64,000 bases of DNA, from positions 682,001 to 746,000 of the forward strand of contig JADBKR010000008.1 of the NCBI GenBank assembly GCA_014896295.1, given 5' to 3'. The notes beneath the pieces were generated by a model. The model ran no database searches. It was given only the letters and a program-made list of their open reading frames with translations, and had not been told where the DNA came from. The translations under genes and the position numbers were made by a program. Source of the stretch: Limnochordaceae bacterium (GTDB lineage: Bacteria > Bacillota > Limnochordia > Limnochordales > Geochordaceae). Below are positions 1 through 64,000 of the stretch, piece by piece. Position 1 is the stretch's first letter; each line of letters begins with the position of its first letter.

Positions 1-253
1 TGGGGCCGATGATCTTCAGCACGCTCCTCCAGTCCATGGGGGGCGGCTCGGGAAGCTGCTCGACCGCCAGCGGAGGCCCTGAGCCGATCTCGACCTGCCG
101 GACGCCACGTCTCTCCGCGACTGCCACCAGGGTCACCCCTTCCTGAGGATTTACCCGAGGATTCGCCTTGGAAGATACCGGTTCCTCTCGGATCTTGACG
201 ACACGGGGTATTCGGACTTTGACGACACGGGCCGTGCGGTCTGTTGCTGCCAT
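1..253 (-). CDS. Partial hypothetical protein downstream of pstA (3' end outside window)
   Basis: An open frame of 84 codons starts at an ATG (positions 253-251) and runs off the left edge. I do not recognise the family. Near the N-terminus an 8-codon stretch is tandemly repeated (RVVKVRIP then RVVKIREE, about 185-235), and the protein continues with a beta-rich stretch and a Pro/Glu segment. It lies 85 bp after pstA on the same strand, so it could be the last gene of the pst operon, where pstB or phoU would normally sit, but it resembles neither. A GTG at 136 is a possible alternative start. The in-frame 24-bp repeat supports coding rather than a mobile-element end. Confidence 0.45.
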   Translation of the reverse strand, partial: MAATDRTARVVKVRIPRVVKIREEPVSSKANPRVNPQEGVTLVAVAERRGVRQVEIGSGPPLAVEQLPEPPPMDWRSVLKIIGP

Positions 254-338
254 GGAACGGGGTAGAGAAGAAACGGCGGAACCTTGTTCAACGTATTGAA
301 TACCATGGGCAGGCGCTGCCCGGAGAGGGCGCCGGACC

Positions 339-1235
339 TCACCGCGTCCCTCGCAGCCTGGACCGGCCCCCGGGGCCCGCTCGTGTACGGATCCAGAGCA
401 CGGCCCCGTTGAGCGCCAGGGTGACCAGCAGCAGTACCGCCATGGTCGCGTAAAGGCTTGGCTTGGTCAGCTCCACGTCGGGTGACTGGGTGGCCAGCAC
501 GAAGACGTGATAGCCCAGTTCCATGAACTGGTCGGACGGCTCGAGCGGCAGGGAGGGGGCGAAGTACGCGACCCCGGTGAACATGATGGGAGCCACCTCT
601 CCGACGGCCCGGCTCACGGCGACGAGAGCCCCGGTCAGCACGCCCCTGCCGACCAGGGGCAGCACCCCGAATCGCACGGCATCCCAGGGACCGAGCCCAA
701 GGGCTCGCCCAGCCCGCCGGTGGTTGGGCGGCACTTCACGGAGCGCCCGCTCCGTCGAGCTGACCACCACGGGCAACGTATACGCTGCCATGGTGAGACC
801 CGCCCACACCACCGCGGGCTGGCCGTAGACCAGGTTGCCTGCGGAGAACCACCGATCCAGCTGCTGGCCGACCCCGAGCACGAAGAAACCCAGGCCGAAC
901 AAGCCGTACACGATGGCGGGCAGCCCCGCCAGGCGGCTCACGCTCCACCGCATGGCTCGCCCCGTGAGGGAGCGATCGTCCGAGAAGGCCGCCAGGTAGA
1001 TGCCGCCCAGCATCCCCACCGGCACGGTGATCAACCCCACCATCGCCACCAGCGCGAGCGTTCCTACGATGGCCGGCAGGATGCCCCCGGAGACGAGTCC
1101 CTCTTCCGGCGGGAGGGTGAAGAAGTCCCGGCTGAAGCGAGGCACTCCCAGCGCCAGCACGGCGACGACGAGCGCAACGAAGCTAGCGACGACGAGGGCG
1201 CTGGCTGCCGCCGAAAGCCACCGCAACAGCCTCAT
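339..1235 (-). CDS. pstA: Phosphate ABC transporter permease PstA
   Basis: Inner-membrane permease of the high-affinity phosphate importer PstSCAB. The 298-residue protein has about six hydrophobic segments. It carries the permease EAA-like loop (STERALREVPPNHRRAGRALG, about residues 165-185) and a following VSRAVGEVAPIMFTG stretch typical of PstA. Its start overlaps the end of pstC by 53 bp, which is longer than usual, but the N-terminus (MRLLRWLSAAASALVV) looks natural. It is the last recognisable pst gene of the operon. Confidence 0.93.
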   Translation of the reverse strand: MRLLRWLSAAASALVVASFVALVVAVLALGVPRFSRDFFTLPPEEGLVSGGILPAIVGTLALVAMVGLITVPVGMLGGIYLAAFSDDRSLTGRAMRWSVSRLAGLPAIVYGLFGLGFFVLGVGQQLDRWFSAGNLVYGQPAVVWAGLTMAAYTLPVVVSSTERALREVPPNHRRAGRALGLGPWDAVRFGVLPLVGRGVLTGALVAVSRAVGEVAPIMFTGVAYFAPSLPLEPSDQFMELGYHVFVLATQSPDVELTKPSLYATMAVLLLVTLALNGAVLWIRTRAGPGGRSRLRGTR

Positions 1236-2175
1236 GGCCGTTCTCCGGGTCGCCGGGCGCGAGCAGGGGCGGCGCCGGGCGAGTCAGCCGGGCCAGCAGT
1301 TCGTGCGCCGCCAGCGAGACCGCCAGCAGGATGGCTCCCAGCATGAACAGCACGCTGTAGTGGGTGCTGCCGTACACCACCGATCCCATCTCGGCGGCGA
1401 TGGTGCCGGCCAGGGTCCGCGCCGAGTCGAGCGGGGAGAGGGAAAGCACTGCGGCGTTGCCGGTCAGCATGACCGGGATCATGGTCTCGCCGAAGGCCCG
1501 GGCGAACGCCGCCACCCCGGCTCCTGCGAACCACCGCCACCCCGCCGGCAAGGCCAGGTGAACCAACGCGGCCCCCTCGCGGATACCGAGGGCCCGGGCG
1601 GCCCGGTAGACTCCGGATGGCAGGGCGGACAGGCCGTCCGCCGCCATCCGGAAGACCAGGGGCACGGACCATAGCCCCAGCACGACCGCCGCGAGGCAAG
1701 CGTTGAGCTCGGAGGGGGCCCCCGTCACCTGCTGCAGCGGCGTCGCCAGGAAGAGCAACCCTGCCGCACCCAGCACCACCGTCGGCACCCCGTCCAACAG
1801 CTCCATCACGGCTACCACCGCCGTCCTCACCGCCGGGTGGGCGTGGCGGGTAACGTGGAAGGCTGCGAGCGAGCCGAGCGGCCACGCCACCGCCAGCGAC
1901 AGCAGGCTCACCCGGGTGCTCCCCAGCAGCAGGGGCACGATGGAGCACTTGGGCCGCAGGGCCACGGGCTGCCACACGTACGGGCGCGAAGGCGCAGGGC
2001 CGGGCTCGTCGCCCCACCAGAGATGGGCAGGGTGGAGCGCTTCCCCCGGCAGCGGTTGGGTCCAGACCAGGAGCGCCTCGCGCAGGATGAAGTAGAGGAT
2101 CGCCAGCACTCCCAGCACGCTCACCCAGGCGGCCGCACCCGAGAGCCCGATCCAGCCCCGCTCCGCGCGGCGCAT
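1183..2175 (-). CDS. pstC: Phosphate ABC transporter permease PstC
   Basis: Second permease subunit of PstSCAB, 330 residues, with several membrane segments. It has the conserved MELLDGVPTVVLG stretch (about residue 123), an EAA-type coupling loop and ARAFGETMIPVMLTGN, which are hallmarks of PstC. A large predicted periplasmic loop with PALWWGDEP-like composition follows the first helix. It starts 27 bp after pstS. The C-terminal tail is Pro/Arg-rich and overlaps pstA, so a few C-terminal residues may be affected by a sequence error. Confidence 0.92.
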   Translation of the reverse strand: MRRAERGWIGLSGAAAWVSVLGVLAILYFILREALLVWTQPLPGEALHPAHLWWGDEPGPAPSRPYVWQPVALRPKCSIVPLLLGSTRVSLLSLAVAWPLGSLAAFHVTRHAHPAVRTAVVAVMELLDGVPTVVLGAAGLLFLATPLQQVTGAPSELNACLAAVVLGLWSVPLVFRMAADGLSALPSGVYRAARALGIREGAALVHLALPAGWRWFAGAGVAAFARAFGETMIPVMLTGNAAVLSLSPLDSARTLAGTIAAEMGSVVYGSTHYSVLFMLGAILLAVSLAAHELLARLTRPAPPLLAPGDPENGHEAVAVAFGGSQRPRRR

Positions 2176-2202
2176 GGCTCCGATACGCGTCCACTGCCCC
2201 TC

Positions 2203-3048
2203 TCAGCGCAGCGGGATGTAGCCCACTTCGGCGACGACGGCCTGGCCCTCGTCGGAGAGCACCCAGTCGAGCAGCTGCCGGGCCAGCGGGCCGGGCTCTC
2301 CGAGGGTGTACCAGTAGAGGGGCCGGCTCAGCGGGTACGTGCCGTTTCGCACGGTCTCCAGGGAAGGCGCCACTGCCGGAGCCCCTTCATGCGCCCGGAT
2401 CCGCACAGCTCGCACCCCGTGCGCGTACGCGATGCCGCCGAAGCCGATGCCGTTGGGGGTCCGAGCCACTGCGTTGACCAGCGCCGCCGTACCCGGCATG
2501 GTCTGGGCCCTCGGGGTATAGTCCTCGTTTTGCATGACGTGTTCCCGGAAGAAGACGTAGGTGCCGGAGTTGTGCTCCCGGCTGTATACGATGATGGGTT
2601 GGTCCAGCCCCCCGACTTCCGACCATCGCCGGATGCGCCCGGTGAAGATGCCCCGCAGCTGGTCGACCGTGAGCGCCTCGACCGGGTTGGCCTCGTTGAC
2701 GTAGACGGTGACGCCGTCCTTCGCCACCACGAACTCGTGCACCTCTTTGCCCCTGCGCTGCCGGGCCAGCGCCCGCTCCTGGGCGGTCATGGGGCGCGAC
2801 GCCTCCGCGATGTCGGTCGTGCCGTTGATCAGGGCGGCGATCCCGGATCCCGAGCCGCCTCCCGTGACCTGGACGGCGATGTCCGGGTTTTTCCTGGCGA
2901 ACTGCTCTGCCCACCGCTGCCCCAGGATGACCATGGTATCCGAACCCTTGATGGTGAGGGCCTGACGGGCCATCGCGGGATGGCTGCCCCAGCCCTCCAG
3001 CGCCGCCAGCAAGAGCAGTGGCGCTCCCCACTTCCAGGCGCCCTTCAT
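2203..3048 (-). CDS. pstS: Phosphate-binding protein PstS, periplasmic type
   Basis: Phosphate-binding component of the ABC importer, 281 residues. An N-terminal signal peptide (MKGAWKWGAPLLLLAALEGW) ends near the PAMA|RQ signal peptidase I site. There is no lipobox Cys, so it should be soluble in a periplasm rather than a lipoprotein. Phosphate-binding features include TIKGSDTM, TGGGSGSGIAAL and SREHNSGTYVFF. The ATG overlaps the stop of the upstream EAL/GGDEF gene (ATGA), implying translational coupling. Low phosphate is the expected inducer, but I saw no clear PhoB box. Confidence 0.94.
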   Translation of the reverse strand: MKGAWKWGAPLLLLAALEGWGSHPAMARQALTIKGSDTMVILGQRWAEQFARKNPDIAVQVTGGGSGSGIAALINGTTDIAEASRPMTAQERALARQRRGKEVHEFVVAKDGVTVYVNEANPVEALTVDQLRGIFTGRIRRWSEVGGLDQPIIVYSREHNSGTYVFFREHVMQNEDYTPRAQTMPGTAALVNAVARTPNGIGFGGIAYAHGVRAVRIRAHEGAPAVAPSLETVRNGTYPLSRPLYWYTLGEPGPLARQLLDWVLSDEGQAVVAEVGYIPLR

Positions 3049-4844
3049 CGCATGGCCTCCTTCCGCTCGTCCAACATCACGATGGCGTTTCCATCCTGGA
3101 TCTTGGCCTTCCGTTTCAACTGCCCCACGTTGGAGACGAACTCCAGGTACGACCGTACGTGGCCGCGCGGATTGTGGAGGATGGCGATCGAGAGGGTCAT
3201 GATGCCGAAACGGGTACGGTTGCCTCTACGGTCCTCTCCCTCGATGTACCCGCGAGCCAGGTCTTCGGGAGCGTACAGCAGGCGTGCGCGGCCGTCGAAG
3301 GCCTCCACCACGGCTCGGGCCACCTCGGGCCCGGAGTCGCCGGGCACCACCATGACGAAGTCGTCCCCTCCCACGTGCCCGATGAAGCTTTCTCCCGGAG
3401 GAAACCGGGCGGCCTGGGCCTGCAACACCTCGGCGAGAGCGCGGATGGCTTGGTCGCCGCGCTTGAAGTCGTAGTGGTCGTTGAACGCTTTGAAATCGTC
3501 GATGTCGCAGTAGAGCACCGAGAAGTCGGCTCCGTGCTCCAACCGTCGCGCCACCTCGCGTTCGATGACGCGGTTGCCCGGCAAGCCGGTCAGCGGGTTG
3601 GCGTCGCGGGCGGCCTCGATCTGCAGCTGGGTGATGCGCTGCAAGAGCCGCCGCACGGTCACGAGACCCTGATAACGCCCGTCGTCCGTCACGATGATGC
3701 TGTCGTACGCCGACGACTCCTGGCGCTGGGTGGCCCGGTACGCGACTTCGGAGAGAGGGGTCGAGCCGTCCACGACGAGGGGGGCGGGATCGGCCGCGAG
3801 CCGCACGGGCCGCGCGGAGAAGATGGCCCGCCCGTACCGGCGGCCCAGGAGATAGAAGAGCCGGTCCCTCATGACGAGCCCTACCGGATGTCCGTGCTCG
3901 ACCACGGCCACGGCGCTGAGGCCCGGGTCCTGCTCGAAGCGTTGAAGGACGGCGGTGACCTGGCAATCGGGTTCGACCGGGGGCACGCTCTCGGCGAGTT
4001 CGCCGACCGGGGGTTCGGCGTGCCCGGTGCCCAGAAAGATCCGCTGGGCCGCCCTCAGTTCCGCGAGGCTCTCCGGCGACACCGGCGGCGGCACCGGCTG
4101 CGGGCGGGCGAGCAGGAATCCCTGGCCCATGTCGACGCCGGCCCGCACCAGGAACCGGAGCTCTTCGAGCCGCTCGATGCCTTCCGCCACGACCTGGGTG
4201 GAGGCGGAGTGGGCCGCCTCGACGATGCCCCGCACCAGGTGCTGGCGCATCCGGTCCTGGTCGATGTGGTCGATGAGGCTGCGGTCGATCTTCACGAAAT
4301 CGGGTTTGAGCGTCAGGAGGCTCTGGAGGGAGCTGTGCCCGGCCCCCATGTCGTCGATGCCGATGGCAAATCCCTGCCGGCGATAGTGGCGAATGGCTCC
4401 CTCGATGTGGCGGCCCTCGTCCAGGGAAGCCGCCTCGGTCAGCTCCAGCACCACCGCCTCCAGGGGCAAGCGGGCTGCATCCACCCATTGGCGGGTGAGG
4501 CCCTGCCGGAAGCCGGGCTCGGAGAGGCTCAGCGGGTGGACGTTGAGGAAAAGCCGGGGTGATGGGCCGTCCGCGCTGCCTCCTGCGCGAGGCTGGGCTT
4601 TGCGCACCAGCTCGGCCCAGCGGTGAATCGCCAGGCGCCGGCTGGCCGAGTCGACCTCCCAAAGGCGGCCGCTCGCCCGCGCCCAGGCGAATAGGCTTGT
4701 GGCGCTCTCGATGGCGCTACCCTCGGGACCCCGGGTCAGGGCTTCGTAACCGGCGACGGTCCCGTCCCTGAGGCGCACGATCGGCTGGTAGAAGGTCCGC
4801 AGGCTCGGGAGTTGGGCGCCGGGTGCGGTGGGGGCATCGCCCAT
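3045..4844 (-). CDS. EAL-CBS-GGDEF cyclic-di-GMP signalling protein
   Basis: A 599-residue cytoplasmic protein with no membrane segment. The EAL phosphodiesterase domain is at about residues 15-250 (YEALTRG at 33-39, LELTEA, GIDDMGAGHSSL, KIDRSLI, VVAEGIE), so its metal-binding residues look intact. Two CBS-like repeats lie at about 265-400. A GGDEF domain lies at about 415-575 (PLTGLPGN, YCDIDDFKAFND, active-site variant GGDDF at 492-496). Either or both catalytic activities are possible, with CBS domains that may sense adenine nucleotides. It lies between a PstB-like ATPase and pstS and overlaps pstS by 4 bp, which ties c-di-GMP turnover to phosphate uptake genes. Confidence 0.92.
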   Translation of the reverse strand: MGDAPTAPGAQLPSLRTFYQPIVRLRDGTVAGYEALTRGPEGSAIESATSLFAWARASGRLWEVDSASRRLAIHRWAELVRKAQPRAGGSADGPSPRLFLNVHPLSLSEPGFRQGLTRQWVDAARLPLEAVVLELTEAASLDEGRHIEGAIRHYRRQGFAIGIDDMGAGHSSLQSLLTLKPDFVKIDRSLIDHIDQDRMRQHLVRGIVEAAHSASTQVVAEGIERLEELRFLVRAGVDMGQGFLLARPQPVPPPVSPESLAELRAAQRIFLGTGHAEPPVGELAESVPPVEPDCQVTAVLQRFEQDPGLSAVAVVEHGHPVGLVMRDRLFYLLGRRYGRAIFSARPVRLAADPAPLVVDGSTPLSEVAYRATQRQESSAYDSIIVTDDGRYQGLVTVRRLLQRITQLQIEAARDANPLTGLPGNRVIEREVARRLEHGADFSVLYCDIDDFKAFNDHYDFKRGDQAIRALAEVLQAQAARFPPGESFIGHVGGDDFVMVVPGDSGPEVARAVVEAFDGRARLLYAPEDLARGYIEGEDRRGNRTRFGIMTLSIAILHNPRGHVRSYLEFVSNVGQLKRKAKIQDGNAIVMLDERKEAMR

Positions 4845-4872
4845 GGAGTGGATCGTGCTCCTTTCTGTGCGT

Positions 4873-5631
4873 TCATCCCTGGTGCAGCAAGCGCTCCGTA
4901 CGGGGGTCCGAAGGATTCAGGAGGATGTCGGCGACAGGGCCGGACTCCACCAGCTCTCCGTCGAGGAGGACGGCGACCGTATCGCCCAGGCGGGCGGCTC
5001 GTTCGGGCAACTGGGTGGCCACGACGACCGGCCTCCCGGCGGCGATGCGGCGGAGCACCGCCTCCACGGCGAGCCCTGCGTGGGGGCCGAGGGTGGCGGC
5101 GGGTTCGTCCACCAGCAGGACGTGCGGGTCGCCCGCCAGCGCCCGCGCCAGGGCAAGCTGGTAAGCCTGGGCCGGCGAAAGGTGCTCGACACGGCGGGAG
5201 AGGCCACCCGGCCACAGCTCCGCCAGACCCGCATCCTCGAGCGCCCTGCGCATGGCGGCCAGCTGGAGCGGCCGGGGCTGGCGGCGCAGCGACGGGGCCA
5301 GAGAGAGATTGCGCAGGACCGTGCCGGGGAAGAGGTAGGGCTCCTCCATCACGATGGGGGCCAGGTGGCGATACGAAGCGGCCGGGCCACCGGCCGGCAG
5401 CACCCGGCGGTCTCTCACCCACACTTCGCCTCTGGCCGCGGCGCCTGCCTCGTCCTCCAGCAGCCCGTTGATGGCCCACAGGATCGTGGACTTCCCCGCG
5501 CCCGGCGGCCCGAGCAGCACGGTAACGCCGGTGGCCGGGACGTCGAGGCTGAGATCCCGCACTGCCAGGCGCCCCGCCCAGGAGATGGTCAGCTGCCGTA
5601 TGCGAATGACGGCTTGCTCCGGCTGGCGCAA
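4873..5631 (-). CDS. Divergent PstB-like phosphate ABC transporter ATPase
   Basis: ABC ATPase of about 252 residues, first in the pst operon and 28 bp before the EAL/GGDEF gene. Walker A is GPPGAGKST. The WAINGLLED segment after it recalls the PstB pattern LNRMNDL. The signature loop is degenerate (LSPAQ instead of LSGGQ), and Walker B is VLLVDEPAATLG. It is the only candidate for the missing PstB of this operon. I prefer the TTG at 5631 because GGGGAA sits about 7 nt upstream. A GTG at 5709 is in frame but has no ribosome-binding site. The altered signature motif means activity should not be assumed. Confidence 0.72.
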   Translation of the reverse strand: MRQPEQAVIRIRQLTISWAGRLAVRDLSLDVPATGVTVLLGPPGAGKSTILWAINGLLEDEAGAAARGEVWVRDRRVLPAGGPAASYRHLAPIVMEEPYLFPGTVLRNLSLAPSLRRQPRPLQLAAMRRALEDAGLAELWPGGLSRRVEHLSPAQAYQLALARALAGDPHVLLVDEPAATLGPHAGLAVEAVLRRIAAGRPVVVATQLPERAARLGDTVAVLLDGELVESGPVADILLNPSDPRTERLLHQG

Positions 5632-5717
5632 CGGCGCATTCCCCGTATGCCATGGACTGGATCGATTGGTCTGCGTTGCCTGTGGGGCAGGGTAGCACCG
5701 GCGAGTCACAAGTGTGC

Positions 5718-5741
5718 AACGGCCGGGTTCACCCGGCCGTT
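5718..5741. repeat. Perfect 10-bp inverted repeat in a divergent intergenic region
   Basis: AACGGCCGGG and its exact complement are separated by a 4-base loop. The repeat lies between the divergent pst operon and the DNA methylase. No T-run follows on either strand, so a simple terminator is unlikely. An operator or a transcript hairpin is possible. Confidence 0.5.
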
Positions 5742-5902
5742 ACATCGACAACACTGGGGCCCGGGCGTCAGGCGCGGGGCGAGGAGGCGATCCGGACCGC
5801 CGGTGCTCGGCCCAACCAAGCCTGCGGCCATCCGCTACAGAAAGGATGCAGCCTCCCCGGAGCGAACCCTTGTTTGCGTGGGGGACATGGCCGCCCGTGA
5901 CA

Positions 5903-7738
5903 ATGTCGGTGCTGGAGCAGCTCAGGCTCTCAGGGCTCGACGAGCGGATCCGCCGCGAGATGCGTAACAGGGAGATATACACCCCTCCCATCAGCACGTT
6001 CCGCTGGTGGGCACGGCGGAGCCATATCCTGTTCGGCTCCATTGTCGAGGCGGCGCAAGCCGCTTTGGGTAGGAGCCTGCTCATAGTGGACCCATTTGCC
6101 GGTGGCGGTACCTCCATCCTCGAGGCGGTGCGAAGGGGGCACCGCGCATACGGCCAGGACATCAACCCCTGGGCAGTCCGCGGCATGCGGGCCATGCTCT
6201 CGCTTATGCACGTCGCTCCTGAACAATTCGAGGACGCGGTGGGGCGCCTTGCTGAGAGCGTGGTTCCGACCGTCAAGCGCGCATACTACGTCCACGGAGC
6301 CTGGACAACCCACGCTTTTCGGGTGGCTAGTTTCAGCTGCCCGCGATGCTCGAGCAAGGTCTGGCTTTACCCCTATGCGTTGTTGAGCCTTGCCACCCGC
6401 CGTACGGATGAGGATACGGCTTGGTTCGGGTGCAGGCGGTGCGGTGCCGTAACGAAGGGCTCCAGGGCACACGGGGTGCGGTGCCACGGGTGCGGCGAGG
6501 CGCTTGGTTCGGCTGAGGTCTATCTTCCGAACCGGCAAGCCCGATGCCCCGAATGCGGCTTTACCGCGAAGGTAAGCACGATAGCGGCCGAGCAACGGCT
6601 TCAGTATGAAATCGTGATGGTCGAGCGGGCACTGGATGGGAAGCGATGGCTTGAGCCAGTAACCCCCGCGGACATCCAGGCGGCGCAGGAGTGGCCCGAT
6701 ACGCATTTGCCCGCTGGCGACATTTCCGACGGCAAAGAAACCGCGGTACTCCTGCGACACGGTTTTCGCCAGTGGCGGGATCTGTACCCGCGCCGACAGC
6801 GGGCCGTCTTGACCGAGTTGCTGGACGCCATAAGGACGCTACGGGCCGACGAGACGGTCAAGGAGATCCTTTACGTGGCTGCAGTCGGGACAGCGGAAAT
6901 GGCAGGGCTGGCCTCACGATGGGATCGGTTCTACTTGAAGGCATACGAGGTGACGGCCAACCACCGCTTCGCTTTCGTGCCGTTCACGGCTGAGCCCAAC
7001 ATTTGGGGCGACGAGACGAGCGGCAGGGGTACCTTCGTTCGGCGGGTGCGGCAGCTTCGCCGGAGCCTGACATGGTTTCGCCGGCAGCAACGACTGGCGG
7101 AAGGGTTGGGACGGTCGTTGGGCGGCGAAGTGTCCATCGTCGAAGGGCCGAGCCAAAAGATGGCCCTCCCGGACGCGTCAGCTCACTTGATCCTCACGGA
7201 TCCACCTTACTACGGCGACGTCCAATACGGCGAGCTCTCGAGCATATTCCGGGCCTGGCTGGGTGCGCCCACCGGGCCGCTCCCCCACGAAGTAGTCGTT
7301 GACAGCCGCGGCAAGAACGGCGATGCGTACGCCGCGCTGCTTCGGTCCGTTCTTGCCGAAGGTCACCGGGTGCTCCGTAAAGATGGAAGGCTCATCTTGA
7401 CGTTTCATAACCGGACGCCCAGGGCGTATCAAGCCCTCGCTGAAGCTCTCCATGGGGCTGGTTTCGGGGTGATCACGTGGCGTTGGGTGGCCAGCGAAAA
7501 CGAGCGGGACTTCGCAAAGCGTGACAAGACCGCATGCACCATGGACTTGCTGTTGGAGTGTGCGCCACTGCCCGTACCTCAAGTGCAGCCACCGCCACCT
7601 CCAGACGAAAACGACGTGGAGGCCCACTTTCTTTGGATGGCCGGTCAGCTGCTGGCCGGGGTAACGAATGGCGGCATCTCGGTAGACATGGACCGTGTGC
7701 TGCGCGACCACCCCTTTCTGAAGGAGACTAAGCCGTGA
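5903..7738 (+). CDS. DNA methylase with internal zinc ribbons (DUF1156-type)
   Basis: A 611-residue putative DNA methyltransferase. The N-terminal stretch (TPPISTFRWWARRSH, about 27-41) resembles the family pattern with KWWARR. The AdoMet motif DPFAGGGT is at about 63-70 and the catalytic motif DPPYYGDVQYG starts at about 433. Between them are four CxxC pairs at about 146/149, 177/180, 194/197 and 215/218, consistent with one or two zinc ribbons. The start is uncertain: ATG 5903 gives the family-like N-terminus, while GTG 5897 and ATG 5846 are in frame. The stop overlaps the GTG start of the next gene (GTGA). Base composition is visibly lower in GC than the flanks, suggesting horizontal transfer. 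Relatives occur in phage-defence neighbourhoods (known family context), but no helicase or nuclease is present here. Confidence 0.82.
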   Translation: MSVLEQLRLSGLDERIRREMRNREIYTPPISTFRWWARRSHILFGSIVEAAQAALGRSLLIVDPFAGGGTSILEAVRRGHRAYGQDINPWAVRGMRAMLSLMHVAPEQFEDAVGRLAESVVPTVKRAYYVHGAWTTHAFRVASFSCPRCSSKVWLYPYALLSLATRRTDEDTAWFGCRRCGAVTKGSRAHGVRCHGCGEALGSAEVYLPNRQARCPECGFTAKVSTIAAEQRLQYEIVMVERALDGKRWLEPVTPADIQAAQEWPDTHLPAGDISDGKETAVLLRHGFRQWRDLYPRRQRAVLTELLDAIRTLRADETVKEILYVAAVGTAEMAGLASRWDRFYLKAYEVTANHRFAFVPFTAEPNIWGDETSGRGTFVRRVRQLRRSLTWFRRQQRLAEGLGRSLGGEVSIVEGPSQKMALPDASAHLILTDPPYYGDVQYGELSSIFRAWLGAPTGPLPHEVVVDSRGKNGDAYAALLRSVLAEGHRVLRKDGRLILTFHNRTPRAYQALAEALHGAGFGVITWRWVASENERDFAKRDKTACTMDLLLECAPLPVPQVQPPPPPDENDVEAHFLWMAGQLLAGVTNGGISVDMDRVLRDHPFLKETKP

Positions 7739-8343
7739 CGCTCGCTGAACTACTTGCCCGCGCCTCCGCAAATGATCCTTCCATTGCGAAGCTGGTGAAG
7801 TTCGTCAACGATCGGTTTGTCCAGCCGATGTTCGATCCAAGCCTCAGCGGTGTATCGCAGTACGAGCCGAAGTCGGTCGTGTTCGGACTGGATCGGTTTC
7901 CCACGCCCGAGACGGTTCGGGCGACGCTTCGACAATTGCTGGGAGATCCAAGCTACGCAACCTTCCGGAAAGTAGTCCGGCGCTACGGACAAGGGCAGGC
8001 ACTCTCGATCATTGCTACGCCAGGATTGGCTTCTCCGGCCATCCCTCTCCGGATGGCAACAGCTACGGTATTACCTCGAGCACGGCGTACCGTATGAGCT
8101 GCTGGTACTGCAACGAATGGTGGGCACCCCATTCGGAAGCGCTCAAAACGCATCATCGGAACAGGTCGCCGCCTACCTCAGCAACCTGTTCTTGTACAAC
8201 TACCTACCGATGCCCTCGTCGACGGGAGCGGATGGAACCAGCGCCGCGCCGAGGTGGCTCGGCTTGCCCTTGACATTGGCGGGCAAATCTACCGTCTTGG
8301 CATGGCACCCTCTCTCGTCGAGGCCATCAAATCGCGCTCTTGA
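7735..8343 (+). pseudogene. Frameshifted partner gene coupled to the DNA methylase
   Basis: Three successive protein-like segments read in frames 1, 2 and 1. They are 7735 to about 8010 (LLARASANDPSIAKLVKF...VVRRYGQGQALSII), about 8012-8205 (RQDWLLRPSLSGWQQLRYYL...AAYLSNLFLYNYL) and about 8205-8343 (TDALVDGSGWNQRRAEVARL...LVEAIKSRS, TGA). The two shifts cancel and give a product of about 202 residues. The GTG start overlaps the methylase stop, so the two were translated together. I do not recognise the family. It shares the low GC of the methylase. It may be decayed, or the two single-base indels may be sequencing errors, since other genes in the window show the same defect. Confidence 0.6.
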
Positions 8344-8441
8344 CCGCCTCGGGTAAGTCTTGCTGTTTGGGGCGTGCCAGAGGAGGCCGAAGCAAAACCA
8401 AGGGTAGGCGGTATGCCGAGGGATGTAGGCTGGTGCCATCG

Positions 8442-9437
8442 ATGAAAGCGCAAGCGCCGCGCCTGCCGGACGCCTTCGTCCAGCGGCTGCGGGAAACGTG
8501 GGGGCCGCTCGAGGTGGACCGGATGCTGGCGGGCATGCGCGCGCCCCGGCCCGTCACGCTCCGGGTCAACACGCTGCGCACCAACGTGCGAACCGTTATC
8601 GCGACCCTCTGGGACGCCGGCATCAAGGTGGAACGGGTGAGCTGGTACGCCGACGCGCTGATCGTCAAGAACGCGCGCGAAGCCCGGCTCGAGGCGCTGC
8701 CCGAGTACCGCGAGGGCCACTTCTACCTTCAAAGCCTCTCCAGCATGGTCCCGCCCCTCGTGCTGGCTCCGCGGCCGGGCGAGCGGGTACTGGACGTGGC
8801 GGCGGCGCCGGGGAGCAAGACCACGCAGATGGCGGCCATGATGGAAAACCGGGGCGCCATCCTCGCCATCGACACGAGCGCGGTGCGGGCCGAGCGCCTG
8901 CGTTTCAACCTGCAGCGCCAGCAGGTGACCATCGCCGAGGTCAGGGTGGGTGACGGGCGACGGCTCGGACCCGGCTCGCGCGAGCAGTTCGACCGGGTAC
9001 TGCTGGACGCCCCGTGCAGCGGCGAGGGGCGGTTCGTGATGGGGGACGTCTCCACGTACCGGCACTGGTCCGAGCGGCTCGTGCGGCGTCTCGTGCCGCT
9101 GCAGCGGCAGTTGCTCTCGAGCGCCCTGAGGGCCGTGAAGCCCGGCGGCGTGGTGGTCTACTCCACGTGCACCATCAACCCTGAGGAAAACGAGGGTGTC
9201 GTCGAGTGGGCGCTCAGGCGGTACGGGGACGCGGTCGAGGTGCTGCCCATCGAGCTTGCGCTGCCCGCCCGCTGGCCCGGGCTCACAGGCGGGGGAGGCC
9301 ATCCGGCGCTTCGGCTCGCCTTGCGCATCCCGCCGTCGGCCACGATGGAGGGCTTCTTCGTCTGCAAGCTGAGAGTGAAGCGGCCGCTGGAAGCAGCTCC
9401 ACCGGACGGTGCCCCTGAAGAAGCCCAGCGCAGCTAG
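8442..9437 (+). CDS. NOL1/NOP2/Sun (RsmB/RsmF-type) RNA cytosine-C5 methyltransferase
   Basis: A 331-residue AdoMet-dependent RNA m5C methyltransferase, probably acting on rRNA or tRNA. Motif I is VLDVAAAPGSKTTQMA (about 112-127). Motif IV LDAPCSGEGRF carries the PCS cysteine. Motif VI YSTCTINPEENEGVV carries the TC nucleophile cysteine. An N-terminal segment with TLRVNTLRTN matches the RsmF/RsmB-like pre-domain. It is shorter than RsmF and lacks an obvious PUA domain. The start is ATG 8442 or GTG 8433. It follows the low-GC island after about 100 bp, in which I see nothing. Confidence 0.85.
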   Translation: MKAQAPRLPDAFVQRLRETWGPLEVDRMLAGMRAPRPVTLRVNTLRTNVRTVIATLWDAGIKVERVSWYADALIVKNAREARLEALPEYREGHFYLQSLSSMVPPLVLAPRPGERVLDVAAAPGSKTTQMAAMMENRGAILAIDTSAVRAERLRFNLQRQQVTIAEVRVGDGRRLGPGSREQFDRVLLDAPCSGEGRFVMGDVSTYRHWSERLVRRLVPLQRQLLSSALRAVKPGGVVVYSTCTINPEENEGVVEWALRRYGDAVEVLPIELALPARWPGLTGGGGHPALRLALRIPPSATMEGFFVCKLRVKRPLEAAPPDGAPEEAQRS

Positions 9438-9521
9438 CCACCCCCGAGACCCCGGCTGTGTGCGTTAACACGCCCGCAACGCTCTCGGACGATGATGGGC
9501 CGTGGGGGAGGTCGATGCCCG

Positions 9522-11017
9522 GTGTCGAAAGCGGTGGGCACGTCCCCAAGGCCGGCTCGCACAAGAAGCTTCCCATGGCGTGTCGTCGCAAGCCTCGCCG
9601 TGTCCGTCGGCTTCGTGTGGTTCTTCCGCACGTGGTGGCATTCCCCCGTCATGTGGCTCTACGCGACCCCTGCGGTGCTCGAGGCGGCCATCCTGTGGGT
9701 GGTCGTCCACCGGTTGTTGCGGCGCGTCCCGGGCCTGACGCGCGTGCATTCGGTCCGCTGGAAGGAGCAGGGGGTAGAGAGCGCGCACAGTTTCGCTGGC
9801 TGTCGTGGGCATCGGGCGCCGTGGGCGCCGTGTTGATGGTCCTCCTCCCCCTTGCATCCCTGTGGCTGCGATACGCCGAACTGGCACGCACCACCGAGTA
9901 CCGCCCCATCGATCGGCTTCCCGAATCGGCGGAACAGATCCGGGTGATGCCGGTCGAAGTGGCGGAGCGCTACGCCCGGGACTCGCTGCAGACCCCGCAG
10001 TATACCGTGGGGCGCCAGGCGCTCGTACCGGTGGAAGGCCGGCTGAGCTGGGAGTTTCTCCTGGTGCCGAGCGGGGCGGTCATCAAGGGGCTCTTGCCGG
10101 CGGGCGGGGTGGCGGTGGTCGACGCGACCACACAGGAGAAAAACACCCGGCTGATCCAGCAGCCCATGCGGCCGGCCGAAGGCATCTACCTCACCGATAA
10201 CTTATGGTGGCAGGCGTACCGCCGGCGCTACTTCGTGAGCGGCGAAAAGCCGTTTTACGTGCCGGGGGCCGACGGGCGGATCTGGACGGTGGCGCCGGCC
10301 ATTGGATGGCGCCACCGGTGGGCGTGGGGCGTCTGGTACACGGTGCCCTACTTCGCCGGTGCCTTCGTGGCCTCGCCTGAAGGCAGGGTGAGCTTCGTCC
10401 GGGCGGAGCAACTGCCCGCCCATCCCGTGGCCGGCGGCACCCGGGTGTTTCCCGAGCAACTCGCCCGGTGGATCGCCGAAGCGTACGCCTACCGCCGCGG
10501 CATCGTCAATGCCCTGTTCATCCACCAGGATCAGGTGAAGGTGACGGACGTGTCCCGCGGCGAGGATGGCCCTGTCAACCGCCAGCCGTTCTTGATGACG
10601 ACCCGGCAGGGGATGAAGTGGTTCGTGAGCGCCGAGCCATACGGTCGCAGCCGGGGCATCTTCAAGGTCTTTCTCGTCGACGCCGTGAACGGGCAGACGG
10701 AGATGCTGTCCCTGGCTGCCGACCAGACCTTGACGGGGCCGACCCGGGCCATCGACTACGTGCGGCGAGCCAATCCGCTGGTGGACTGGTCGGGGTTCGA
10801 GATCATCGAGCCGCTGCCGTTCGTGCGTGACGGGGTGCTCTACTGGAAAGTCGTGGTCATGCCCAAGGACGCCGCCGGCATCGCGTACCAGGCTTTTGTC
10901 GACAGCCGCACCAACCGGGTCTACACGGTCCAGTCCGACGAGGAGGTCGCCCGCTTCCTGGCGCAGGGGCCCGGAGGCGTGCCGGGAGTGCCGAGAGAAC
11001 CCCGGCGGCAGGCGTAG
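9522..11017 (+). CDS. Unknown membrane-anchored protein with large extracytoplasmic domain (frameshifted)
   Basis: The N-terminal part (GTG 9522, GGGAGG about 10 nt upstream) encodes two membrane helices (WRVVASLAVSVGFVWFF, TPAVLEAAILWVVVHRLL) and runs in one frame to about 9770. From about 9780 the next frame gives a third helix (GAVGAVLMVLLPLASLWL) and a domain of about 380 residues rich in Trp and Tyr, ending at 11017. The two halves join if one base is restored near the G5 run at 9770-9774. I do not recognise the family. A further frame continues to a coiled-coil tail ending at 11172 (see findings). Confidence 0.65.
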
Positions 11018-11179
11018 CGGGAAGGCAGGGACCGGGTCCCCAGGTCGCGCCCGAGCTGCCCCCGTCGCCGCACGCTTCCGACCTCGCCCGCATCGAGCAA
11101 CTCCTTGGGGAAATCCGGGAGCGGCTGGACGAGCTCGAGGGGCAGGTCGACTTGCTGAAGCAGACCAGGTAGACCCGCC

Positions 11180-11989
11180 TTACGGCCGGTCCGGGCGGCT
11201 GCGCTGCAGCTCCGGGTCGAGGGCCCCGTCGGCCGTGAACAGGCGCCGGTAGGCGGAGAGCACCAGCACCAGGCAGCCCAGGGCGACGGCGGCCGAGATC
11301 ATGAGCATCACGACGATCTGGTACCGCACCGCCTGGCGGGGGTCGGCACCCCCGAGGATCTGGCCGGTCATCATGCCCGGCAGGCTCACCAGGCCCACCA
11401 CCATCATCGAGTTGATGGTGGGGGTCATGCCGGTGCGCACGGCCTCTTTGACGGACTCCCGCACGGCTTCCCACGGGGTCGCGCCGAAAGCGAGCAGTTC
11501 CTCGACTTCCGCAAGCCGCTCCCGGGTGGAGCCGTAGAGGCGCTGCAGTGCCAGCGCGACGCCGTTCATGGAGTTGCCCAGGATCATCCCGAAGATGGGG
11601 ATGGCGACGCGGGCCGAGTACCAGGGCTCGGGGCGGATGATGAGCCCGACCACGATGCCCCCCACGAGCACCGAGCTGGCGAAAAGCGCCGCAAAGGCCA
11701 GCTCCCTCGGATAGCGCGTGACGTCCCTCGTGCGCGCAGTGGCCGCCTGGGTTGCCACGGCGGTCATGGCCACGGCGACCAGGAAGACGAGCCAGGGGCG
11801 GTTGGACTCGAAGATGAAGGCCAGCACGTAGCCGATGAGCATGAGCTGGACGAACGTGCGCAGCGTGCCCACGAGGAGCGGGCGCAGCAGGCCGAGCTGC
11901 AGCGCCGCCGATACCCCGCCGGCCAGGAGCACCAGCACCACCGAGAGGGCGAGCTGCGCATCGCTGATGGGGATGACACCGGTGTTCAC
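11180..11989 (-). CDS. FetB-like ABC permease (UPF0014 family)
   Basis: A 269-residue membrane protein of about seven helices. It has the family segments LLVGTLRTFVQLMLIGY, IFGMILGNSMNGVALAL and GMTPTINSMMVVGLVSLPGMMTGQILGG. E. coli FetB and the plant STAR2/ALS3 proteins are relatives; FetAB is linked to iron export (known family role). The GTG start overlaps the stop of the ATPase gene (GTGA), so the pair is coupled. The metal specificity here is not shown by the sequence. Confidence 0.85.
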   Translation of the reverse strand: MNTGVIPISDAQLALSVVLVLLAGGVSAALQLGLLRPLLVGTLRTFVQLMLIGYVLAFIFESNRPWLVFLVAVAMTAVATQAATARTRDVTRYPRELAFAALFASSVLVGGIVVGLIIRPEPWYSARVAIPIFGMILGNSMNGVALALQRLYGSTRERLAEVEELLAFGATPWEAVRESVKEAVRTGMTPTINSMMVVGLVSLPGMMTGQILGGADPRQAVRYQIVVMLMISAAVALGCLVLVLSAYRRLFTADGALDPELQRSRPDRP

Positions 11990-12669
11990 GGGGCCGCCTC
12001 CGTCCCATTGCGGTGGAGGTCGACCGCGGTCACGGGGGAAAAGGCTCCGCCGTCTTCCTCCACGTGGGAAACCAGCACGAGACCTCGCCCTGGTCGGGCC
12101 TTCACCCATCTCCCGAGGAACTGGATCACCGTGCGGCGGGTATCGGCGTCGAGGGCTGCGGTCGGTTCGTCGAGCAAGAGTACGGACGGGCCGGCGAAGA
12201 CGGCCCTGAGCAGGGCCACCCGGGCCAGTTCCCCACCCGACAGGGTGCGGGCGTCCTGGGCAGGGTCGCTCAGACCCAGCCGGGTCATGGCCTCGACGAC
12301 CCGGTCCCGACCGGGGGGCGGGAGGTCCTTGAAGATCCGCAGCCGGTACGGCACCAGGACGTTGTCGAGCGCGCTGCCGTCGAAGACGACGGGGCGCTGG
12401 GCCAGGTAGTGCACGAGCCGGCGCCACAGCGGGGGAGAGAACTCCCCCATGTCCCGCCCGGCCAGCCACACCCGGCCCGAGACGATGGGCACCAGGCGGG
12501 CAAGGGCCCGCAGCAGGGTCGACTTGCCCGCACCGGACGGGCCCCGCAGCACCAGCGCGCCCCCTTCGGGGACCTCCCCGGAAGCGACGATGCGGCGCAA
12601 GCCCCTGGCCGGTTCGCACACCAGTTGGTCGAAGCGAAGAACGGGCTCGCAAGCAACGTCGCTCGTCAT
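11986..12669 (-). CDS. FetA-like ABC transporter ATPase
   Basis: ATPase of about 227 residues partnering the UPF0014 permease. Walker A is GPSGAGKST, the signature is LSGGELARV and Walker B is VLLLDEPTAALD. I start it at ATG 12669 (MTSDVACEPVLRF), which gives a family-length N-terminus; an ATG at 12708 is in frame but adds an unusual basic stretch. Together with the next gene it forms a two-gene export system, possibly for iron by analogy with FetAB. Confidence 0.85.
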   Translation of the reverse strand: MTSDVACEPVLRFDQLVCEPARGLRRIVASGEVPEGGALVLRGPSGAGKSTLLRALARLVPIVSGRVWLAGRDMGEFSPPLWRRLVHYLAQRPVVFDGSALDNVLVPYRLRIFKDLPPPGRDRVVEAMTRLGLSDPAQDARTLSGGELARVALLRAVFAGPSVLLLDEPTAALDADTRRTVIQFLGRWVKARPGRGLVLVSHVEEDGGAFSPVTAVDLHRNGTEAAP

Positions 12670-12694
12670 CACAGAGGCGATGGTACGCTTTCGA

Positions 12695-12720
12695 GGGCCG
12701 GCCGTCAAATGGGCCGGCCC
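12695..12720 (-). terminator. GC-rich hairpin between tauE-like and fetA-like genes
   Basis: GGGCCGGCC and its complement flank a 7-base loop, between the end of the TauE/SafE gene and the start of the ATPase gene on the same strand. No U-tract follows, so this is only a possible terminator or attenuator. Confidence 0.35.
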
Positions 12721-12768
12721 CCGGCGGCGTGCCGGCCTTCAAGGGAGGCTCCGGGGGGCCGGCCGCCC

Positions 12769-13758
12769 TCAGCGCCCGCTCCGCTCCCATACCACCCGCT
12801 CGGCCGGGGGCTGCTGCCAGGCCTGAGGAGGCTGGGCAGGACGGGCGGGAAGGGCCCGCACGGGGCGGCGCCTCCGGGAGCCGAGGGCCAGCAGGAGGCT
12901 CGCCACCCCCAAGAGCCCCACGGGCACGACCACCAGCGGGCGAAGCCGTTCGGGAAGGCCCGCTGCCTGGAGTACGACGGGCAGATTGACCAGCACGACC
13001 ATGCCGCCTACGGCCGCAGCCAGCAGGCGCTGGGGCATCCGGCTCACGATGTAGGCCGCCAGAGGAGCCGCGACCGCTCCGCCTGCCATCAGGGCGAGCA
13101 CCCAGGCCGGCTGGACGGCCTGCGTCCCCCTTGCGGCGAGAAAACCTGCCGAGGCAGCCGCCGTCACCAGAAACTCCGCCGTGTCGACCGAACCGATGAC
13201 CTGCCGGGGAGCGGCCTCCTTACGGGCCAGCAGCAGGGGGGTGGCGACGGGCCCCCAGCCACCCCCTCCCACCGCGTCGGCAAAGCCGGCGACCCCGCCG
13301 ATGAGGGCGAGCAACCACGGGCGACCGGGATGCGCGCCGGGCCGGCTCCTGCCGGAGGTGGGCAGGGAGGCCTGGCCCCGGCCCTGTATCCGGGCGTCTC
13401 GCACGCAACGCACCAGGATGTAGGCACCGAGCGACAGCAACAACACGGAGACGTACGGCCGGGCCAGGTGACCCGGTACATTGGAGAGCGCCGTCGCCCC
13501 CAAGAACGCGCCCACCATCCCCGGGATGGCGATGGCGCTCACCAGGCGCCATCGGACGTTGCCGACCCGCCAGTGAGCGAGCCCCGACAGGGCGGTCGTG
13601 ACCAGCTCGGCCACGTGCACCGTCGCCGACACCACGGCGGGAGCGATACCCGCCAGGGTCAGCAGGCTCGCGGAAGAGACGCCGTAGGCCATGCCCATGG
13701 AGCCGTCCACGAGCTGGGCGATCAGGCCGACCAGCGCCAGGAAGAGCAGTCTTCCCAT
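12769..13758 (-). CDS. TauE/SafE-family sulfite/sulfonate permease
   Basis: A 329-residue membrane protein with about eight helices in two half repeats. The N-terminal motif AQLVDGSMGMAYGVSSASLL and the second-half motif GGVAGFADAVGGGGWGP are characteristic of the TauE/SafE (DUF81) family of anion exporters. ATG 13758 has GAGGGGG 8 nt upstream and starts just before the first helix; the upstream ATG at 13809 is less likely. It stands alone, so sulfite or sulfonate export is only the family default. Confidence 0.88.
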   Translation of the reverse strand: MGRLLFLALVGLIAQLVDGSMGMAYGVSSASLLTLAGIAPAVVSATVHVAELVTTALSGLAHWRVGNVRWRLVSAIAIPGMVGAFLGATALSNVPGHLARPYVSVLLLSLGAYILVRCVRDARIQGRGQASLPTSGRSRPGAHPGRPWLLALIGGVAGFADAVGGGGWGPVATPLLLARKEAAPRQVIGSVDTAEFLVTAAASAGFLAARGTQAVQPAWVLALMAGGAVAAPLAAYIVSRMPQRLLAAAVGGMVVLVNLPVVLQAAGLPERLRPLVVVPVGLLGVASLLLALGSRRRRPVRALPARPAQPPQAWQQPPAERVVWERSGR

Positions 13759-13888
13759 CCATGCGGCCCCCTCTTCGGCAATGAGGCTGAAGGCCGCGGC
13801 GCGCCGCACGCTCCGGTACCGGGCTGGTACGGCAGCAGTCTATGCAGGGGATGGGACACGGGTCCCGGGAACGGAGTCCTAGGGAGAC

Positions 13889-14842
13889 CTAACTGGGCCG
13901 GGGCGGCGAGGGAAGAGCCGCCAGCCGGTGGCGGGCCAGTTCGCAGTATTCGGGGACGATGTCGTAGCCCACGTAATGCCGTCCCGCAAGGCGGGCCGCC
14001 ACGCACGTAGAGCCCGAGCCGCAAAACGGGTCGAGCACCACGTCGCCCACGTAGGAGTAAAGGCGAATGACCCGCTCCGCCAGCGCCACCGGGAACGGGG
14101 CAGGGTGGCCGACCCTGCGCGCCGACTCGGGCGGGATCTCCCACACGGAGATCGTGGCTTCGAGGAACTCCTCCGCCGGGATGTCCGACTCCCCGGCATC
14201 GGGCCGGCGAAACTCCCCTTTGGCGAACACCAGCAGATACTCGTGGACGTCTCGCAGCCGCGGAGCCCGCGCCGAACGCCAGCTGCCCCACGCGCAGCTA
14301 CCGCTCATGCTCTTGCCCTTGCGCCAGATGATCTCCCCGGCCGGTAAGAAGCCGGCGGCGGTGTGCACGGCGTAGAAGTACGCGTGCACGGGCACGTAGG
14401 GCTTGCGCCCCAGGTTGGCCACGTTGACCACGTAGCGCCCGCCCGGCTTGAGCACGCGGTACACTTCGGCGGCGACCCGGCCGATGAGATCAAGGTACGC
14501 ACGCAGGTCGACGTCGGCATCGTACTCCTTACCGTCGTTGTACGGGGGTGAGGTGAAGGCGAGGCCCACGCTCCCGTCCGGCACGTGGTCCATCGCCTCG
14601 GACGTGTGGCAGTAGATGCGGTCCGCCCACTGCTCCGGCGGCGACCAGGGCACGGAACGGGCGGCCGATGGGGGCTGCAAAGAGACGGCTGCCGGCTCCG
14701 GAGGGGCCGCCGGCTCAGGGGCGGGCGCGAGGCTCAGCGCAGGCAGGCCGTTGGCATACAGGGTGCGCGAGTAGAAGCCCGAGGCGTCATGGCTCTCCCG
14801 CTTGGAGACCCCGAAGCTGGAGGTCCGGGTCCTGCGCGCCAC
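13889..14842 (-). CDS. Orphan site-specific DNA methyltransferase (beta class)
   Basis: Putative N4-cytosine or N6-adenine methyltransferase of about 317 residues. The catalytic motif TSPPYND comes first and the AdoMet motif DPFCGSGST near the C-terminus, which is the beta-class order; SPPY is most common in N4-cytosine enzymes. An N-terminal [14 protein letters not shown] stretch is conserved in relatives. The start is uncertain (GTG at 14842, 14851 or 14854; upstream sequence is Pro/Ala-rich). No restriction endonuclease is adjacent, so it looks like an orphan, possibly regulatory, methylase. Confidence 0.82.
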
Positions 14843-14908
14843 CGGTCGCACCACTCCCCCTGCGCTCGAAGTATTGGCTCCTTGCGCACGGCTCCCTGCA
14901 CGAAGCGA

Positions 14909-14934
14909 GCCGGGGCGCTGCAAAGCGCCCCGGC
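14909..14934 (-). terminator. Perfect 11-bp hairpin downstream of the barrel-protein gene
   Basis: GCCGGGGCGCT and its complement flank a GCAA tetraloop. The hairpin lies about 100 bp after the stop of the secreted barrel protein and before the methyltransferase. There is no U-tract. It is the most striking element in the gap of about 190 bp at 14843-15034. Confidence 0.45.
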
Positions 14935-15034
14935 CCCTGACCCCGACCCGGAGGCGACACGGACTTCGCGTCATCTCGACGGCAGGCCCCGCGTCCACTC
15001 GACCCAGGGGCCCTGCGAGCTCGTGACTCCAGGG

Positions 15035-15751
15035 TCACTCGCCGGAGTCGCCGTCCCGGAACCTCGACCACTCAGGGCCGAAGACCAGAGCCAGCCGGTA
15101 CTGGACGCCGCTCAGGGCATCGCCGGGCGCGCCGCTGAGCGGGTCCGTCCCCCGCATGGTCGTCCAGCCCTTACCGGCCCGTGTGTCCCAGAAGTAGGCG
15201 GCCCCGGCCTGCAGGTGCAGGAACGGCGTGATCTTGAGGGACACGGACACATCGGGCACGATGCCGAGGATGAACCGCGTGTAAGTCGTTTGATTGGACG
15301 TATTCAGCTCGAACTTCCCCGACTCTGGCTGGAGCACCGTCAGGGTCGCACCCCCGAACGCCAACCCGAGGCCGGCGTCCAGCGATACCGGACCGGCAAT
15401 CGGTCGCTGGTAGCCCACGCGTGGGCCGCCGTACCCCAGGTCGAACCAGCGGGTGCGGCCATCGCTTGCTTTCGCCTCGACGTGGCCGCCGGCGCCGAAC
15501 CCACCTATGGTGAAGCCGTCGGCCCCGACCAGCGGGCCATAGCCGCCACCGCCGAGCAGCCACATGGCATTGCCGACTTCGGGTAGCCCTGCCGCCTTCA
15601 GCGCTTGGTTGAGCTCCGGCACGGACAGGGTCTGGTAGGTGGCCGTAAACCCGCCCCCGGCGAACGGGGCGGCCGCAACGATGCCCGACGACGCGACGAG
15701 GGCGATGAGCGCCACCGCCAGCACGCGGAAAAGATCGACACGCTTACCCAT
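15035..15751 (-). CDS. Secreted glycine-rich beta-barrel-like protein
   Basis: A 238-residue exported protein. It has a signal peptide (LFRVLAVALIALVASSGIVAAAP), then a pattern I associate with a family of barrel proteins in deep-branching bacteria (LSVPELNQALKAAGLPE, MWLLGGGGYG, GGFGAGGH). The rest is made of alternating beta strands (for example LDAGLGLAFGGATLTVL, SVSLKITPFLHLQAGAAYF). ATG 15751 is chosen because the upstream in-frame sequence is basic and precedes GGAGGAAA. An outer-surface or outer-membrane location is inferred. Confidence 0.6.
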   Translation of the reverse strand: MGKRVDLFRVLAVALIALVASSGIVAAAPFAGGGFTATYQTLSVPELNQALKAAGLPEVGNAMWLLGGGGYGPLVGADGFTIGGFGAGGHVEAKASDGRTRWFDLGYGGPRVGYQRPIAGPVSLDAGLGLAFGGATLTVLQPESGKFELNTSNQTTYTRFILGIVPDVSVSLKITPFLHLQAGAAYFWDTRAGKGWTTMRGTDPLSGAPGDALSGVQYRLALVFGPEWSRFRDGDSGE

Positions 15752-15893
15752 CGTGATGCGTTTCCTCCTTCGTCCATTCAAGGCTGACCCGTTTCCCCAC
15801 ACCGTTGCTCTCGCCGGGTACGCCAGCGCCAAGAACCGTTCCTGCCGCGAGCGCCTCACCTCTGCTTCTCAATTAATCCCAGACGCCGGGGCT

Positions 15894-15919
15894 CCACCAG
15901 TGACTGCGGTCACTGGTGG
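15894..15919. repeat. Perfect 11-bp inverted repeat in the divergent barrel/thiL region
   Basis: CCACCAGTGAC, a 4-base spacer, then the exact complement. It sits midway between two divergent genes (starts at 15751 and 16029). Its inner GTGAC/GTCAC half-sites look operator-like. No promoter could be assigned with confidence in this gap of about 280 bp. Confidence 0.5.
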
Positions 15920-16028
15920 GGTCACGAATCGGCGGGTTCAGGTTCACGGCTTAACGCGCGGGGCAAGAGCGTGCATCATGGGCGTGGGAGCATGGACGAG
16001 GCGGCCAATGAAACGAGGGGGGACCGCC

Positions 16029-17056
16029 ATGATGGGCGATCCGGTCTCCGGCCTGGGAGAGTTTGCGTTGATCCGGCGGCTTGCCGCCAGGCTCGGGCCT
16101 GCTCGCCGGGACGTGGTCGTCGGTATCGGCGACGACGTCGCGGCCGTGGAAGTCCGCGGCGACCGCTACCTGCTCATGACCTGCGACGCACAGGTGGCGG
16201 GAGTGCACTTCCTGCCAGGCGTCACGCCCCCAGAACGGGTCGGCCGCAAGGCGGCGGCAGTCAACCTGAGCGACGTCGCGGCGGCCGGGGGACGGCCCAC
16301 CCACTTCCTCGTGTCGCTCCTGCTCCCGCCCGACACGGCCGTGGAGTGGATGGAGGCGGCCTACGACGGGATCGCCCACGAGGCGGCTCTCTTCGGGGCA
16401 GACGTGGTGGGGGGCAACGTCGCGCGCGCCGGCCAGCTCGCGCTCGATCTCACCCTCCTGGGCGAGGTGGAGCGCGACCGGATCGTGCGCCGAGCCGGCG
16501 CGAGACCAGGGGATCTCGTGCTCGTGACCGGGTCTCCCGGGATGGCCCGGGCGGGCCTGGCGCTGCTGACGCAGCCCGCCCCCGGCCTGGCGGACGAGGA
16601 GCGCCGGAGGCTCGTGGACGCCTACCAGCTCCCCGTGCCCCGCATCCGGGAGGCTCGCGCCATGGGCGACGTCGGGGAGTCACGGCGATGATCGACGTGA
16701 GCGACGGGCTCGCGGCCGACCTGGGCCACATTTGCGACGAGAGCGGCGTGGGCCTGCGCCTGCTGGCTCGATCCTTGCCGGTCGACGAGGGGATGGGCCG
16801 GCTGGCCCGCAGCCTGGGCGTCGATCCGCTGGAGTGGGTGCTTGGCGGCGGCGACGACTACGAGCTCGCGCTCACGGCCCGCCCCGGTCGAGCGGAGGCG
16901 TTGCAGCGGGCGGTGCGCGACGCGACCGGTACCCCCCTGACCGTCATCGGAGAGATCGTGCCCCGGGAGGCCGGGCGGCACCTGGTGCTCGACGGTGGCC
17001 AGGAAGTTCCCCTCACCGTGGCCGGGTGGGAGCATTTCGGCGCCGGCCACCCTTGA
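16029..17056 (+). CDS. thiL: Thiamine-monophosphate kinase ThiL (frameshifted)
   Basis: Phosphorylates thiamine monophosphate to the cofactor TPP. ATG 16029 follows GAGGGGGG by 7 nt. The N-terminal half has GEFALIRRL, VVVGIGDDVAAVE, LSDVAAAGGRPTHFLVSL and GGNVARAG. The C-terminal half has GVTAMIDVSDGLAADLGHI and GGGDDYELALTA. The two halves are in different frames; restoring one base in the GTCGGGGAGTC stretch (16671-16680) joins them into about 342 residues, the normal family length. Its end overlaps the promoter of the riboswitch-controlled transporter that follows. Confidence 0.9.
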
Positions 17057-17082
17057 CGGCGTCTGCCCATGCCGGGTATCAA
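17053..17082 (+). promoter_or_regulatory. Predicted promoter of the TPP-riboswitch transcript
   Basis: TTGACG (17053-17058), an 18-bp spacer and TATCAA (17077-17082). It overlaps the last codons of thiL and lies about 65 bp before the riboswitch. Confidence 0.6.
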
Positions 17083-17145
17083 AACGTTGGTGGCGTCGCG
17101 TTGCGCAGGCCGTCCTGGGTTGCGGCGAGCGCCACCGGTCAAGGA

Positions 17146-17238
17146 CCCGGGGAGCTGGGTGGAGCCCGGCTGAGAGGGCAGCCCGCAATGCTGCCGACCC
17201 GCTGCACCTGATCTGGGTAATGCCAGCGCAGGGAGAAG
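17146..17238 (+). ncRNA. TPP riboswitch (THI element)
   Basis: The sequence shows the hallmarks of the thiamine pyrophosphate aptamer. These are GGGGAGCT at the 5' side, GGCTGAGAGGG in the pyrimidine-sensing arm, and CACCTGATCTGGGTAATGCC followed by AGCGCAGGGA at the 3' side. It ends about 8 nt before the translation start of the permease-ATPase gene, so control of translation initiation (masking of the GGGAGAAG site) is likely. The downstream transporter is therefore expected to import a thiamine precursor. Confidence 0.93.
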
Positions 17239-17245
17239 CGATGTC

Positions 17246-18944
17246 GTGCAACAGCACCTGCAGGACCGCCACCCGGGCCGGGTGGCGGTTTCGTTGGACC
17301 ACGGCCCGGCCGTACTCGCGCTCCTGGCATTGGTGGGCCTCTGGGAGGCCGCCGTCCGCCTCGGCGAAGTGAGCCCGTGGGTCTTGCCGGCGCCTTCTCG
17401 GGTGGCCCGGGCCCTCTGGGAGAGCCGCGCCATCCTGCTGGCTCACGCCGCGCCCACCCTGGTCGAGGCGGCGGCCGGGACGGCCCTCGCGCTGTTGGCC
17501 GGCGCCCTTTTCGGCGCGGTGGTCCATGCGACTCCGCTGGCCCGCCGGGCTCTCTACCCCCTGCTGGTCGGCACCCAGAGCCTGCCGGTCATCGTGGTGG
17601 CGCCCTTGCTCACCATCTGGCTGGGGTACGGCATCCTGCCCAAGGTGGTGCTGGTCGCGTTCACCGGCTTTTTCCCGATTGCCGTGGCCGTGGCCGACGG
17701 CCTGCAATCGGCGGTTCCCGAGATGCTGCGCTTGGTGCGGTCGATGGGCGGAGGGGGGTGGCAGCTCTTCTGGAAGGTGCGGGTGCCCTCGGCGCTCCCG
17801 TCCTTCTTCACGGGCGTCAAGGTCTCCATCACCTACGCGCTCATCGCGGCCGTGGTCTCCGAGTGGATGGGGGCGAGCGAGGGGCTCGGGGTCTTCATGT
17901 CGCGGTCGGCGCGGGCCTTTCAGACCGACCAGCTCTTCGCGGCCGTGGTGGGCGTGAGCGCCTTGAGCGCCGCGCTCTTCCTGGCGGTGGAGGGGCTGGC
18001 CCGGCTCGCCATGCCGTGGCACTACGGCCGGGCGGCTCCGCGCCGGCGCAGTCCACCTGCCACGGCCCTCACCGCGGCCGCCGAGGACGACGGCCCGGGC
18101 AACGGGACGGAGACGCCGCTCGCCGCCATGTCGCCCGGCGCGCAGACCTCCCGCGCAACGCTCGTGGTCGAAGGCATCTCCAAGCGTTTTCGGATGCCCT
18201 CGGGTGACGAGGTCGGGGTGCTGGACGGCGTCAGCCTGTCCGTGCGGCCGAACGAGCTGGTGGCGCTCATCGGCCCCAGCGGATGCGGCAAGAGCACCCT
18301 GCTGCACATCGTCGCCGGGGTCGAGGCGCCCGACGCAGGCCACATCCATCTGTCGGGGTCGGACATCACGGGGCACACGGGCCTGGTGCGCCTCATGCCC
18401 CAGCAGGACCTGCTCATGCCCTGGCGGACCGTCCTGGGCAACTGCCTGATGGGCCCCGAAGTACAACGTCGCCGACCTTGCGGCGGCCCGAGCCCGAGCC
18501 CTGGCCATGCTACCCCTGTTCGGGCTGAGCGGCTTCGAGCACGTCTATCCGGCTCTGCTGTCGGGCGGCATGCGGCAACGGGCCAGCCTGCTTCGGACCG
18601 TGCTCGCCGGAGAGGGCCCCCTCCTGCTGGACGAACCGTTCGGAGCGCTGGACGCGCTGACGCGCCGGCGCATGTGGGCGTGGCTGCTGCACGTGCGGGC
18701 CAGGCTCGGGGTCTCCGTTCTCCTCATCACCCACGACGTGGAAGAGGCCGTGGCCCTGGCCGACCGCGTGTACGTCCTGAGCCCGCGACCTGCACGGGTC
18801 ATCGCGGAGCGGCGCGTCCGGGAGCGGCCCGGGGAGCCTCTCGAGGCGCGCCGTTCCCAGGAGCTGCGCCACGACCTGTTGGAGGCGCTCGGCGTGCCGC
18901 CGTCAACCGTCGTCGTGCGGGGAGCCGACGCTGTCCGGGGGTGA
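17246..18944 (+). CDS. Fused permease-ATPase of a thiamine-precursor ABC transporter (ThiX-ThiZ-like, frameshifted)
   Basis: GTG 17246 lies just after the TPP riboswitch. Residues 1-260 form a NitT/TauT/SsuC-type permease with about six helices (IVVAPLLTIWLGYGILPKV, FFTGVKVSITYALIAAVVSEW). A linker leads to an ATPase of the same family (GPSGCGKST; LMPQQDLLMPWRTV; then, in another frame, LSGGMRQRASLLR, LLLDEPFGALD, ITHDVEEAVAL). The frame changes near 18459-18462; removing one base reads MGPEYNVADLAAARA. Permease and ATPase are normally separate proteins. Riboswitch control suggests HMP or thiamine uptake. The periplasmic binding partner (ThiY) is not in the window. Confidence 0.85.
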
Positions 18945-18969
18945 GGGGCCGCAGGGGCGCGGCCGAGTT

Positions 18970-21105
<2,136 letters not shown>

Positions 21106-21199
21106 GGTATCGGCCTCCTCTCGCCGCCGCTCCGGGTGGAGTAGTATACCCGGGCACGCGGGCGGAAAGGGAGGCCAGGGCATGCATCCGTCTCGACTT

Positions 21200-22474
21200 T
21201 CATCCGGTGGGACCCGTAAGGGTTAAAGCCCGCGACGCCGGCACCGTCACGGTAACGCCGAACCCCTCACCCGGCCGGTTGTCGATGCGCACGGTGCCGC
21301 CGAGGGCTTCCACCCGCTCCTGCATGGACAACAGCCCGAAGCCGGGGGTCAACTCCTTGGCCCCGGCTCCGTCGTCGTAGATGCTCAGCCGCACCGCCTC
21401 GGGGGACCATTCGAGCACGACGTCGATCCGGCGGGCCCTGCCGTGGCGCCCCGCATTGGTGAGCGCCTCCTGGAGCGACCGGTAGAGGGCGTTGGCTGCG
21501 CCCCTCGAAAGCGCCACGGCCGTGCCGGTCTCTCTCCAGCGGACGGCGATGCCGGTCTGTTCGGCAAACTGAGAGGCGAGCCGGCGCAGGCTTTCGGCCA
21601 GCGGCAAGCCTTGCAGGAGATCCGGGTACAGCGAACGGACCGCCCGGCGCACCTCGGTCAGGCCTTCACGAGCACTGACCACCGCTTTGCGAACGGCGTC
21701 GAGGGCGGGGCCCGTCTGCGAGCCGTCCCCTTCGAGCAAGGAGGCGACCACCTCGAGCTGCAGGATGAGGCCCGTCAGGGTGTGGGCAAGGGTGTCGTGG
21801 ATCTCCTGCGCGAGGCGGTTACGCTCGCGCATCGCGGCCAGCTCCTCCACCTGCGCCGCGTACGCCTGCAGCCGTCGATGGGCCTCTTCGAGCTCCTGGT
21901 GGGACTGGCGCAGGCGCTCGTTGCTCTGCTCCATCTCGGCCCGCAGCTGCATCTGCAGGCGCGCCAGGTAGGAGACGAGGGCCGTGAAGAGCAGGCCGAG
22001 GGTCAAGGAGAGGACGTTGACGACCCACGATTGGGGATCGGCCTGGATCGGGATGTTCACGGCCAGCGACCCCGCGATGACGGCCCAGACCATGGCCGAG
22101 GCCCACCACCATCCCCGCTGCGGCAGGTAGAGGATGGTCTGGCCCTCGACCGCCAGGAAGAGGAAGTAGGTGAAGTAAGCCCGGGACGGCACCAGGACCA
22201 GGGCACCGAGGCTCAGAGCCTGCAGTGCGATGACGCCGAAGGCGAGCGGGGAGGTCTCGGCAATCCGATAGGAGGCGAGATGCAGCGCGATGTAGGCCAA
22301 ATTCCCTGCGGTCGCTGCCGCCACCACGGTCCCCGGCTGTCCCTCCCCCAGCAGGTAGGCGACCTGCAGCAAGAGGTTGGCGCCGGCGAGGGCGATGGTG
22401 CCGGCGGACAGGAGGTGAAACATCCTGGTCTCCCGGGGAGACGGACGGTAGGGAGCCGGCTCCGAGGCGCTCAC
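21200..22474 (-). CDS. NarL-family sensor histidine kinase
   Basis: A 424-residue membrane kinase. About six N-terminal helices (residues 15-165) carry no obvious periplasmic sensor domain. They are followed by a coiled coil ([20 protein letters not shown]), the HisKA_3 dimerisation domain with phospho-acceptor His ([14 protein letters not shown]) and an HATPase_c domain ([36 protein letters not shown]). It resembles DesK/LiaS-type kinases. The GTG start overlaps the stop of the response-regulator gene (GTGA), so the pair is co-translated. The signal is unknown. Confidence 0.92.
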
Positions 22475-23166
22475 GAGGCATCCGCCTCCCCCGTACCCGC
22501 TCGCAGCTCCCGAGCCAGGATGGCGGCCCGCACCCGGTCGTTGGTCCCGATCTTCGCATAGATGGCGCTGATGTAGTTCTTGACGGTGCCCTCGGTCAGG
22601 AAGAGCCTGCGGGCGATCTCGCGGTTAGAGAGCCCGTCGGCGATGAGCTGGAGGACCTCCCACTCCCGCTCGGTCAGGTCCAGAGGGCTATCCGCGGGGC
22701 GGTAGGGAGCGCGAGCCGGTTTGGACGCCTCCGACGCCGCAGTACGATGCCCGCCGGCCACGACCAGCCGGGCGGCCACCGGCGGGCTGATGAACGTGCC
22801 CCCGGCCTGCACCGCGGCGATGGCCGCGAAGAGCGCAGGAGGCGGGGAATCCTTCAGGAGGTACCCGGCGGCCCCGGCCGCCAGGGCCTCCCGCACGTAC
22901 TCGTCGTCGTCGTACGTGGTCAAGACGACCACGTGCACCTCGGGGTGAGCGGCCTTGACGAGGCGGGTGGCTTCGACCCCGTCCATCACCGGCATGCGGA
23001 CGTCCATGAGCACGACGTCCGGCCGAAGCCGGTCGGCCAGCTGCACGGCCTCCCGGCCGTCTCCTGCGACCCCTACCACGTCGAGATCGGGCTGGAGGGC
23101 GCAGAGCGTCTTGAGCGCCTCCCGAAAGAGGGCCTGGTCGTCTACGATGAGGAGCCGAGTGGGCAT
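22471..23166 (-). CDS. NarL/FixJ-family response regulator
   Basis: A 231-residue DNA-binding regulator. The receiver domain starts at ATG 23166 (MPTRLLIVDDQALFREAL), with phospho-acceptor Asp55 in VVLMDVRMPVMDG. The C-terminal LuxR-type helix-turn-helix is LTEREWEVLQLIADGLSNREIARRL followed by EGTVKNYISAIYAKIG. It is cognate to the overlapping kinase. A linker of about 25 residues between the domains is Ala/Pro-rich. Targets are not evident; the adjacent envelope operon is a candidate. Confidence 0.93.
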   Translation of the reverse strand: MPTRLLIVDDQALFREALKTLCALQPDLDVVGVAGDGREAVQLADRLRPDVVLMDVRMPVMDGVEATRLVKAAHPEVHVVVLTTYDDDEYVREALAAGAAGYLLKDSPPPALFAAIAAVQAGGTFISPPVAARLVVAGGHRTAASEASKPARAPYRPADSPLDLTEREWEVLQLIADGLSNREIARRLFLTEGTVKNYISAIYAKIGTNDRVRAAILARELRAGTGEADAS

Positions 23167-23211
23167 GTGCGCCTCATGCCGGAAGTTTCCACCCACCCCG
23201 CTTCGCAGCTT

Positions 23212-24234
23212 TCAAAACCGCCCGCTGGCCCGCAGGGCGACGCGAGGGGCTCCCGCCTCGGTCCAGGCCAGGTCTGTACCGATCAACACCCCCATGATGG
23301 GGTAAGCGGCCGTCAGGCCGTAGCTGGCGTGCCAGTCGAGCCGGCTCCAGGGCGTGTCGTGCCCGGCCACGGCCCCGGCCTCTACGAATGGCCCCATCTG
23401 CAACTCGGACAGGAAGGGCGCCTGAAGCGGGGCCAGCCACGCCCGGCGGTACTCCAGGGTCAGGTTGACGAAGATCGGCCCCGAGAACGCCTCCGGGCCG
23501 TAGCCCCGCAGCCACGCGTCCCCGTAGCCGCCCATCTGGAACTGGTAGCCCGGGAGCGCCTCGCTGCCGGCGGAGTAGCCGAGGCGGGGGATGACGTCCA
23601 GATGCCCGTACGAGACCGGAACGGCCAGCGTCAGCGCGTAGAAATGGCCCGTCGAGCCGTCTTCCGCGCGGGTCTGGCCGTACGTGGCGCTGGCCACGGT
23701 CTGGACGGCCAGCGGCCAGGCGTAGACGACTTGCGCCTGGTGCGCCAGATACCCATAGGTCACGCCCTGATCGAGGAGGGCGGCCTGTTCGCCCACGAGC
23801 CCGTGGAAAAAGCGCGCCCTCACCACGTCACGCCAGTCGGGCCGCCACACGAGTTGTACCTCCGCGCCCTGTTCGCGGGCCTGCCCGAGCAGGTACACGT
23901 TGGGCCAGTCCAGATACCCTACCCCTATTTCGGCTGCCGGCTCCACGGGGACGGCGACCCGTACCCGGTAGTGAGCCCGTTGGGTGGAAAAGCCCCAGCC
24001 GGCGCCTGCGGAGAGCCGGGCCCCGTACGGTAGCGAGCCCCATCCCGCCTCGACTCCGGCCACGTAACCTCCGAGGTCCAGCAGCGGCTCTACGAAAGGC
24101 TCGGCGGCGCTCGCGGGCGAAGGCGACACGGTGAGCGACGCGACGGCGAGGATCCACCACGAGAAAAGGGCTCCGAGCCGGGTCCACCCTTCCGCCGGGT
24201 GCCCCGGAGCGTGATGCCGGCGCAACGATGGCAT
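23212..24234 (-). CDS. Omp85/D15-like outer-membrane beta-barrel protein
   Basis: A 340-residue exported protein with a signal peptide (LFSWWILAVASLTVSPSPASAAEP). Almost the whole length is made of amphipathic beta strands. The stretch MGGYGDAWLRGYGPEAFSGPIFVNLTLEYRR resembles the C-terminal barrel of D15/BamA-type proteins. The last residue is Phe (ALRASGRF), the classical outer-membrane assembly signal. No POTRA domain is visible. It appears to be the last gene of an operon with a LolA-like protein and an ABC transporter. Confidence 0.62.
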   Translation of the reverse strand: MPSLRRHHAPGHPAEGWTRLGALFSWWILAVASLTVSPSPASAAEPFVEPLLDLGGYVAGVEAGWGSLPYGARLSAGAGWGFSTQRAHYRVRVAVPVEPAAEIGVGYLDWPNVYLLGQAREQGAEVQLVWRPDWRDVVRARFFHGLVGEQAALLDQGVTYGYLAHQAQVVYAWPLAVQTVASATYGQTRAEDGSTGHFYALTLAVPVSYGHLDVIPRLGYSAGSEALPGYQFQMGGYGDAWLRGYGPEAFSGPIFVNLTLEYRRAWLAPLQAPFLSELQMGPFVEAGAVAGHDTPWSRLDWHASYGLTAAYPIMGVLIGTDLAWTEAGAPRVALRASGRF

Positions 24235-24300
24235 GCGGATCAGCCTCCCTTGAAGGGGTACCGGAGTCTTCGGCGGCTCGCCATGGGAATCCTCATCCCC

Positions 24301-25578
24301 TTAGAGGACGGTACGCACGACCAGCTGTGCGCTCCAGGCGGCAGGGCCTGCTCCGAACTCTGAACGCTGCGATCCGGAGAAGAACAGCATCCGGATCGCC
24401 GGCTCGACCCCTGTCCACCCCTGAAAGCTCACCTCCGGGATCGCCACCCAGCTGCCGTCGTCCAGGTCGACGCTCCCGGAGAGCGCCGGCGCCCACGCGG
24501 CTCGAGGGTCTTCCCGGACCAGGCTGAAGTCCAGGTACCGGCGCCGCAGGGGCAGGCCGTCGGACGCCAGCCAGCCGAGGGTTCGAAGGGCGGCTCCCGA
24601 GTTGGATGCGGCGGCGAGAGCGGAGGACGACGGGAGCCGCCCCGCCGCTGCATCCCAGAAGATTGCCGCCTCCGCATCATCCAGGCCTCCGGGCTCGATG
24701 CGGTACTCCGCGACCCAGTTCCATCCGCCCGGAGAAAGGTACCAGAGGCCCGCGAGCCACCGCAGGGCGACACCGTCCGCGTACGCGCCCGGTCCGATGG
24801 CTTGCCACCCGTTTTCCGGTGCCGGAGCGACGACCCGGATCGGCCGGTATGGGCGAGCCAGGACGCCCTCCGCATATCCCTGCAGGCCGGGCGCGATTTC
24901 CCGGGAAATGCTCGCGGCCATCCACGGCCCCTGGCCGGTGCGGTGACCGAGCGCGAGGGCCATGTCTCCGCTCTCCGCGGCCGTGGACCAGCGCATCCAG
25001 GGCACCGCTGTTGCCTCCCAGAAGGCGTAGCCCACGCTGGTGGTGACGGGCGGGTTCTCGCCGGCCAGCATGAGCTCGGCCACGTAGGGGGAGGCGCCCA
25101 TCTCCTCGAGGGGGTTGGACGGCCGGCGGCGAAAGGCCGTGCCCCACTCGGGGATGAAGCGCCCGATCCGCACCGTGCCCCCGGGTACGATCCATGACGC
25201 GACGGCCCGGTCGAGGGTGGCCGTGGCCTGCGGGACGGTGCCGGGGCCCTCTGCCTGGGGCCCCACGCTCCACTCGCCTCTTACCTCCAAAGAGGCCGCC
25301 CCGCCGGCCGGCCAGTCCACGATCCCGGTCCACTCGACGGAGAGCGTGGTGCGGGCGTGGAGCACGCTCCCGCCCTGGGCGCGTCGCCACTGCTCCTCCA
25401 CCGCGTCCGGCCAGATCGTGCCGGGCCTCGGCTCTGTCGACTCCACCAGGTGCCGGGCCTCGAGATGGACAGGAGCACCCTGCGCCGGGGCTTCCGCGGC
25501 GCCGCAGCCCACCGCGAGCACCAGGCAGGCGGCGAAGCGTAGCACGAACTGCCGGCGGGGTGGGCGAGCTGCTGCCAT
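24301..25578 (-). CDS. Putative outer-membrane porin-like barrel protein
   Basis: A 425-residue secreted protein with a signal peptide (FVLRFAACLVLAVGCGAAEAPAQG). The rest is dominated by beta strands with frequent Trp and Tyr (for example HARTTLSVEWTGIVDW, GGTVRIGRFIPEWGTAFRR, ADGVALRWLAGLWYLSPGGWNWVAEYRI). The pattern resembles porin-like proteins of the DUF1302/alginate-export type, but I cannot assign a family. It follows the LolA-like gene closely on the same strand, so it could be the cargo or partner of that system. Confidence 0.55.
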   Translation of the reverse strand: MAAARPPRRQFVLRFAACLVLAVGCGAAEAPAQGAPVHLEARHLVESTEPRPGTIWPDAVEEQWRRAQGGSVLHARTTLSVEWTGIVDWPAGGAASLEVRGEWSVGPQAEGPGTVPQATATLDRAVASWIVPGGTVRIGRFIPEWGTAFRRRPSNPLEEMGASPYVAELMLAGENPPVTTSVGYAFWEATAVPWMRWSTAAESGDMALALGHRTGQGPWMAASISREIAPGLQGYAEGVLARPYRPIRVVAPAPENGWQAIGPGAYADGVALRWLAGLWYLSPGGWNWVAEYRIEPGGLDDAEAAIFWDAAAGRLPSSSALAAASNSGAALRTLGWLASDGLPLRRRYLDFSLVREDPRAAWAPALSGSVDLDDGSWVAIPEVSFQGWTGVEPAIRMLFFSGSQRSEFGAGPAAWSAQLVVRTVL

Positions 25579-25584
25579 CGCGCC

Positions 25585-26485
25585 TCACTCTCCCAGGAGC
25601 AGCGCAGCGCTGCTCAAGAAGTCAGGCCGGAAGTAGCGGGGCGGAATGGTTCGGGCGCGGATGGCCACCGTCTCGATGAGGGTCACCGTCCCCTGATCCC
25701 CCTGGAGGAGATCTCGGACCGCCATGCGCACGAGGGCCTTTCGGCCGGAGACCTCGCCCCACTGCTCGTACTCCAGCTGTTTGAGGGGCACGCCGCTGAC
25801 CGAGTAGAGGATCGCCCGGCGGTACCGGCCCTGCTGGCGATCGATCCAGACCGTGGCGCGCCGGTACGGGGCCGAGCGGCTGCGGGCCTCGAGATCCAAC
25901 CGCCACGACGGAGAGCCGTCGAGGGTTTCCTCCCGAGCCTCCGTGACGGTATAGTCGGCGCTGAAGAGAATGCCGGCGGCCTCTCCGACGCCTGCGTCGC
26001 CAAAGACTCGCTGCTGGGCGGAGATGCGCAGGGGGGTGCGCAGGCCGGGACGGTACATCCAGGTGTTGGAGCCGACCACGAGGAAAGCTCTGGCCGCGCA
26101 GGCCGGCCGGCTCGTCGAAGATGACCAGCTGCCCTGCCTGGCCGGCTTCGCTTCCCTGCGAACCGGCCGCCGCGGAGCGGAAGAAGACCCGGATCACGGC
26201 CACGTCTGAAGGCCCCTGGGGGGGCAGCAGCTCTCCGGAACCGGACCGCTGGTGCCGGGTCACCCGGAAGGTGAACACTCCCTCCTCCAACCCCTCGGCC
26301 CGGTACCCGTCGGCCCGCTCCAGGAGAGCGGCGGCTTGCTCCACCGGCAGCGCCGTCCCGGCCGTGTCGTTGCCCTGAGCAGCTCGGGCCGCAGCGCCTG
26401 CCGCCGCCACCGCGACGAGCGTCACGAGGGATGCGACGGCCATCCGGCGCAGCACGACGGTGCGCCGCTCGAAGTGCTCATACAT
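25585..26485 (-). CDS. LolA-like outer-membrane lipoprotein-sorting protein (frameshifted)
   Basis: Exported protein with a signal peptide (MAVASLVTLVAVAAAGAAARAAQG). The first frame reads EQAAALLERADGYRAEG, then VFTFRVTRHQ, to about 26110. The second frame from about 26095 reads VVGSNTWMYRPGLRTPLRIS, DYTVTEAREETLDGSPSWRL, and then ATVWIDRQQGRYRRAILYS, ending at 25585. This matches the LolA/DUF4292-like fold used for periplasmic lipoprotein carriage. Removing one base near 26095-26115 gives about 299 residues. The start overlaps the end of the permease gene (ATGTATGA). Confidence 0.78.
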
Positions 26486-27700
26486 GGCGCAGCGCCTCCA
26501 CCACCTGGATCCGCGTCGCGGCCCAGGCCGGATAGATGCCCGAAAGCAGCGCCGCCACCAGGCCGACCGCCGCCGGGGCAGCAGCGGTGCCCCATCCCAT
26601 GCGCACGGCGAGGGGTACCGGCTCGTTCATCGTGGGAGGCACGTAGGTCAGGTGCGCGTGATTGATCATCTCGCCTATCCCCCATCCCAGCGCGACGCCT
26701 GCGGCGGCCCCCAGAGCTCCCAGGATGGCGCCCTCGGCGAGGATCTGGAAGAACAGCGCCCCGCGCCCGGTCCCGAGCGCCAGCACCGTTCCCATCTCGC
26801 GGATGCGTTCGAAGAAGCTGAGCGTCAGGCTTTCGAGCACGGAGACCAGCACGACGCCGAAGATCACCACCGACAGGAAGCCGAAGATCGCGTCGTACAT
26901 GCCGCGCACTTGCCGCACGAAGGTGGCCAGTTGGGCCCTCGTGCGCACCTCGACGTCGAGTCCGGCAGCCCGCAGCGCCGCTTCCAGGCCGGCGGCCGCC
27001 CGCTCGACCTCCGCGTCTTGCTTACCCCGATCTCCGCTCAACAGGACGGCGAGCCGATCGGCTCCGTCCGTTCCCATGAGGCGGCGTGCGTCCTCGAGGG
27101 GCAGGACCGCCAGGCGACTGTCCGCCTCGGCCATGCCCGTCTGGATGAGGCCGACCACCTGAGCGTTTCCGCGTTGTAGGCGCCATCCACCGTGCTCGTG
27201 AAGACGGTGACCCAGTCGCCGAGCTCGACGCCGAGCGCCCGGGCGAGCTGCGTCCCGAGCAAGACGCGCTCCTGGTCGCCGGCCAGGAGCCGCCGCCCCT
27301 CCCGTACGGCCGATCCCGCCGAAGCGAACTCCGCGCCCGGCGGCGAGCCCTCGGCCACGAAGACCGTGCTGTTGGCGGCGTTGCCGACGAGCCCGCTGAC
27401 GGAAAGGAGCGGGTGGGCCGACTCGACGCCGGGGTACTGCCGCACGACCTCGATCAGCCGCGCGAGCGTGGGCCCGTCCAGCAGGCGGTCCCGGAGCTCG
27501 CCGCGGTTTTCCCAGTAGGCGGGCCGTGCGATCTGCAGATGGCCGTACTGGGAAGTGGCGACCTCGTTCAAACCCCAGAACGTGAACCGGTTGTATCCGT
27601 TGGCGAGCATGAGCGCGGCGACACCTGCGGCGATGACGAGACCGCTCAAGGCGCTACGGCGCCGGTTGCGTACGACGTTACGCGCGGCGATCCGCCACAT
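26478..27700 (-). CDS. FtsX/MacB/LolC-type ABC transporter permease (frameshifted)
   Basis: Predicted permease of about 407 residues with the LolC/LolE/MacB layout. One N-terminal helix (MWRIAARNVVRNRRRSALSGLVIAAGVAALML) is followed by a large periplasmic domain. Three C-terminal helices follow (AIFGFLSVVIFGVVLVSVLESL, ALGAAAGVALGWGIG, AVGLVAALLSGIYPAWAATR). The reading frame changes near 27158-27170; restoring one base reads NAETLQVVGLIQTG. It sits between its ATPase and the LolA-like gene, with overlapping or nearly overlapping ends. Transport of lipoproteins or another envelope molecule is inferred. Confidence 0.85.
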
Positions 27701-27701
27701 G

Positions 27702-28388
27702 CTATCCGTTCACCTCCGTGAGCTGCCCGTCCCGCATCCGCACCATCCGGCGCGCGTAGGGATTGGCCAGCGGGTCGTGGGTCACCACGACGACGGCCAC
27801 GCCGGTGCTCCGGTTGAGCTCGCTCAACAGCTCGAGGACGGCCTGGCCGTTGTCGCTGTCCAAATTGGCGGTGGGCTCGTCCGCCAGCACGATCCCGGGC
27901 CGGTGCACGAGGGCCCGGGCAATGGCCACCCGTTGCTTCTGCCCGCCCGACAGCTGATCCGGGCGCCGGTGTCCCAGGCCGGCCATGCCGACCGACTCCA
28001 GCACCTCCATCACCCTGCGCCGGCGCTCGCGTCGCGGCCAGCGGTTGAGGAGCAGCGGGTACTCCACGTTCTCGAAGGCCGACAGCACGGGCAGGAGGTT
28101 GAATGTCTGGAAGACGAATCCGATGTCCTTGCGCCTGAGCTCCGCCAGGCGGCGCGCCCCGAGCGTGCCGACGTCGGTGCCCTGCACCTCCACCCTTCCG
28201 GCGGTGGGGCGGTCGAGGCAGCCCATGATGTGCAAGAGCGTGCTCTTGCCGCTTCCGGAAGGGCCATGGATGACCACGAAGTCGCCCTCCCGCACCTCGA
28301 AGTCGATGCCGCGCAGCGCCATGACGGGCTCGGCGCCATTGCGGTACGTCTTGGTCACACCCTGGAGACGGACGACCGGGCCGCTCAT
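27702..28388 (-). CDS. LolD/MacB-type ABC transporter ATPase
   Basis: A 228-residue ATPase starting at ATG 28388, which overlaps the TPR gene stop. Walker A is GPSGSGKST, the Q-loop is FVFQTFNLLPVLSAFENVEYPLL, the signature is LSGGQKQRVAIARAL and Walker B is IVLADEPTANLDS. The ENVEYPL and ADEPTANLD patterns are typical of the LolD/MacB/FtsE branch. It lies 1 bp before the FtsX-type permease gene. Confidence 0.92.
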   Translation of the reverse strand: MSGPVVRLQGVTKTYRNGAEPVMALRGIDFEVREGDFVVIHGPSGSGKSTLLHIMGCLDRPTAGRVEVQGTDVGTLGARRLAELRRKDIGFVFQTFNLLPVLSAFENVEYPLLLNRWPRRERRRRVMEVLESVGMAGLGHRRPDQLSGGQKQRVAIARALVHRPGIVLADEPTANLDSDNGQAVLELLSELNRSTGVAVVVVTHDPLANPYARRMVRMRDGQLTEVNG

Positions 28389-29242
28389 CCCGCATTCCCC
28401 TTCTCGGCCGCCTGCCGGAATTGCCGGGCCATGCCCCCATCGGGGTAGATGGCGAGCGCCCTCGCGTAGGCATCCCGGGCGGCCTGGGACCGGCCCATCT
28501 TCTGCAAGAGATTGCCCTGCCACACGTAGGCGAGGTAGCGGTCGAGGTCGGTGCGCGCGACCTTCAGAGCCTGTTCGACGAGCTGCAGTCCCCTCGCCGG
28601 GCCGCCGCCCAGCCCTGCCGGCGCACCCCACTCGAACTGCGCCATCGCCAGGAACGCGGCGGGGTTGCCGGCATCGAGGCGGATGGCCATCTCGAGCTCT
28701 CGCTGGGTGCGGGAGACCAGGGACAGGGCCGCGCTTCCCCGGTAGGCGAGCAGCCGCATGGAGACCTCGCCGAGGAGCCGGTGCGCCTCGGACTGTCGAG
28801 GCGCGATCTCGACCGCCCGGAGCGCCGCCCGTTCTGCCCTTTCCAGGAGCGCATAAGCTTCGGCGTTGGGCCCCCGGCCCTCGGTGACGTTGACCAGCTC
28901 CAACAGGGCGATGGCTTCGTCACTGAGCGCCTCGCCTTCGCCCTCGGCGTCGCCGCGGGAGCTGGCCGAGAGCGCTGCCTCGTGCAGCCGATCGGCGAGC
29001 GCCCGCAGGTCGTCGAGCGCCGGCGCAGCCTGCGGGCCTCCTCGGTGGAACTGTTCGCGGGCAAGCTGAAGCTGCTGCCGCAGAGCGTCGATCGTCTCCC
29101 GTCCTGCCACGGGCGAACCGGCCGCGGAGGCACCGCCCGGAGCTCCCGCCAGCACGCCATCGGGGAACGTCAGGCTCCATCCCAGCGCGGCCAGCGCCAC
29201 CGAGGCAGCCAACGTCACGAACCACCGCCGAACCATCCCCAT
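28385..29242 (-). CDS. Exported TPR-repeat protein
   Basis: A 285-residue protein with an N-terminal signal or anchor (MVRRWFVTLAASVALAALGWSL), then helical TPR-like repeats (AERAALRAVEIAPRQSEAHRLLGEV, LEMAIRLDAGNPAAFLAMAQF, GRSQAARDAYARALAIYPDGGMA). ATG 29242 has GGAGGTGAT upstream. It is the first gene of the six-gene envelope operon and overlaps the ATPase by 4 bp. It probably acts as a periplasmic scaffold for the transporter, which is an inference from position. Confidence 0.8.
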   Translation of the reverse strand: MGMVRRWFVTLAASVALAALGWSLTFPDGVLAGAPGGASAAGSPVAGRETIDALRQQLQLAREQFHRGGPQAAPALDDLRALADRLHEAALSASSRGDAEGEGEALSDEAIALLELVNVTEGRGPNAEAYALLERAERAALRAVEIAPRQSEAHRLLGEVSMRLLAYRGSAALSLVSRTQRELEMAIRLDAGNPAAFLAMAQFEWGAPAGLGGGPARGLQLVEQALKVARTDLDRYLAYVWQGNLLQKMGRSQAARDAYARALAIYPDGGMARQFRQAAEKGNAG

Positions 29243-29359
29243 GGTGATCACCTCCGGATCAGAGCCTACGGGCGAGCGGGCGGCGTGCCCATGGACCGGC
29301 GTCACGAAAGGCGGCACGAGGAGGTCACGTGACGGCGGTCACGGTGTCGATCACCCCTC

Positions 29360-29401
29360 TTGCGCTCTGGTGATGTAGTGCACTATCATACTAGTGCACT
29401 A
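29360..29401 (+). promoter_or_regulatory. GntR-operon promoter with tandem palindromic operator
   Basis: The -35 is TTGCGC (29360-29365) and, after 18 bp, the -10 is TATCAT (29384-29389). Two identical 10-bp palindromes, TAGTGCACTA, lie at 29376-29385 and 29392-29401, separated by 6 bp. They flank and overlap the -10. The 16-bp repeat period would put both on nearly the same helix face offset. They are the natural autoregulatory operator of the adjacent GntR (YtrA-type) repressor. Confidence 0.85.
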
Positions 29402-29493
29402 CGGCGCTGGGGCATCTGGGGAACGGGAACATGGCTGCGTGGCTCGCCCTGGTGCCGGGGCCACGGGCAAGGGTCCGGATCCGGGGGACGGAG

Positions 29494-29911
29494 GTGGAGA
29501 TCGACGATCGCTACACTCGACTGGCGCATCGACGTGGAGTCGCCGCGGCCCATCTACCTGCAAATCATCGACGAGGTCAAACGGGCAATGGCGCGCCGGG
29601 ATCTGCTCCCGGGGGACCGGATCCCGTCGCAGCGGGAGTTGGCCCAGATGCTGAGGGTCAACCCCAACACGGTCCAGCGGGCGTTTCGTGAGATGGAGGT
29701 GCTGGGTTTGGTGGAGACGGTGCGCGGGGAGGGGACCTTCGTCCGCGACGACCCCGCGCTGTTGAGCCAGGTGCGATCGGAGATGGCCCAACAGGCGGTG
29801 GCGCACTTCGTCAAGCAGATCCGCGGATTGGGCTTCGCCGAGGAGGAGGCCGTGTCGATGGTGCGTGCCGCTTTCCGGCAATCCGAGCCCGAAGGCGATC
29901 GCAGCGCGTGA
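29494..29911 (+). CDS. YtrA-subfamily GntR transcriptional regulator (5' end uncertain)
   Basis: Short GntR repressor with winged-helix DNA-binding domain (RPIYLQIIDEVKRAMARRDL, GDRIPSQRELAQMLRVNPNTVQRAFREMEVLGLVETVRGEGTFV) and a short helical C-terminus typical of the YtrA type (about 125 residues). The best start signal is GTG 29494 (GGGGGACGGAG upstream), but it is out of frame by one base with the conserved LDWRIDVESPRPIYLQI. Either one base near 29512-29516 is extra, or a later GTG (29534) is used. It heads an operon with an ABC transporter and a DUF4097 protein. Confidence 0.85.
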
Positions 29912-29954
29912 AGCATCGGGGAAGCGTAGCCGCCTGGGAAGGGAGCCTCGCGAC

Positions 29955-30668
29955 TTGAACGATACGCAATGGCTGGTCGAATCCACCGCGCTCGTGAAGC
30001 GCTACGGGCGCGTCGAGGCGCTGCGGGGCGTCGACCTTCGGCTGGGTGCGGGCCAGATCGTGGGCCTCGTGGGGCCCAACGGGAGCGGGAAGTCGACGTT
30101 CCTCAAGGTGGTGGCAGGGCTGCTGCATCCCGACGGCGGGAGCGTGAAGGTCCGCGGGCGCTCGCCCGGCCTCGAGACGAAGCGCTGGGTAGCCTTTCAG
30201 CCGGAGATCGACCACCTCTACCGGTGGATGACCGTGCAGCAAGCCATGGAACTGCAGGCGTCCGTCGTGGGCGATTGGGATGCCCGCAGGGCAGCAGAGC
30301 TGCTCGAATTCCTCAACCTGCACCAGCAGCGCCGCACCCCGGTCCGTAACCTCTCCCGGGGTATGCGGGCCCGGCTCAAGCTGGCCATGACGCTCTCGCG
30401 TAACGCACCCATCGTGCTCCTGGACGAGCCGCTGTCCGGCATCGATCCGCCCTCGCGCGGCCGCATCATCCGGGCGCTCATCGGGCAGTTCCGCACCGAC
30501 GAGCAGGTGGTGGTGCTCGCCACTCACGAGGTGGCCGAAACCGAAAGCACGTTTGATCGCGTGGTCTTCCTGGAGAAAGGCACCGTCAAAATCGACGAAG
30601 ACGCGCAGAAGCTGCGCGAGCGCTACGGCAAGTCGATCCAGGCGATCATGGAAGAGGTGTACGCATGA
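29955..30668 (+). CDS. YtrB-like ABC transporter ATPase
   Basis: A 237-residue ATPase starting at TTG 29955. Walker A is GPNGSGKST, the signature is the degenerate NLSRGMRARLKLAM and Walker B is IVLLDEPLSGIDP, with VVLATHEVAETES after it. This variant signature is typical of ATPases partnered with GntR/YtrA regulators. It overlaps the permease start by 4 bp. Export of, or resistance to, a cell-envelope-active compound is the usual role of such operons (known for B. subtilis ytr), here inferred. Confidence 0.9.
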   Translation: MNDTQWLVESTALVKRYGRVEALRGVDLRLGAGQIVGLVGPNGSGKSTFLKVVAGLLHPDGGSVKVRGRSPGLETKRWVAFQPEIDHLYRWMTVQQAMELQASVVGDWDARRAAELLEFLNLHQQRRTPVRNLSRGMRARLKLAMTLSRNAPIVLLDEPLSGIDPPSRGRIIRALIGQFRTDEQVVVLATHEVAETESTFDRVVFLEKGTVKIDEDAQKLRERYGKSIQAIMEEVYA

Positions 30669-31480
30669 GCGCGCGCTCGGCGCAAGGCAACGCCGTCGCC
30701 CTCGGGCGGGCGTTCCGTCGACTGTATCGCAAGGATCTCGAGTCGCTGAAGTTCACCCTGGCGCTGTTTTCGGTGCTGATAGCGGCCTGGGACGGTTACT
30801 TGCTGACCAGGGTGAGGGCGTGGGAGCCGGGTTTGCCGCTCGGGCTCTCCTTCATCCCGCTGGCCTTCATCCCGTTTTGGATCATCTGGGACGCTATCCA
30901 GTCGTACCGGTCGGAATGGCACTCCGGGACCATCTACTTCGTGCTCTCCGCTCCCGTGCCCGGCTGGATCCACGCCCTATCCAAGCTGGCCGCGGTCGCC
31001 ACGAGCTTCACCGCGCAGTCGGCGCTGGCGCTGGGCGGGACGTGGAGCATCGCCGCGGCGACCCTGCCGCGATTCGCCGATGTGGACGCGTGGTTGAGCC
31101 AGCTCCCTTCCGGCTACACCACCCAGGTGCTGCTGGGGATCGTGGCGGTGTACTGGATCCTCGGAGTAGGGACGATCCTGCACTTCCAGGCTGCTTACGT
31201 GGCGAGCCAGCTGGCCAACCGGCTGCAGTTGCTGGTGCTGCTCGCAGCGCTGGCCGTCGAGCAGTGGGTGGTGTGGCGGATGGGAGGCCTCGGCCACTAC
31301 CTGTTCGCCTGGGTGCCGGACTTCCGTTTCACGGCGTTCAACGTGACGCCCCAGGGGGTCCAGATGCTCGAGGACTTCCTGGTGGTCGATAGCGGGCCGG
31401 TACTGGGATGCGCGGTGGCCGAGATCCTGTTCTTCGTTGCGACGGCGTGGCTGTTGCAGCGGGCGGTGGAGGTGTCCTGA
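30665..31480 (+). CDS. ABC-2-type transporter permease of the GntR operon
   Basis: A 271-residue membrane protein with about six helices (FTLALFSVLIAAWDGYLL, FIPLAFIPFWIIWDAI, TQVLLGIVAVYWILGVGTIL, LQLLVLLAALAVEQWVV, VLGCAVAEILFFVATAWLL). The ordering around the SEWHSGTIYFVLSAPVPGW loop fits ABC-2 permeases. Its ATG overlaps the ATPase stop (ATGA). It functions with the ATPase at 29955. Confidence 0.83.
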   Translation: MSARSAQGNAVALGRAFRRLYRKDLESLKFTLALFSVLIAAWDGYLLTRVRAWEPGLPLGLSFIPLAFIPFWIIWDAIQSYRSEWHSGTIYFVLSAPVPGWIHALSKLAAVATSFTAQSALALGGTWSIAAATLPRFADVDAWLSQLPSGYTTQVLLGIVAVYWILGVGTILHFQAAYVASQLANRLQLLVLLAALAVEQWVVWRMGGLGHYLFAWVPDFRFTAFNVTPQGVQMLEDFLVVDSGPVLGCAVAEILFFVATAWLLQRAVEVS

Positions 31481-31482
31481 CC

Positions 31483-32718
31483 TTGAACGTGAAGCGTGCG
31501 GCGTTATGGGCGCTGTTGGCGTTGTTCGTCGTGGCGATGGTGGACTGGCGGGCCCAGGTGCTGTGGGCCACGCACGACGTCCACTCGATCGGCTGGGGTT
31601 ACCAGGAGCTTTTCCGGGTCCGAGGACACTCGCTCCGGGACCTGATGGAAGGGCAAGGCATCTCCGCCGACGAGTGGGCCATGCTGGCGAGCGAGGGCGC
31701 GATCGACGAGCGCAGCACTCCGAAGGCGTCGGCGTCGACGAAGCTGGAGGCTTCGCTGGCCCCGGGTAAGGCGCTGGAGGTCGAAAACCCGTTCGGGAGC
31801 ATCCGCCTCGACGGCGTGGCTCGGGATCAGATCCCGGCGGGCGGGCCCGACGTCGATCTGGAGTCCCGCCTGACGGTGTACGCCACCAGCGAGCAAGCGG
31901 CCCGGCAGTACCTGCAGCAACTCCGTGTGCGGCTCGTCTCCACGGAGGAGGGCGGCGCCCGGCTGGAGGTCGACCGGCCTGTCCTCACTCCCTCCGAGGT
32001 GAAGCGGGTCAAGCTCGAGCTTGCCGGGCGCATGCCTTCCGACGGCCTCGTGCAGCTGCGAAACGGCTCCGGGACGGTCAGCGTCTCCGGTGTGGCTGGG
32101 CCGTCGTTCGTCCACAACTCGATGGGCCGCACGGAGCTGCACGACTTGCGGGGCCACTGGCGGGTAGACGTGCCGTTCAGCGACCTGACCGTCCGGCGGG
32201 TGGCAGGATCCGTGGAGGTGTCAGGTAGCTACGCCTCCAGCACGATCGACGACGTCCGGGGCGACTTGACCGTGCGGGCCGACTTCCGGGACCAGCGAAT
32301 GAGCGGCGTCGGCGGCCGGCTCTCGGCTCGCGTCCGCTACGGACGCCTCGAGGCGGACGGAGTGGGAAAAGGCGCGGAGGTAGACGGCCACTTCGCCGAC
32401 GTCACCCTGCGAGACGTGCGCGGGGACGTCGCGGCCTCGACCAGCTACGGCAACCTGCTCGTGGCACGACCGCTCGGCAGCGTCGACCTGACCTCCCGCT
32501 ACACGGGCGTGCGCGTCGAGCTGCCAGAGCCGCTCGACCACCGGTTCGACGTGGAGGTGCGGATGGGCGATCTCGTCAACCGGACGGGGCTGCAAGAGGC
32601 GCCGCGGGTTACGCAGGGAGCGGAGCACTTCGTGGCTGCGGCGGGCGGCGGGCGCCACGTCGTGCGGATCCGGGCGGAGTACGCAAACGTGGAGATCCTG
32701 GCCCGGGGCGGGCAGTAA
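31483..32718 (+). CDS. DUF4097-type beta-helix membrane-anchored protein
   Basis: A 411-residue protein with one N-terminal helix (AALWALLALFVVAMV) followed by an extracytoplasmic region. The second half is a regular right-handed beta-helix pattern of the DUF4097 (putative adhesin) type (HWRVDVPFSDLTVRRVAG, VEVSGSYASSTIDDVRGDL, AEVDGHFADVTLRDVRGDV, SYGNLLVARPLGSVDL). TTG 31483 follows GGAGGT by 9 nt, right after the permease stop. Such proteins often accompany envelope-stress regulators and transporters. Confidence 0.8.
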   Translation: MNVKRAALWALLALFVVAMVDWRAQVLWATHDVHSIGWGYQELFRVRGHSLRDLMEGQGISADEWAMLASEGAIDERSTPKASASTKLEASLAPGKALEVENPFGSIRLDGVARDQIPAGGPDVDLESRLTVYATSEQAARQYLQQLRVRLVSTEEGGARLEVDRPVLTPSEVKRVKLELAGRMPSDGLVQLRNGSGTVSVSGVAGPSFVHNSMGRTELHDLRGHWRVDVPFSDLTVRRVAGSVEVSGSYASSTIDDVRGDLTVRADFRDQRMSGVGGRLSARVRYGRLEADGVGKGAEVDGHFADVTLRDVRGDVAASTSYGNLLVARPLGSVDLTSRYTGVRVELPEPLDHRFDVEVRMGDLVNRTGLQEAPRVTQGAEHFVAAAGGGRHVVRIRAEYANVEILARGGQ

Positions 32719-32886
32719 GATCCGTCACCCGGCGATAACCGGCGTGTTACGTGGCGGTAAAGGGACGGTCACGATGGTGGCGGAGACTGGCGTTGCCAGG
32801 CAGGCAGTCCGGTCCGGCGCCCGGAGGCCGGTGAACCCGGGCAGGCTTTCGGGTGACCCACCGACCGGTAGATCAAGGAGCATCTC

Positions 32887-33515
32887 TTGGAAGTCCAGGC
32901 GGCAGTTCCGCGTGAGCTGACCACGGATCCGGACGTCGAGATCGTGCGCCGCATGGCGGCGGGGGAACAGGAGGCGCTCCTTCAGCTTCACCGACGCTAC
33001 CGGCGGCGGGTGCTCGGCTACATCGTCAAGCTGGTGCGAGACCCGGCGCTGGCGGAGGAGGTCCTCCAGGACGTATGGCTGGCTGCCTGGCAGGGCGCGG
33101 GAAGGTTTCGTGGGGCGTCGCGGGTGAGCACGTGGCTGCTGGGCATCGCCCACCACCGTTCCCTCAATGCCTTCCGCCAGGCGGACCGCCGCAGGCTCGA
33201 GCCCGTGGCCCCCGAGAGGCTAGCGGGCGACGGAGCCATGGGAAGGCGACGAGGGATCGGCCGTCGTATCCGGGCTCGAATCGGCGGAGATGCGGGAGCT
33301 CCTGGCGCAGGCCATGGAGCGCCTGTCCCCCGTCCACCAGGCGGCGCTCCGGCTCGTCTTCTTCCACGGGCTCTCGCTCAAGGAGGCGGCCGTCCGTGAT
33401 GGGTTGCCCGGTCGGAACGGTCAAAAGCCGCCTCAGCCATGCCCGCCAGCGACTCCGGGAGTGTCTGGAGGCGGAGAACGCACCGGCGCCCGCACCTGCC
33501 TGTGCAACGCGGTAA
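32887..33515 (+). CDS. ECF-family RNA polymerase sigma factor (two frameshifts)
   Basis: Region 2 is clear in the first frame (DVEIVRRMAAGEQEALLQLHRRYRRRVLGYIV, then LAEEVLQDVWLAAWQGAGRF, STWLLGIAHHRSLNAFRQ). From about 33240 the next frame gives the start of region 4 (MRELLAQAMERLSPVHQAALRLVFFHGLSLKEAA). From about 33398 the third frame finishes it (MGCPVGTVKSRLSHARQRLREC). Removing two single bases yields 208 residues, a normal ECF length. TTG 32887 has AAGGAG upstream. The anti-sigma gene follows. The 168-bp leader shows no promoter I can assign. Confidence 0.87.
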
Positions 33516-33538
33516 GCTCGCCCGGAGCCTCGCCGGAG

Positions 33539-33835
33539 GTGCCGGGCCGTCATGTCGACCAATGGTTGCCCTGGTACGTCAACGGCACCCTCGGCTCACG
33601 GCTGCGCCTGCGCGTGGAGCGACACCTGGCGCGCTGCGAGTGCTGCCGGCAGGAGCTCCGGTGGTGGGAGGCCATCCGCGACGCCGTCGTCAGGCAGGCC
33701 TCTGCCGGGCCGAAGACGGATATCCCGCCCGGCAGCCCGCCCACTGCTCGTAGCCCCGCATCCGCCTCCAAGCGCTCCTGGCCAGTTGGCGCACCTCGGC
33801 ATCCTTCTCCAGGCCCGCGAACGTCGCGGCGCTGA
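33539..33835 (+). CDS. Zinc-finger anti-sigma factor
   Basis: A protein of about 98 residues with the classical anti-sigma zinc-binding module: VDQWLPWYVNGTLG, then VERHLARCECCRQEL with the HxxxCxxC ligands. It follows the ECF sigma gene after 23 bp and should sequester that sigma factor. The C-terminal part is low-complexity Pro/Ser/Arg and lacks the membrane helix often found, so the end may be altered by another indel. The start is probably GTG 33539. Confidence 0.75.
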   Translation: MPGRHVDQWLPWYVNGTLGSRLRLRVERHLARCECCRQELRWWEAIRDAVVRQASAGPKTDIPPGSPPTARSPASASKRSWPVGAPRHPSPGPRTSRR

Positions 33836-34017
33836 GACGCCGGAGCAGCGGCGAGGAAAAGGACGCGGCGGCGTCCCGCGGTGGTCTGGTAAGAAGGGGG
33901 CGCACTTCTCCGGCCAACGGTCTATATTCTAGGGGTCCCCTTCTCGATCCCGGTGCCCGTCCGCACGGCGCGGCGCCGGCGGCCGGCCCTGCAGCCATCA
34001 CGTGATCGCCGGGGGGT

Positions 34018-34653
34018 ATGATGGTGGAACCACAGTGGATCCGGTGGGCCAAGCGCATCCAGGCGATTGCGCAGACGGGCCTCTCCTTCGCCAGGGACCC
34101 GTATGACCTCGACCGCTACCGGGAACTTCGTGAGCTCGCGACCGACATGCTGGCTCACGGGGCCGGGCTCGATGGCTCGCCTGACCGGCTCCGCGTGCGA
34201 GAGCTATTCGCCGGCGAATCGGGCTACCCGACCCCGAAGGTCGACGTGCGGGCGGCCGTCTTCCAGGAGAGCCGGGTGCTCATGGTGAAAGAACGCTCCG
34301 ATGGCCGCTGGTCCATCCCCGGGGGCTGGGCGGACGTGGGGTCGTCGCCGGGGGAGATGGCCGTTCGCGAAGTGTACGAGGAGTCGGGATACCGGGTTCG
34401 CCCGGTGCGCATCCTGGCCGTGTGGGACAACTCCCGCCACCATGATCGCCCGGTGGCGTACGCCGTCTACAAGATCTGCATCGGGTGCGAGCTGGTGGGT
34501 GGGGAGTCCCGCGCCGGGACGGAGACGGAAGCGGTAGGGTGGTTTTCGCTGGACGCCCTGCCGGAGCTCTCCGTGACCCGGATCACCGAGCAGCAGCTGC
34601 GGCGGCTGCACGAGCTCCACACGCATCCCGAACTCGGGCCCGACTTCGATTGA
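34018..34653 (+). CDS. Nudix hydrolase with N-terminal accessory domain
   Basis: A 211-residue hydrolase of nucleoside-diphosphate-linked compounds. An N-terminal helical domain (IRWAKRIQAIAQTGLSFARDPYDLDRYRELRE) precedes the Nudix domain. The Nudix box is GWADVGSSPGEMAVREVYEESGY. This two-domain form occurs in ADP-ribose or NADH pyrophosphatase-like proteins. The start is ATG 34018 or the next codon, ATG 34021, after GGGGGG. A palindrome ATCACGTGAT lies 12 bp upstream. The 182-bp gap before it also contains a TATATT sequence (about 33922) without a good -35. Confidence 0.9.
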   Translation: MMVEPQWIRWAKRIQAIAQTGLSFARDPYDLDRYRELRELATDMLAHGAGLDGSPDRLRVRELFAGESGYPTPKVDVRAAVFQESRVLMVKERSDGRWSIPGGWADVGSSPGEMAVREVYEESGYRVRPVRILAVWDNSRHHDRPVAYAVYKICIGCELVGGESRAGTETEAVGWFSLDALPELSVTRITEQQLRRLHELHTHPELGPDFD

Positions 34654-34665
34654 GAAGGTGCCAGG

Positions 34666-35652
34666 ATGGTCACGGAGATCAAAGCCGTACGCGGGGGCCT
34701 GCGCAAGCGTCCCACGGACGGGCCCGGCGCCGCCACGGCGCGGCCCAAGCCGGAGTGGCTCAAAGTACCGTTGCCGGTGGGGCCCGTGTACGCCCGGGTC
34801 TCGGGGCTGGTGCGCGAGCTGGGCCTGCACACGGTGTGCCAGGAGGCCCGTTGCCCCAACGTGGCGGAGTGCTGGGGCCACGGCACCGCCACGTTCATGA
34901 TCCTGGGGTGGGTGTGCACGCGGGCGTGCAAGTTTTGCGCCGTGGCGACCGGCAACCCGAGGGGAGCCGTCGACGCCGGGGAGCCGCAGCGGGTGGCCAC
35001 CGCCGTCCGGGAGCTCGACCTCGAGTACGTCGTGCTCACCTCGGTCGACCGGGACGACCTGCCCGACGGGGGCGCCGCGCACTTCGCGCGCACCGTCCGG
35101 GCCATCAAAGAGGCTGCGCCCTCGACGCGGGTGGAGGCGCTCACGCCCGATTTCCGCGGCGACCGGGCGGCGGTCGCCCTGGTCGTCGACAGCGGGCTCG
35201 ACGTGTTCGCCCACAACCTGGAGACGGTGCGCAGGCTCACGCCCCGGGTGCGGGATCCGCGGGCGACGTACGACCAGAGCCTGGAGGTCCTGGCCTTTGG
35301 CAAGCGGCATCGCCCGGAGGTGCTGACCAAGTCCAGCCTCATGCTCGGGCTCGGGGAGACGGATGGCGAGATCCGGGAGGCCATGCGGGACCTGCGAGCG
35401 GCGGGCGTCGACATCCTCACCCTCGGGCAGTACCTGCGCCCCAGCAAGAGTCACCTCCCCGTGGAGCGGTACGTCACGCCAGCGGAGTTCTTGCGCTACC
35501 GGGATTGGGGATACGAGGAGGGGTTCGTCGAGGTCTTCAGCGGGCCGCTCGTGCGCAGCTCGTACCGGGCAGACCGGGTGTTCGAGGAGGCCAAGGCGGG
35601 CCAGCCGGCAGGCGCCGGGGCCGGAGGCGTGGCGGCTTCGCGCCCGGACTGA
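34666..35652 (+). CDS. lipA: Lipoyl synthase
   Basis: Radical-SAM enzyme that inserts two sulfurs into protein-bound octanoyl groups to make lipoyl cofactor. The auxiliary cluster cysteines are C58, C63 and C69 ([12 protein letters not shown]). The radical-SAM cluster is C84, C88 and C91 (CTRACKFC). The C-terminal serine ligand lies in VRSSYRAD. Other signatures include [21 protein letters not shown] and [10 protein letters not shown]. It is 328 residues, close to the family norm, with an Ala/Gly-rich tail. Neither lipB nor a lipoylated enzyme gene is adjacent. Confidence 0.97.
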
Positions 35653-35679
35653 CCGCCTGCGCCAAGCGGAGGAAGACCC

Positions 35680-38269
35680 GTGCGAGCGTACCGGCAGCGG
35701 CTCGTGGCGATTCTGCTCGCAGTGGCCGTCGCGGGGGCGGCCGTGGAAGCGAGCGTTGCCCCTCCCGGCTTCGCAGGGCCGGTGCTGGAGCCGCTGGAGG
35801 AGCTGCCGGTAGCGCCGGGCGTCCGGCTGCAAACGTACGCCTTTACGGGCGACGCCGGTGTCAGCCGGGTCTACGTCCTGTCCGCGAAGCTCCGTGGGGC
35901 TCCGGTCCGGATCCGCACCACCAGCCCCGGCCCAGGGGGCGGGGTGCTCGGCCTGGCGTCTGTGCCCATGCAGGCGGCCTCGGTCACCGCGGGAGCCCGT
36001 TCGACGGTCGTCGCGGCCGTCAACGGAGACTTCTGGACAGGCCCGCCCCTCGCCGGCGTGCCTTATCACCTGCAGATCCGGGAAGGGGAGCTCCTCTCCA
36101 GCCCTCAACCGGTGGGAGCGGCGTGGGGCCTTACCTCCGAGGGCCAGATGCTGCTCGAGCCCGTACGCATGGACGCCGTCATCTGGACGGCGGGCGGTTC
36201 GAGGAGCCGGCTTTTGGCGGTCAACAAGCCTCGAGGCCCGCAGGCGCTGGTTCTCTACTCGCCTTCGTGGGCAGCTTCGACCCGCACGGGGCCCGGGGGA
36301 ACGGAGGCCGTCATCGCCGCGCTGACGCCTCCTTTGCCGCTGCGGGCCGGGGTGACCTACGCCGGCACGGTGAGCGCCGTGGTGGAAGGCCCGGGCGACA
36401 CCGCCATCCCGCCGGGAAGCCTGGTACTATCGGGCGCGGGCGAGGCGGCGCAGTGGATGGCCCGCGTGCTCCGGCCCGGTACTGCCGTGCGCCTTCGGAT
36501 CGACCTGTGGGGCGAATCCGGCCGCACCTGGAACGATGTGATCGAGGCCATCGGCGGCGGCCCTGGGTCCCTGCTACGCAACGGGCGTCCGGACCCGGGC
36601 CTTCCCTCCGTCGAGGGGGTGCATCCCCGGACGGCCCTGGGCGTGAGGGGCGACGAGCTTCTGCTCGTCGCCGTGGACGGGCGCCAGCCTCCCTACAGCA
36701 CCGGCGTCACCCTCGAAGAGCTGGCCTGGATACTCCGGGGGCTCGGCGCCACGGACGGGCTCAACCTCGACGGCGGGGGGTCGACGACCCTCCTGGCGCG
36801 CCTGCCCGGGGAGCCAGGCTTGCGGCTCGTCAACCGGCCGTCCGACGGGTCGGAGCGGGCGGTCGGCAACGCCCTGGCCGTGGTGAGCACGGCCGCTCCC
36901 ACCGGCGTGCTGCACCACGTCTTCCTGCGCCCCTCGCGGCTGGTCTTGCTGCAGGGCAGCGCCTGGCCTCTGCGGGTGCTGGGAGCGGACGACGTGCTGG
37001 CACCGGTGGCCGTCGACCCGGGCACCGTCCGGTGGGCCGTCGAGGGAGGGGTGGCGGAGGTCGACGCGGCCGGGCGGCTGCGAGCCCGGCGCCCCGGCGA
37101 AGGTTGGGTCGTGGCCAGCGCCGGGGGCGTGACAGCCCGCGTGCCCGTGCGGGTCGTCGGGGCTCCCGACCGGGTGCAGATCGAGCCGGACCCCGTGGTG
37201 GTGGACCGCGGCGGCGCGGCCGAGTTCGTGGTGCGGGCCTGGCACGAGGGCCAGGAGCTGCTGGTTTCGCCCGAGCTGTTCGACTGCCGGATCTCCGGTG
37301 TCGCCGGCACGCGGATCGAGGGCCATGACCTGGTACGGGCCGGCCCGTCGGCCGGAGGCGAGGGCCTGCTCACTTGCGGGAGGCCCGGCCTGGCCCCCGC
37401 CAGCGCGCGCCTCGTGGTCGGCAAGCCGCCGGTCCTCGCTGGAGGGCTTCGAAGGCCCCTGGCGCGTGCAGGCCCTCGCCGTGCGGGCACGGGCGTCGGT
37501 ACGCGTGGCCCAGCGGCCGCTTCCGGTGAGGCTCGGGACTTACTCCCTGGAGCTTGCCTACGACTTTACCGCGGGCCCCGCGGGTACCCGGGCCGCCTAC
37601 GTGGTCTGGCCGGACGGCCTGCCCCTGGATGGCCGGCCTCGTAGCCTGGGCCTGTGGGTTTACGGGGACGGCGGCCGCCACTGGCTGCGGGCCACGCTGT
37701 ACGACGCGCTCCGCCGGGACGGGCCGGGAATCACGGTGGACTTCACGCCCAAGGACGGGCTCGACTGGGTCGGGTGGAGGCACGTGCAGGCCCCGATCCC
37801 GCCGGACGTGCGCCCTCCGGTGACGGTGCGACGGATCTACGTGGTGGAGACCGACGCCTCGCGCGGCGGCCGGGGCACCCTCTACTTCGACCACCTGCGG
37901 GCCATCTACTCCGACACCGGCGAGGATCTCGAAGGACCCGTCGTCGTCCCCCGGACGCCGCCTCCCGGCGCACGGGTAGCGGGCGCGATGCCCGAGATCG
38001 CCGTACAGATCCACGACCGGGGCGCCGGCGTGCAACCGGCCGCCATCCTGGCGATGCTGGACGGTCGTCCAGTGCCGGTCCGCTGGGACGAAGGGAGCGG
38101 CCGGGCGACTTTGGTGCTCGCTGCGCCCCTGGCGCCGGGTCTGCACCACGTCAAGGTGGAGGCGGCCGATCGGGCGGGTAACCCCTCCCAGCCGTGGGCC
38201 GAGTGGAGCTTCACCGTGGAGGCTGCGCCCGGGCCCGCACCAGCACCACCGGGCCGCGCCATTGACTGA
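35680..38269 (+). CDS. Secreted phosphodiester glycosidase with Ig-like and carbohydrate-binding-like domains (frameshifted)
   Basis: Large exported protein of about 862 residues after removal of one extra base near 37430. A signal peptide (QRLVAILLAVAVAGAAVEASVA) is followed by a NAGPA/phosphodiester-glycosidase domain to about residue 405. That domain contains VAAVNGDFWTG, HPRTALGVRGDELLLVAVDGR and GLNLDGGGSTTLL. Two beta-rich Ig-like (BIG2-type) segments follow. In the second frame from 37433 there is a jelly-roll-like module (FEGPWRVQAL... TLYFDHLRAIYSD) and a final Ig-like domain (AVQIHDRGAGVQPAAILAMLDG). It may act on extracellular phosphodiester-linked glycans. It overlaps the convergent UspA gene. 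Confidence 0.83.
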
Positions 38270-39125
38270 GGATCTTGGGCGTCACGCTACCTGCCCAGAA
38301 GGCGTCCCAGCCCTTGAGGGCATGGCTCGCCATGACCACCAGGTCGATCCGGGCGTCCCGGAAGGCCCCCACGAGCTCGGCTGCCGGCTCACCCCGGCGC
38401 ACCTGGGCCTTGGGCGGAGTCGCCTGCTCGCACAGGCGGGCGCCCAGGCGCTCGAGGTAGTGCACGGCCGCCTGTTCCTCGATGTCGAGCCGGGCGTCGA
38501 CCGTCCGGGGAAGCAGGCGCCCTGCTGCCGCTCGCTCCATGGGCAGGTCGCTCCTGCGGGGCACGACCGTCACCAGGTGCAAAGTAGCCCCGAGCGCTCT
38601 GGCCAGCTCGCAGGCGACGGGAAGGGAGTGCTCGTGGTGCGGGCCGCCGTCCAGCGGCACGGCGATCCGGTCGCATCGCCACGGCTCGGGGGTGGCGTCG
38701 GGGTGGACGACGAGCACGGGGCGGGTGCCGTGCACCAGCACCTGCTGGGCAATGCTGCCCACCAAGAATCCCCGCATCCCCCCGTGCCCGTGCGTGGAGA
38801 GCATGACGAGGTCGTTGGCCAGCTCCTCGGCGTGCTGCACGATGCTGCGCGCCACGTCGCCCTCGGCCGCCTCGTGCACGTGGCACTCGACGGACAGGCC
38901 CTTACCCGCCAGGCGCTGCATCACGCCGTCCAGGTAAGCTCCCGCCTCGGCAGGGTCGCAAAGGTGCCGGTCTCCGTGGACCTGTACCGGCGCCCGGGCC
39001 TCGATGACGTGGAGCAGGGTGACGGAGGCCCCCAGGGAGCGCGCCATCGTCTCGACGACGGGAAGCACCGCCTCCGCCAGCCGGGAGCCGTCCAGGGGCA
39101 CCAGCAAACGGTTGAACAGCGGCAA
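38211..39125 (-). CDS. Tandem universal stress protein (UspA-type)
   Basis: A 304-residue protein with two Usp domains. Domain 1 starts RLLVPLDGSRLAEAVLPVV and keeps the ATP-binding pattern in STHGHGGMRGFLVGSIAQQVL. Domain 2 starts DRIAVPLDGGPHHEHSLPVA and has a weaker motif (SHALKGWDAFWAGSVTPKIL). TTG 39125 has GGGAGG upstream and lies 1 bp after the Nramp gene stop, so the two form an operon. Its role is probably nucleotide-dependent stress or metal-response modulation (inferred). Confidence 0.9.
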   Translation of the reverse strand: MPLFNRLLVPLDGSRLAEAVLPVVETMARSLGASVTLLHVIEARAPVQVHGDRHLCDPAEAGAYLDGVMQRLAGKGLSVECHVHEAAEGDVARSIVQHAEELANDLVMLSTHGHGGMRGFLVGSIAQQVLVHGTRPVLVVHPDATPEPWRCDRIAVPLDGGPHHEHSLPVACELARALGATLHLVTVVPRRSDLPMERAAAGRLLPRTVDARLDIEEQAAVHYLERLGARLCEQATPPKAQVRRGEPAAELVGAFRDARIDLVVMASHALKGWDAFWAGSVTPKILSQWRGPVVLVRARAQPPR

Positions 39126-39126
39126 C

Positions 39127-40449
39127 TCACCGGCCTCCCGTGAGCGTCTGCTGGAGCAGGTACGCGTTGAGCACCACGATGAGCGCCGTCACGGCACCCG
39201 CCACCGCCGTCGTGAGGCGGTGGTTGACCAGCGGCCCCATGATATCCCGGCGGGCCGTAAAGATCACCAGGGGCACCACCGCGAAAGGCAGCCCGAAGCT
39301 GAGCACCACCTGGCTGATGACCAGGGTGCGGGTCGGCTCGAGCCCGAGGGCGATGACGACGAACGAGGGCGCCATGGTCACGATGCGGCGCACCCAGACG
39401 GGGATGTGCCAGTGCAAGAACCCCTGCATGATCACCTGCCCCGACATCGTGCCCACCGTCGAGGAAGAGAGTCCCGACGCCAGTAGCGAGATGGCGAAGA
39501 CCCAGCTGGCGGCCGGCCCCAGCAGCGGCTGCAGGGTGCGGTGGGCGTCCTCGATGGTCGCTACGTGGGTGAGGCCGGCTCTGTGAAAGGTGCTGGCCGC
39601 CATGATCAGCATGGCGGCGTTGACCAGCCCGGCGATGCCCATGGCCAGCACCACGTCGACGACCTCGTAGCGGAACAGGCGTTGCATGAGCCGGGGTTCA
39701 CGGATGACGATGCGGCCCTGGGTGAGACTGGAATGCAAGAAGACGACGTGCGGCATCACGGTGGCGCCCAGGATGCCGGTGGCCAGGAGGACGCTCTCCG
39801 GGCCGGCGAAGCTCGGCACCACCGCGTGGTGGACGATGAGCCCCCAGTCGGGGCGGGCGAGGATGGTCTCGACGACGTAGGCGAGGGCGATGACCCCGAC
39901 CATGGCGCTGATGACCGCCTCGAGCGGGCGGAAGCCGTGGCGCTCCAGGGCCAGGATGACGAAAGTGGCGACGGCCGTGAGCACGGCGCCCCATAGGAGC
40001 GGAATGTGGAAGAGCAGGTTGAAGCCGAGCGCCGCTCCCAGGAACTCCGCCAGGTCCGTGGCCATGGCCACGCCCTCCATGAGCAGCCACATGGGATAGA
40101 GCAGCGGGCGGGGGAGCCGATCGCGCAGCAGCTCGGCCAGGTTGCGGCCCGTGGCGATCCCGAGCTTGGCCGAGAGCGACTGCACGAGCATCGCCATCAG
40201 GTTGCTGGCCAGGATGACCCAGACCAGCCGGTAGCCGAACTGGGCTCCGCCCTGGATGTTGGTGGCGAAGTTGCCCGGATCGACGTACGCCACCGAGGCG
40301 ATGAACGCCGGGCCCAGGAAAGGGAGCAGCCGCTCCCAGGCGCGCCGGCGGCTTGCCCCGTGGAGGACCTCGACGGCCACCGCCACGGTGGATGCGTCCC
40401 GGGAGCGGGCGGGGGCGCCCGCGGCCTCCGCCGGAAACGGGTGTTGCAT
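39127..40449 (-). CDS. mntH: Nramp-family manganese/iron transporter
   Basis: A 440-residue proton-coupled divalent-metal importer with about eleven helices. The metal-binding TM1 motif is DPGNFATN and the TM6 motif is MPHVVFLHSSL; both are intact. ATG 40449 lies only 6 bp from a 14-bp palindromic site resembling a MntR/DtxR box. No strong ribosome-binding site precedes it. The symbol follows the family; manganese versus iron preference cannot be read from sequence. Confidence 0.93.
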   Translation of the reverse strand: MQHPFPAEAAGAPARSRDASTVAVAVEVLHGASRRRAWERLLPFLGPAFIASVAYVDPGNFATNIQGGAQFGYRLVWVILASNLMAMLVQSLSAKLGIATGRNLAELLRDRLPRPLLYPMWLLMEGVAMATDLAEFLGAALGFNLLFHIPLLWGAVLTAVATFVILALERHGFRPLEAVISAMVGVIALAYVVETILARPDWGLIVHHAVVPSFAGPESVLLATGILGATVMPHVVFLHSSLTQGRIVIREPRLMQRLFRYEVVDVVLAMGIAGLVNAAMLIMAASTFHRAGLTHVATIEDAHRTLQPLLGPAASWVFAISLLASGLSSSTVGTMSGQVIMQGFLHWHIPVWVRRIVTMAPSFVVIALGLEPTRTLVISQVVLSFGLPFAVVPLVIFTARRDIMGPLVNHRLTTAVAGAVTALIVVLNAYLLQQTLTGGR

Positions 40450-40455
40450 GGTATG

Positions 40456-40469
40456 TTAGCCATCCCTAA
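40456..40469 (-). promoter_or_regulatory. MntR/DtxR-like operator upstream of the Nramp gene
   Basis: On the gene's strand the site reads TTAGGGATGGCTAA: an imperfect palindrome (TTAG..AT..CTAA) like known MntR/DtxR boxes. It sits directly upstream of the start codon in a locally AT-richer stretch, so metal-dependent repression is likely. Confidence 0.55.
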
Positions 40470-40503
40470 ATGATTATTTCAGCGCGGCTTATCCCGCCTC
40501 ATT

Positions 40504-41875
40504 CTAGCGGTTGGGGGGTTCCCCGGCAACTGCCGCCCCTCCCGTGGCGGAGGGCGAGGGACGCCCTCGCCACGTCGCGCGGTAGCCGATGAACGCCGTG
40601 GCCGCCACCACGCAGGCGCCGGCTGCCGCTGCCAGCACGCCGGGAGGCGACCACCGGTCGTACATCGCGCCGCCGCCGACGGGCCCCAGCATCCTTCCCG
40701 CCTGCACGGCTCCGCCCATGACGCCCTGGAAGAGTCCTGCCCGGTGGGCCGGCGCGATCTCGGCCACGGCTGCCGGGAGCGCGGGGAGCACCAGCATCTC
40801 GCCCAGCGTCAGGATGGCCATGCCGGCTACGAACCCCTCGTAGCGGGGCACCTGCCAGACGAGGAGGAAGGCGGCGGCGAACAGGCTCGTCCCCGCGATC
40901 ATCTGGCTGGGCAGGCTCTTCAGCCACCGGCGCACGACCCCCACGATCAGCGGCTGGGCGAACACGATGATGAGGCCGTTGAGGGTCCAGAGCATGCCGT
41001 ACGAGGAGAGGGGGTATCCGAGCTCCCGCATGTAGACCGAGATGACGGCCTGCCACTGGCTGTACGCCATCCAGATCAGCGCGACCCCCACGGCAATGAG
41101 GCCGAGCGCGGCCAGCGCGCGGCCGGGAGCCTCCCGGTCGAGCGAGACCGCTCGAGCCCGCCGCTGCCTTTGCCGGCCGCGGCCGCCGCAGCCGGGGACC
41201 TCCGCGCGCCGGCGCAAGGGTAGCCGGCAGGGAGCGCCAGACGACCGCCCCGTAGCCCAGGGCCGCCGCGGCGTTGACCAGAAAGGCAGCGGTGAAAGAG
41301 CGCTCCGCGACCACGCCTCCCAGCGCCGTCCCGACGGCGACGCCTGCATTACGGGCGACGTAGAGGAAGTTGAAGCCCTTGCGCCCTCCCTCCGGCCAGG
41401 CGCGGGCCAACAGCGCGCTCTGAGCCGGATCGAGCAGGCCGTAGGCGAAGCCGTTGAGCCCCATGGCGACCACGTAGACGGGCCATATCCGCACGAGGCC
41501 GATCACCGCCAGCATCGCTCCCGCCAGGACCAGGGCCGCCAGCATGACCCGTCTGGGCCCTACCCGGTCGAAGAGCGCCCCGCCGGCCAGCTGGCCGGCC
41601 AGCCCTGCCCCGGACGAGAGCAGCAGCACCAGCCCCGCCACGACCAGGGGCTTGCCCAGCGCGAAGTGGATGTACACCGTGTTGATGGGCCATACGAACG
41701 ACGAACCCGCGGTCAGCACGAAACCCCCCAGCGCCAGCACCCATAACACCGCGGGAACGTCATGCGGTTCACCGATGCCGACGGCTCTGGCCAGCCACGC
41801 TGCAGCTCCTGCCGGCCGCCGCGAGGAACCCGGCAACGCCACGCGCTCGCCCGCTTTCCCGCCCGTCCGGGGCAC
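40504..41875 (-). CDS. Major facilitator superfamily transporter (frameshifted)
   Basis: A 12-helix MFS transporter of about 456 residues after removing one base. The first half has WVLALGGFVLTAGSSFVWPINTVYIHFALG, the A-loop motif GALFDRVGPRRVMLAAL and six helices. The second half, in another frame from about 41170, has ALGLIAVGVALIWMAYSQ, LNGLIIVFAQPLIVGVV and four further helices. The shift lies in the central loop (about 41140-41200). The pattern fits YceI/MdtH-like drug exporters. The start is GTG 41875 or a later codon. Confidence 0.85.
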
Positions 41876-41926
41876 CCTGCGCAGATTCGCACCCGCCGGG
41901 CTGACCCCTGCCGGAGCAGGGTCCGC

Positions 41927-42943
41927 TCAGGCCGGGGCGTAGCGGACGACGGGCTCCTCCACGGCGTGACGGAGCCTGCCGTGCTCGACCAGCCACTCGA
42001 GGTGCGACAGCGCCTCGGCCACGGCAAAGCGGGTGCCGATGAGCTCGGGCTGCGGTCCGAAGAGTTGGAGCTGCACGTCCCACGCGGTGGCGAGCAGGTC
42101 CCCCCGGCCGTCGGCGGCAGCCGCTCGTGCCGAGACGATGGCTTCTACCCGGTCGAGGCGCTCGCGGTGGTGGGCCCGCAGTTCGTCGATGCGCCGGGCA
42201 AGATCCTCGATGGGGTGGCGGTGCCCGGGCAACACGAGCCGGGCGGGGAGCTGCTGCACGCGCTCGAGCGAGCGCAGGTATTCGATCAGCGGGTTGACGC
42301 GGGAGTGGGGCCAGAGGCTGATGTTGGGCGTGATGGGGCGCAGGATGAGGTCGTCGGCCACGAGCAGACGCTCGTCGGGTTCCCACAGCACGAGCAGACC
42401 CTCGGAGTGGCCCGGCGTCCACAACACCTCGAACGACCGGCGCCCCACCCGGATCCGGGAGCCCTCGGCCAGCGGGGTCAAGCGGGGGAGCGGGTGCACC
42501 ATGGCCACCTGCTGCAGGTGGTGTGCCGGGAGCTGGCGGGTTACCTCGGCGGGCACGCCATGGCGCACGAACTGCGCTTCGATCGCCTCTCCCGCGTCGC
42601 TGCCCCCGTCCCAGAACCGTTCGACTTGCGGCAACTCCTTGTCCAGGATCAGCACGGGCGCGTGGCACCGTTGCTGGAGCCAGCCGGCGCAGCCGATGTG
42701 GTCGGGGTGATAGTGGGTCACCACGATCTGCTCGATGTCGGCAAAGCCGATGCCGAGCTCGCCCAGGACCTGTTCCCAGCGAGCCTCGGCTTGCGGGGTG
42801 TGATGCCCGGCATCCACGACGGTCCAGCCGGCGTCGCCCTCGATCAGGTAGCTGTTCACGTAGCGAAGCGGCACCGGGATGGCGATCGGGACCCGCCAGA
42901 TCCCCGGAAACACCTCTTCGTGCGGCGGATCTGCGTGCACCAC
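41927..42943 (-). CDS. Metallo-beta-lactamase-fold hydrolase
   Basis: MBL-fold hydrolase of about 338 residues. The metal ligands are in HYHPDH, TPGHSEG, VADDLIL and PGHRHPI. A C-terminal winged-helix-like tail (RFAVAEALSHLEWLVEHGRL) is typical of the LACTB2/YobT-like branch. A TTG at 43033 would add 30 residues; the tandem GTG at 42943 has GGGGGG 7 nt upstream and is preferred. The substrate is unknown. Confidence 0.85.
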   Translation of the reverse strand: MVHADPPHEEVFPGIWRVPIAIPVPLRYVNSYLIEGDAGWTVVDAGHHTPQAEARWEQVLGELGIGFADIEQIVVTHYHPDHIGCAGWLQQRCHAPVLILDKELPQVERFWDGGSDAGEAIEAQFVRHGVPAEVTRQLPAHHLQQVAMVHPLPRLTPLAEGSRIRVGRRSFEVLWTPGHSEGLLVLWEPDERLLVADDLILRPITPNISLWPHSRVNPLIEYLRSLERVQQLPARLVLPGHRHPIEDLARRIDELRAHHRERLDRVEAIVSARAAAADGRGDLLATAWDVQLQLFGPQPELIGTRFAVAEALSHLEWLVEHGRLRHAVEEPVVRYAPA

Positions 42944-43110
42944 GGGCAAGCCCCCCACACGCTTCCGGGATTCGACGTCCGGGGACCTCTCCCTTGGGAT
43001 CCTCCGGGGGACGACGGGCCGGGGGAGGGGCAACGGGGAGAGACGGCGAGTGCGGCATCGCTGCGGGGAAAAGGACGCGGGTCCAGGCTACCCGGCCCTG
43101 CCGTCCGGGA

Positions 43111-43139
43111 TTGCTGAAGGGGAGGGCGATAGGTAAACT
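43111..43139 (+). promoter_or_regulatory. Predicted promoter of the C39-peptidase cluster
   Basis: TTGCTG (43111-43116), a 17-bp spacer and TAAACT (43134-43139), 41 bp before the peptidase ATG. Confidence 0.55.
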
Positions 43140-43180
43140 AAACTCGCCCCGCCAGAAACCGGCCGCTTGGAAGGTGTTCC

Positions 43181-43894
43181 ATGCAATCACGTGGCTGGAG
43201 CCGCATCCCTGAGCGTGGGAGGATAGCGCGCCTAACCACGGTCATGGCGCTGGGTACGCTACTGGGGATGGCGAGCCTCCTCCGGGGGGCTCCCGGCCGT
43301 GCCATGGGCGTCGACCCGCTCTCGTGGCGGCCCTCGGGAGAGACGGCGGCACGGTTTCTCGGCATCGTGCGGCAGAGTGAGGACCACTCCTGCGGTTACG
43401 CCGCGGTCGCGACGGTGCTCGCGTCGCTTGGCCACCCTGTGAGCGAGCGGGAGCTCATGGACGGCACCGGGCCCGGAGCGAGGTTGCGACCGGCGTCGGT
43501 GGCCGACCTGATCCGGGTGTTCGAGCGCCATGGCGTGCGGGCCCACGCGGTCCGCAGCAGTTGGGAGCAGCTCCGATCCTACTTCGCACGATTCACGCGG
43601 CCCGCCGTCGCGCTGGTCGACCACCGCCGTCGCCACTTCACGGTGCTGCTGGCCGCCGATGCCGACGCCGTGTACCTGGCCGACCCGAGCCTCGGGCACC
43701 AGGTCCTGAGTCCCGCCCGCTTCCAGGCCGGCTGGACCGGCGTGCTCGTACTGGTCGACCCCGACGGCCGGCTGGGTTCTTCCGGACCCGGAAGCGAGAC
43801 GGCGGTGGCAGAGGCGTTGCGGCAGATGCGCCAGAGACATCGCCTGCTCATGCGGTGGCCGGTGGGTGACGGCTGGGCGGGCGGCGGGAGGTGA
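43181..43894 (+). CDS. Exported C39-family (double-glycine-type) cysteine peptidase
   Basis: A 237-residue protein with one N-terminal signal or anchor helix (TTVMALGTLLGMASLLRG) and a C39 domain. The catalytic Cys is in SEDHSCGYAAVATVLASLG, the His in HRRRHFTVLLAADAD and the Asp in VYLADPSLG. No ABC transporter is fused, unlike bacteriocin exporters. The topology places the protease outside the inner membrane, as for FapD-like peptidases. ATG 43181 follows GGAAGGTG. The stop overlaps the next gene (GTGA), and the following genes are a secreted barrel-like protein and a small protein with a C39-like leader. Confidence 0.85.
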   Translation: MQSRGWSRIPERGRIARLTTVMALGTLLGMASLLRGAPGRAMGVDPLSWRPSGETAARFLGIVRQSEDHSCGYAAVATVLASLGHPVSERELMDGTGPGARLRPASVADLIRVFERHGVRAHAVRSSWEQLRSYFARFTRPAVALVDHRRRHFTVLLAADADAVYLADPSLGHQVLSPARFQAGWTGVLVLVDPDGRLGSSGPGSETAVAEALRQMRQRHRLLMRWPVGDGWAGGGR

Positions 43895-44733
43895 GGAAGG
43901 TGGCCTGGATCTCGAGGGACAGGGCTCACCGGGTGGCCCTGGTCGGCGTGACGGTTGCCGCCTGGCTTGGTCTCGGCGGCATGTCCGGCTCGGGGTGCCG
44001 TGCCGCCGGCTTCATCCAGCCCGGCCCGGTCGATGGGTGGAGAGTGCGTCTTTCGATCGAGCGGGCCGCTTCCCCGGGAGGGACCTGGCCGGAGTGGCGG
44101 GACGAGCCCATGTCCGTGGGCCTGGAAGGCTCTCGTCGCTGGGTGTGGAGCGCCGCAGGGGTGGAGTGGCGATCGATCGCAGGCGCTTCGTGGCGGGCAG
44201 TGCATCGATCCGGCCAATCAGACCTCGAGTGGCCTCTCGGGCCGGACGCAGGGCCGTCCGGGAGCTGGGGCGTCCTTTTCGAAGGCGCCAGCCTCGCCCT
44301 CACCGCCTCCGCCCGCGACGAGGCCGGCGCATCGAGCCGCGAGTGGAGCGTGGCGCTGGGAGTGCAGGCGCCCGGCGACGGCGGGCCGTGGTATCCGGTG
44401 CAGACCATCGGGATGACACAAGCCTGGGTCATGGATCCCGCTTTGGTCGCCGTCGGGGGGGCGATGAGCGCGGGCGGGGGCAGCGCTCCTCTTGCCAGGT
44501 GGACTTTGCACGGCCAGTGGATCCACGTGCTTTCGGACCGCCTGGGCCTGCATGCTTCGGTGGAAGCGGGATGGAGCCTCCCCGGCCGGGAGCTGGCGGC
44601 CCGCGTGGCGTCGGGCCTGACCCTCTTCCGGGACAGCCGGAAGGACGTATCGGTGACGGTCTCGTGGAGGCTGGACGACCCGGGCGCCTATGCGCTCTGG
44701 GCGGAGTTGCAGTGGCCCTCGGACGGGGCGTAG
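43891..44733 (+). CDS. Secreted beta-rich protein of the C39 cluster
   Basis: A 280-residue exported protein, GTG start at 43891 coupled to the peptidase. A signal peptide (VALVGVTVAAWLGLGGMSGSG) is followed by beta strands. The C-terminal half alternates hydrophobic and polar residues as in a small outer-membrane barrel (WTLHGQWIHVLSDRLGLHASVEAGW, SVTVSWRLDDPGAYALWAELQW). I do not recognise a family by sequence. By position it could be the outer-membrane conduit for the small product, as FapF is for Fap amyloids; that is inference. Confidence 0.6.
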   Translation: MRKVAWISRDRAHRVALVGVTVAAWLGLGGMSGSGCRAAGFIQPGPVDGWRVRLSIERAASPGGTWPEWRDEPMSVGLEGSRRWVWSAAGVEWRSIAGASWRAVHRSGQSDLEWPLGPDAGPSGSWGVLFEGASLALTASARDEAGASSREWSVALGVQAPGDGGPWYPVQTIGMTQAWVMDPALVAVGGAMSAGGGSAPLARWTLHGQWIHVLSDRLGLHASVEAGWSLPGRELAARVASGLTLFRDSRKDVSVTVSWRLDDPGAYALWAELQWPSDGA

Positions 44734-44783
44734 GCGGGGCCGGCAAGACAGAAGGCGTGCACGGGAGTGAAGGGAGGAGCACG

Positions 44784-45236
44784 GTGGCGACTCACGGTTG
44801 GCGGGCGGTAGCAGCAGCGGTGCTGGTGTCGGCGCTGGCAGTGGTGGTCCCCGCGCCGGCGGCCGGCGCGGCCGAGGTGGCAGGTCCCTTCGACCCGGCG
44901 GATTTTGGCGTGCCTCTGGGTCCGGAGGAGCAGCAACAGCTCTCGGGGGAGTGGTGGCCCATCGCCGTCGGAGCGGCTATCGGAGCCGTGGACGGAGCGT
45001 ACAGCTACGCTCGCTCGTGCGGCTATCACCCGCGCTCCGGGCGGTACTGGACCGGCATGGCGGCCGCCGCCCTGGTCGGGGGCGGCCTGGGTGCCATCAA
45101 CGGGAGCATCCAGGTCGGCATGCGAACGGCCCGGGCCGGCCTTCAGGCGGGATACTCCATCTACTCGTGGGCCCGCACCAAGGTCGTCAACGAGATCAGC
45201 GGCAGGGCCTGGAGCAGCTGGAGCGGGCACTGGTAG
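44784..45236 (+). CDS. Small Gly/Ala-rich exported protein with bacteriocin-like leader motif
   Basis: A 150-residue product, GTG start with GGGAGGAG 4-6 nt upstream. Residues 1-30 form a Sec signal (AAAVLVSALAVVVPAPAAGAA). Residues 45-56 read LGPEEQQQLSGE. This matches the C39 leader pattern at -12 (Leu), -9/-8 (Glu Glu), -4 (Leu) and -2 (Gly), with Glu instead of Gly/Ala at -1. The predicted mature part WWPIAVGAAIGAVDGAYSYA and AAAALVGGGLGAINGS resembles GxxxG-rich two-peptide bacteriocins or amyloid subunits. It follows the peptidase and barrel genes. Function is unproven. Confidence 0.65.
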   Translation: MATHGWRAVAAAVLVSALAVVVPAPAAGAAEVAGPFDPADFGVPLGPEEQQQLSGEWWPIAVGAAIGAVDGAYSYARSCGYHPRSGRYWTGMAAAALVGGGLGAINGSIQVGMRTARAGLQAGYSIYSWARTKVVNEISGRAWSSWSGHW

Positions 45237-45358
45237 TGGGGACCCGGCGGGAGAGCGGCCCGCGCGTGGTGACGCAACGGTAGGAGGAGGGCGGCCGGCC
45301 CCGCCTTCTTCTTCACGTCGGGCAGCCTGCCCCGATGGGCAGCGGAAGGGGCACACTC

Positions 45359-45640
45359 ATGGCAACGGCGAAGTCGAAGCCACGTCCACGGTTCTCCTGG
45401 TGGGGGTTACTCGTCTCCCAGCTGGCGGTCGTGCTGGGCACGGAGCTCGTGGTGTGGTGGGACGTCGGTTTGTTCTGGACGATCGGCTGCATGAGCTACG
45501 CCGCCGGTTACGCGGTGTTCAACTTCCATCCCCCGTACAGGGAGCCCGCACGTCACCTCGCCATCACGTACGGGGTCTGGTTGGCCGGCATGGTCGCCGA
45601 CAAGCTGATTCCCTTCCGCCTGGTGCCTCCCGGGCCGTGA
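45359..45640 (+). CDS. Small membrane protein next to the bacteriocin-like gene
   Basis: A 93-residue protein with a basic N-terminus and about three hydrophobic segments (WWGLLVSQLAVVLGTELVVWW, GLFWTIGCMSYAAGYAVF, ITYGVWLAGMVADKL). I do not recognise it. Its size, topology and position directly after the Gly/Ala-rich gene would suit an immunity or accessory protein. ATG 45359 is preferred; an in-frame ATG at 45335 adds eight residues. The 200-bp gap that follows holds nothing I can assign. Confidence 0.6.
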   Translation: MATAKSKPRPRFSWWGLLVSQLAVVLGTELVVWWDVGLFWTIGCMSYAAGYAVFNFHPPYREPARHLAITYGVWLAGMVADKLIPFRLVPPGP

Positions 45641-45837
45641 ACCCGCTGCCGGGCGACCAGTTCCCGCCGGTGCGGCCGGCCCGTCACGCGTGGGCGTGCG
45701 GCGAAGGTTTACGAGGGAGTCATGGTGGCCGCAACCTCGATGTGCTATGCTGCCATGAGCAGGCCGGACGCAGGTGCCGGCACGGCGGGGCCGTCCACGG
45801 GACGGGAGGGCGGCCCTTGCGAAGGGGTTAACGACCG

Positions 45838-46434
45838 GTGGGTTTGGAGTCGGGCTGGCCATGGATCGTGATTGCGCTCGCCGCGTACCTGTTGGGCTCT
45901 CTGCCGGTGGGGTACGTGACGGCCAAGCGCAAGGGCGGCATCGACATTCGCCGCCACGGAAGCGGTAACGTGGGCGCCACCAACGTGACCCGGGTGCTCG
46001 GAGTGCGGGCGGGCGCGATCGTCCTGGCAGGCGACGTGGCCAAGGGGGCCCTCGCCGCCTGGCTGGGCATGCGCCTCGGGGGCGTCAATGGCGCCGTGCT
46101 GGCGGGCGTGCTGGCCGTGGTCGGGCACGCATGGCCCGTCTTCCTGCGCTTTTCCGGGGGGAAGAGCGTGGCCACGGCCCTGGGCGCGGTCGTGGTCGTC
46201 TCCGGGTGGGTCGCGGGCGCGCTGATCCTGACGTGGGGCCTGGTGGTGCTGGCGACGCGCTACGTGTCGCTGGCCTCCATGGTGAGTGCCTCCAGCGCGC
46301 CCGTGTGGCTGTGGCTGGCCTACCACGACCATGCCGTCTTGGTCGGCGGGCTCGTGATGACGGTGGTGGTCATCCTGCGCCACCGCTCCAACGTGCGGCG
46401 GCTGGTCCAGGGGGCAGAGCACAGGGCTTACTGA
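45838..46434 (+). CDS. plsY: Acyl-phosphate:glycerol-3-phosphate acyltransferase PlsY
   Basis: A 198-residue inner-membrane enzyme that acylates glycerol-3-phosphate at position 1 using acyl-phosphate. It has the three family motifs GSLPVGYV, GSGNVGATNVTRVLG with DVAKG, and the SGGKSVATALG-like glycine-rich loop. There are about five helices. The GTG start follows GGGG. It stands alone between the C39 cluster and the cobalamin riboswitch. Confidence 0.96.
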   Translation: MGLESGWPWIVIALAAYLLGSLPVGYVTAKRKGGIDIRRHGSGNVGATNVTRVLGVRAGAIVLAGDVAKGALAAWLGMRLGGVNGAVLAGVLAVVGHAWPVFLRFSGGKSVATALGAVVVVSGWVAGALILTWGLVVLATRYVSLASMVSASSAPVWLWLAYHDHAVLVGGLVMTVVVILRHRSNVRRLVQGAEHRAY

Positions 46435-46453
46435 GGCGGCCGGCCCGTGGCGG

Positions 46454-46482
46454 TTGCGTGCGGCCGACTGCCAGGGTATCCT
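46454..46482 (+). promoter_or_regulatory. Predicted promoter of the cobalamin-riboswitch operon
   Basis: TTGCGT (46454-46459), a 17-bp spacer and TATCCT (46477-46482), about 45 bp before the riboswitch. Confidence 0.55.
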
Positions 46483-46526
46483 TGACCTGGTAGCGCGTTC
46501 GACAAGCGAGCGAGTTCCCAGCCCCT

Positions 46527-46655
46527 GGTGCCAGGGCGCGTAGCCCTGGCTTAAAGTGGGGAAGTCCGGTGAAAGTCCGGCGCTGTCCCGCAGCGGTAAC
46601 CGGGGCGAGCGCGGCCCAGCCGTGGCCCCGCCCGGAAGCCCGAATACCTGCCAGG
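46527..46655 (+). ncRNA. Cobalamin riboswitch
   Basis: The element shows the B12-box architecture. GGTGCCAGGG opens P1-P2, GGGGAAGTCCGGTGAAAGTC and CGGCGCTGTCCCGCAGCGG give the conserved core, GTAACCGGGG follows, and GGAAGCCCGAATACCTGCCA closes it. It ends about 50 nt before the btuF start. Adenosyl- or other cobalamins should repress btuFCD. Confidence 0.95.
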
Positions 46656-46705
46656 GGAGCCCACACAGGTGACGCCCAGGCAAGGGCGCCTCTCGAGGAA
46701 GGGGA

Positions 46706-47659
46706 GTGGCAAGGGTGCGCACCCGTCCCGGCTTTTCCGGTCCAGGCCGCCTGGGGTGGCTGGCTCTCCTGGTGGCCGTCTTGCTGCTGACCGGTGTCGC
46801 CATCCCGGCGCTTGCGGCGACGAGTTACCCGCTCACGGCGCAGGACGCCCTCGGGGTGACCAGGACCCTACCGTCCGAGCCCCGGCGCATCATCTCGTTG
46901 GTCCCGTCGATCACGGAGGATCTCTGCGCCATCGGTGCGTGCGACCGGCTGGTGGGCGTCGACGACTACTCCGACTACCCCGAGAGCGTCAGGCGGCTGC
47001 CCCGGCTCGGGGGCGTCTACGACCCCAATCCGGAGCGGATCCTGGCGCTCGAGCCCGACCTGGTCCTGCTCAGCAAGTACGGCAAGCTGGCCCAAACCCT
47101 CTCCCAGGCAGGCGTCACCGTCTTCGTGATGGAGACGGAGCGCTTCGAGCACATTTTCGACAACATCGAGACCCTGGGGCTTCTGCTCGACCGCCAGGCC
47201 GAGGCGCGGGCCCTCAACGAGCGCCTGCGGGCCGAAGTCTCCCGGATCGCAGCCTCGGTTGCCGGGCGACCTCGCCCCACCGTTTACTACGAGATCGACG
47301 AGACGCCCTACTCGGTGGGACCCGACTCGTTCATCGGGACGCTCTTGGAGAAGGCCGGAGGGCGCAACGTCGTGCCGGCCAGCCTCGGTACGTTCCCGAA
47401 GATCAGCCCGGAGCTGGTCATCGCCGCAGACCCCGACGTGATCCTCCTCGGAGATGCCCCTTACGGGGTGACCCCGCAAAAACTCGCCTCGCGCCCCGGC
47501 TGGTCCCGTCTGCGGGCGCTGCGGGAGGGGCGAGTCGTGGCGCTGACCCAGGCGCAGGTCGACGTGCTCAACCGGCCGGGCCCGCGGGTGGTGGAGGCGC
47601 TGCGTTTCCTGGTCGAGGCGCTCCATTCCACCGGGAAGCGAGCGGCGAGCGGCCCATGA
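46706..47659 (+). CDS. btuF: Cobalamin ABC transporter substrate-binding protein BtuF
   Basis: A 317-residue periplasmic vitamin B12-binding protein. The signal peptide (LGWLALLVAVLLLTGVAIPALAATS) has no lipobox Cys, so it is predicted to be soluble, as in diderms. The two-lobed BtuF/FhuD fold is shown by PRRIISLVPSITEDLCAIGACDRLVGVDDYSDYPE, NPERILALEPDLVL and YEIDETPYSVGPDSFIGTLLEKAGG. GTG 46706 follows GGAAGGGGA. It is first in the riboswitch-controlled operon. Confidence 0.92.
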   Translation: MARVRTRPGFSGPGRLGWLALLVAVLLLTGVAIPALAATSYPLTAQDALGVTRTLPSEPRRIISLVPSITEDLCAIGACDRLVGVDDYSDYPESVRRLPRLGGVYDPNPERILALEPDLVLLSKYGKLAQTLSQAGVTVFVMETERFEHIFDNIETLGLLLDRQAEARALNERLRAEVSRIAASVAGRPRPTVYYEIDETPYSVGPDSFIGTLLEKAGGRNVVPASLGTFPKISPELVIAADPDVILLGDAPYGVTPQKLASRPGWSRLRALREGRVVALTQAQVDVLNRPGPRVVEALRFLVEALHSTGKRAASGP

Positions 47660-48789
47660 AAGAGGCGGAGATGCTCCAGGCGCACGCCGCCTCCGCTTCG
47701 GCGCCGGCCCCGTTCGTGCGGGTGCAGCGGTGGCTTGCCCGGCGGGCGGCCCCATGGCCGGGCCTGGGGTGGGCCGTGCTGGCGGCAGGGCTGGCGGGTG
47801 CGGCGGTGCTCGCCGCCCGGTGGGGAAGCATCGGGGTCACGTGGGCCGACGTCGCGCGGGGAGTGCTCGGCGGGATGACGGGCGAGCCACTCGAAGGGCG
47901 GGCGGCCATCGTGTGGCAGCTCCGGGTGCCCCGGGTCCTGGCGGGGATGCTGGCCGGGGCCGCCCTGGGCGTCTCAGGGGCCGCCCTGCAGGGGCTGTTT
48001 CGCAATCCGCTGGCCGACCCGTACTTGATGGGGGTGGCGCCGGGAGCCATCTTCGGCGTGGCGGTCGCACTGAGCGTGGCCGGCGCCGCCGCACCGGCGT
48101 TCGCAGGAAAGGTGGCCGCAGCGCAGGCGGCCGCCTACGTGCCGGCCGCGGCGTTCGTGGGCGCGCTGGGGGCGGTGCTGGCCGCCGTGGTGCTGGCCCA
48201 CACCGCAGGGGGCCGCCGCACCACCGATCTCGTCCTGGCCGGCGTGGTCGTGGGAAGCGTGCTGACCGCCGCCACCACGTACCTGATGCTGCGAGATGCC
48301 GACCGGATCCGGTCGGTGTTCGCGTGGACGCTGGGTAACCTCTCGCTGGTCGGATGGCCGGAGCTGGGCGCCGCGCTACCGTACGGCGTGGCCGGCATGC
48401 TGCCGCTGCTCGGCGCAGGGCGTGTGCTCAACGCCATGCAACTGGGCGAGGACGTGGCCCAGAGCCTTGGCATCCCGGTGCAGCGGCTGAAGCTCGGCCT
48501 CATCGCGGCTGCTTCCCTGGCGACGGCCGCCGTGGTGTCCCAGGTCGGGGTGATCGGGTTCGTGGGGCTGGTGGTGCCCCACGCCGTGAGGCGCCTGGCG
48601 GGGAGCGACTACCGGACGGTCCTGCCAGCCTCTGCCCTGGGCGGAGCCATGTTGCTGGTGCTGGCCGACCTGGTTGCCCGGATGGCGGCCAGGCCGGCGG
48701 AACTGCCCGTGGGGGTCGTGACCGCTCTCGTCGGGGGCCCCTTTTTCCTCTACCTGCTGCGCAAGGGGCACGGGCATGCTCCGTCTTGA
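47656..48789 (+). CDS. btuC: Cobalamin ABC transporter permease BtuC
   Basis: A 377-residue FecCD/BtuC-type permease with about ten helices. Diagnostic segments are LRVPRVLAGMLAGAALGVSGAALQGLFRNPLADPYLMGV, LGEDVAQSLGIPVQRLK and GVIGFVGLVVPHAVRRLAGSDYR. ATG 47656 overlaps the btuF stop (ATGA), and its 3' end overlaps btuD by 14 bp. Confidence 0.94.
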   Translation: MKEAEMLQAHAASASAPAPFVRVQRWLARRAAPWPGLGWAVLAAGLAGAAVLAARWGSIGVTWADVARGVLGGMTGEPLEGRAAIVWQLRVPRVLAGMLAGAALGVSGAALQGLFRNPLADPYLMGVAPGAIFGVAVALSVAGAAAPAFAGKVAAAQAAAYVPAAAFVGALGAVLAAVVLAHTAGGRRTTDLVLAGVVVGSVLTAATTYLMLRDADRIRSVFAWTLGNLSLVGWPELGAALPYGVAGMLPLLGAGRVLNAMQLGEDVAQSLGIPVQRLKLGLIAAASLATAAVVSQVGVIGFVGLVVPHAVRRLAGSDYRTVLPASALGGAMLLVLADLVARMAARPAELPVGVVTALVGGPFFLYLLRKGHGHAPS

Positions 48790-49537
48790 GGGGATCTGGC
48801 ACCGCTACGGAGCCATCGAGGCGCTACGGGGCGTGTCGCTCGAGTGGGGCCCCGGCCTCACCATGGTGCTGGGGCCCAACGGGAGCGGCAAGAGTACGCT
48901 CTTGAGGATAGCCGCCGGCTTGGTTGCGCCGGGCAGGGGGAGCGTCCTGCTCCAGGGCCGGCCCCTCGCCCGGCAAACGGGCTGGCAGCGCGGCCGGCTC
49001 ATCGCGTACGTCCCGCAAGACGGCCCGCTGCCGGAGGGCATGACGGTCTACCAGGTGGTCATGCTGGGACGCTTGCCCCACCTGGGATGGCTGGGTGCCG
49101 AAGGCCAGGAAGACGTGCGGGCCGTGCAAGAGGCGATGCAGCTGGCTTCCGTCGAGGCGCTGCGGGATCGGCCGGTCCAGGAGCTCTCCGGCGGGGAACG
49201 CCAGCGGGTCCGCATCGCCAGGGCGCTGTCGACCCGGGCCCCGGTCCTCTTGCTGGACGAGCCGGAGAGTCACCTCGACCTCTCCAACCAGTCTGCCCTT
49301 GCCGGCATCCTGCGCCGCCAGGCCGTGGAGGGCCGCACCGTGGTCATGGTCGTGCACGACCCCAACCTGGCGGCCCTCGCCGACCGCGTGATCGTGCTGG
49401 CCGGGGGGCGGGTGGTCGCGGACGGCCCTCCCGCCCACGTGCTGGTGGATCGCGTCATGGCGGCCATCTATGGGGACGGCTTCAGGATCGTGCAGGCTCA
49501 CGACGGCCTGCGGGCCATCGTGCCCTCGGCCGGGTGA
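48776..49537 (+). CDS. btuD: Cobalamin ABC transporter ATPase BtuD
   Basis: A 253-residue ATPase. Walker A is GPNGSGKST, the Q-loop is AYVPQDGPLPEGMTVYQVVMLGRLPHLGW, the signature is LSGGERQRVRIARAL and Walker B is VLLLDEPESHLDLSNQ. The GRxPH pattern after the Q-loop is typical of the iron-siderophore/B12 branch. It overlaps the convergent cydB end by 40 bp, leaving no room for a terminator. Confidence 0.93.
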   Translation: MLRLEGIWHRYGAIEALRGVSLEWGPGLTMVLGPNGSGKSTLLRIAAGLVAPGRGSVLLQGRPLARQTGWQRGRLIAYVPQDGPLPEGMTVYQVVMLGRLPHLGWLGAEGQEDVRAVQEAMQLASVEALRDRPVQELSGGERQRVRIARALSTRAPVLLLDEPESHLDLSNQSALAGILRRQAVEGRTVVMVVHDPNLAALADRVIVLAGGRVVADGPPAHVLVDRVMAAIYGDGFRIVQAHDGLRAIVPSAG

Positions 49538-50547
49538 GCGGGCGTTCGGGGCGACTTGAAGACGGCCCACAAGAGGCCCAGGGCCGGGACCAGCAGAGCG
49601 AGCCCGGGTAGGGAGATGGCGATGACCGTCGACACCACCCCGGCGGGCGCGGCCGCCTCCTGCAGGCTCAACGTGGGGTAGACCACGTAAGGCCCCCGCG
49701 CCAGCGCGAACGACCCGACCATGCCGGCCAGTTGCAGTGCGACCAGGACGCGGGCGGCCGGATAGTGGCGCCGCCACAGCGACGTCGCGGCGAGGACGGC
49801 GGCGACCAGGCCGCCGGCGGTGACCGGCAGGACCGGCGGGGCGAAAAGCCTATCGGCGAGCGCGGGAGCTGCCTCGGCGAGGCTCCCCAGGTTCATGAGG
49901 GTGAGGCCCGCCACCACCCCTGCCGACGCCAGGGCCCGCCTGCGAAACAGGGCCTGCAGCTCGCCGCCGGTCTCCAGGGTCATGAAGACGGCGGCAACGT
50001 AGGCGCTCGTGGCCGCCGCCAGCAACCCCACCCCGAGCGAGAGCGGCGACCACCACCCCGCCGGTCCCAGCGGCCGGTCGGCGACCAGCGGGGCGCCGCC
50101 CTCCCGCGGCGTCAGGAGCCCTACGGTCATGCCCATCAAGAGGGGCGTCAGAAGGCTCGCTACCCCGAAGACCCAGGACCAGGCTCCCCGGCGGCCTCCC
50201 TCCTGCGCCTCGGGCGCGGGGCGCAGGGCGAAGGCTGCACCCCGCAGGATCAGGCCGGCCAGAGCGAGATGCAGCGGCCAGAACAGGGCCACGGTGACGG
50301 TCGAAAAGCCTGCCGGAAAGGCCGTGAAGGCCACTACCAGGGCGAAGATGAGCCAGACGTGGTTGACTTCCCATACCGGGCCCATGGCCCGGGCGATGGC
50401 GCCGCGCTGCCTGGCCGCGGACGGCCCGGAGGCGAACAGATCCCAGATGCCCCCTCCGAAATCGGCTCCCCCGAAGAGGACGTAAAGACCCAGGGCCACG
50501 AGCACCAGAAGGCCGGCCTGAAGGTGGGAGGGGATGGGCACCGTCAT
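49498..50547 (-). CDS. cydB: Cytochrome bd quinol oxidase subunit II
   Basis: A 349-residue membrane protein with about nine helices. The family start is LLVLVALGLYVLFGGADFGGGIWDLF, followed by MGPVWEVNHVWLIFALVVAFTAFPAGFS. ATG 50547 overlaps the cydA stop (ATGA). With CydA it forms a terminal oxidase reducing O2 to water without proton pumping, usually at low oxygen. No cydDC or cydX gene was seen. Confidence 0.93.
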   Translation of the reverse strand: MTVPIPSHLQAGLLVLVALGLYVLFGGADFGGGIWDLFASGPSAARQRGAIARAMGPVWEVNHVWLIFALVVAFTAFPAGFSTVTVALFWPLHLALAGLILRGAAFALRPAPEAQEGGRRGAWSWVFGVASLLTPLLMGMTVGLLTPREGGAPLVADRPLGPAGWWSPLSLGVGLLAAATSAYVAAVFMTLETGGELQALFRRRALASAGVVAGLTLMNLGSLAEAAPALADRLFAPPVLPVTAGGLVAAVLAATSLWRRHYPAARVLVALQLAGMVGSFALARGPYVVYPTLSLQEAAAPAGVVSTVIAISLPGLALLVPALGLLWAVFKSPRTPAHPAEGTMARRPS

Positions 50548-51989
50548 ACCCACGCCTCCTTCGCCGTGTCCGGTCGGTCGTGCGCCCGGGCTGCGAGCTC
50601 CTCGCTCCCGGGTGAGGTGAGCCCGGTCCAGTTCAAACGGCGTATCAGCCACATCAAGGCCCCGCCGAGCAACAGGTACAGGCCCAGGAAGGCCATCAGG
50701 GTGGCCTGGATCCCCGCCGCCGGCGTGACTGCCTCGCCGGTTCGCATCACGCCGTAAACGATCCAGGGTTGGCGGCCCACCTCGGCCACCACCCATCCCG
50801 CCTCGAGGGCGACGAGGCCGAGCGGCGAGCTCACCGCGAGCGCCCCCAGCAGCCAGCGTGGCAGCGGCGACCAGATCTGCCCGCGGCGGCGGGCGTACGT
50901 CCACCAGAACCAGGCGGCCACCGCCAGCATGGCGATGCCGGCGCCTACCATGGCCTGGAACGAGAGGTGCGTGACGGGAACGTTGGGCCACCGGTCGGCC
51001 GGCGTCTTGTCCAGGCCCTGCACGGGCGCCGTCGGATCCCGGTACGCGAGCCAGCTCAAGGCGTGCGGGATCTCCACGGCCCCGATCACCCGCCGGCCCT
51101 CCACGTCCGGCCAGCCTCCGATGCGCAGGGGAGCCCCGGCCTCCGTACGGAACTGGGACTCCATCGCCGCCAGCTTGACGGGCTGCTGGTGAGCCACCAG
51201 GCGCGCGCTCGCGTCCCCGGTGATCGGCATGAGGGCGGCGACGACGGCTCCCACGGCCAGGGTGACCACCAGCGCCGCATGGATGCGTTCGCGCCTTGTG
51301 CCATCGAGGGTCCCGGCCGCTGCGTGCTTGCGCGCCCACCACGCGTAGGCGCCGGCCATCGCGAAGGCGGTGGCGGCGTACGTGGCCAGCGTGGAGTGGA
51401 GGGCCATCACCGGCCACGTGGGGTTGGCGAAGAGCAGCCGGGCCGGGCTGGCGACGGCCCCGTCAGAGCGCAGCCACGCTTCCGCTCCCACGGGGTTTTG
51501 CATCCAGGCGTTGGCCGAGCTCACCAGCACGCTGGAGGCCGCGGAGAAGACGGCCACCCCCCACCCCGTGAGCCAGTGCGCCCACGGGCGCAGCCGGTCC
51601 CACCCGTAGACGTACAGCGCCAGGAAGATGGCCTCGAGGAAGAAGGCGAACGCCTCGGCGGTGAACGCCGGGCCGATGACGGGCCCGAAGCGCTGCATGA
51701 ATGCCGGCCACAGCAGGCCTAGCTCGAACGAGAGCGCCGTGCCGCTCACCGCGCCGATGGCGAAGAACGCGGCCGTGAGCTTGGCCCAGCTCTTCGCCAG
51801 AGCCAGGTAGTGAGGACGGCGCCGTGCGATGCCGATGCCTTCGGCCAAGAGCATCAGGAGCGGCATCCCGACGCCGAACGCCGCGAAGATCATGTGGAAG
51901 CCCAGGGAGAAGCCCATCTGAACCCGAGCGGCCATCAGATCGGTCAAGGGCCATCCCGCCTCCCCTTGTCGCTTGCGAGTCCGGGGCAT
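50544..51989 (-). CDS. cydA: Cytochrome bd quinol oxidase subunit I
   Basis: A 481-residue haem-binding subunit with nine or so helices. It has the haem-ligand region ARVQMGFSLGFHMIFAAFGVG (His about 29), TAEAFAFFLEAIFLALYVYGWDRL and WPVMALHSTLATYAATAFA. It also has the quinol-site motif GDASARLVAHQQPVKLAAMES. The Q-loop is short, as in cyanide-insensitive-type oxidases. ATG 51989 lacks a clear ribosome-binding site; TTG 51947 (after GGGATGG) would give the usual N-terminus. It is divergent from fba across about 170 bp in which I see no convincing promoter. Confidence 0.93.
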   Translation of the reverse strand: MPRTRKRQGEAGWPLTDLMAARVQMGFSLGFHMIFAAFGVGMPLLMLLAEGIGIARRRPHYLALAKSWAKLTAAFFAIGAVSGTALSFELGLLWPAFMQRFGPVIGPAFTAEAFAFFLEAIFLALYVYGWDRLRPWAHWLTGWGVAVFSAASSVLVSSANAWMQNPVGAEAWLRSDGAVASPARLLFANPTWPVMALHSTLATYAATAFAMAGAYAWWARKHAAAGTLDGTRRERIHAALVVTLAVGAVVAALMPITGDASARLVAHQQPVKLAAMESQFRTEAGAPLRIGGWPDVEGRRVIGAVEIPHALSWLAYRDPTAPVQGLDKTPADRWPNVPVTHLSFQAMVGAGIAMLAVAAWFWWTYARRRGQIWSPLPRWLLGALAVSSPLGLVALEAGWVVAEVGRQPWIVYGVMRTGEAVTPAAGIQATLMAFLGLYLLLGGALMWLIRRLNWTGLTSPGSEELAARAHDRPDTAKEAWV

Positions 51990-52157
51990 TCTAGCCACGG
52001 CGGTGGGAGGGCCGTAATGGACAGTTGTCCCGCTACGGACAGTGCGAACGTACTGTTTATGGCTCCCAGGCTTCCGCGAGCGCGGAAGAGGAAGAGACCC
52101 TTCCAGGCGGAAGTACCTTGCCCGTAAGCGGTTCAACGAGGGGAGTCGAATGGTGGT

Positions 52158-53129
52158 ATGCCTCTGATTACGCTTTACCAGTGCCTCAGGGAAGCCGAGA
52201 AGGGCGGGTACGGCGTCGGTGCGTTCAACGTCAACAACATGGAGCAAATCCAGGGGATCATGCAGGCGGCCCGGCAGACCCGTTCGCCGGTCATCCTGCA
52301 AGCGAGCCGCGGCGCTCTGAAATACACCAACCTCACCTACCTGAAGCACCTCCTGCAAGCCGCCCTGGAGGAAAATCCCGACATTCCCGTCGTGTTCCAC
52401 CTGGATCACGGCGATAGCCTGGAAACGGTCAAGACGGCCATCTCCCTCGGGTTCAGCTCGGTGATGATCGACGGCTCCCATCTCGAGTTTGAACAAAACG
52501 TGGCGCTCACCCGCTCCGTGGTGGAGTACGCACACGAGCGCGGGGTCTCGGTGGAGGCGGAGCTCGGCACTCTGGGGGGTATCGAGGAGGACGTGGCCGG
52601 GAAGGTCAAGCTGACCGACCCGGTGCAGGCCGAGGAGTTCGTCCGGCGGACCGGGTGCGACGCCCTGGCGGTGGCCATCGGCACCTCTCACGGCGCGTAC
52701 AAGTTCAAGGCCGAGCCCAAGCTGGCGCTCGACCTGGTGCCGGAGATCTACCGGCGCGTCCGCGTCCCGCTGGTCATGCACGGTTCTTCTTCGGTGCCGC
52801 AGGAGCTGGTCGAGGAGGTCAACCGGTACGGCGGGCGCATGGCGGGCAGCCGGGGCGTGCCCATCGAGAGCATCCAGCAGGCCATCAAGCTCGGCGTCCG
52901 CAAGATCAACGTCGACACGGACATCCGCCTGGCGGTCACCGCGGCGGTCCGCAAAGTCTTCGTGGAGTCGCCGGAGAAGTTCGACCCGCGGGAATACCTG
53001 GGGCCGGCCAGGGAGGCCATCGCCCGGGTGGTGGCGTCCCGCATGGAGGCGTTCGGCACGGCGGGCCACGCCGGCGACTACGCGCCGGTATCGCTCGAGG
53101 AGATGCGGGCTCACTACCGCCAGAAGTGA
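52158..53129 (+). CDS. fba: Class II fructose-bisphosphate aldolase
   Basis: A 323-residue zinc-dependent aldolase of glycolysis and gluconeogenesis. It has YGVGAFNVNNMEQIQGIM and the zinc/catalytic block HLDHGDS (H81, D83, H84). AIGTSHGAYKF and VMHGSSSVPQE carry the other zinc histidines. KINVDTDIRLA is the phosphate-binding loop. The length is normal. It is followed 37 bp later by a GH1 beta-glucosidase, a carbohydrate-use pair. Confidence 0.96.
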   Translation: MPLITLYQCLREAEKGGYGVGAFNVNNMEQIQGIMQAARQTRSPVILQASRGALKYTNLTYLKHLLQAALEENPDIPVVFHLDHGDSLETVKTAISLGFSSVMIDGSHLEFEQNVALTRSVVEYAHERGVSVEAELGTLGGIEEDVAGKVKLTDPVQAEEFVRRTGCDALAVAIGTSHGAYKFKAEPKLALDLVPEIYRRVRVPLVMHGSSSVPQELVEEVNRYGGRMAGSRGVPIESIQQAIKLGVRKINVDTDIRLAVTAAVRKVFVESPEKFDPREYLGPAREAIARVVASRMEAFGTAGHAGDYAPVSLEEMRAHYRQK

Positions 53130-53166
53130 CCGTACCGGCAAGGCTCGGGGGGAGGCATGATCCATC

Positions 53167-54516
53167 ATGGCGGAAGGCGGCTTTCCGCCCGGGTTCCTGT
53201 GGGGCGCCGCCACCGCGGCGTACCAGATCGAGGGTGCCGTCGACGAAGGTGGGCGTGGGGAGTCGATCTGGGACCGCTTCAGCCATACGCCGGGCAAGAC
53301 CCGCGACGGTGACACCGGCGACGTGGCCTGCGACCACTACCACCGCTACCGCGATGACGTGAGGATCATGCGGGAGCTGGGCCTGGCGGCCTACCGATTC
53401 TCGGTGGCCTGGCCCCGCATCTTTCCCGAGGGACGGGGCCGCCCCAACCCCGACGGGGTCGCCTTCTACGAGCGGCTGCTCGACGAGCTCGAGAAGGCGG
53501 GTATCCAGCCGGTGGTGACCCTGTACCACTGGGACCTGCCCCAGGCCTTACAGGACCGGGGCGGCTGGCCCCACCGCGACACGGCTTATCGGTTTGCCGA
53601 CTACGCGGCGTGGATGTTCGACCGGCTGGGAGACCGGGTGCCGTACTGGATCACCCACAACGAGCCGTTCGTGGTGAGCATCCTGGGGCACGTGACGGGC
53701 GAGCACGCGCCCGGGCTCAACGACCCGGCGGCGGGCTTCCGGACGGCCCATCACCTGCTCCTCTCCCACGGGCTGGCCGTCCAGGCGTTCCGGGAGGGGG
53801 GCCGGCGCAAGGGGCGGATCGGCATCACCCTCAACCTGTCCCCCGTCCACCCCGCGTCCGGCTCTCCCGAGGACGAGGCGGCGGCGCGCCGGGTCGACGG
53901 GCTCATCAACCGGTGGTTCCTGGATCCGCTCTTTCGCGGGGCGTACCCGGAGGACATGGTCGAGCACTTCGGCCGCCTGATCCCGCTGCCCGAGGCGAGC
54001 GAGGCCGACATGCGGCTCATATCCCAGGACGTCGACTTCCTCGGGGTCAACTACTACTCCCGCCAGGTGGTGCGCCACGACCCGGGCGAGCTGTTCTTGC
54101 AGATGCGGCAGATCGACGGGCCCGGGCCCAAGACGGAGATGGGCTGGGAGGTGTATCCGGCGGGGTTGGGCGAGATCCTGCGGCGCCTGCACGAGGCGTA
54201 CACCAAAGCGCCCCTCTTCGTGACCGAAAACGGGGCGGCATACCCCGACACGGTGAGCCCCGACGGGGCGGTGCACGATCCGGACCGGATCGCCTACTTG
54301 CGGGATCACCTGCTGGAGCTATCGCGCGTGATCGCAGGCGGCGTGCCGGTGCAGGGGTACTTCCTGTGGTCCCTCATGGACAACTTCGAGTGGGCCCACG
54401 GGTATTCCAAGCGCTTCGGGATCCTTTACGTCGACTACCCGACCCAGCGGCGTATCTGGAAGGACAGCGCCTACTGGTACCGGCGGGTCATCGAGGCCAA
54501 CGCCGTCGTGGAGTGA
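53167..54516 (+). CDS. GH1-family beta-glucosidase
   Basis: A 449-residue retaining glycosidase. The N-terminal GH1 signature is FLWGAATAAYQIEGAVDEGGRG. The acid/base is Glu166 in THNEP and the nucleophile is Glu354 in VTENG. GYFLWSLMDNFEWAHGYSKRFG is the aglycone/glycone site near the end. It has no signal peptide, so it probably hydrolyses imported beta-glucosides. The sugar symporter at 60641 is a possible supplier. Confidence 0.96.
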   Translation: MAEGGFPPGFLWGAATAAYQIEGAVDEGGRGESIWDRFSHTPGKTRDGDTGDVACDHYHRYRDDVRIMRELGLAAYRFSVAWPRIFPEGRGRPNPDGVAFYERLLDELEKAGIQPVVTLYHWDLPQALQDRGGWPHRDTAYRFADYAAWMFDRLGDRVPYWITHNEPFVVSILGHVTGEHAPGLNDPAAGFRTAHHLLLSHGLAVQAFREGGRRKGRIGITLNLSPVHPASGSPEDEAAARRVDGLINRWFLDPLFRGAYPEDMVEHFGRLIPLPEASEADMRLISQDVDFLGVNYYSRQVVRHDPGELFLQMRQIDGPGPKTEMGWEVYPAGLGEILRRLHEAYTKAPLFVTENGAAYPDTVSPDGAVHDPDRIAYLRDHLLELSRVIAGGVPVQGYFLWSLMDNFEWAHGYSKRFGILYVDYPTQRRIWKDSAYWYRRVIEANAVVE

Positions 54517-54590
54517 CGCCCGGGACCGGCTCCGTATCCACGAGCGGCGGGCGCCCGCCGGCCTTGCCCCCAGGGTGGGAGGCAGCAGCG

Positions 54591-54611
54591 GCAAGCGCCC
54601 GCCGCGCTTGC
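54591..54611. terminator. Hairpin between convergent bglA-like and acs genes
   Basis: GCAAGCGC, a 5-base loop and the complementary GCGCTTGC lie between two convergent stops (54516 and 54620). There is no U-tract on either side. The position suits a bidirectional terminator. Confidence 0.5.
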
Positions 54612-54619
54612 TGTCGGCC

Positions 54620-56581
<1,962 letters not shown>

Positions 56582-56666
56582 GCCGTGCAGCCCCCCGTGT
56601 GCATTTGTGCTTGCGCCCACGATGTGAGAGCGATCTCAACCGCGGCGCAGCGAGATAGAGTAACCT

Positions 56667-56695
56667 TTATCATAGCGATACTCGTAAAGGATTGC
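56667..56695 (-). promoter_or_regulatory. Predicted sigma-70-type promoter of acs
   Basis: On the minus strand TTGCAA (56695-56690), a 17-bp spacer and TATGAT (56672-56667) form a near-consensus promoter in an AT-rich island. Confidence 0.8.
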
Positions 56696-56802
56696 AAAAC
56701 GGTACGCCACGGCGCGAAAGGCGGATGGCCGCGAGACCCTCGAAAGAACCGGGACATGCGGCCATCCGCCTGGGACGACGCGGAAAGGCTCACATGGGGA
56801 GC

Positions 56803-57225
56803 CTACGCGCGCTCGGGCGATCCCGGCCCGTGACGGCGATGGGGGCCGGCGTGGGCCTCTCCCGCGTGGGTGAAGAGCAGCGAGACGGGCAGCGACCGCA
56901 CCCGGCGCTTCAGGTACGGCTCGGGGTCGGCCAGCACCTGGGAAAGCCGCGTCCCCGCCTCGACGGGAATGAATTCCAGATGATGACGCTGCGCCAGTTC
57001 GTGGGAATGCTCGCAAAACGTGCCAGGCACCGCCAGCACGGCCTTGACGCCGCTATCGACGAACAGCCGGGTGACCACTGCCCGCCGCCCCTGTCGAACC
57101 GTCTGAGCCGGGTTGGGAAGGTGGGTCACCTGGCCGGAGTCGGTGTCGGCGATGGCCGCAATGGGGCCGTCGGGAAGCGGCACGATAGTGTCCTGATCCG
57201 TATCCAGCACAGCACCGATGCGCAT
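56803..57225 (-). CDS. NifX/NafY-like (dinitrogenase cofactor-type) domain protein
   Basis: A 140-residue cytoplasmic protein. The layout MRIGAVLD..., [56 protein letters not shown] fits the small alpha/beta NifX-like fold. No nif gene is nearby, so a role in nitrogenase assembly should not be assumed. The last 20 residues are His/Gly/Pro-rich. ATG 57225 follows GGGGG by 5 nt. Confidence 0.5.
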
Positions 57226-57405
57226 GGTATCCCCCCTGGCTTGGGCTCATACCCCGTGGGGTAGCCCGCCACAGTGTACCACTCGGCAAGGCGCCGGTGG
57301 CAAGCGCGGCGGGCAGGGGCGTTGCGCCCGGGATGCGAAGGATCAGCCGGCCGGTAGCACGCGCACGGGCCGTGTGGATGCGGCTCTCGGACGAAAGGTG
57401 GACGG

Positions 57406-59201
57406 GTGACCATTTCCCGGGAAATCCTGCGGGAGTTGATGTCGGCCATGACCCGGCTTCGCCGGGAGGCCGCGACCGTCGACGAGATCGACGCGTGGGC
57501 GACTCGCCTGGAGCAGCATCTGGCCGAGCTCGAGCTGTTGATGGGGATGGCCCTTCCGGAAAGCCTCGAGCCGGCCTTCGTCACGCCGGCAGGCAGCGTG
57601 CCACGCCCGGCTGCTCCCTCGCCGTCCCTTGCCGGCCACCCGCCGGCGCCGGAGGCGCCCTCCGCGCCCGGAAGGCGCCCTTACATACCGGGGGCGGGTA
57701 CCCGCCGGCACGGGAGGCCGCTTCGGGTGGCCGAAGCCCCGCTCTCCCGACTCTCCGTGCGACGGTCCGGGCCGTCCGTGAAGGGCAACGCGCCCCGTCC
57801 GACCTGGTCGACGAGGCGCTTTTACGCATCCGGGCCATGGCCCAACTGCACGCCTTCATCGCGGTCTTCGAGGAGGCGGCGCGCCGGGAGGCGGAACAGG
57901 CGGAGCGACGCATCGCCTCCGGCCAGGCTCGCCTGCTCGAAGGCGTACCGGTGGCCGTCAAGGACCTCGTGGCGATGGCCGGATACGCCATGACGGGAGG
58001 CTCCAGGGCGCTGGAAGCCCAAGAGGCGACCTCGGACGCCCCCGCCGTGGCGCGCCTGCGCCGGGCAGGCGCCATCGTGGTAGGCGCCGCCAACTTGCAC
58101 GAGCTGGCGTACGGGGTGACCTCCGAAAACCCCCACTACGGCGCCGTGCGCAATCCCAGGGACCCGGAGCGCGTGGCGGGGGGTTCGAGCGGCGGCTCCG
58201 CGGCGGCCGTCGCGACAGGCATGGCGCTGGCAGCGCTCGGGACCGATACGGGCGGATCGATCCGCATCCCGGCTGCGGCCTGCGGGGTGGCCGGGCTCAA
58301 GCCCACTTACGGCCGGGTATCGCGGGAAGGCGTCTTCCCGCTGGCGTGGAGTCTCGACCACGTGGGACCGTTGGCGCCAGGCGTGGCGGACCTGGCCGTG
58401 CTGCTGGCACTGCTCGCCGACGAGCCGGCCCGCCTGGAGCATGACTTCGCGCAGGCCCTGCTGGCCGGCGAGGGCGAGGATCTGGAGGCCATGGACCTGC
58501 CTCCGGCGTTGCGGGCCGCAGCGCGCCTGGCTCAGGCCGCGGACGGGCCCGCGCCGCCTGCCTCGGCGGAACGGGCGGCCGCCGGGCTGCGGTTCGGCGT
58601 GCCCCCGGACGACTGGGCGCAACCGCTCCAACCCGCCGTGTCCGCAGCGTGGCAGCGGGCCAAAGAGGCGCTCCGCGCGGCCGGGCTGCCCCTCTACGAG
58701 GTCACCCTTCCACCCCTGGCGCACGTCCGGGTAGCCCAGTTCGTCATCTTGCAGTCCGAGGCCGCGGCCGTCCACCGCCACCGGCTACGATCCCGCTGGC
58801 AGGACTACGGCGCCGACGTGCGGCTGCGCTTGAAGATCGGGGAGTTCTTGAGCGCGATCGACTACTTGCAGGGCCAGCGCCTGCGACGCCGGCTCACCGA
58901 CCAGGCCCGAAGCGCCCTCGCGCAGGCCGACGTGCTGCTGCTGCCCACCCTTCCCCTGACGGCGCCGCCGATCGGCACCCGCTGGGTCACGATCCAATCC
59001 GAGACGGAGCCCACGCACCGCGCCCTCACCCGGTTCACTTCCCTGTTCAACCTGACGGGGCTGCCCGCCCTCAGCCTTCCGGCCGGGAGCGACGATGGGG
59101 GATTGCCCGTGGGCCTCCAGCTGGCGGCTTCGTGGGGGCGGGAGCTGGACCTGCTGCGAGCGGGAGTGGTGCTCGAGGCCTTGCTGGGCGCAACAGGCTG
59201 A
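57406..59201 (+). CDS. Amidase-signature hydrolase with N-terminal helical extension (frameshifted)
   Basis: GTG 57406 with AAAGGTGG upstream begins a helical segment of about 60 residues ([35 protein letters not shown]) followed by a Pro-rich linker. The amidase domain then continues in another frame from about 57740. It has the catalytic Lys in GVPVAVKDL and the serines in [15 protein letters not shown] and [14 protein letters not shown], the Ser-cisSer-Lys triad. One missing base between about 57690 and 57745 explains the shift, since the amidase frame has no good start of its own. The N-terminal piece resembles GatC/AtzG-type small subunits, so this may be a fused amidase. The substrate is unknown. 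Confidence 0.82.
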
Positions 59202-59281
59202 GAGAGCGTGCATGGCCGCCCGCCTCCTGCTCCGGGCACTCGTGCCGCCGGCAGGCCATAGGATCGCCTGGGGGAGACACC

Positions 59282-59506
59282 GTGAGCCTTTACCCTTCGG
59301 ATCCGCTGCAGGTCCACGTCCTGGGACGCGAATACCGGGTCACCCGCAGGAGCCTCGGGCCCGGGCCCTTGCGGGTCGGGAGCCGCTCGTTCTGGCTCGA
59401 GGAGCTGGAGATCGTCGTCCGGTCCGCGTGGCCGATGGCGTGGCGCCCGGGCGAACGGGGCCGGGACCCGGAGCGATCGGATGCCGGGGACGCGGCCGAG
59501 CGATGA
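59282..59506 (+). CDS. Small hypothetical protein
   Basis: A 74-residue protein, GTG 59282 with GGGGGAG 5 nt upstream. It begins SLYPSDPLQVHVLGREYRVTRRSLGPG and includes SRSFWLEELEIVV, suggesting a short beta-rich fold. I do not recognise it. It lies 80 bp after the amidase on the same strand and converges on the alcohol dehydrogenase gene. Confidence 0.5.
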   Translation: MSLYPSDPLQVHVLGREYRVTRRSLGPGPLRVGSRSFWLEELEIVVRSAWPMAWRPGERGRDPERSDAGDAAER

Positions 59507-59524
59507 AGGAGCGCCGGCCGGGAG

Positions 59525-60544
59525 CTACCGGCCGCCCACCTCCAGGACCAGCGCTCCCTCGACCTGCGCTCGGGAGAGGCGCTGCAGCGCTTCGTTGGCC
59601 CGCTCGAACGCCACCGCCTCGGCGTGCACCTGCAGCGGGATCCGGCCGGCCAGGGCCATCCACTCCGCAGCGTCCCGGCGGGTCGCGTTGGCGACGCTCA
59701 CGATGCGCCGTTCCCAGTAGAGGCGGTCGTAGGCGAAGGACGGGATGGCGTCCATGTGAACGGCGTTGATGGCGAGCGTTCCCCCGCGCCGCAGCACGCC
59801 CAGCGCCGCCGGTACGAGGCTGCCGGCCGGAGCGAAGGTGATGGCGGCGTCGGCCAAGAACGGCGGCGCCTGCCCGGCCTCCCCGGCCCAGACCGCTCCC
59901 AGTTGCAGCGCCATCCGGCGGTGGGCCTCCTGCCGCGAGAAGACCAGCACCTCACAGCCCCACGCGGTGGCGACCTGCAGCGTCAGGTGGGCCGAGGCGC
60001 CGAAGCCGAACAGGGCCAGGCGCTGCCCGGGCCGGACGCCCGCCACCCGTAGCGACCGGTAGCCGATGATGCCCGCGCACAGCAGGGGCGCCGCCTCGAT
60101 GTCCGGGTAACGGCCGGGCAGCACGACGAGGTTTTCCGCCGGTGCCACCACGTACTCGGCATATCCCCCGTCGACGTGATAGCCGGTGAACCGCGGCGCC
60201 TCGCAGAGGTTTTCCTCGCCCCGCAAGCAGTACTCGCAGTGCCCGCACGCCTGGTACAGCCACGGAAGCCCGGCCCGCCCCCCGGGCACGACCCCTGCCG
60301 GCAGGCGCGCCTCGCTGCCGGGCCCGAGCGCGTCCACGTAGCCGACGATCTGGTGCCCGGGCACGACGGGAAGCGTGGCGGGCGGCAGATCGCCTTCCAC
60401 GACGTGGAGGTCGGTGTGGCAGACGCCGCACGTCGCGACCCGCAAGCGCACCTCGCCCGGGCCCGGCTGGGGGATGCTCCGCTGTCGCAGCTGCAGGGGA
60501 TGACCGCTCACCGGCCCCTGCCGCTCCAGCACCCACGCCTTCAT
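59525..60544 (-). CDS. Zinc-dependent alcohol dehydrogenase
   Basis: A 339-residue medium-chain dehydrogenase of the AdhA type. Catalytic zinc ligands are in CGVCHTDLHVVEGD and GHQIVG. The structural zinc site is ACGHCEYCLRGEENLC. The NAD(P)-binding turn is FGFGASAHLTLQVA, with a GxGxxA-like pattern. It is divergent from the sugar symporter with about 95 bp between them. The physiological alcohol is unknown. Confidence 0.92.
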   Translation of the reverse strand: MKAWVLERQGPVSGHPLQLRQRSIPQPGPGEVRLRVATCGVCHTDLHVVEGDLPPATLPVVPGHQIVGYVDALGPGSEARLPAGVVPGGRAGLPWLYQACGHCEYCLRGEENLCEAPRFTGYHVDGGYAEYVVAPAENLVVLPGRYPDIEAAPLLCAGIIGYRSLRVAGVRPGQRLALFGFGASAHLTLQVATAWGCEVLVFSRQEAHRRMALQLGAVWAGEAGQAPPFLADAAITFAPAGSLVPAALGVLRRGGTLAINAVHMDAIPSFAYDRLYWERRIVSVANATRRDAAEWMALAGRIPLQVHAEAVAFERANEALQRLSRAQVEGALVLEVGGR

Positions 60545-60640
60545 GGGACCCCTCCTTCCCTGCCTGCTACGCCTCTTCCAGAAACCAGGGAATTCCCGGG
60601 GGTCGGGCGAAGCTCCGTACCGACGGGAGGCGGTGCCCCT

Positions 60641-61987
60641 TTGTCGACGTCACACAAGCTAGCGTACAGCATCGGTTCGCTCGGCGCCTCGTTACCGTAC
60701 CAGGTGATGACCGCGTACATCGTCTTCTACTACGTAGACGTCCTCAAGGTTTCCCCCGTCACCGTCGCGACGGCGATGTTCCTGTGGAGCTGGTGGAACG
60801 CCTTCAACGACCCCCTGCTCGGCTTCCTGTCGGACCGTACCCGTACCCGCTGGGGAAGGCGCATCCCGTACATCGCCGCAGGCTGGCTGCCGTTCGTCGT
60901 GGCGTTCTATTTGCTCTGGGCGCCCCCCGAAGCCGTGCTCGCAGCGGGCAACATGGCGGTCTTCTGGTACTTCTTCGGCGTCATGTGCTTGTTCGACTTC
61001 CTCTATACCATGGTGGTGCTCAACTGGACGGCCCTGTTCCCGGAGATGTTCCCCCGATTGGAGGAGCGCTCGTCGGTTTCGGCCATGCGCCAGGCCTTCA
61101 CCTTGCTCGGCCTGGTGGGCGTGGCCGTGGCGTCCACCCTGGCCGGGAGCATCGGGTGGGATCGGATGGGGCTATTGTTCGGGGTCATCGGAGGCCTCGC
61201 CCTGGCCACCTCCCTGCTGGGGGCCCGAGAGGATCCCCGTTACGCCCAGGCGCAGTCGCTGCCGCTGCTCGAGGCCTTGCGGAGCACCCTGGTCAACCGC
61301 TCCTTCGTCACCTTCGCCCTGGTCAGCTTTTCCGTACAGCTCACCTTCAGCCTGATCATGGCGGCGGTACCCTTCTACACCAAGTACGTGCTGGGGTTGC
61401 CCCCGTTGGGCAACACCCTGGTACTGCTCAGCACGTTCGTGGTCATCGCCGTCGCGCTCCCGCTCTGGGCGCGCAGGACGGTCGCGGTGGGGCCGCGGCG
61501 TACGATGATCGAGGGGGTGACCCTCTACCTGATCACGCTGGGCGGGTTCTGGTTCGCCTCCGACCTGGCGACCGGGATCGCCGCGGGCGCCCTCGTGGGC
61601 ACCGGCATCGCGGCGGCCATGCTGCTCCTGGACGTCCTCATCGCGGACGTCATCGACGAGGACGAGCTGCGCACCGGGCAGCGGCGCGAGGGCATGTACT
61701 TCGGGATGCACGCCCTCATCCTGCGCCTCAACGGTACCGCCCAGGCGGCCATCCTCGGCCTCGTGCTGGCGCGCTCGGGTTACGACGCGACGCTGGCCGT
61801 CCAGCCGCCGTCGGCCATCCTGGGCTTCAAGCTCCTGGTCACGGCGGTGCCGGCGGCGATCCTCTTGGTCACCCTCTTCTTCCTGCAACTGTACCCCCTG
61901 CACGGCGAGCGGCTGCGCCGGGTGCGGGAGCAACTCGAGCGGCGGCGCCCGGGTACCCCGTCCCCTGAGGCCACGCCGTCGGCCTGA
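60641..61987 (+). CDS. GPH-family glycoside/pentoside/hexuronide:cation symporter
   Basis: A 448-residue MelB-like transporter with about 12 helices. The family signature follows TM2: NAFNDPLLGFLSDRTRTRWGRRIPYI. The central region has LFPEMFPRLEERSSVSAMRQ. A second signature region is DVLIADVIDEDELRTGQRREGMYFG. TTG 60641 has GGGAGG 10 nt upstream and precedes HKLAYSIGSLGASLPYQ. The sugar substrate cannot be read from sequence; supply of the GH1 enzyme is a reasonable guess. Confidence 0.9.
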   Translation: MSTSHKLAYSIGSLGASLPYQVMTAYIVFYYVDVLKVSPVTVATAMFLWSWWNAFNDPLLGFLSDRTRTRWGRRIPYIAAGWLPFVVAFYLLWAPPEAVLAAGNMAVFWYFFGVMCLFDFLYTMVVLNWTALFPEMFPRLEERSSVSAMRQAFTLLGLVGVAVASTLAGSIGWDRMGLLFGVIGGLALATSLLGAREDPRYAQAQSLPLLEALRSTLVNRSFVTFALVSFSVQLTFSLIMAAVPFYTKYVLGLPPLGNTLVLLSTFVVIAVALPLWARRTVAVGPRRTMIEGVTLYLITLGGFWFASDLATGIAAGALVGTGIAAAMLLLDVLIADVIDEDELRTGQRREGMYFGMHALILRLNGTAQAAILGLVLARSGYDATLAVQPPSAILGFKLLVTAVPAAILLVTLFFLQLYPLHGERLRRVREQLERRRPGTPSPEATPSA

Positions 61988-61992
61988 CGGGC

Positions 61993-62640
61993 ATGGGGCT
62001 GTACCTCACGCCACGGCGGCCCGTGCGGGGCCGGGGGCTACCCCGCCGGGCATGGTGGGTGGCCGTCCTGATAGCCCTTCTCGTCGCCGGCGTGACGCTC
62101 TGGCGCACGTATCCCCTGGTGCTGGCCGGGATGGCGCGGTACCTCGTCGTGGACGACGGGCCCGCCCCTTCGGACGCCATCATCGTCCTGGGAGGCGACT
62201 GGAAGGGCCGGATCCAGAAGGGCATCGAGCTCTATCGAGAGGGGTACGCGCCTCTGCTGGTGGTGACGGGAGGGCTCCTGGTGGCTCCGGACCGGACCCA
62301 GGCCGACTACCTGGCCGAAGTGGCGGAGCGCTCCGGGGTGCCGGCGCAGGCCATCGTCAAGGAGCCCCGCTCCGACAGCACCTACCAGGACGCCGCCCTC
62401 ACCCTGGAGCTAGCCAGGGAGCACGGGTGGCGGCGGGTGCTGGTGGTCACGTCAGACTGGCACTCGCGCCGGGCGGCCACGATCTTCCGCAAGCTGTACG
62501 GCCCCTCCGGGATCGAGGTGCGAAGCGTACCCAGCCCTGAGTGGCGGTTCGAGACGAGCCGCTGGTGGGAGTATCCCGACGGGGGCGAGACGATCGTGAT
62601 CGAGTGGGTGCGGCTCGTCTGGTACGCCCTGCGGTTTTGA
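61993..62640 (+). CDS. DUF218 / YdcF-like membrane-anchored protein
   Basis: A 215-residue protein with one N-terminal helix (AWWVAVLIALLVAGVTLW) and a DUF218 domain (DAIIVLGGDWKGRIQKGIELYREGYAPLLVVTGG, SDSTYQDAALTLELARE, VLVVTSDWHSRRAATIFRK). Relatives include SanA and ElyC, linked to envelope polysaccharide or peptidoglycan steps. It follows the symporter after 5 bp. Confidence 0.9.
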   Translation: MGLYLTPRRPVRGRGLPRRAWWVAVLIALLVAGVTLWRTYPLVLAGMARYLVVDDGPAPSDAIIVLGGDWKGRIQKGIELYREGYAPLLVVTGGLLVAPDRTQADYLAEVAERSGVPAQAIVKEPRSDSTYQDAALTLELAREHGWRRVLVVTSDWHSRRAATIFRKLYGPSGIEVRSVPSPEWRFETSRWWEYPDGGETIVIEWVRLVWYALRF

Positions 62641-62667
62641 GGGACGGCTGGCTCCGGGCGCCTACCA

Positions 62668-63411
62668 TCAGCGCCGCCACAGCCAGAGGAAGAGCAAGGC
62701 AAACGCGACGCTGTTGGCGATCTCGACCACGCCGGCGACGACGGGACGCACCTTGCGCCCGAGCGGAGTCGCCCACGCCCGCAGGGCGCTCGGCACATAA
62801 GCGACGCCCACCTCGGGCACGCCGAGCGCCGCCGGCACCGCCAGGAGCGCGAGGTGCGCGCCGTTGGAGAGCCACTTGTAGCGCACATCGCCGCGCTCCC
62901 GGAAAAGGGTCTTGACGTGAAACGCCGTGCCGAGGAAGAAGGCGAAGGTCAACGTCCACAGCATCCAGGCCGTCCGGTCGAGCGTCCCGGCGCCCGCGAG
63001 GTAGGAGATGGGGCCCCAGAGTTGCAACCCTCCGATGGCGAGCGCGTCGCTCACCAGCATGCGCTCCCGCTGCAGCCGCACCAGCGCCCACTGCGCGGCG
63101 AGCAAGGCTGCGGCGGCTCCCCCGAACAGCATGAGCACGGGCCACCGCCAGACCGGGTATCCCATCAGCAAGACGCCAAGGCCCGCCAACCCTCCGGCCC
63201 ATGTCGACAGGCGCGCCCTGTGCCGGCCGCCGCGAGCCGCCTCCAGCAAGGCTGAGGAGCCCAGGTGAAAAGCCAGGGCCGCGACGAGCAACAGGAGGTG
63301 CACCCACGTGAAGCGGCTCAGCGCGGCCCCGAGCGCCAGCGGGACCAGCCACATGAACCACACGCCGTGCTCCCTGGGCAGCACGGCCCGTAACGCTTCC
63401 CGCACCGCCAC
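62668..63411 (-). CDS. YwiC-like membrane protein
   Basis: A 247-residue membrane protein with about seven helices. The N-terminal PREHGVWFMWLVPLALGA is the YwiC-family motif. Further signatures are HLGSSALLEAARGG, GAFHVKTLFRERG-like sequence and a conserved central loop. The molecular function of the family is unknown. It overlaps nothing and lies 21 bp before the TPR gene on the same strand. Confidence 0.85.
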   Translation of the reverse strand: MAVREALRAVLPREHGVWFMWLVPLALGAALSRFTWVHLLLLVAALAFHLGSSALLEAARGGRHRARLSTWAGGLAGLGVLLMGYPVWRWPVLMLFGGAAAALLAAQWALVRLQRERMLVSDALAIGGLQLWGPISYLAGAGTLDRTAWMLWTLTFAFFLGTAFHVKTLFRERGDVRYKWLSNGAHLALLAVPAALGVPEVGVAYVPSALRAWATPLGRKVRPVVAGVVEIANSVAFALLFLWLWRR

Positions 63412-63432
63412 CGCCGCTCTGATGCCCCCACC

Positions 63433-64000
63433 TCAGGCCCTGCCGGCGGGCAGTGATCCGACATCCTCGCCGAGCTCCCGGAGGCGCTTGCGGGCCTTTT
63501 CCCTGGAAGCCTCGTCGTTACGCGGGTCCTTGCCTTCCATGGTGAGGACCTCCCGGTAGGTGCGCACCGCGCGCTCCCGGTCTCCTACCGCCTCGTACGC
63601 CTCCGCCAGGCCCAACCGGTACAACACGTCGTTGGGCGCGTATCGGACCGCCTGCTCCGCGTGGGTCACGGCCTTTTTCTTGTCGCCCACCGAGAGAGGC
63701 CAACCCGGCACCACCCGGTAGAGCGTCCCGAGGACATAATGGGCTCCGGCATGCCGAGGATCAAGGTCGAGGGTCGTCTCCATCTCCCGCACCACGTCGC
63801 CCACCATGAACAGGCTGGCCAGGATCCCGCGCTCCTCGCCGGCCCGGGCGATCAACACCCCGTGCCAGTAGTGGCCGTCCACCCCTCTCGGATCGAGGTC
63901 GACGGCCCGCCTGGCCAGATCCCGCCCCTCTTCCAGGACCGCCCGCTTCTCGGCCTTGGGCAGCCACTCGGCCAGCTGCCACGCGGCTCGCCCTGCCTTC
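63433..64000 (-). CDS. TPR-repeat protein (5' end outside window)
   Basis: The frame is open to the right edge, so at least 188 residues are encoded and the start is outside. Repeats typical of TPR are seen (GRDLARRAVDLDPRGVDGHYWHGVLIAR, ETTLDLDPRHAGAHYVLGTLYRV, HAEQAVRYAPNDVLYRLGLAEAYEAVGDRERAVRTYREVL). The segment LASLFMVGDVVREMETTLDLDP recalls regulators of microtubule/outer-membrane-linked TPR families. Function unknown. Confidence 0.75.
   Translation of the reverse strand, partial: KAGRAAWQLAEWLPKAEKRAVLEEGRDLARRAVDLDPRGVDGHYWHGVLIARAGEERGILASLFMVGDVVREMETTLDLDPRHAGAHYVLGTLYRVVPGWPLSVGDKKKAVTHAEQAVRYAPNDVLYRLGLAEAYEAVGDRERAVRTYREVLTMEGKDPRNDEASREKARKRLRELGEDVGSLPAGRA

Follow-up and report, generated by a model that had tools for sequence, protein, structure and literature searches.

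Between positions 5897 and 8343 of the window (the whole stretch of DNA analysed here, 64,000 nucleotides), the GC content falls to 62.2%, compared with 69.9% in the left flank and 69.5% in the right flank, and this island contains a methylase gene and the remains of a partner gene. It is bordered on the left by an ABC transporter ATPase gene with the opposite reading direction and on the right by a gene for an RsmB/F-like rRNA methyltransferase. The original prediction had described a low-GC island, a methylase with four CxxC pairs between motifs I and IV and a GTGA overlap with a partner gene; the island was recovered with the values above, the CxxC pairs were located at amino acids (aa) 146-218 of the methylase and the overlap at 7735-7738.

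The first gene (5903..7738, forward strand) encodes a zinc-ribbon DNA methyltransferase of 611 aa in an open, apparently intact frame, from an ATG at 5903 to a stop at 7736-7738. The protein contains SAM motif I (DPFAGGGT, aa 63-70), the four CxxC pairs (CPRC 146-149, CRRC 177-180, CHGC 194-197 and CPEC 215-218) and motif IV (DPPY, aa 433-436) in this order, and thus has both the SAM motif and the catalytic motif of a methyltransferase. All columns that are invariant among 19 relatives are kept, including six of its cysteines. The DPPY motif is associated with N6-adenine methylation, and by this motif the enzyme is probably of the N6-adenine type. A structure model of the methylase was obtained at a pLDDT of 87.9, and its matches in a Foldseek search were methyltransferases of many kinds, none of them specific. 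The likeness to DUF1156 methylases proposed in the original prediction turned out to be loose. The anti-phage methylases of this kind (NCBIfam NF042963, PADLOC DUF1156_MTase, HmaB and PglXI) share the methylase core and the long stretch inserted between motif I and motif IV, but their profiles span ~920-970 positions against 611 aa here. Pfam DUF1156 was not among the matches of the window methylase and NF042963 scored 58.9 bits, far short of its cut-off of 1000, with its best stretch on the methylase core, which places the protein outside this group.

The methylase stop and the partner start overlap in the GTGA at 7735..7738 (forward strand). Short stop-start overlaps couple translation, and we infer that the methylase and its partner are coupled in this way. 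From 7735 the partner is read in frame 0, from ~8012 in frame 1 and from ~8207 again in frame 0, until a stop at 8341-8343, over a span of 202 codons. Searches of the window partner with Pfam, NCBIfam and PADLOC returned nothing except a chance match to HEAT_2 (E 0.22), and a plasmid search with the broken partner sequence found no relatives. We had also considered the partner as a piece of the 839-aa gene that follows a Rubrobacter methylase, and rejected this as the two have no similarity.

The partner became interpretable through its relatives. Relatives of the methylase turned up at 35 loci in a scan of 84,980 genomes, and the closest methylase found (58-59% identity) was in locus L020, a Bacillota MAG. 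This methylase is followed by a partner homologue of >400 residues, with a 4-base ATGA overlap at the same junction as the GTGA of the window. Of the other defence genes searched for, none lies beside the two L020 genes. The L020 partner is read over two overlapping frames (275 aa and ~150 aa) and contains SPDI...IEAK and DGGTAR, with PDIAF...VVAVIEAKVASDGGTARQK in its C-terminal part. Its frame change lies at a run of eight C (L020:10650-10665) in a contig named with a coverage of 2.4, and is likely a sequencing error, real variation being indistinguishable from error at this site.

The alignment to L020 puts three gaps in the window partner: one of ~39 residues close to the N-terminus, a central one of ~50 and one of ~110 ahead of the final 45 residues. 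Segment 1 (7735..8010, forward strand, frame 0) covers the N-terminal region and lacks the ~39 residues, in frame, after residue 14. Segment 2 (8012..8203, forward strand, frame 1; 'GW...GVPYELLVLQRMVGTPFGSAQNASSEQVAAYL') follows the ~50-residue gap and is 65% identical to L020, and segment 3 (8207..8343, forward strand, frame 0; 'ALVDGSGWNQRRAEVARLALDIGGQIY...KSRS' and the stop) is the C-terminal part, with 67% identity. Between these two, at an approximate junction at 8204..8206 (forward strand), the ~110 L020 residues that are absent include PD...EAK, the putative active site; in L020, 334 bases separate the matches that flank this gap (10594 and 10929). A family HMM matched segment 2 at positions 210-255 and segment 3 at positions 324-379, and gave no convincing match in the window for positions ~256-323, which contain the ExK region (~306-311), while in L020 it matched positions 149-273 and 306-377. 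As judged from these alignments, the ancestral partner gene was about twice its present length. The original prediction had reported a partner of about 202 residues with two compensating frameshifts: the 202-codon span and the two frame changes stand, but the latter are the junctions of the ~50- and ~110-residue deletions in a longer gene, and a third deletion is in frame.

Since the source assembly is a draft of eight contigs, one might suspect that the gene is intact and was misassembled or misread. We consider this extremely improbable, as the lesions are losses of ~39, 50 and 110 codons, unlike single-base homopolymer errors, and the adjoining methylase frame is open. Differences from L020 at the first, second and third codon positions are 0.36/0.25/0.60 in segment 2 and 0.35/0.28/0.77 in segment 3, and the third-position bias of both resembles that of the methylase (0.35/0.25/0.63), which indicates that constraint at the protein level acted on the partner until not long ago and that its decay is recent. 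Under another explanation, the locus would be a working two-gene modification module in which a short partner, produced through ribosomal frameshifting or in the form of separate peptides, aids DNA binding by the methylase; in favour of this explanation, the overlap has been retained and identity to L020 is still ~65% in segments 2 and 3. It is nevertheless very unlikely, since the two frame changes are unlinked and lie at deletion junctions, the catalytic region is absent, the relatives are near full length and nothing connects the C-terminal frame to the start. The methylase has fared differently: three lesions fall in the ~1.2 kb of the ancestral partner and none in the 1.8 kb of the methylase, where four to five would be predicted under equal decay (rough Poisson probability of none, 0.01, our own calculation). 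This absence of lesions, compared with three in the partner, suggests on sequence grounds that the methylase is still maintained.

Intact homologues of the partner lie directly 3' of a methylase in a Streptomyces (L026) and in two further genomes of that phylum (L058 and L059), and a Microbacterium plasmid has an intact homologue directly after a methylase annotated as restriction-modification (R-M). The pairing on which the original prediction depended is thus found elsewhere, with partner homologues adjoining the closest methylase and several others. The ORFs of the relatives, as read, give partner lengths of ~350-470 aa. The uninterrupted homologues (L026, L032, L025 at 752-2026, L057, L058 and L059) contain APDF...LE(C/V)K or IEAK and, after it, DGGTARDK or DDGTARDK, so that the PD...(D/E)xK motif is present in these six and in L020; outside the L026 group they are distant, at 18-28% identity to L026. 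In L020, L026, L058 and L059, the catalytic motif occurs in a gene adjacent to the methylase.

The fold was assessed on the L026 protein, the only member of the family modelled (AlphaFold, mean pLDDT 80, core ~90). Its best structural matches were BstEII (Z 11.3 over 256 residues, rmsd 10.9), BsoBI (10.1), AgeI (9.7), BsaWI (Z 9.2 over 142 residues, rmsd 3.4) and NgoMIV (8.7), with further matches to Bse634I and PspGI, and the first two Foldseek matches were BstEII and EcoT38I. The model thus has a restriction-endonuclease-like fold. A profile of the partner sequences searched against solved structures returned unrelated proteins and no solved endonuclease, and PDDEXK_11 matched the partner relatives at E 0.018-0.043 only. 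From the motif and the predicted fold, the partner belongs to a family of putative PD-(D/E)XK restriction endonucleases, and it is the structure model that carries its match to type II enzymes. The original prediction had recognised no family for the partner, which no longer applies. The family goes unrecognised in Pfam, NCBIfam and PADLOC; its predicted members may already be in REBASE. With the putative active-site region gone, the nuclease of the window should be inactive, and these fragments were the only matches to the partner in the genome, which therefore has no intact endonuclease of this family.

Related methylases were found in three settings: with the endonuclease alone, in five-gene loci, and with DrmA and DrmB. 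The first setting comprises L020 and L026, together with L058 and L059, which have more distant methylases. In the second, genes for an endonuclease-like protein, a ParB-like protein, an SNF2 helicase, an NOV_C-type protein (putative nuclease) and the zinc-ribbon methylase occur together, all five of them in 12 loci (L021, L022, L024, L025, L027, L028, L030, L032, L033, L034, L038 and L050), over ~7-8 kb beside the methylase. PADLOC and NCBIfam models applied to two representatives (L022 and L025) matched single proteins only, with low scores, and the whole five-gene locus is covered by no single library model. The endonuclease homologue in these loci lies farthest from the methylase and has its ExK replaced by VSVA and similar. 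Together with the basal branch of the L020 partner described below, this suggests to us that an endonuclease was recruited into the five-gene locus with loss of its active site. Two of the loci hold an extra homologue with PD-(D/E)XK residues (L025:752-2029 and L032:6131-7231).

In the third setting, DrmA and DrmB genes adjoin the related methylase in 17 loci of a Rubrobacter plasmid and bacterial genomes, most of them with a DrmE-like gene; in the Rubrobacter locus, DrmA and DrmB were matched by PADLOC models. The order zinc-ribbon methylase, DrmE-like, DrmA, DrmB was seen in L010, L035-L037, L041-L045, L047-L049 and L054. The DrmE-like protein of L010 had no PADLOC match and that of L036 a weak match to NCBIfam DrmE. 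DISARM gene content was taken from PMC9142583. With these 17 methylases of the same zinc-ribbon family beside DrmA and DrmB, the window could be thought to hold a DISARM methylase now without the DrmE, DrmA and DrmB genes that once went with it. This is highly improbable: no member of the partner family occurs in the DISARM-like loci, the window has another partner gene and, in the ORFs of positions 1-16000, no trace of a DrmA, DrmB or DrmE homologue, and in a maximum-likelihood tree of the methylases the main DISARM-like clade is separate from that of the window (support 97/90). The locus is accordingly not classed as DISARM.

The five-gene loci come closer, having methylases of one family with that of the window as well as homologues of its partner, and the original prediction had allowed for a remnant of a larger defence locus. 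Such a remnant would have lost the three middle genes. In a partner tree with the two L020 pieces joined, L020 branches at the base of the five-gene homologues (100/100), which would fit this history, but its branch is long, and in the methylase tree the window and L020 form a clade of their own (99/100) outside both the five-gene and the DISARM-like clades. L020 shares the two-gene overlap, has none of the other system genes in its vicinity and keeps the ExK that is missing from the homologues in the five-gene loci, where the homologue is also the gene farthest from the methylase. The ORFs of window positions 1-16000 gave no match to the other genes of either kind of locus (ParB-like, SNF2, NOV_C, DrmA, DrmB and DrmE), and the window does not qualify as a five-gene locus. 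A five-gene remnant is thus unlikely.

The occurrence of methylases with the endonuclease alone, as in L020, and the position of the window and L020 clade outside both large clades make a two-gene type II-like R-M system, horizontally acquired and now in decay, the best reading of the locus, and we hold it to be very probable. The first gene encodes a zinc-ribbon methyltransferase that would mark a single sequence in the DNA of the host, and the second, from its overlapping start, would once have encoded a PD-(D/E)XK endonuclease that cut this sequence when unmarked. Three deletions have struck the endonuclease gene, two of them frame-shifting; the putative active-site region is gone and restriction should have gone with it. 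The methyltransferase, with its conserved residues all kept, is probably still active as an orphan DNA methylase. By its relatives the locus derives from a type II-like R-M system, and it is no longer one in the present genome. Common to type II systems are the adjacent methylase and endonuclease genes, the PD...ExK motif and the endonuclease-like fold of the family model; the differences are that no endonuclease model of Pfam, NCBIfam or PADLOC passes its cut-off, that the methylase here is a large zinc-ribbon protein and that the endonuclease gene of the window is broken. The minimal two-gene modification module of the original prediction was correct as to two genes, as in L020, but with a partner from an endonuclease family the ancestral module was most likely an R-M system, of which modification alone is left. 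Neither the methylase nor the partner was found in viral contigs, and a restriction-site avoidance count over a 428-kb sample of the genome gave no clear candidate for the recognition sequence.

In a study of pan-genomes, Oliveira et al. (PMC4176335) argued that few solitary methylases derive from complete systems that have degraded. The locus has the appearance of a system degraded in this way, an endonuclease remnant being still present next to the open methylase; it illustrates a route by which a DNA methylase comes to stand alone, and the visible remnant gives it some value. The unrecognised endonuclease family, tied as it is to the methylases of DISARM-like and five-gene loci, also bears on the origin of larger defence operons from restriction pairs. 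More tentatively, and with somewhat less than even confidence, the window and L020 may represent the ancestral form of the module behind the five-gene locus, in which the endonuclease of a simple R-M pair would have given up its active site to serve as a DNA-recognition or sensing subunit and the SNF2 and NOV_C-type proteins would have taken over translocation and cutting.

The acquisition of the island from outside is suggested by its GC content. GC and codon statistics were calculated on the same 428-kb sample, in which 2.0% of 1874 equal-size windows were as low in GC as the island. The methylase has a GC3 of 0.739 (13.5th percentile of 326 ORFs) and a codon score at the 12.8th percentile of 211 genes, inside the host range and no outlier. 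Of the two departures from the host foreseen in the original prediction, lower GC was found and deviating codon use was not; codon use being within the host range, the low GC is a hint of acquisition short of proof. In a comparison aimed at an empty insertion site, the flanks showed no synteny in the two nearest genomes, the RsmB/F-like gene alone being common.

No promoter or terminator consensus was found in 5500-8700. A GC-rich inverted repeat (14-base arms, 2-base spacer) lies at 5715-5744, in the divergent intergenic region upstream of the methylase. To the left, positions 339-5709 are occupied by minus-strand genes, in which a gene for an EAL-CBS-GGDEF protein (3045-4844) lies between a periplasmic-binding-protein/permease set (339-3048) and the ABC ATPase gene (4873-5709). 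A second local GC dip (60-65%) is present at 51750-52500 of the window.
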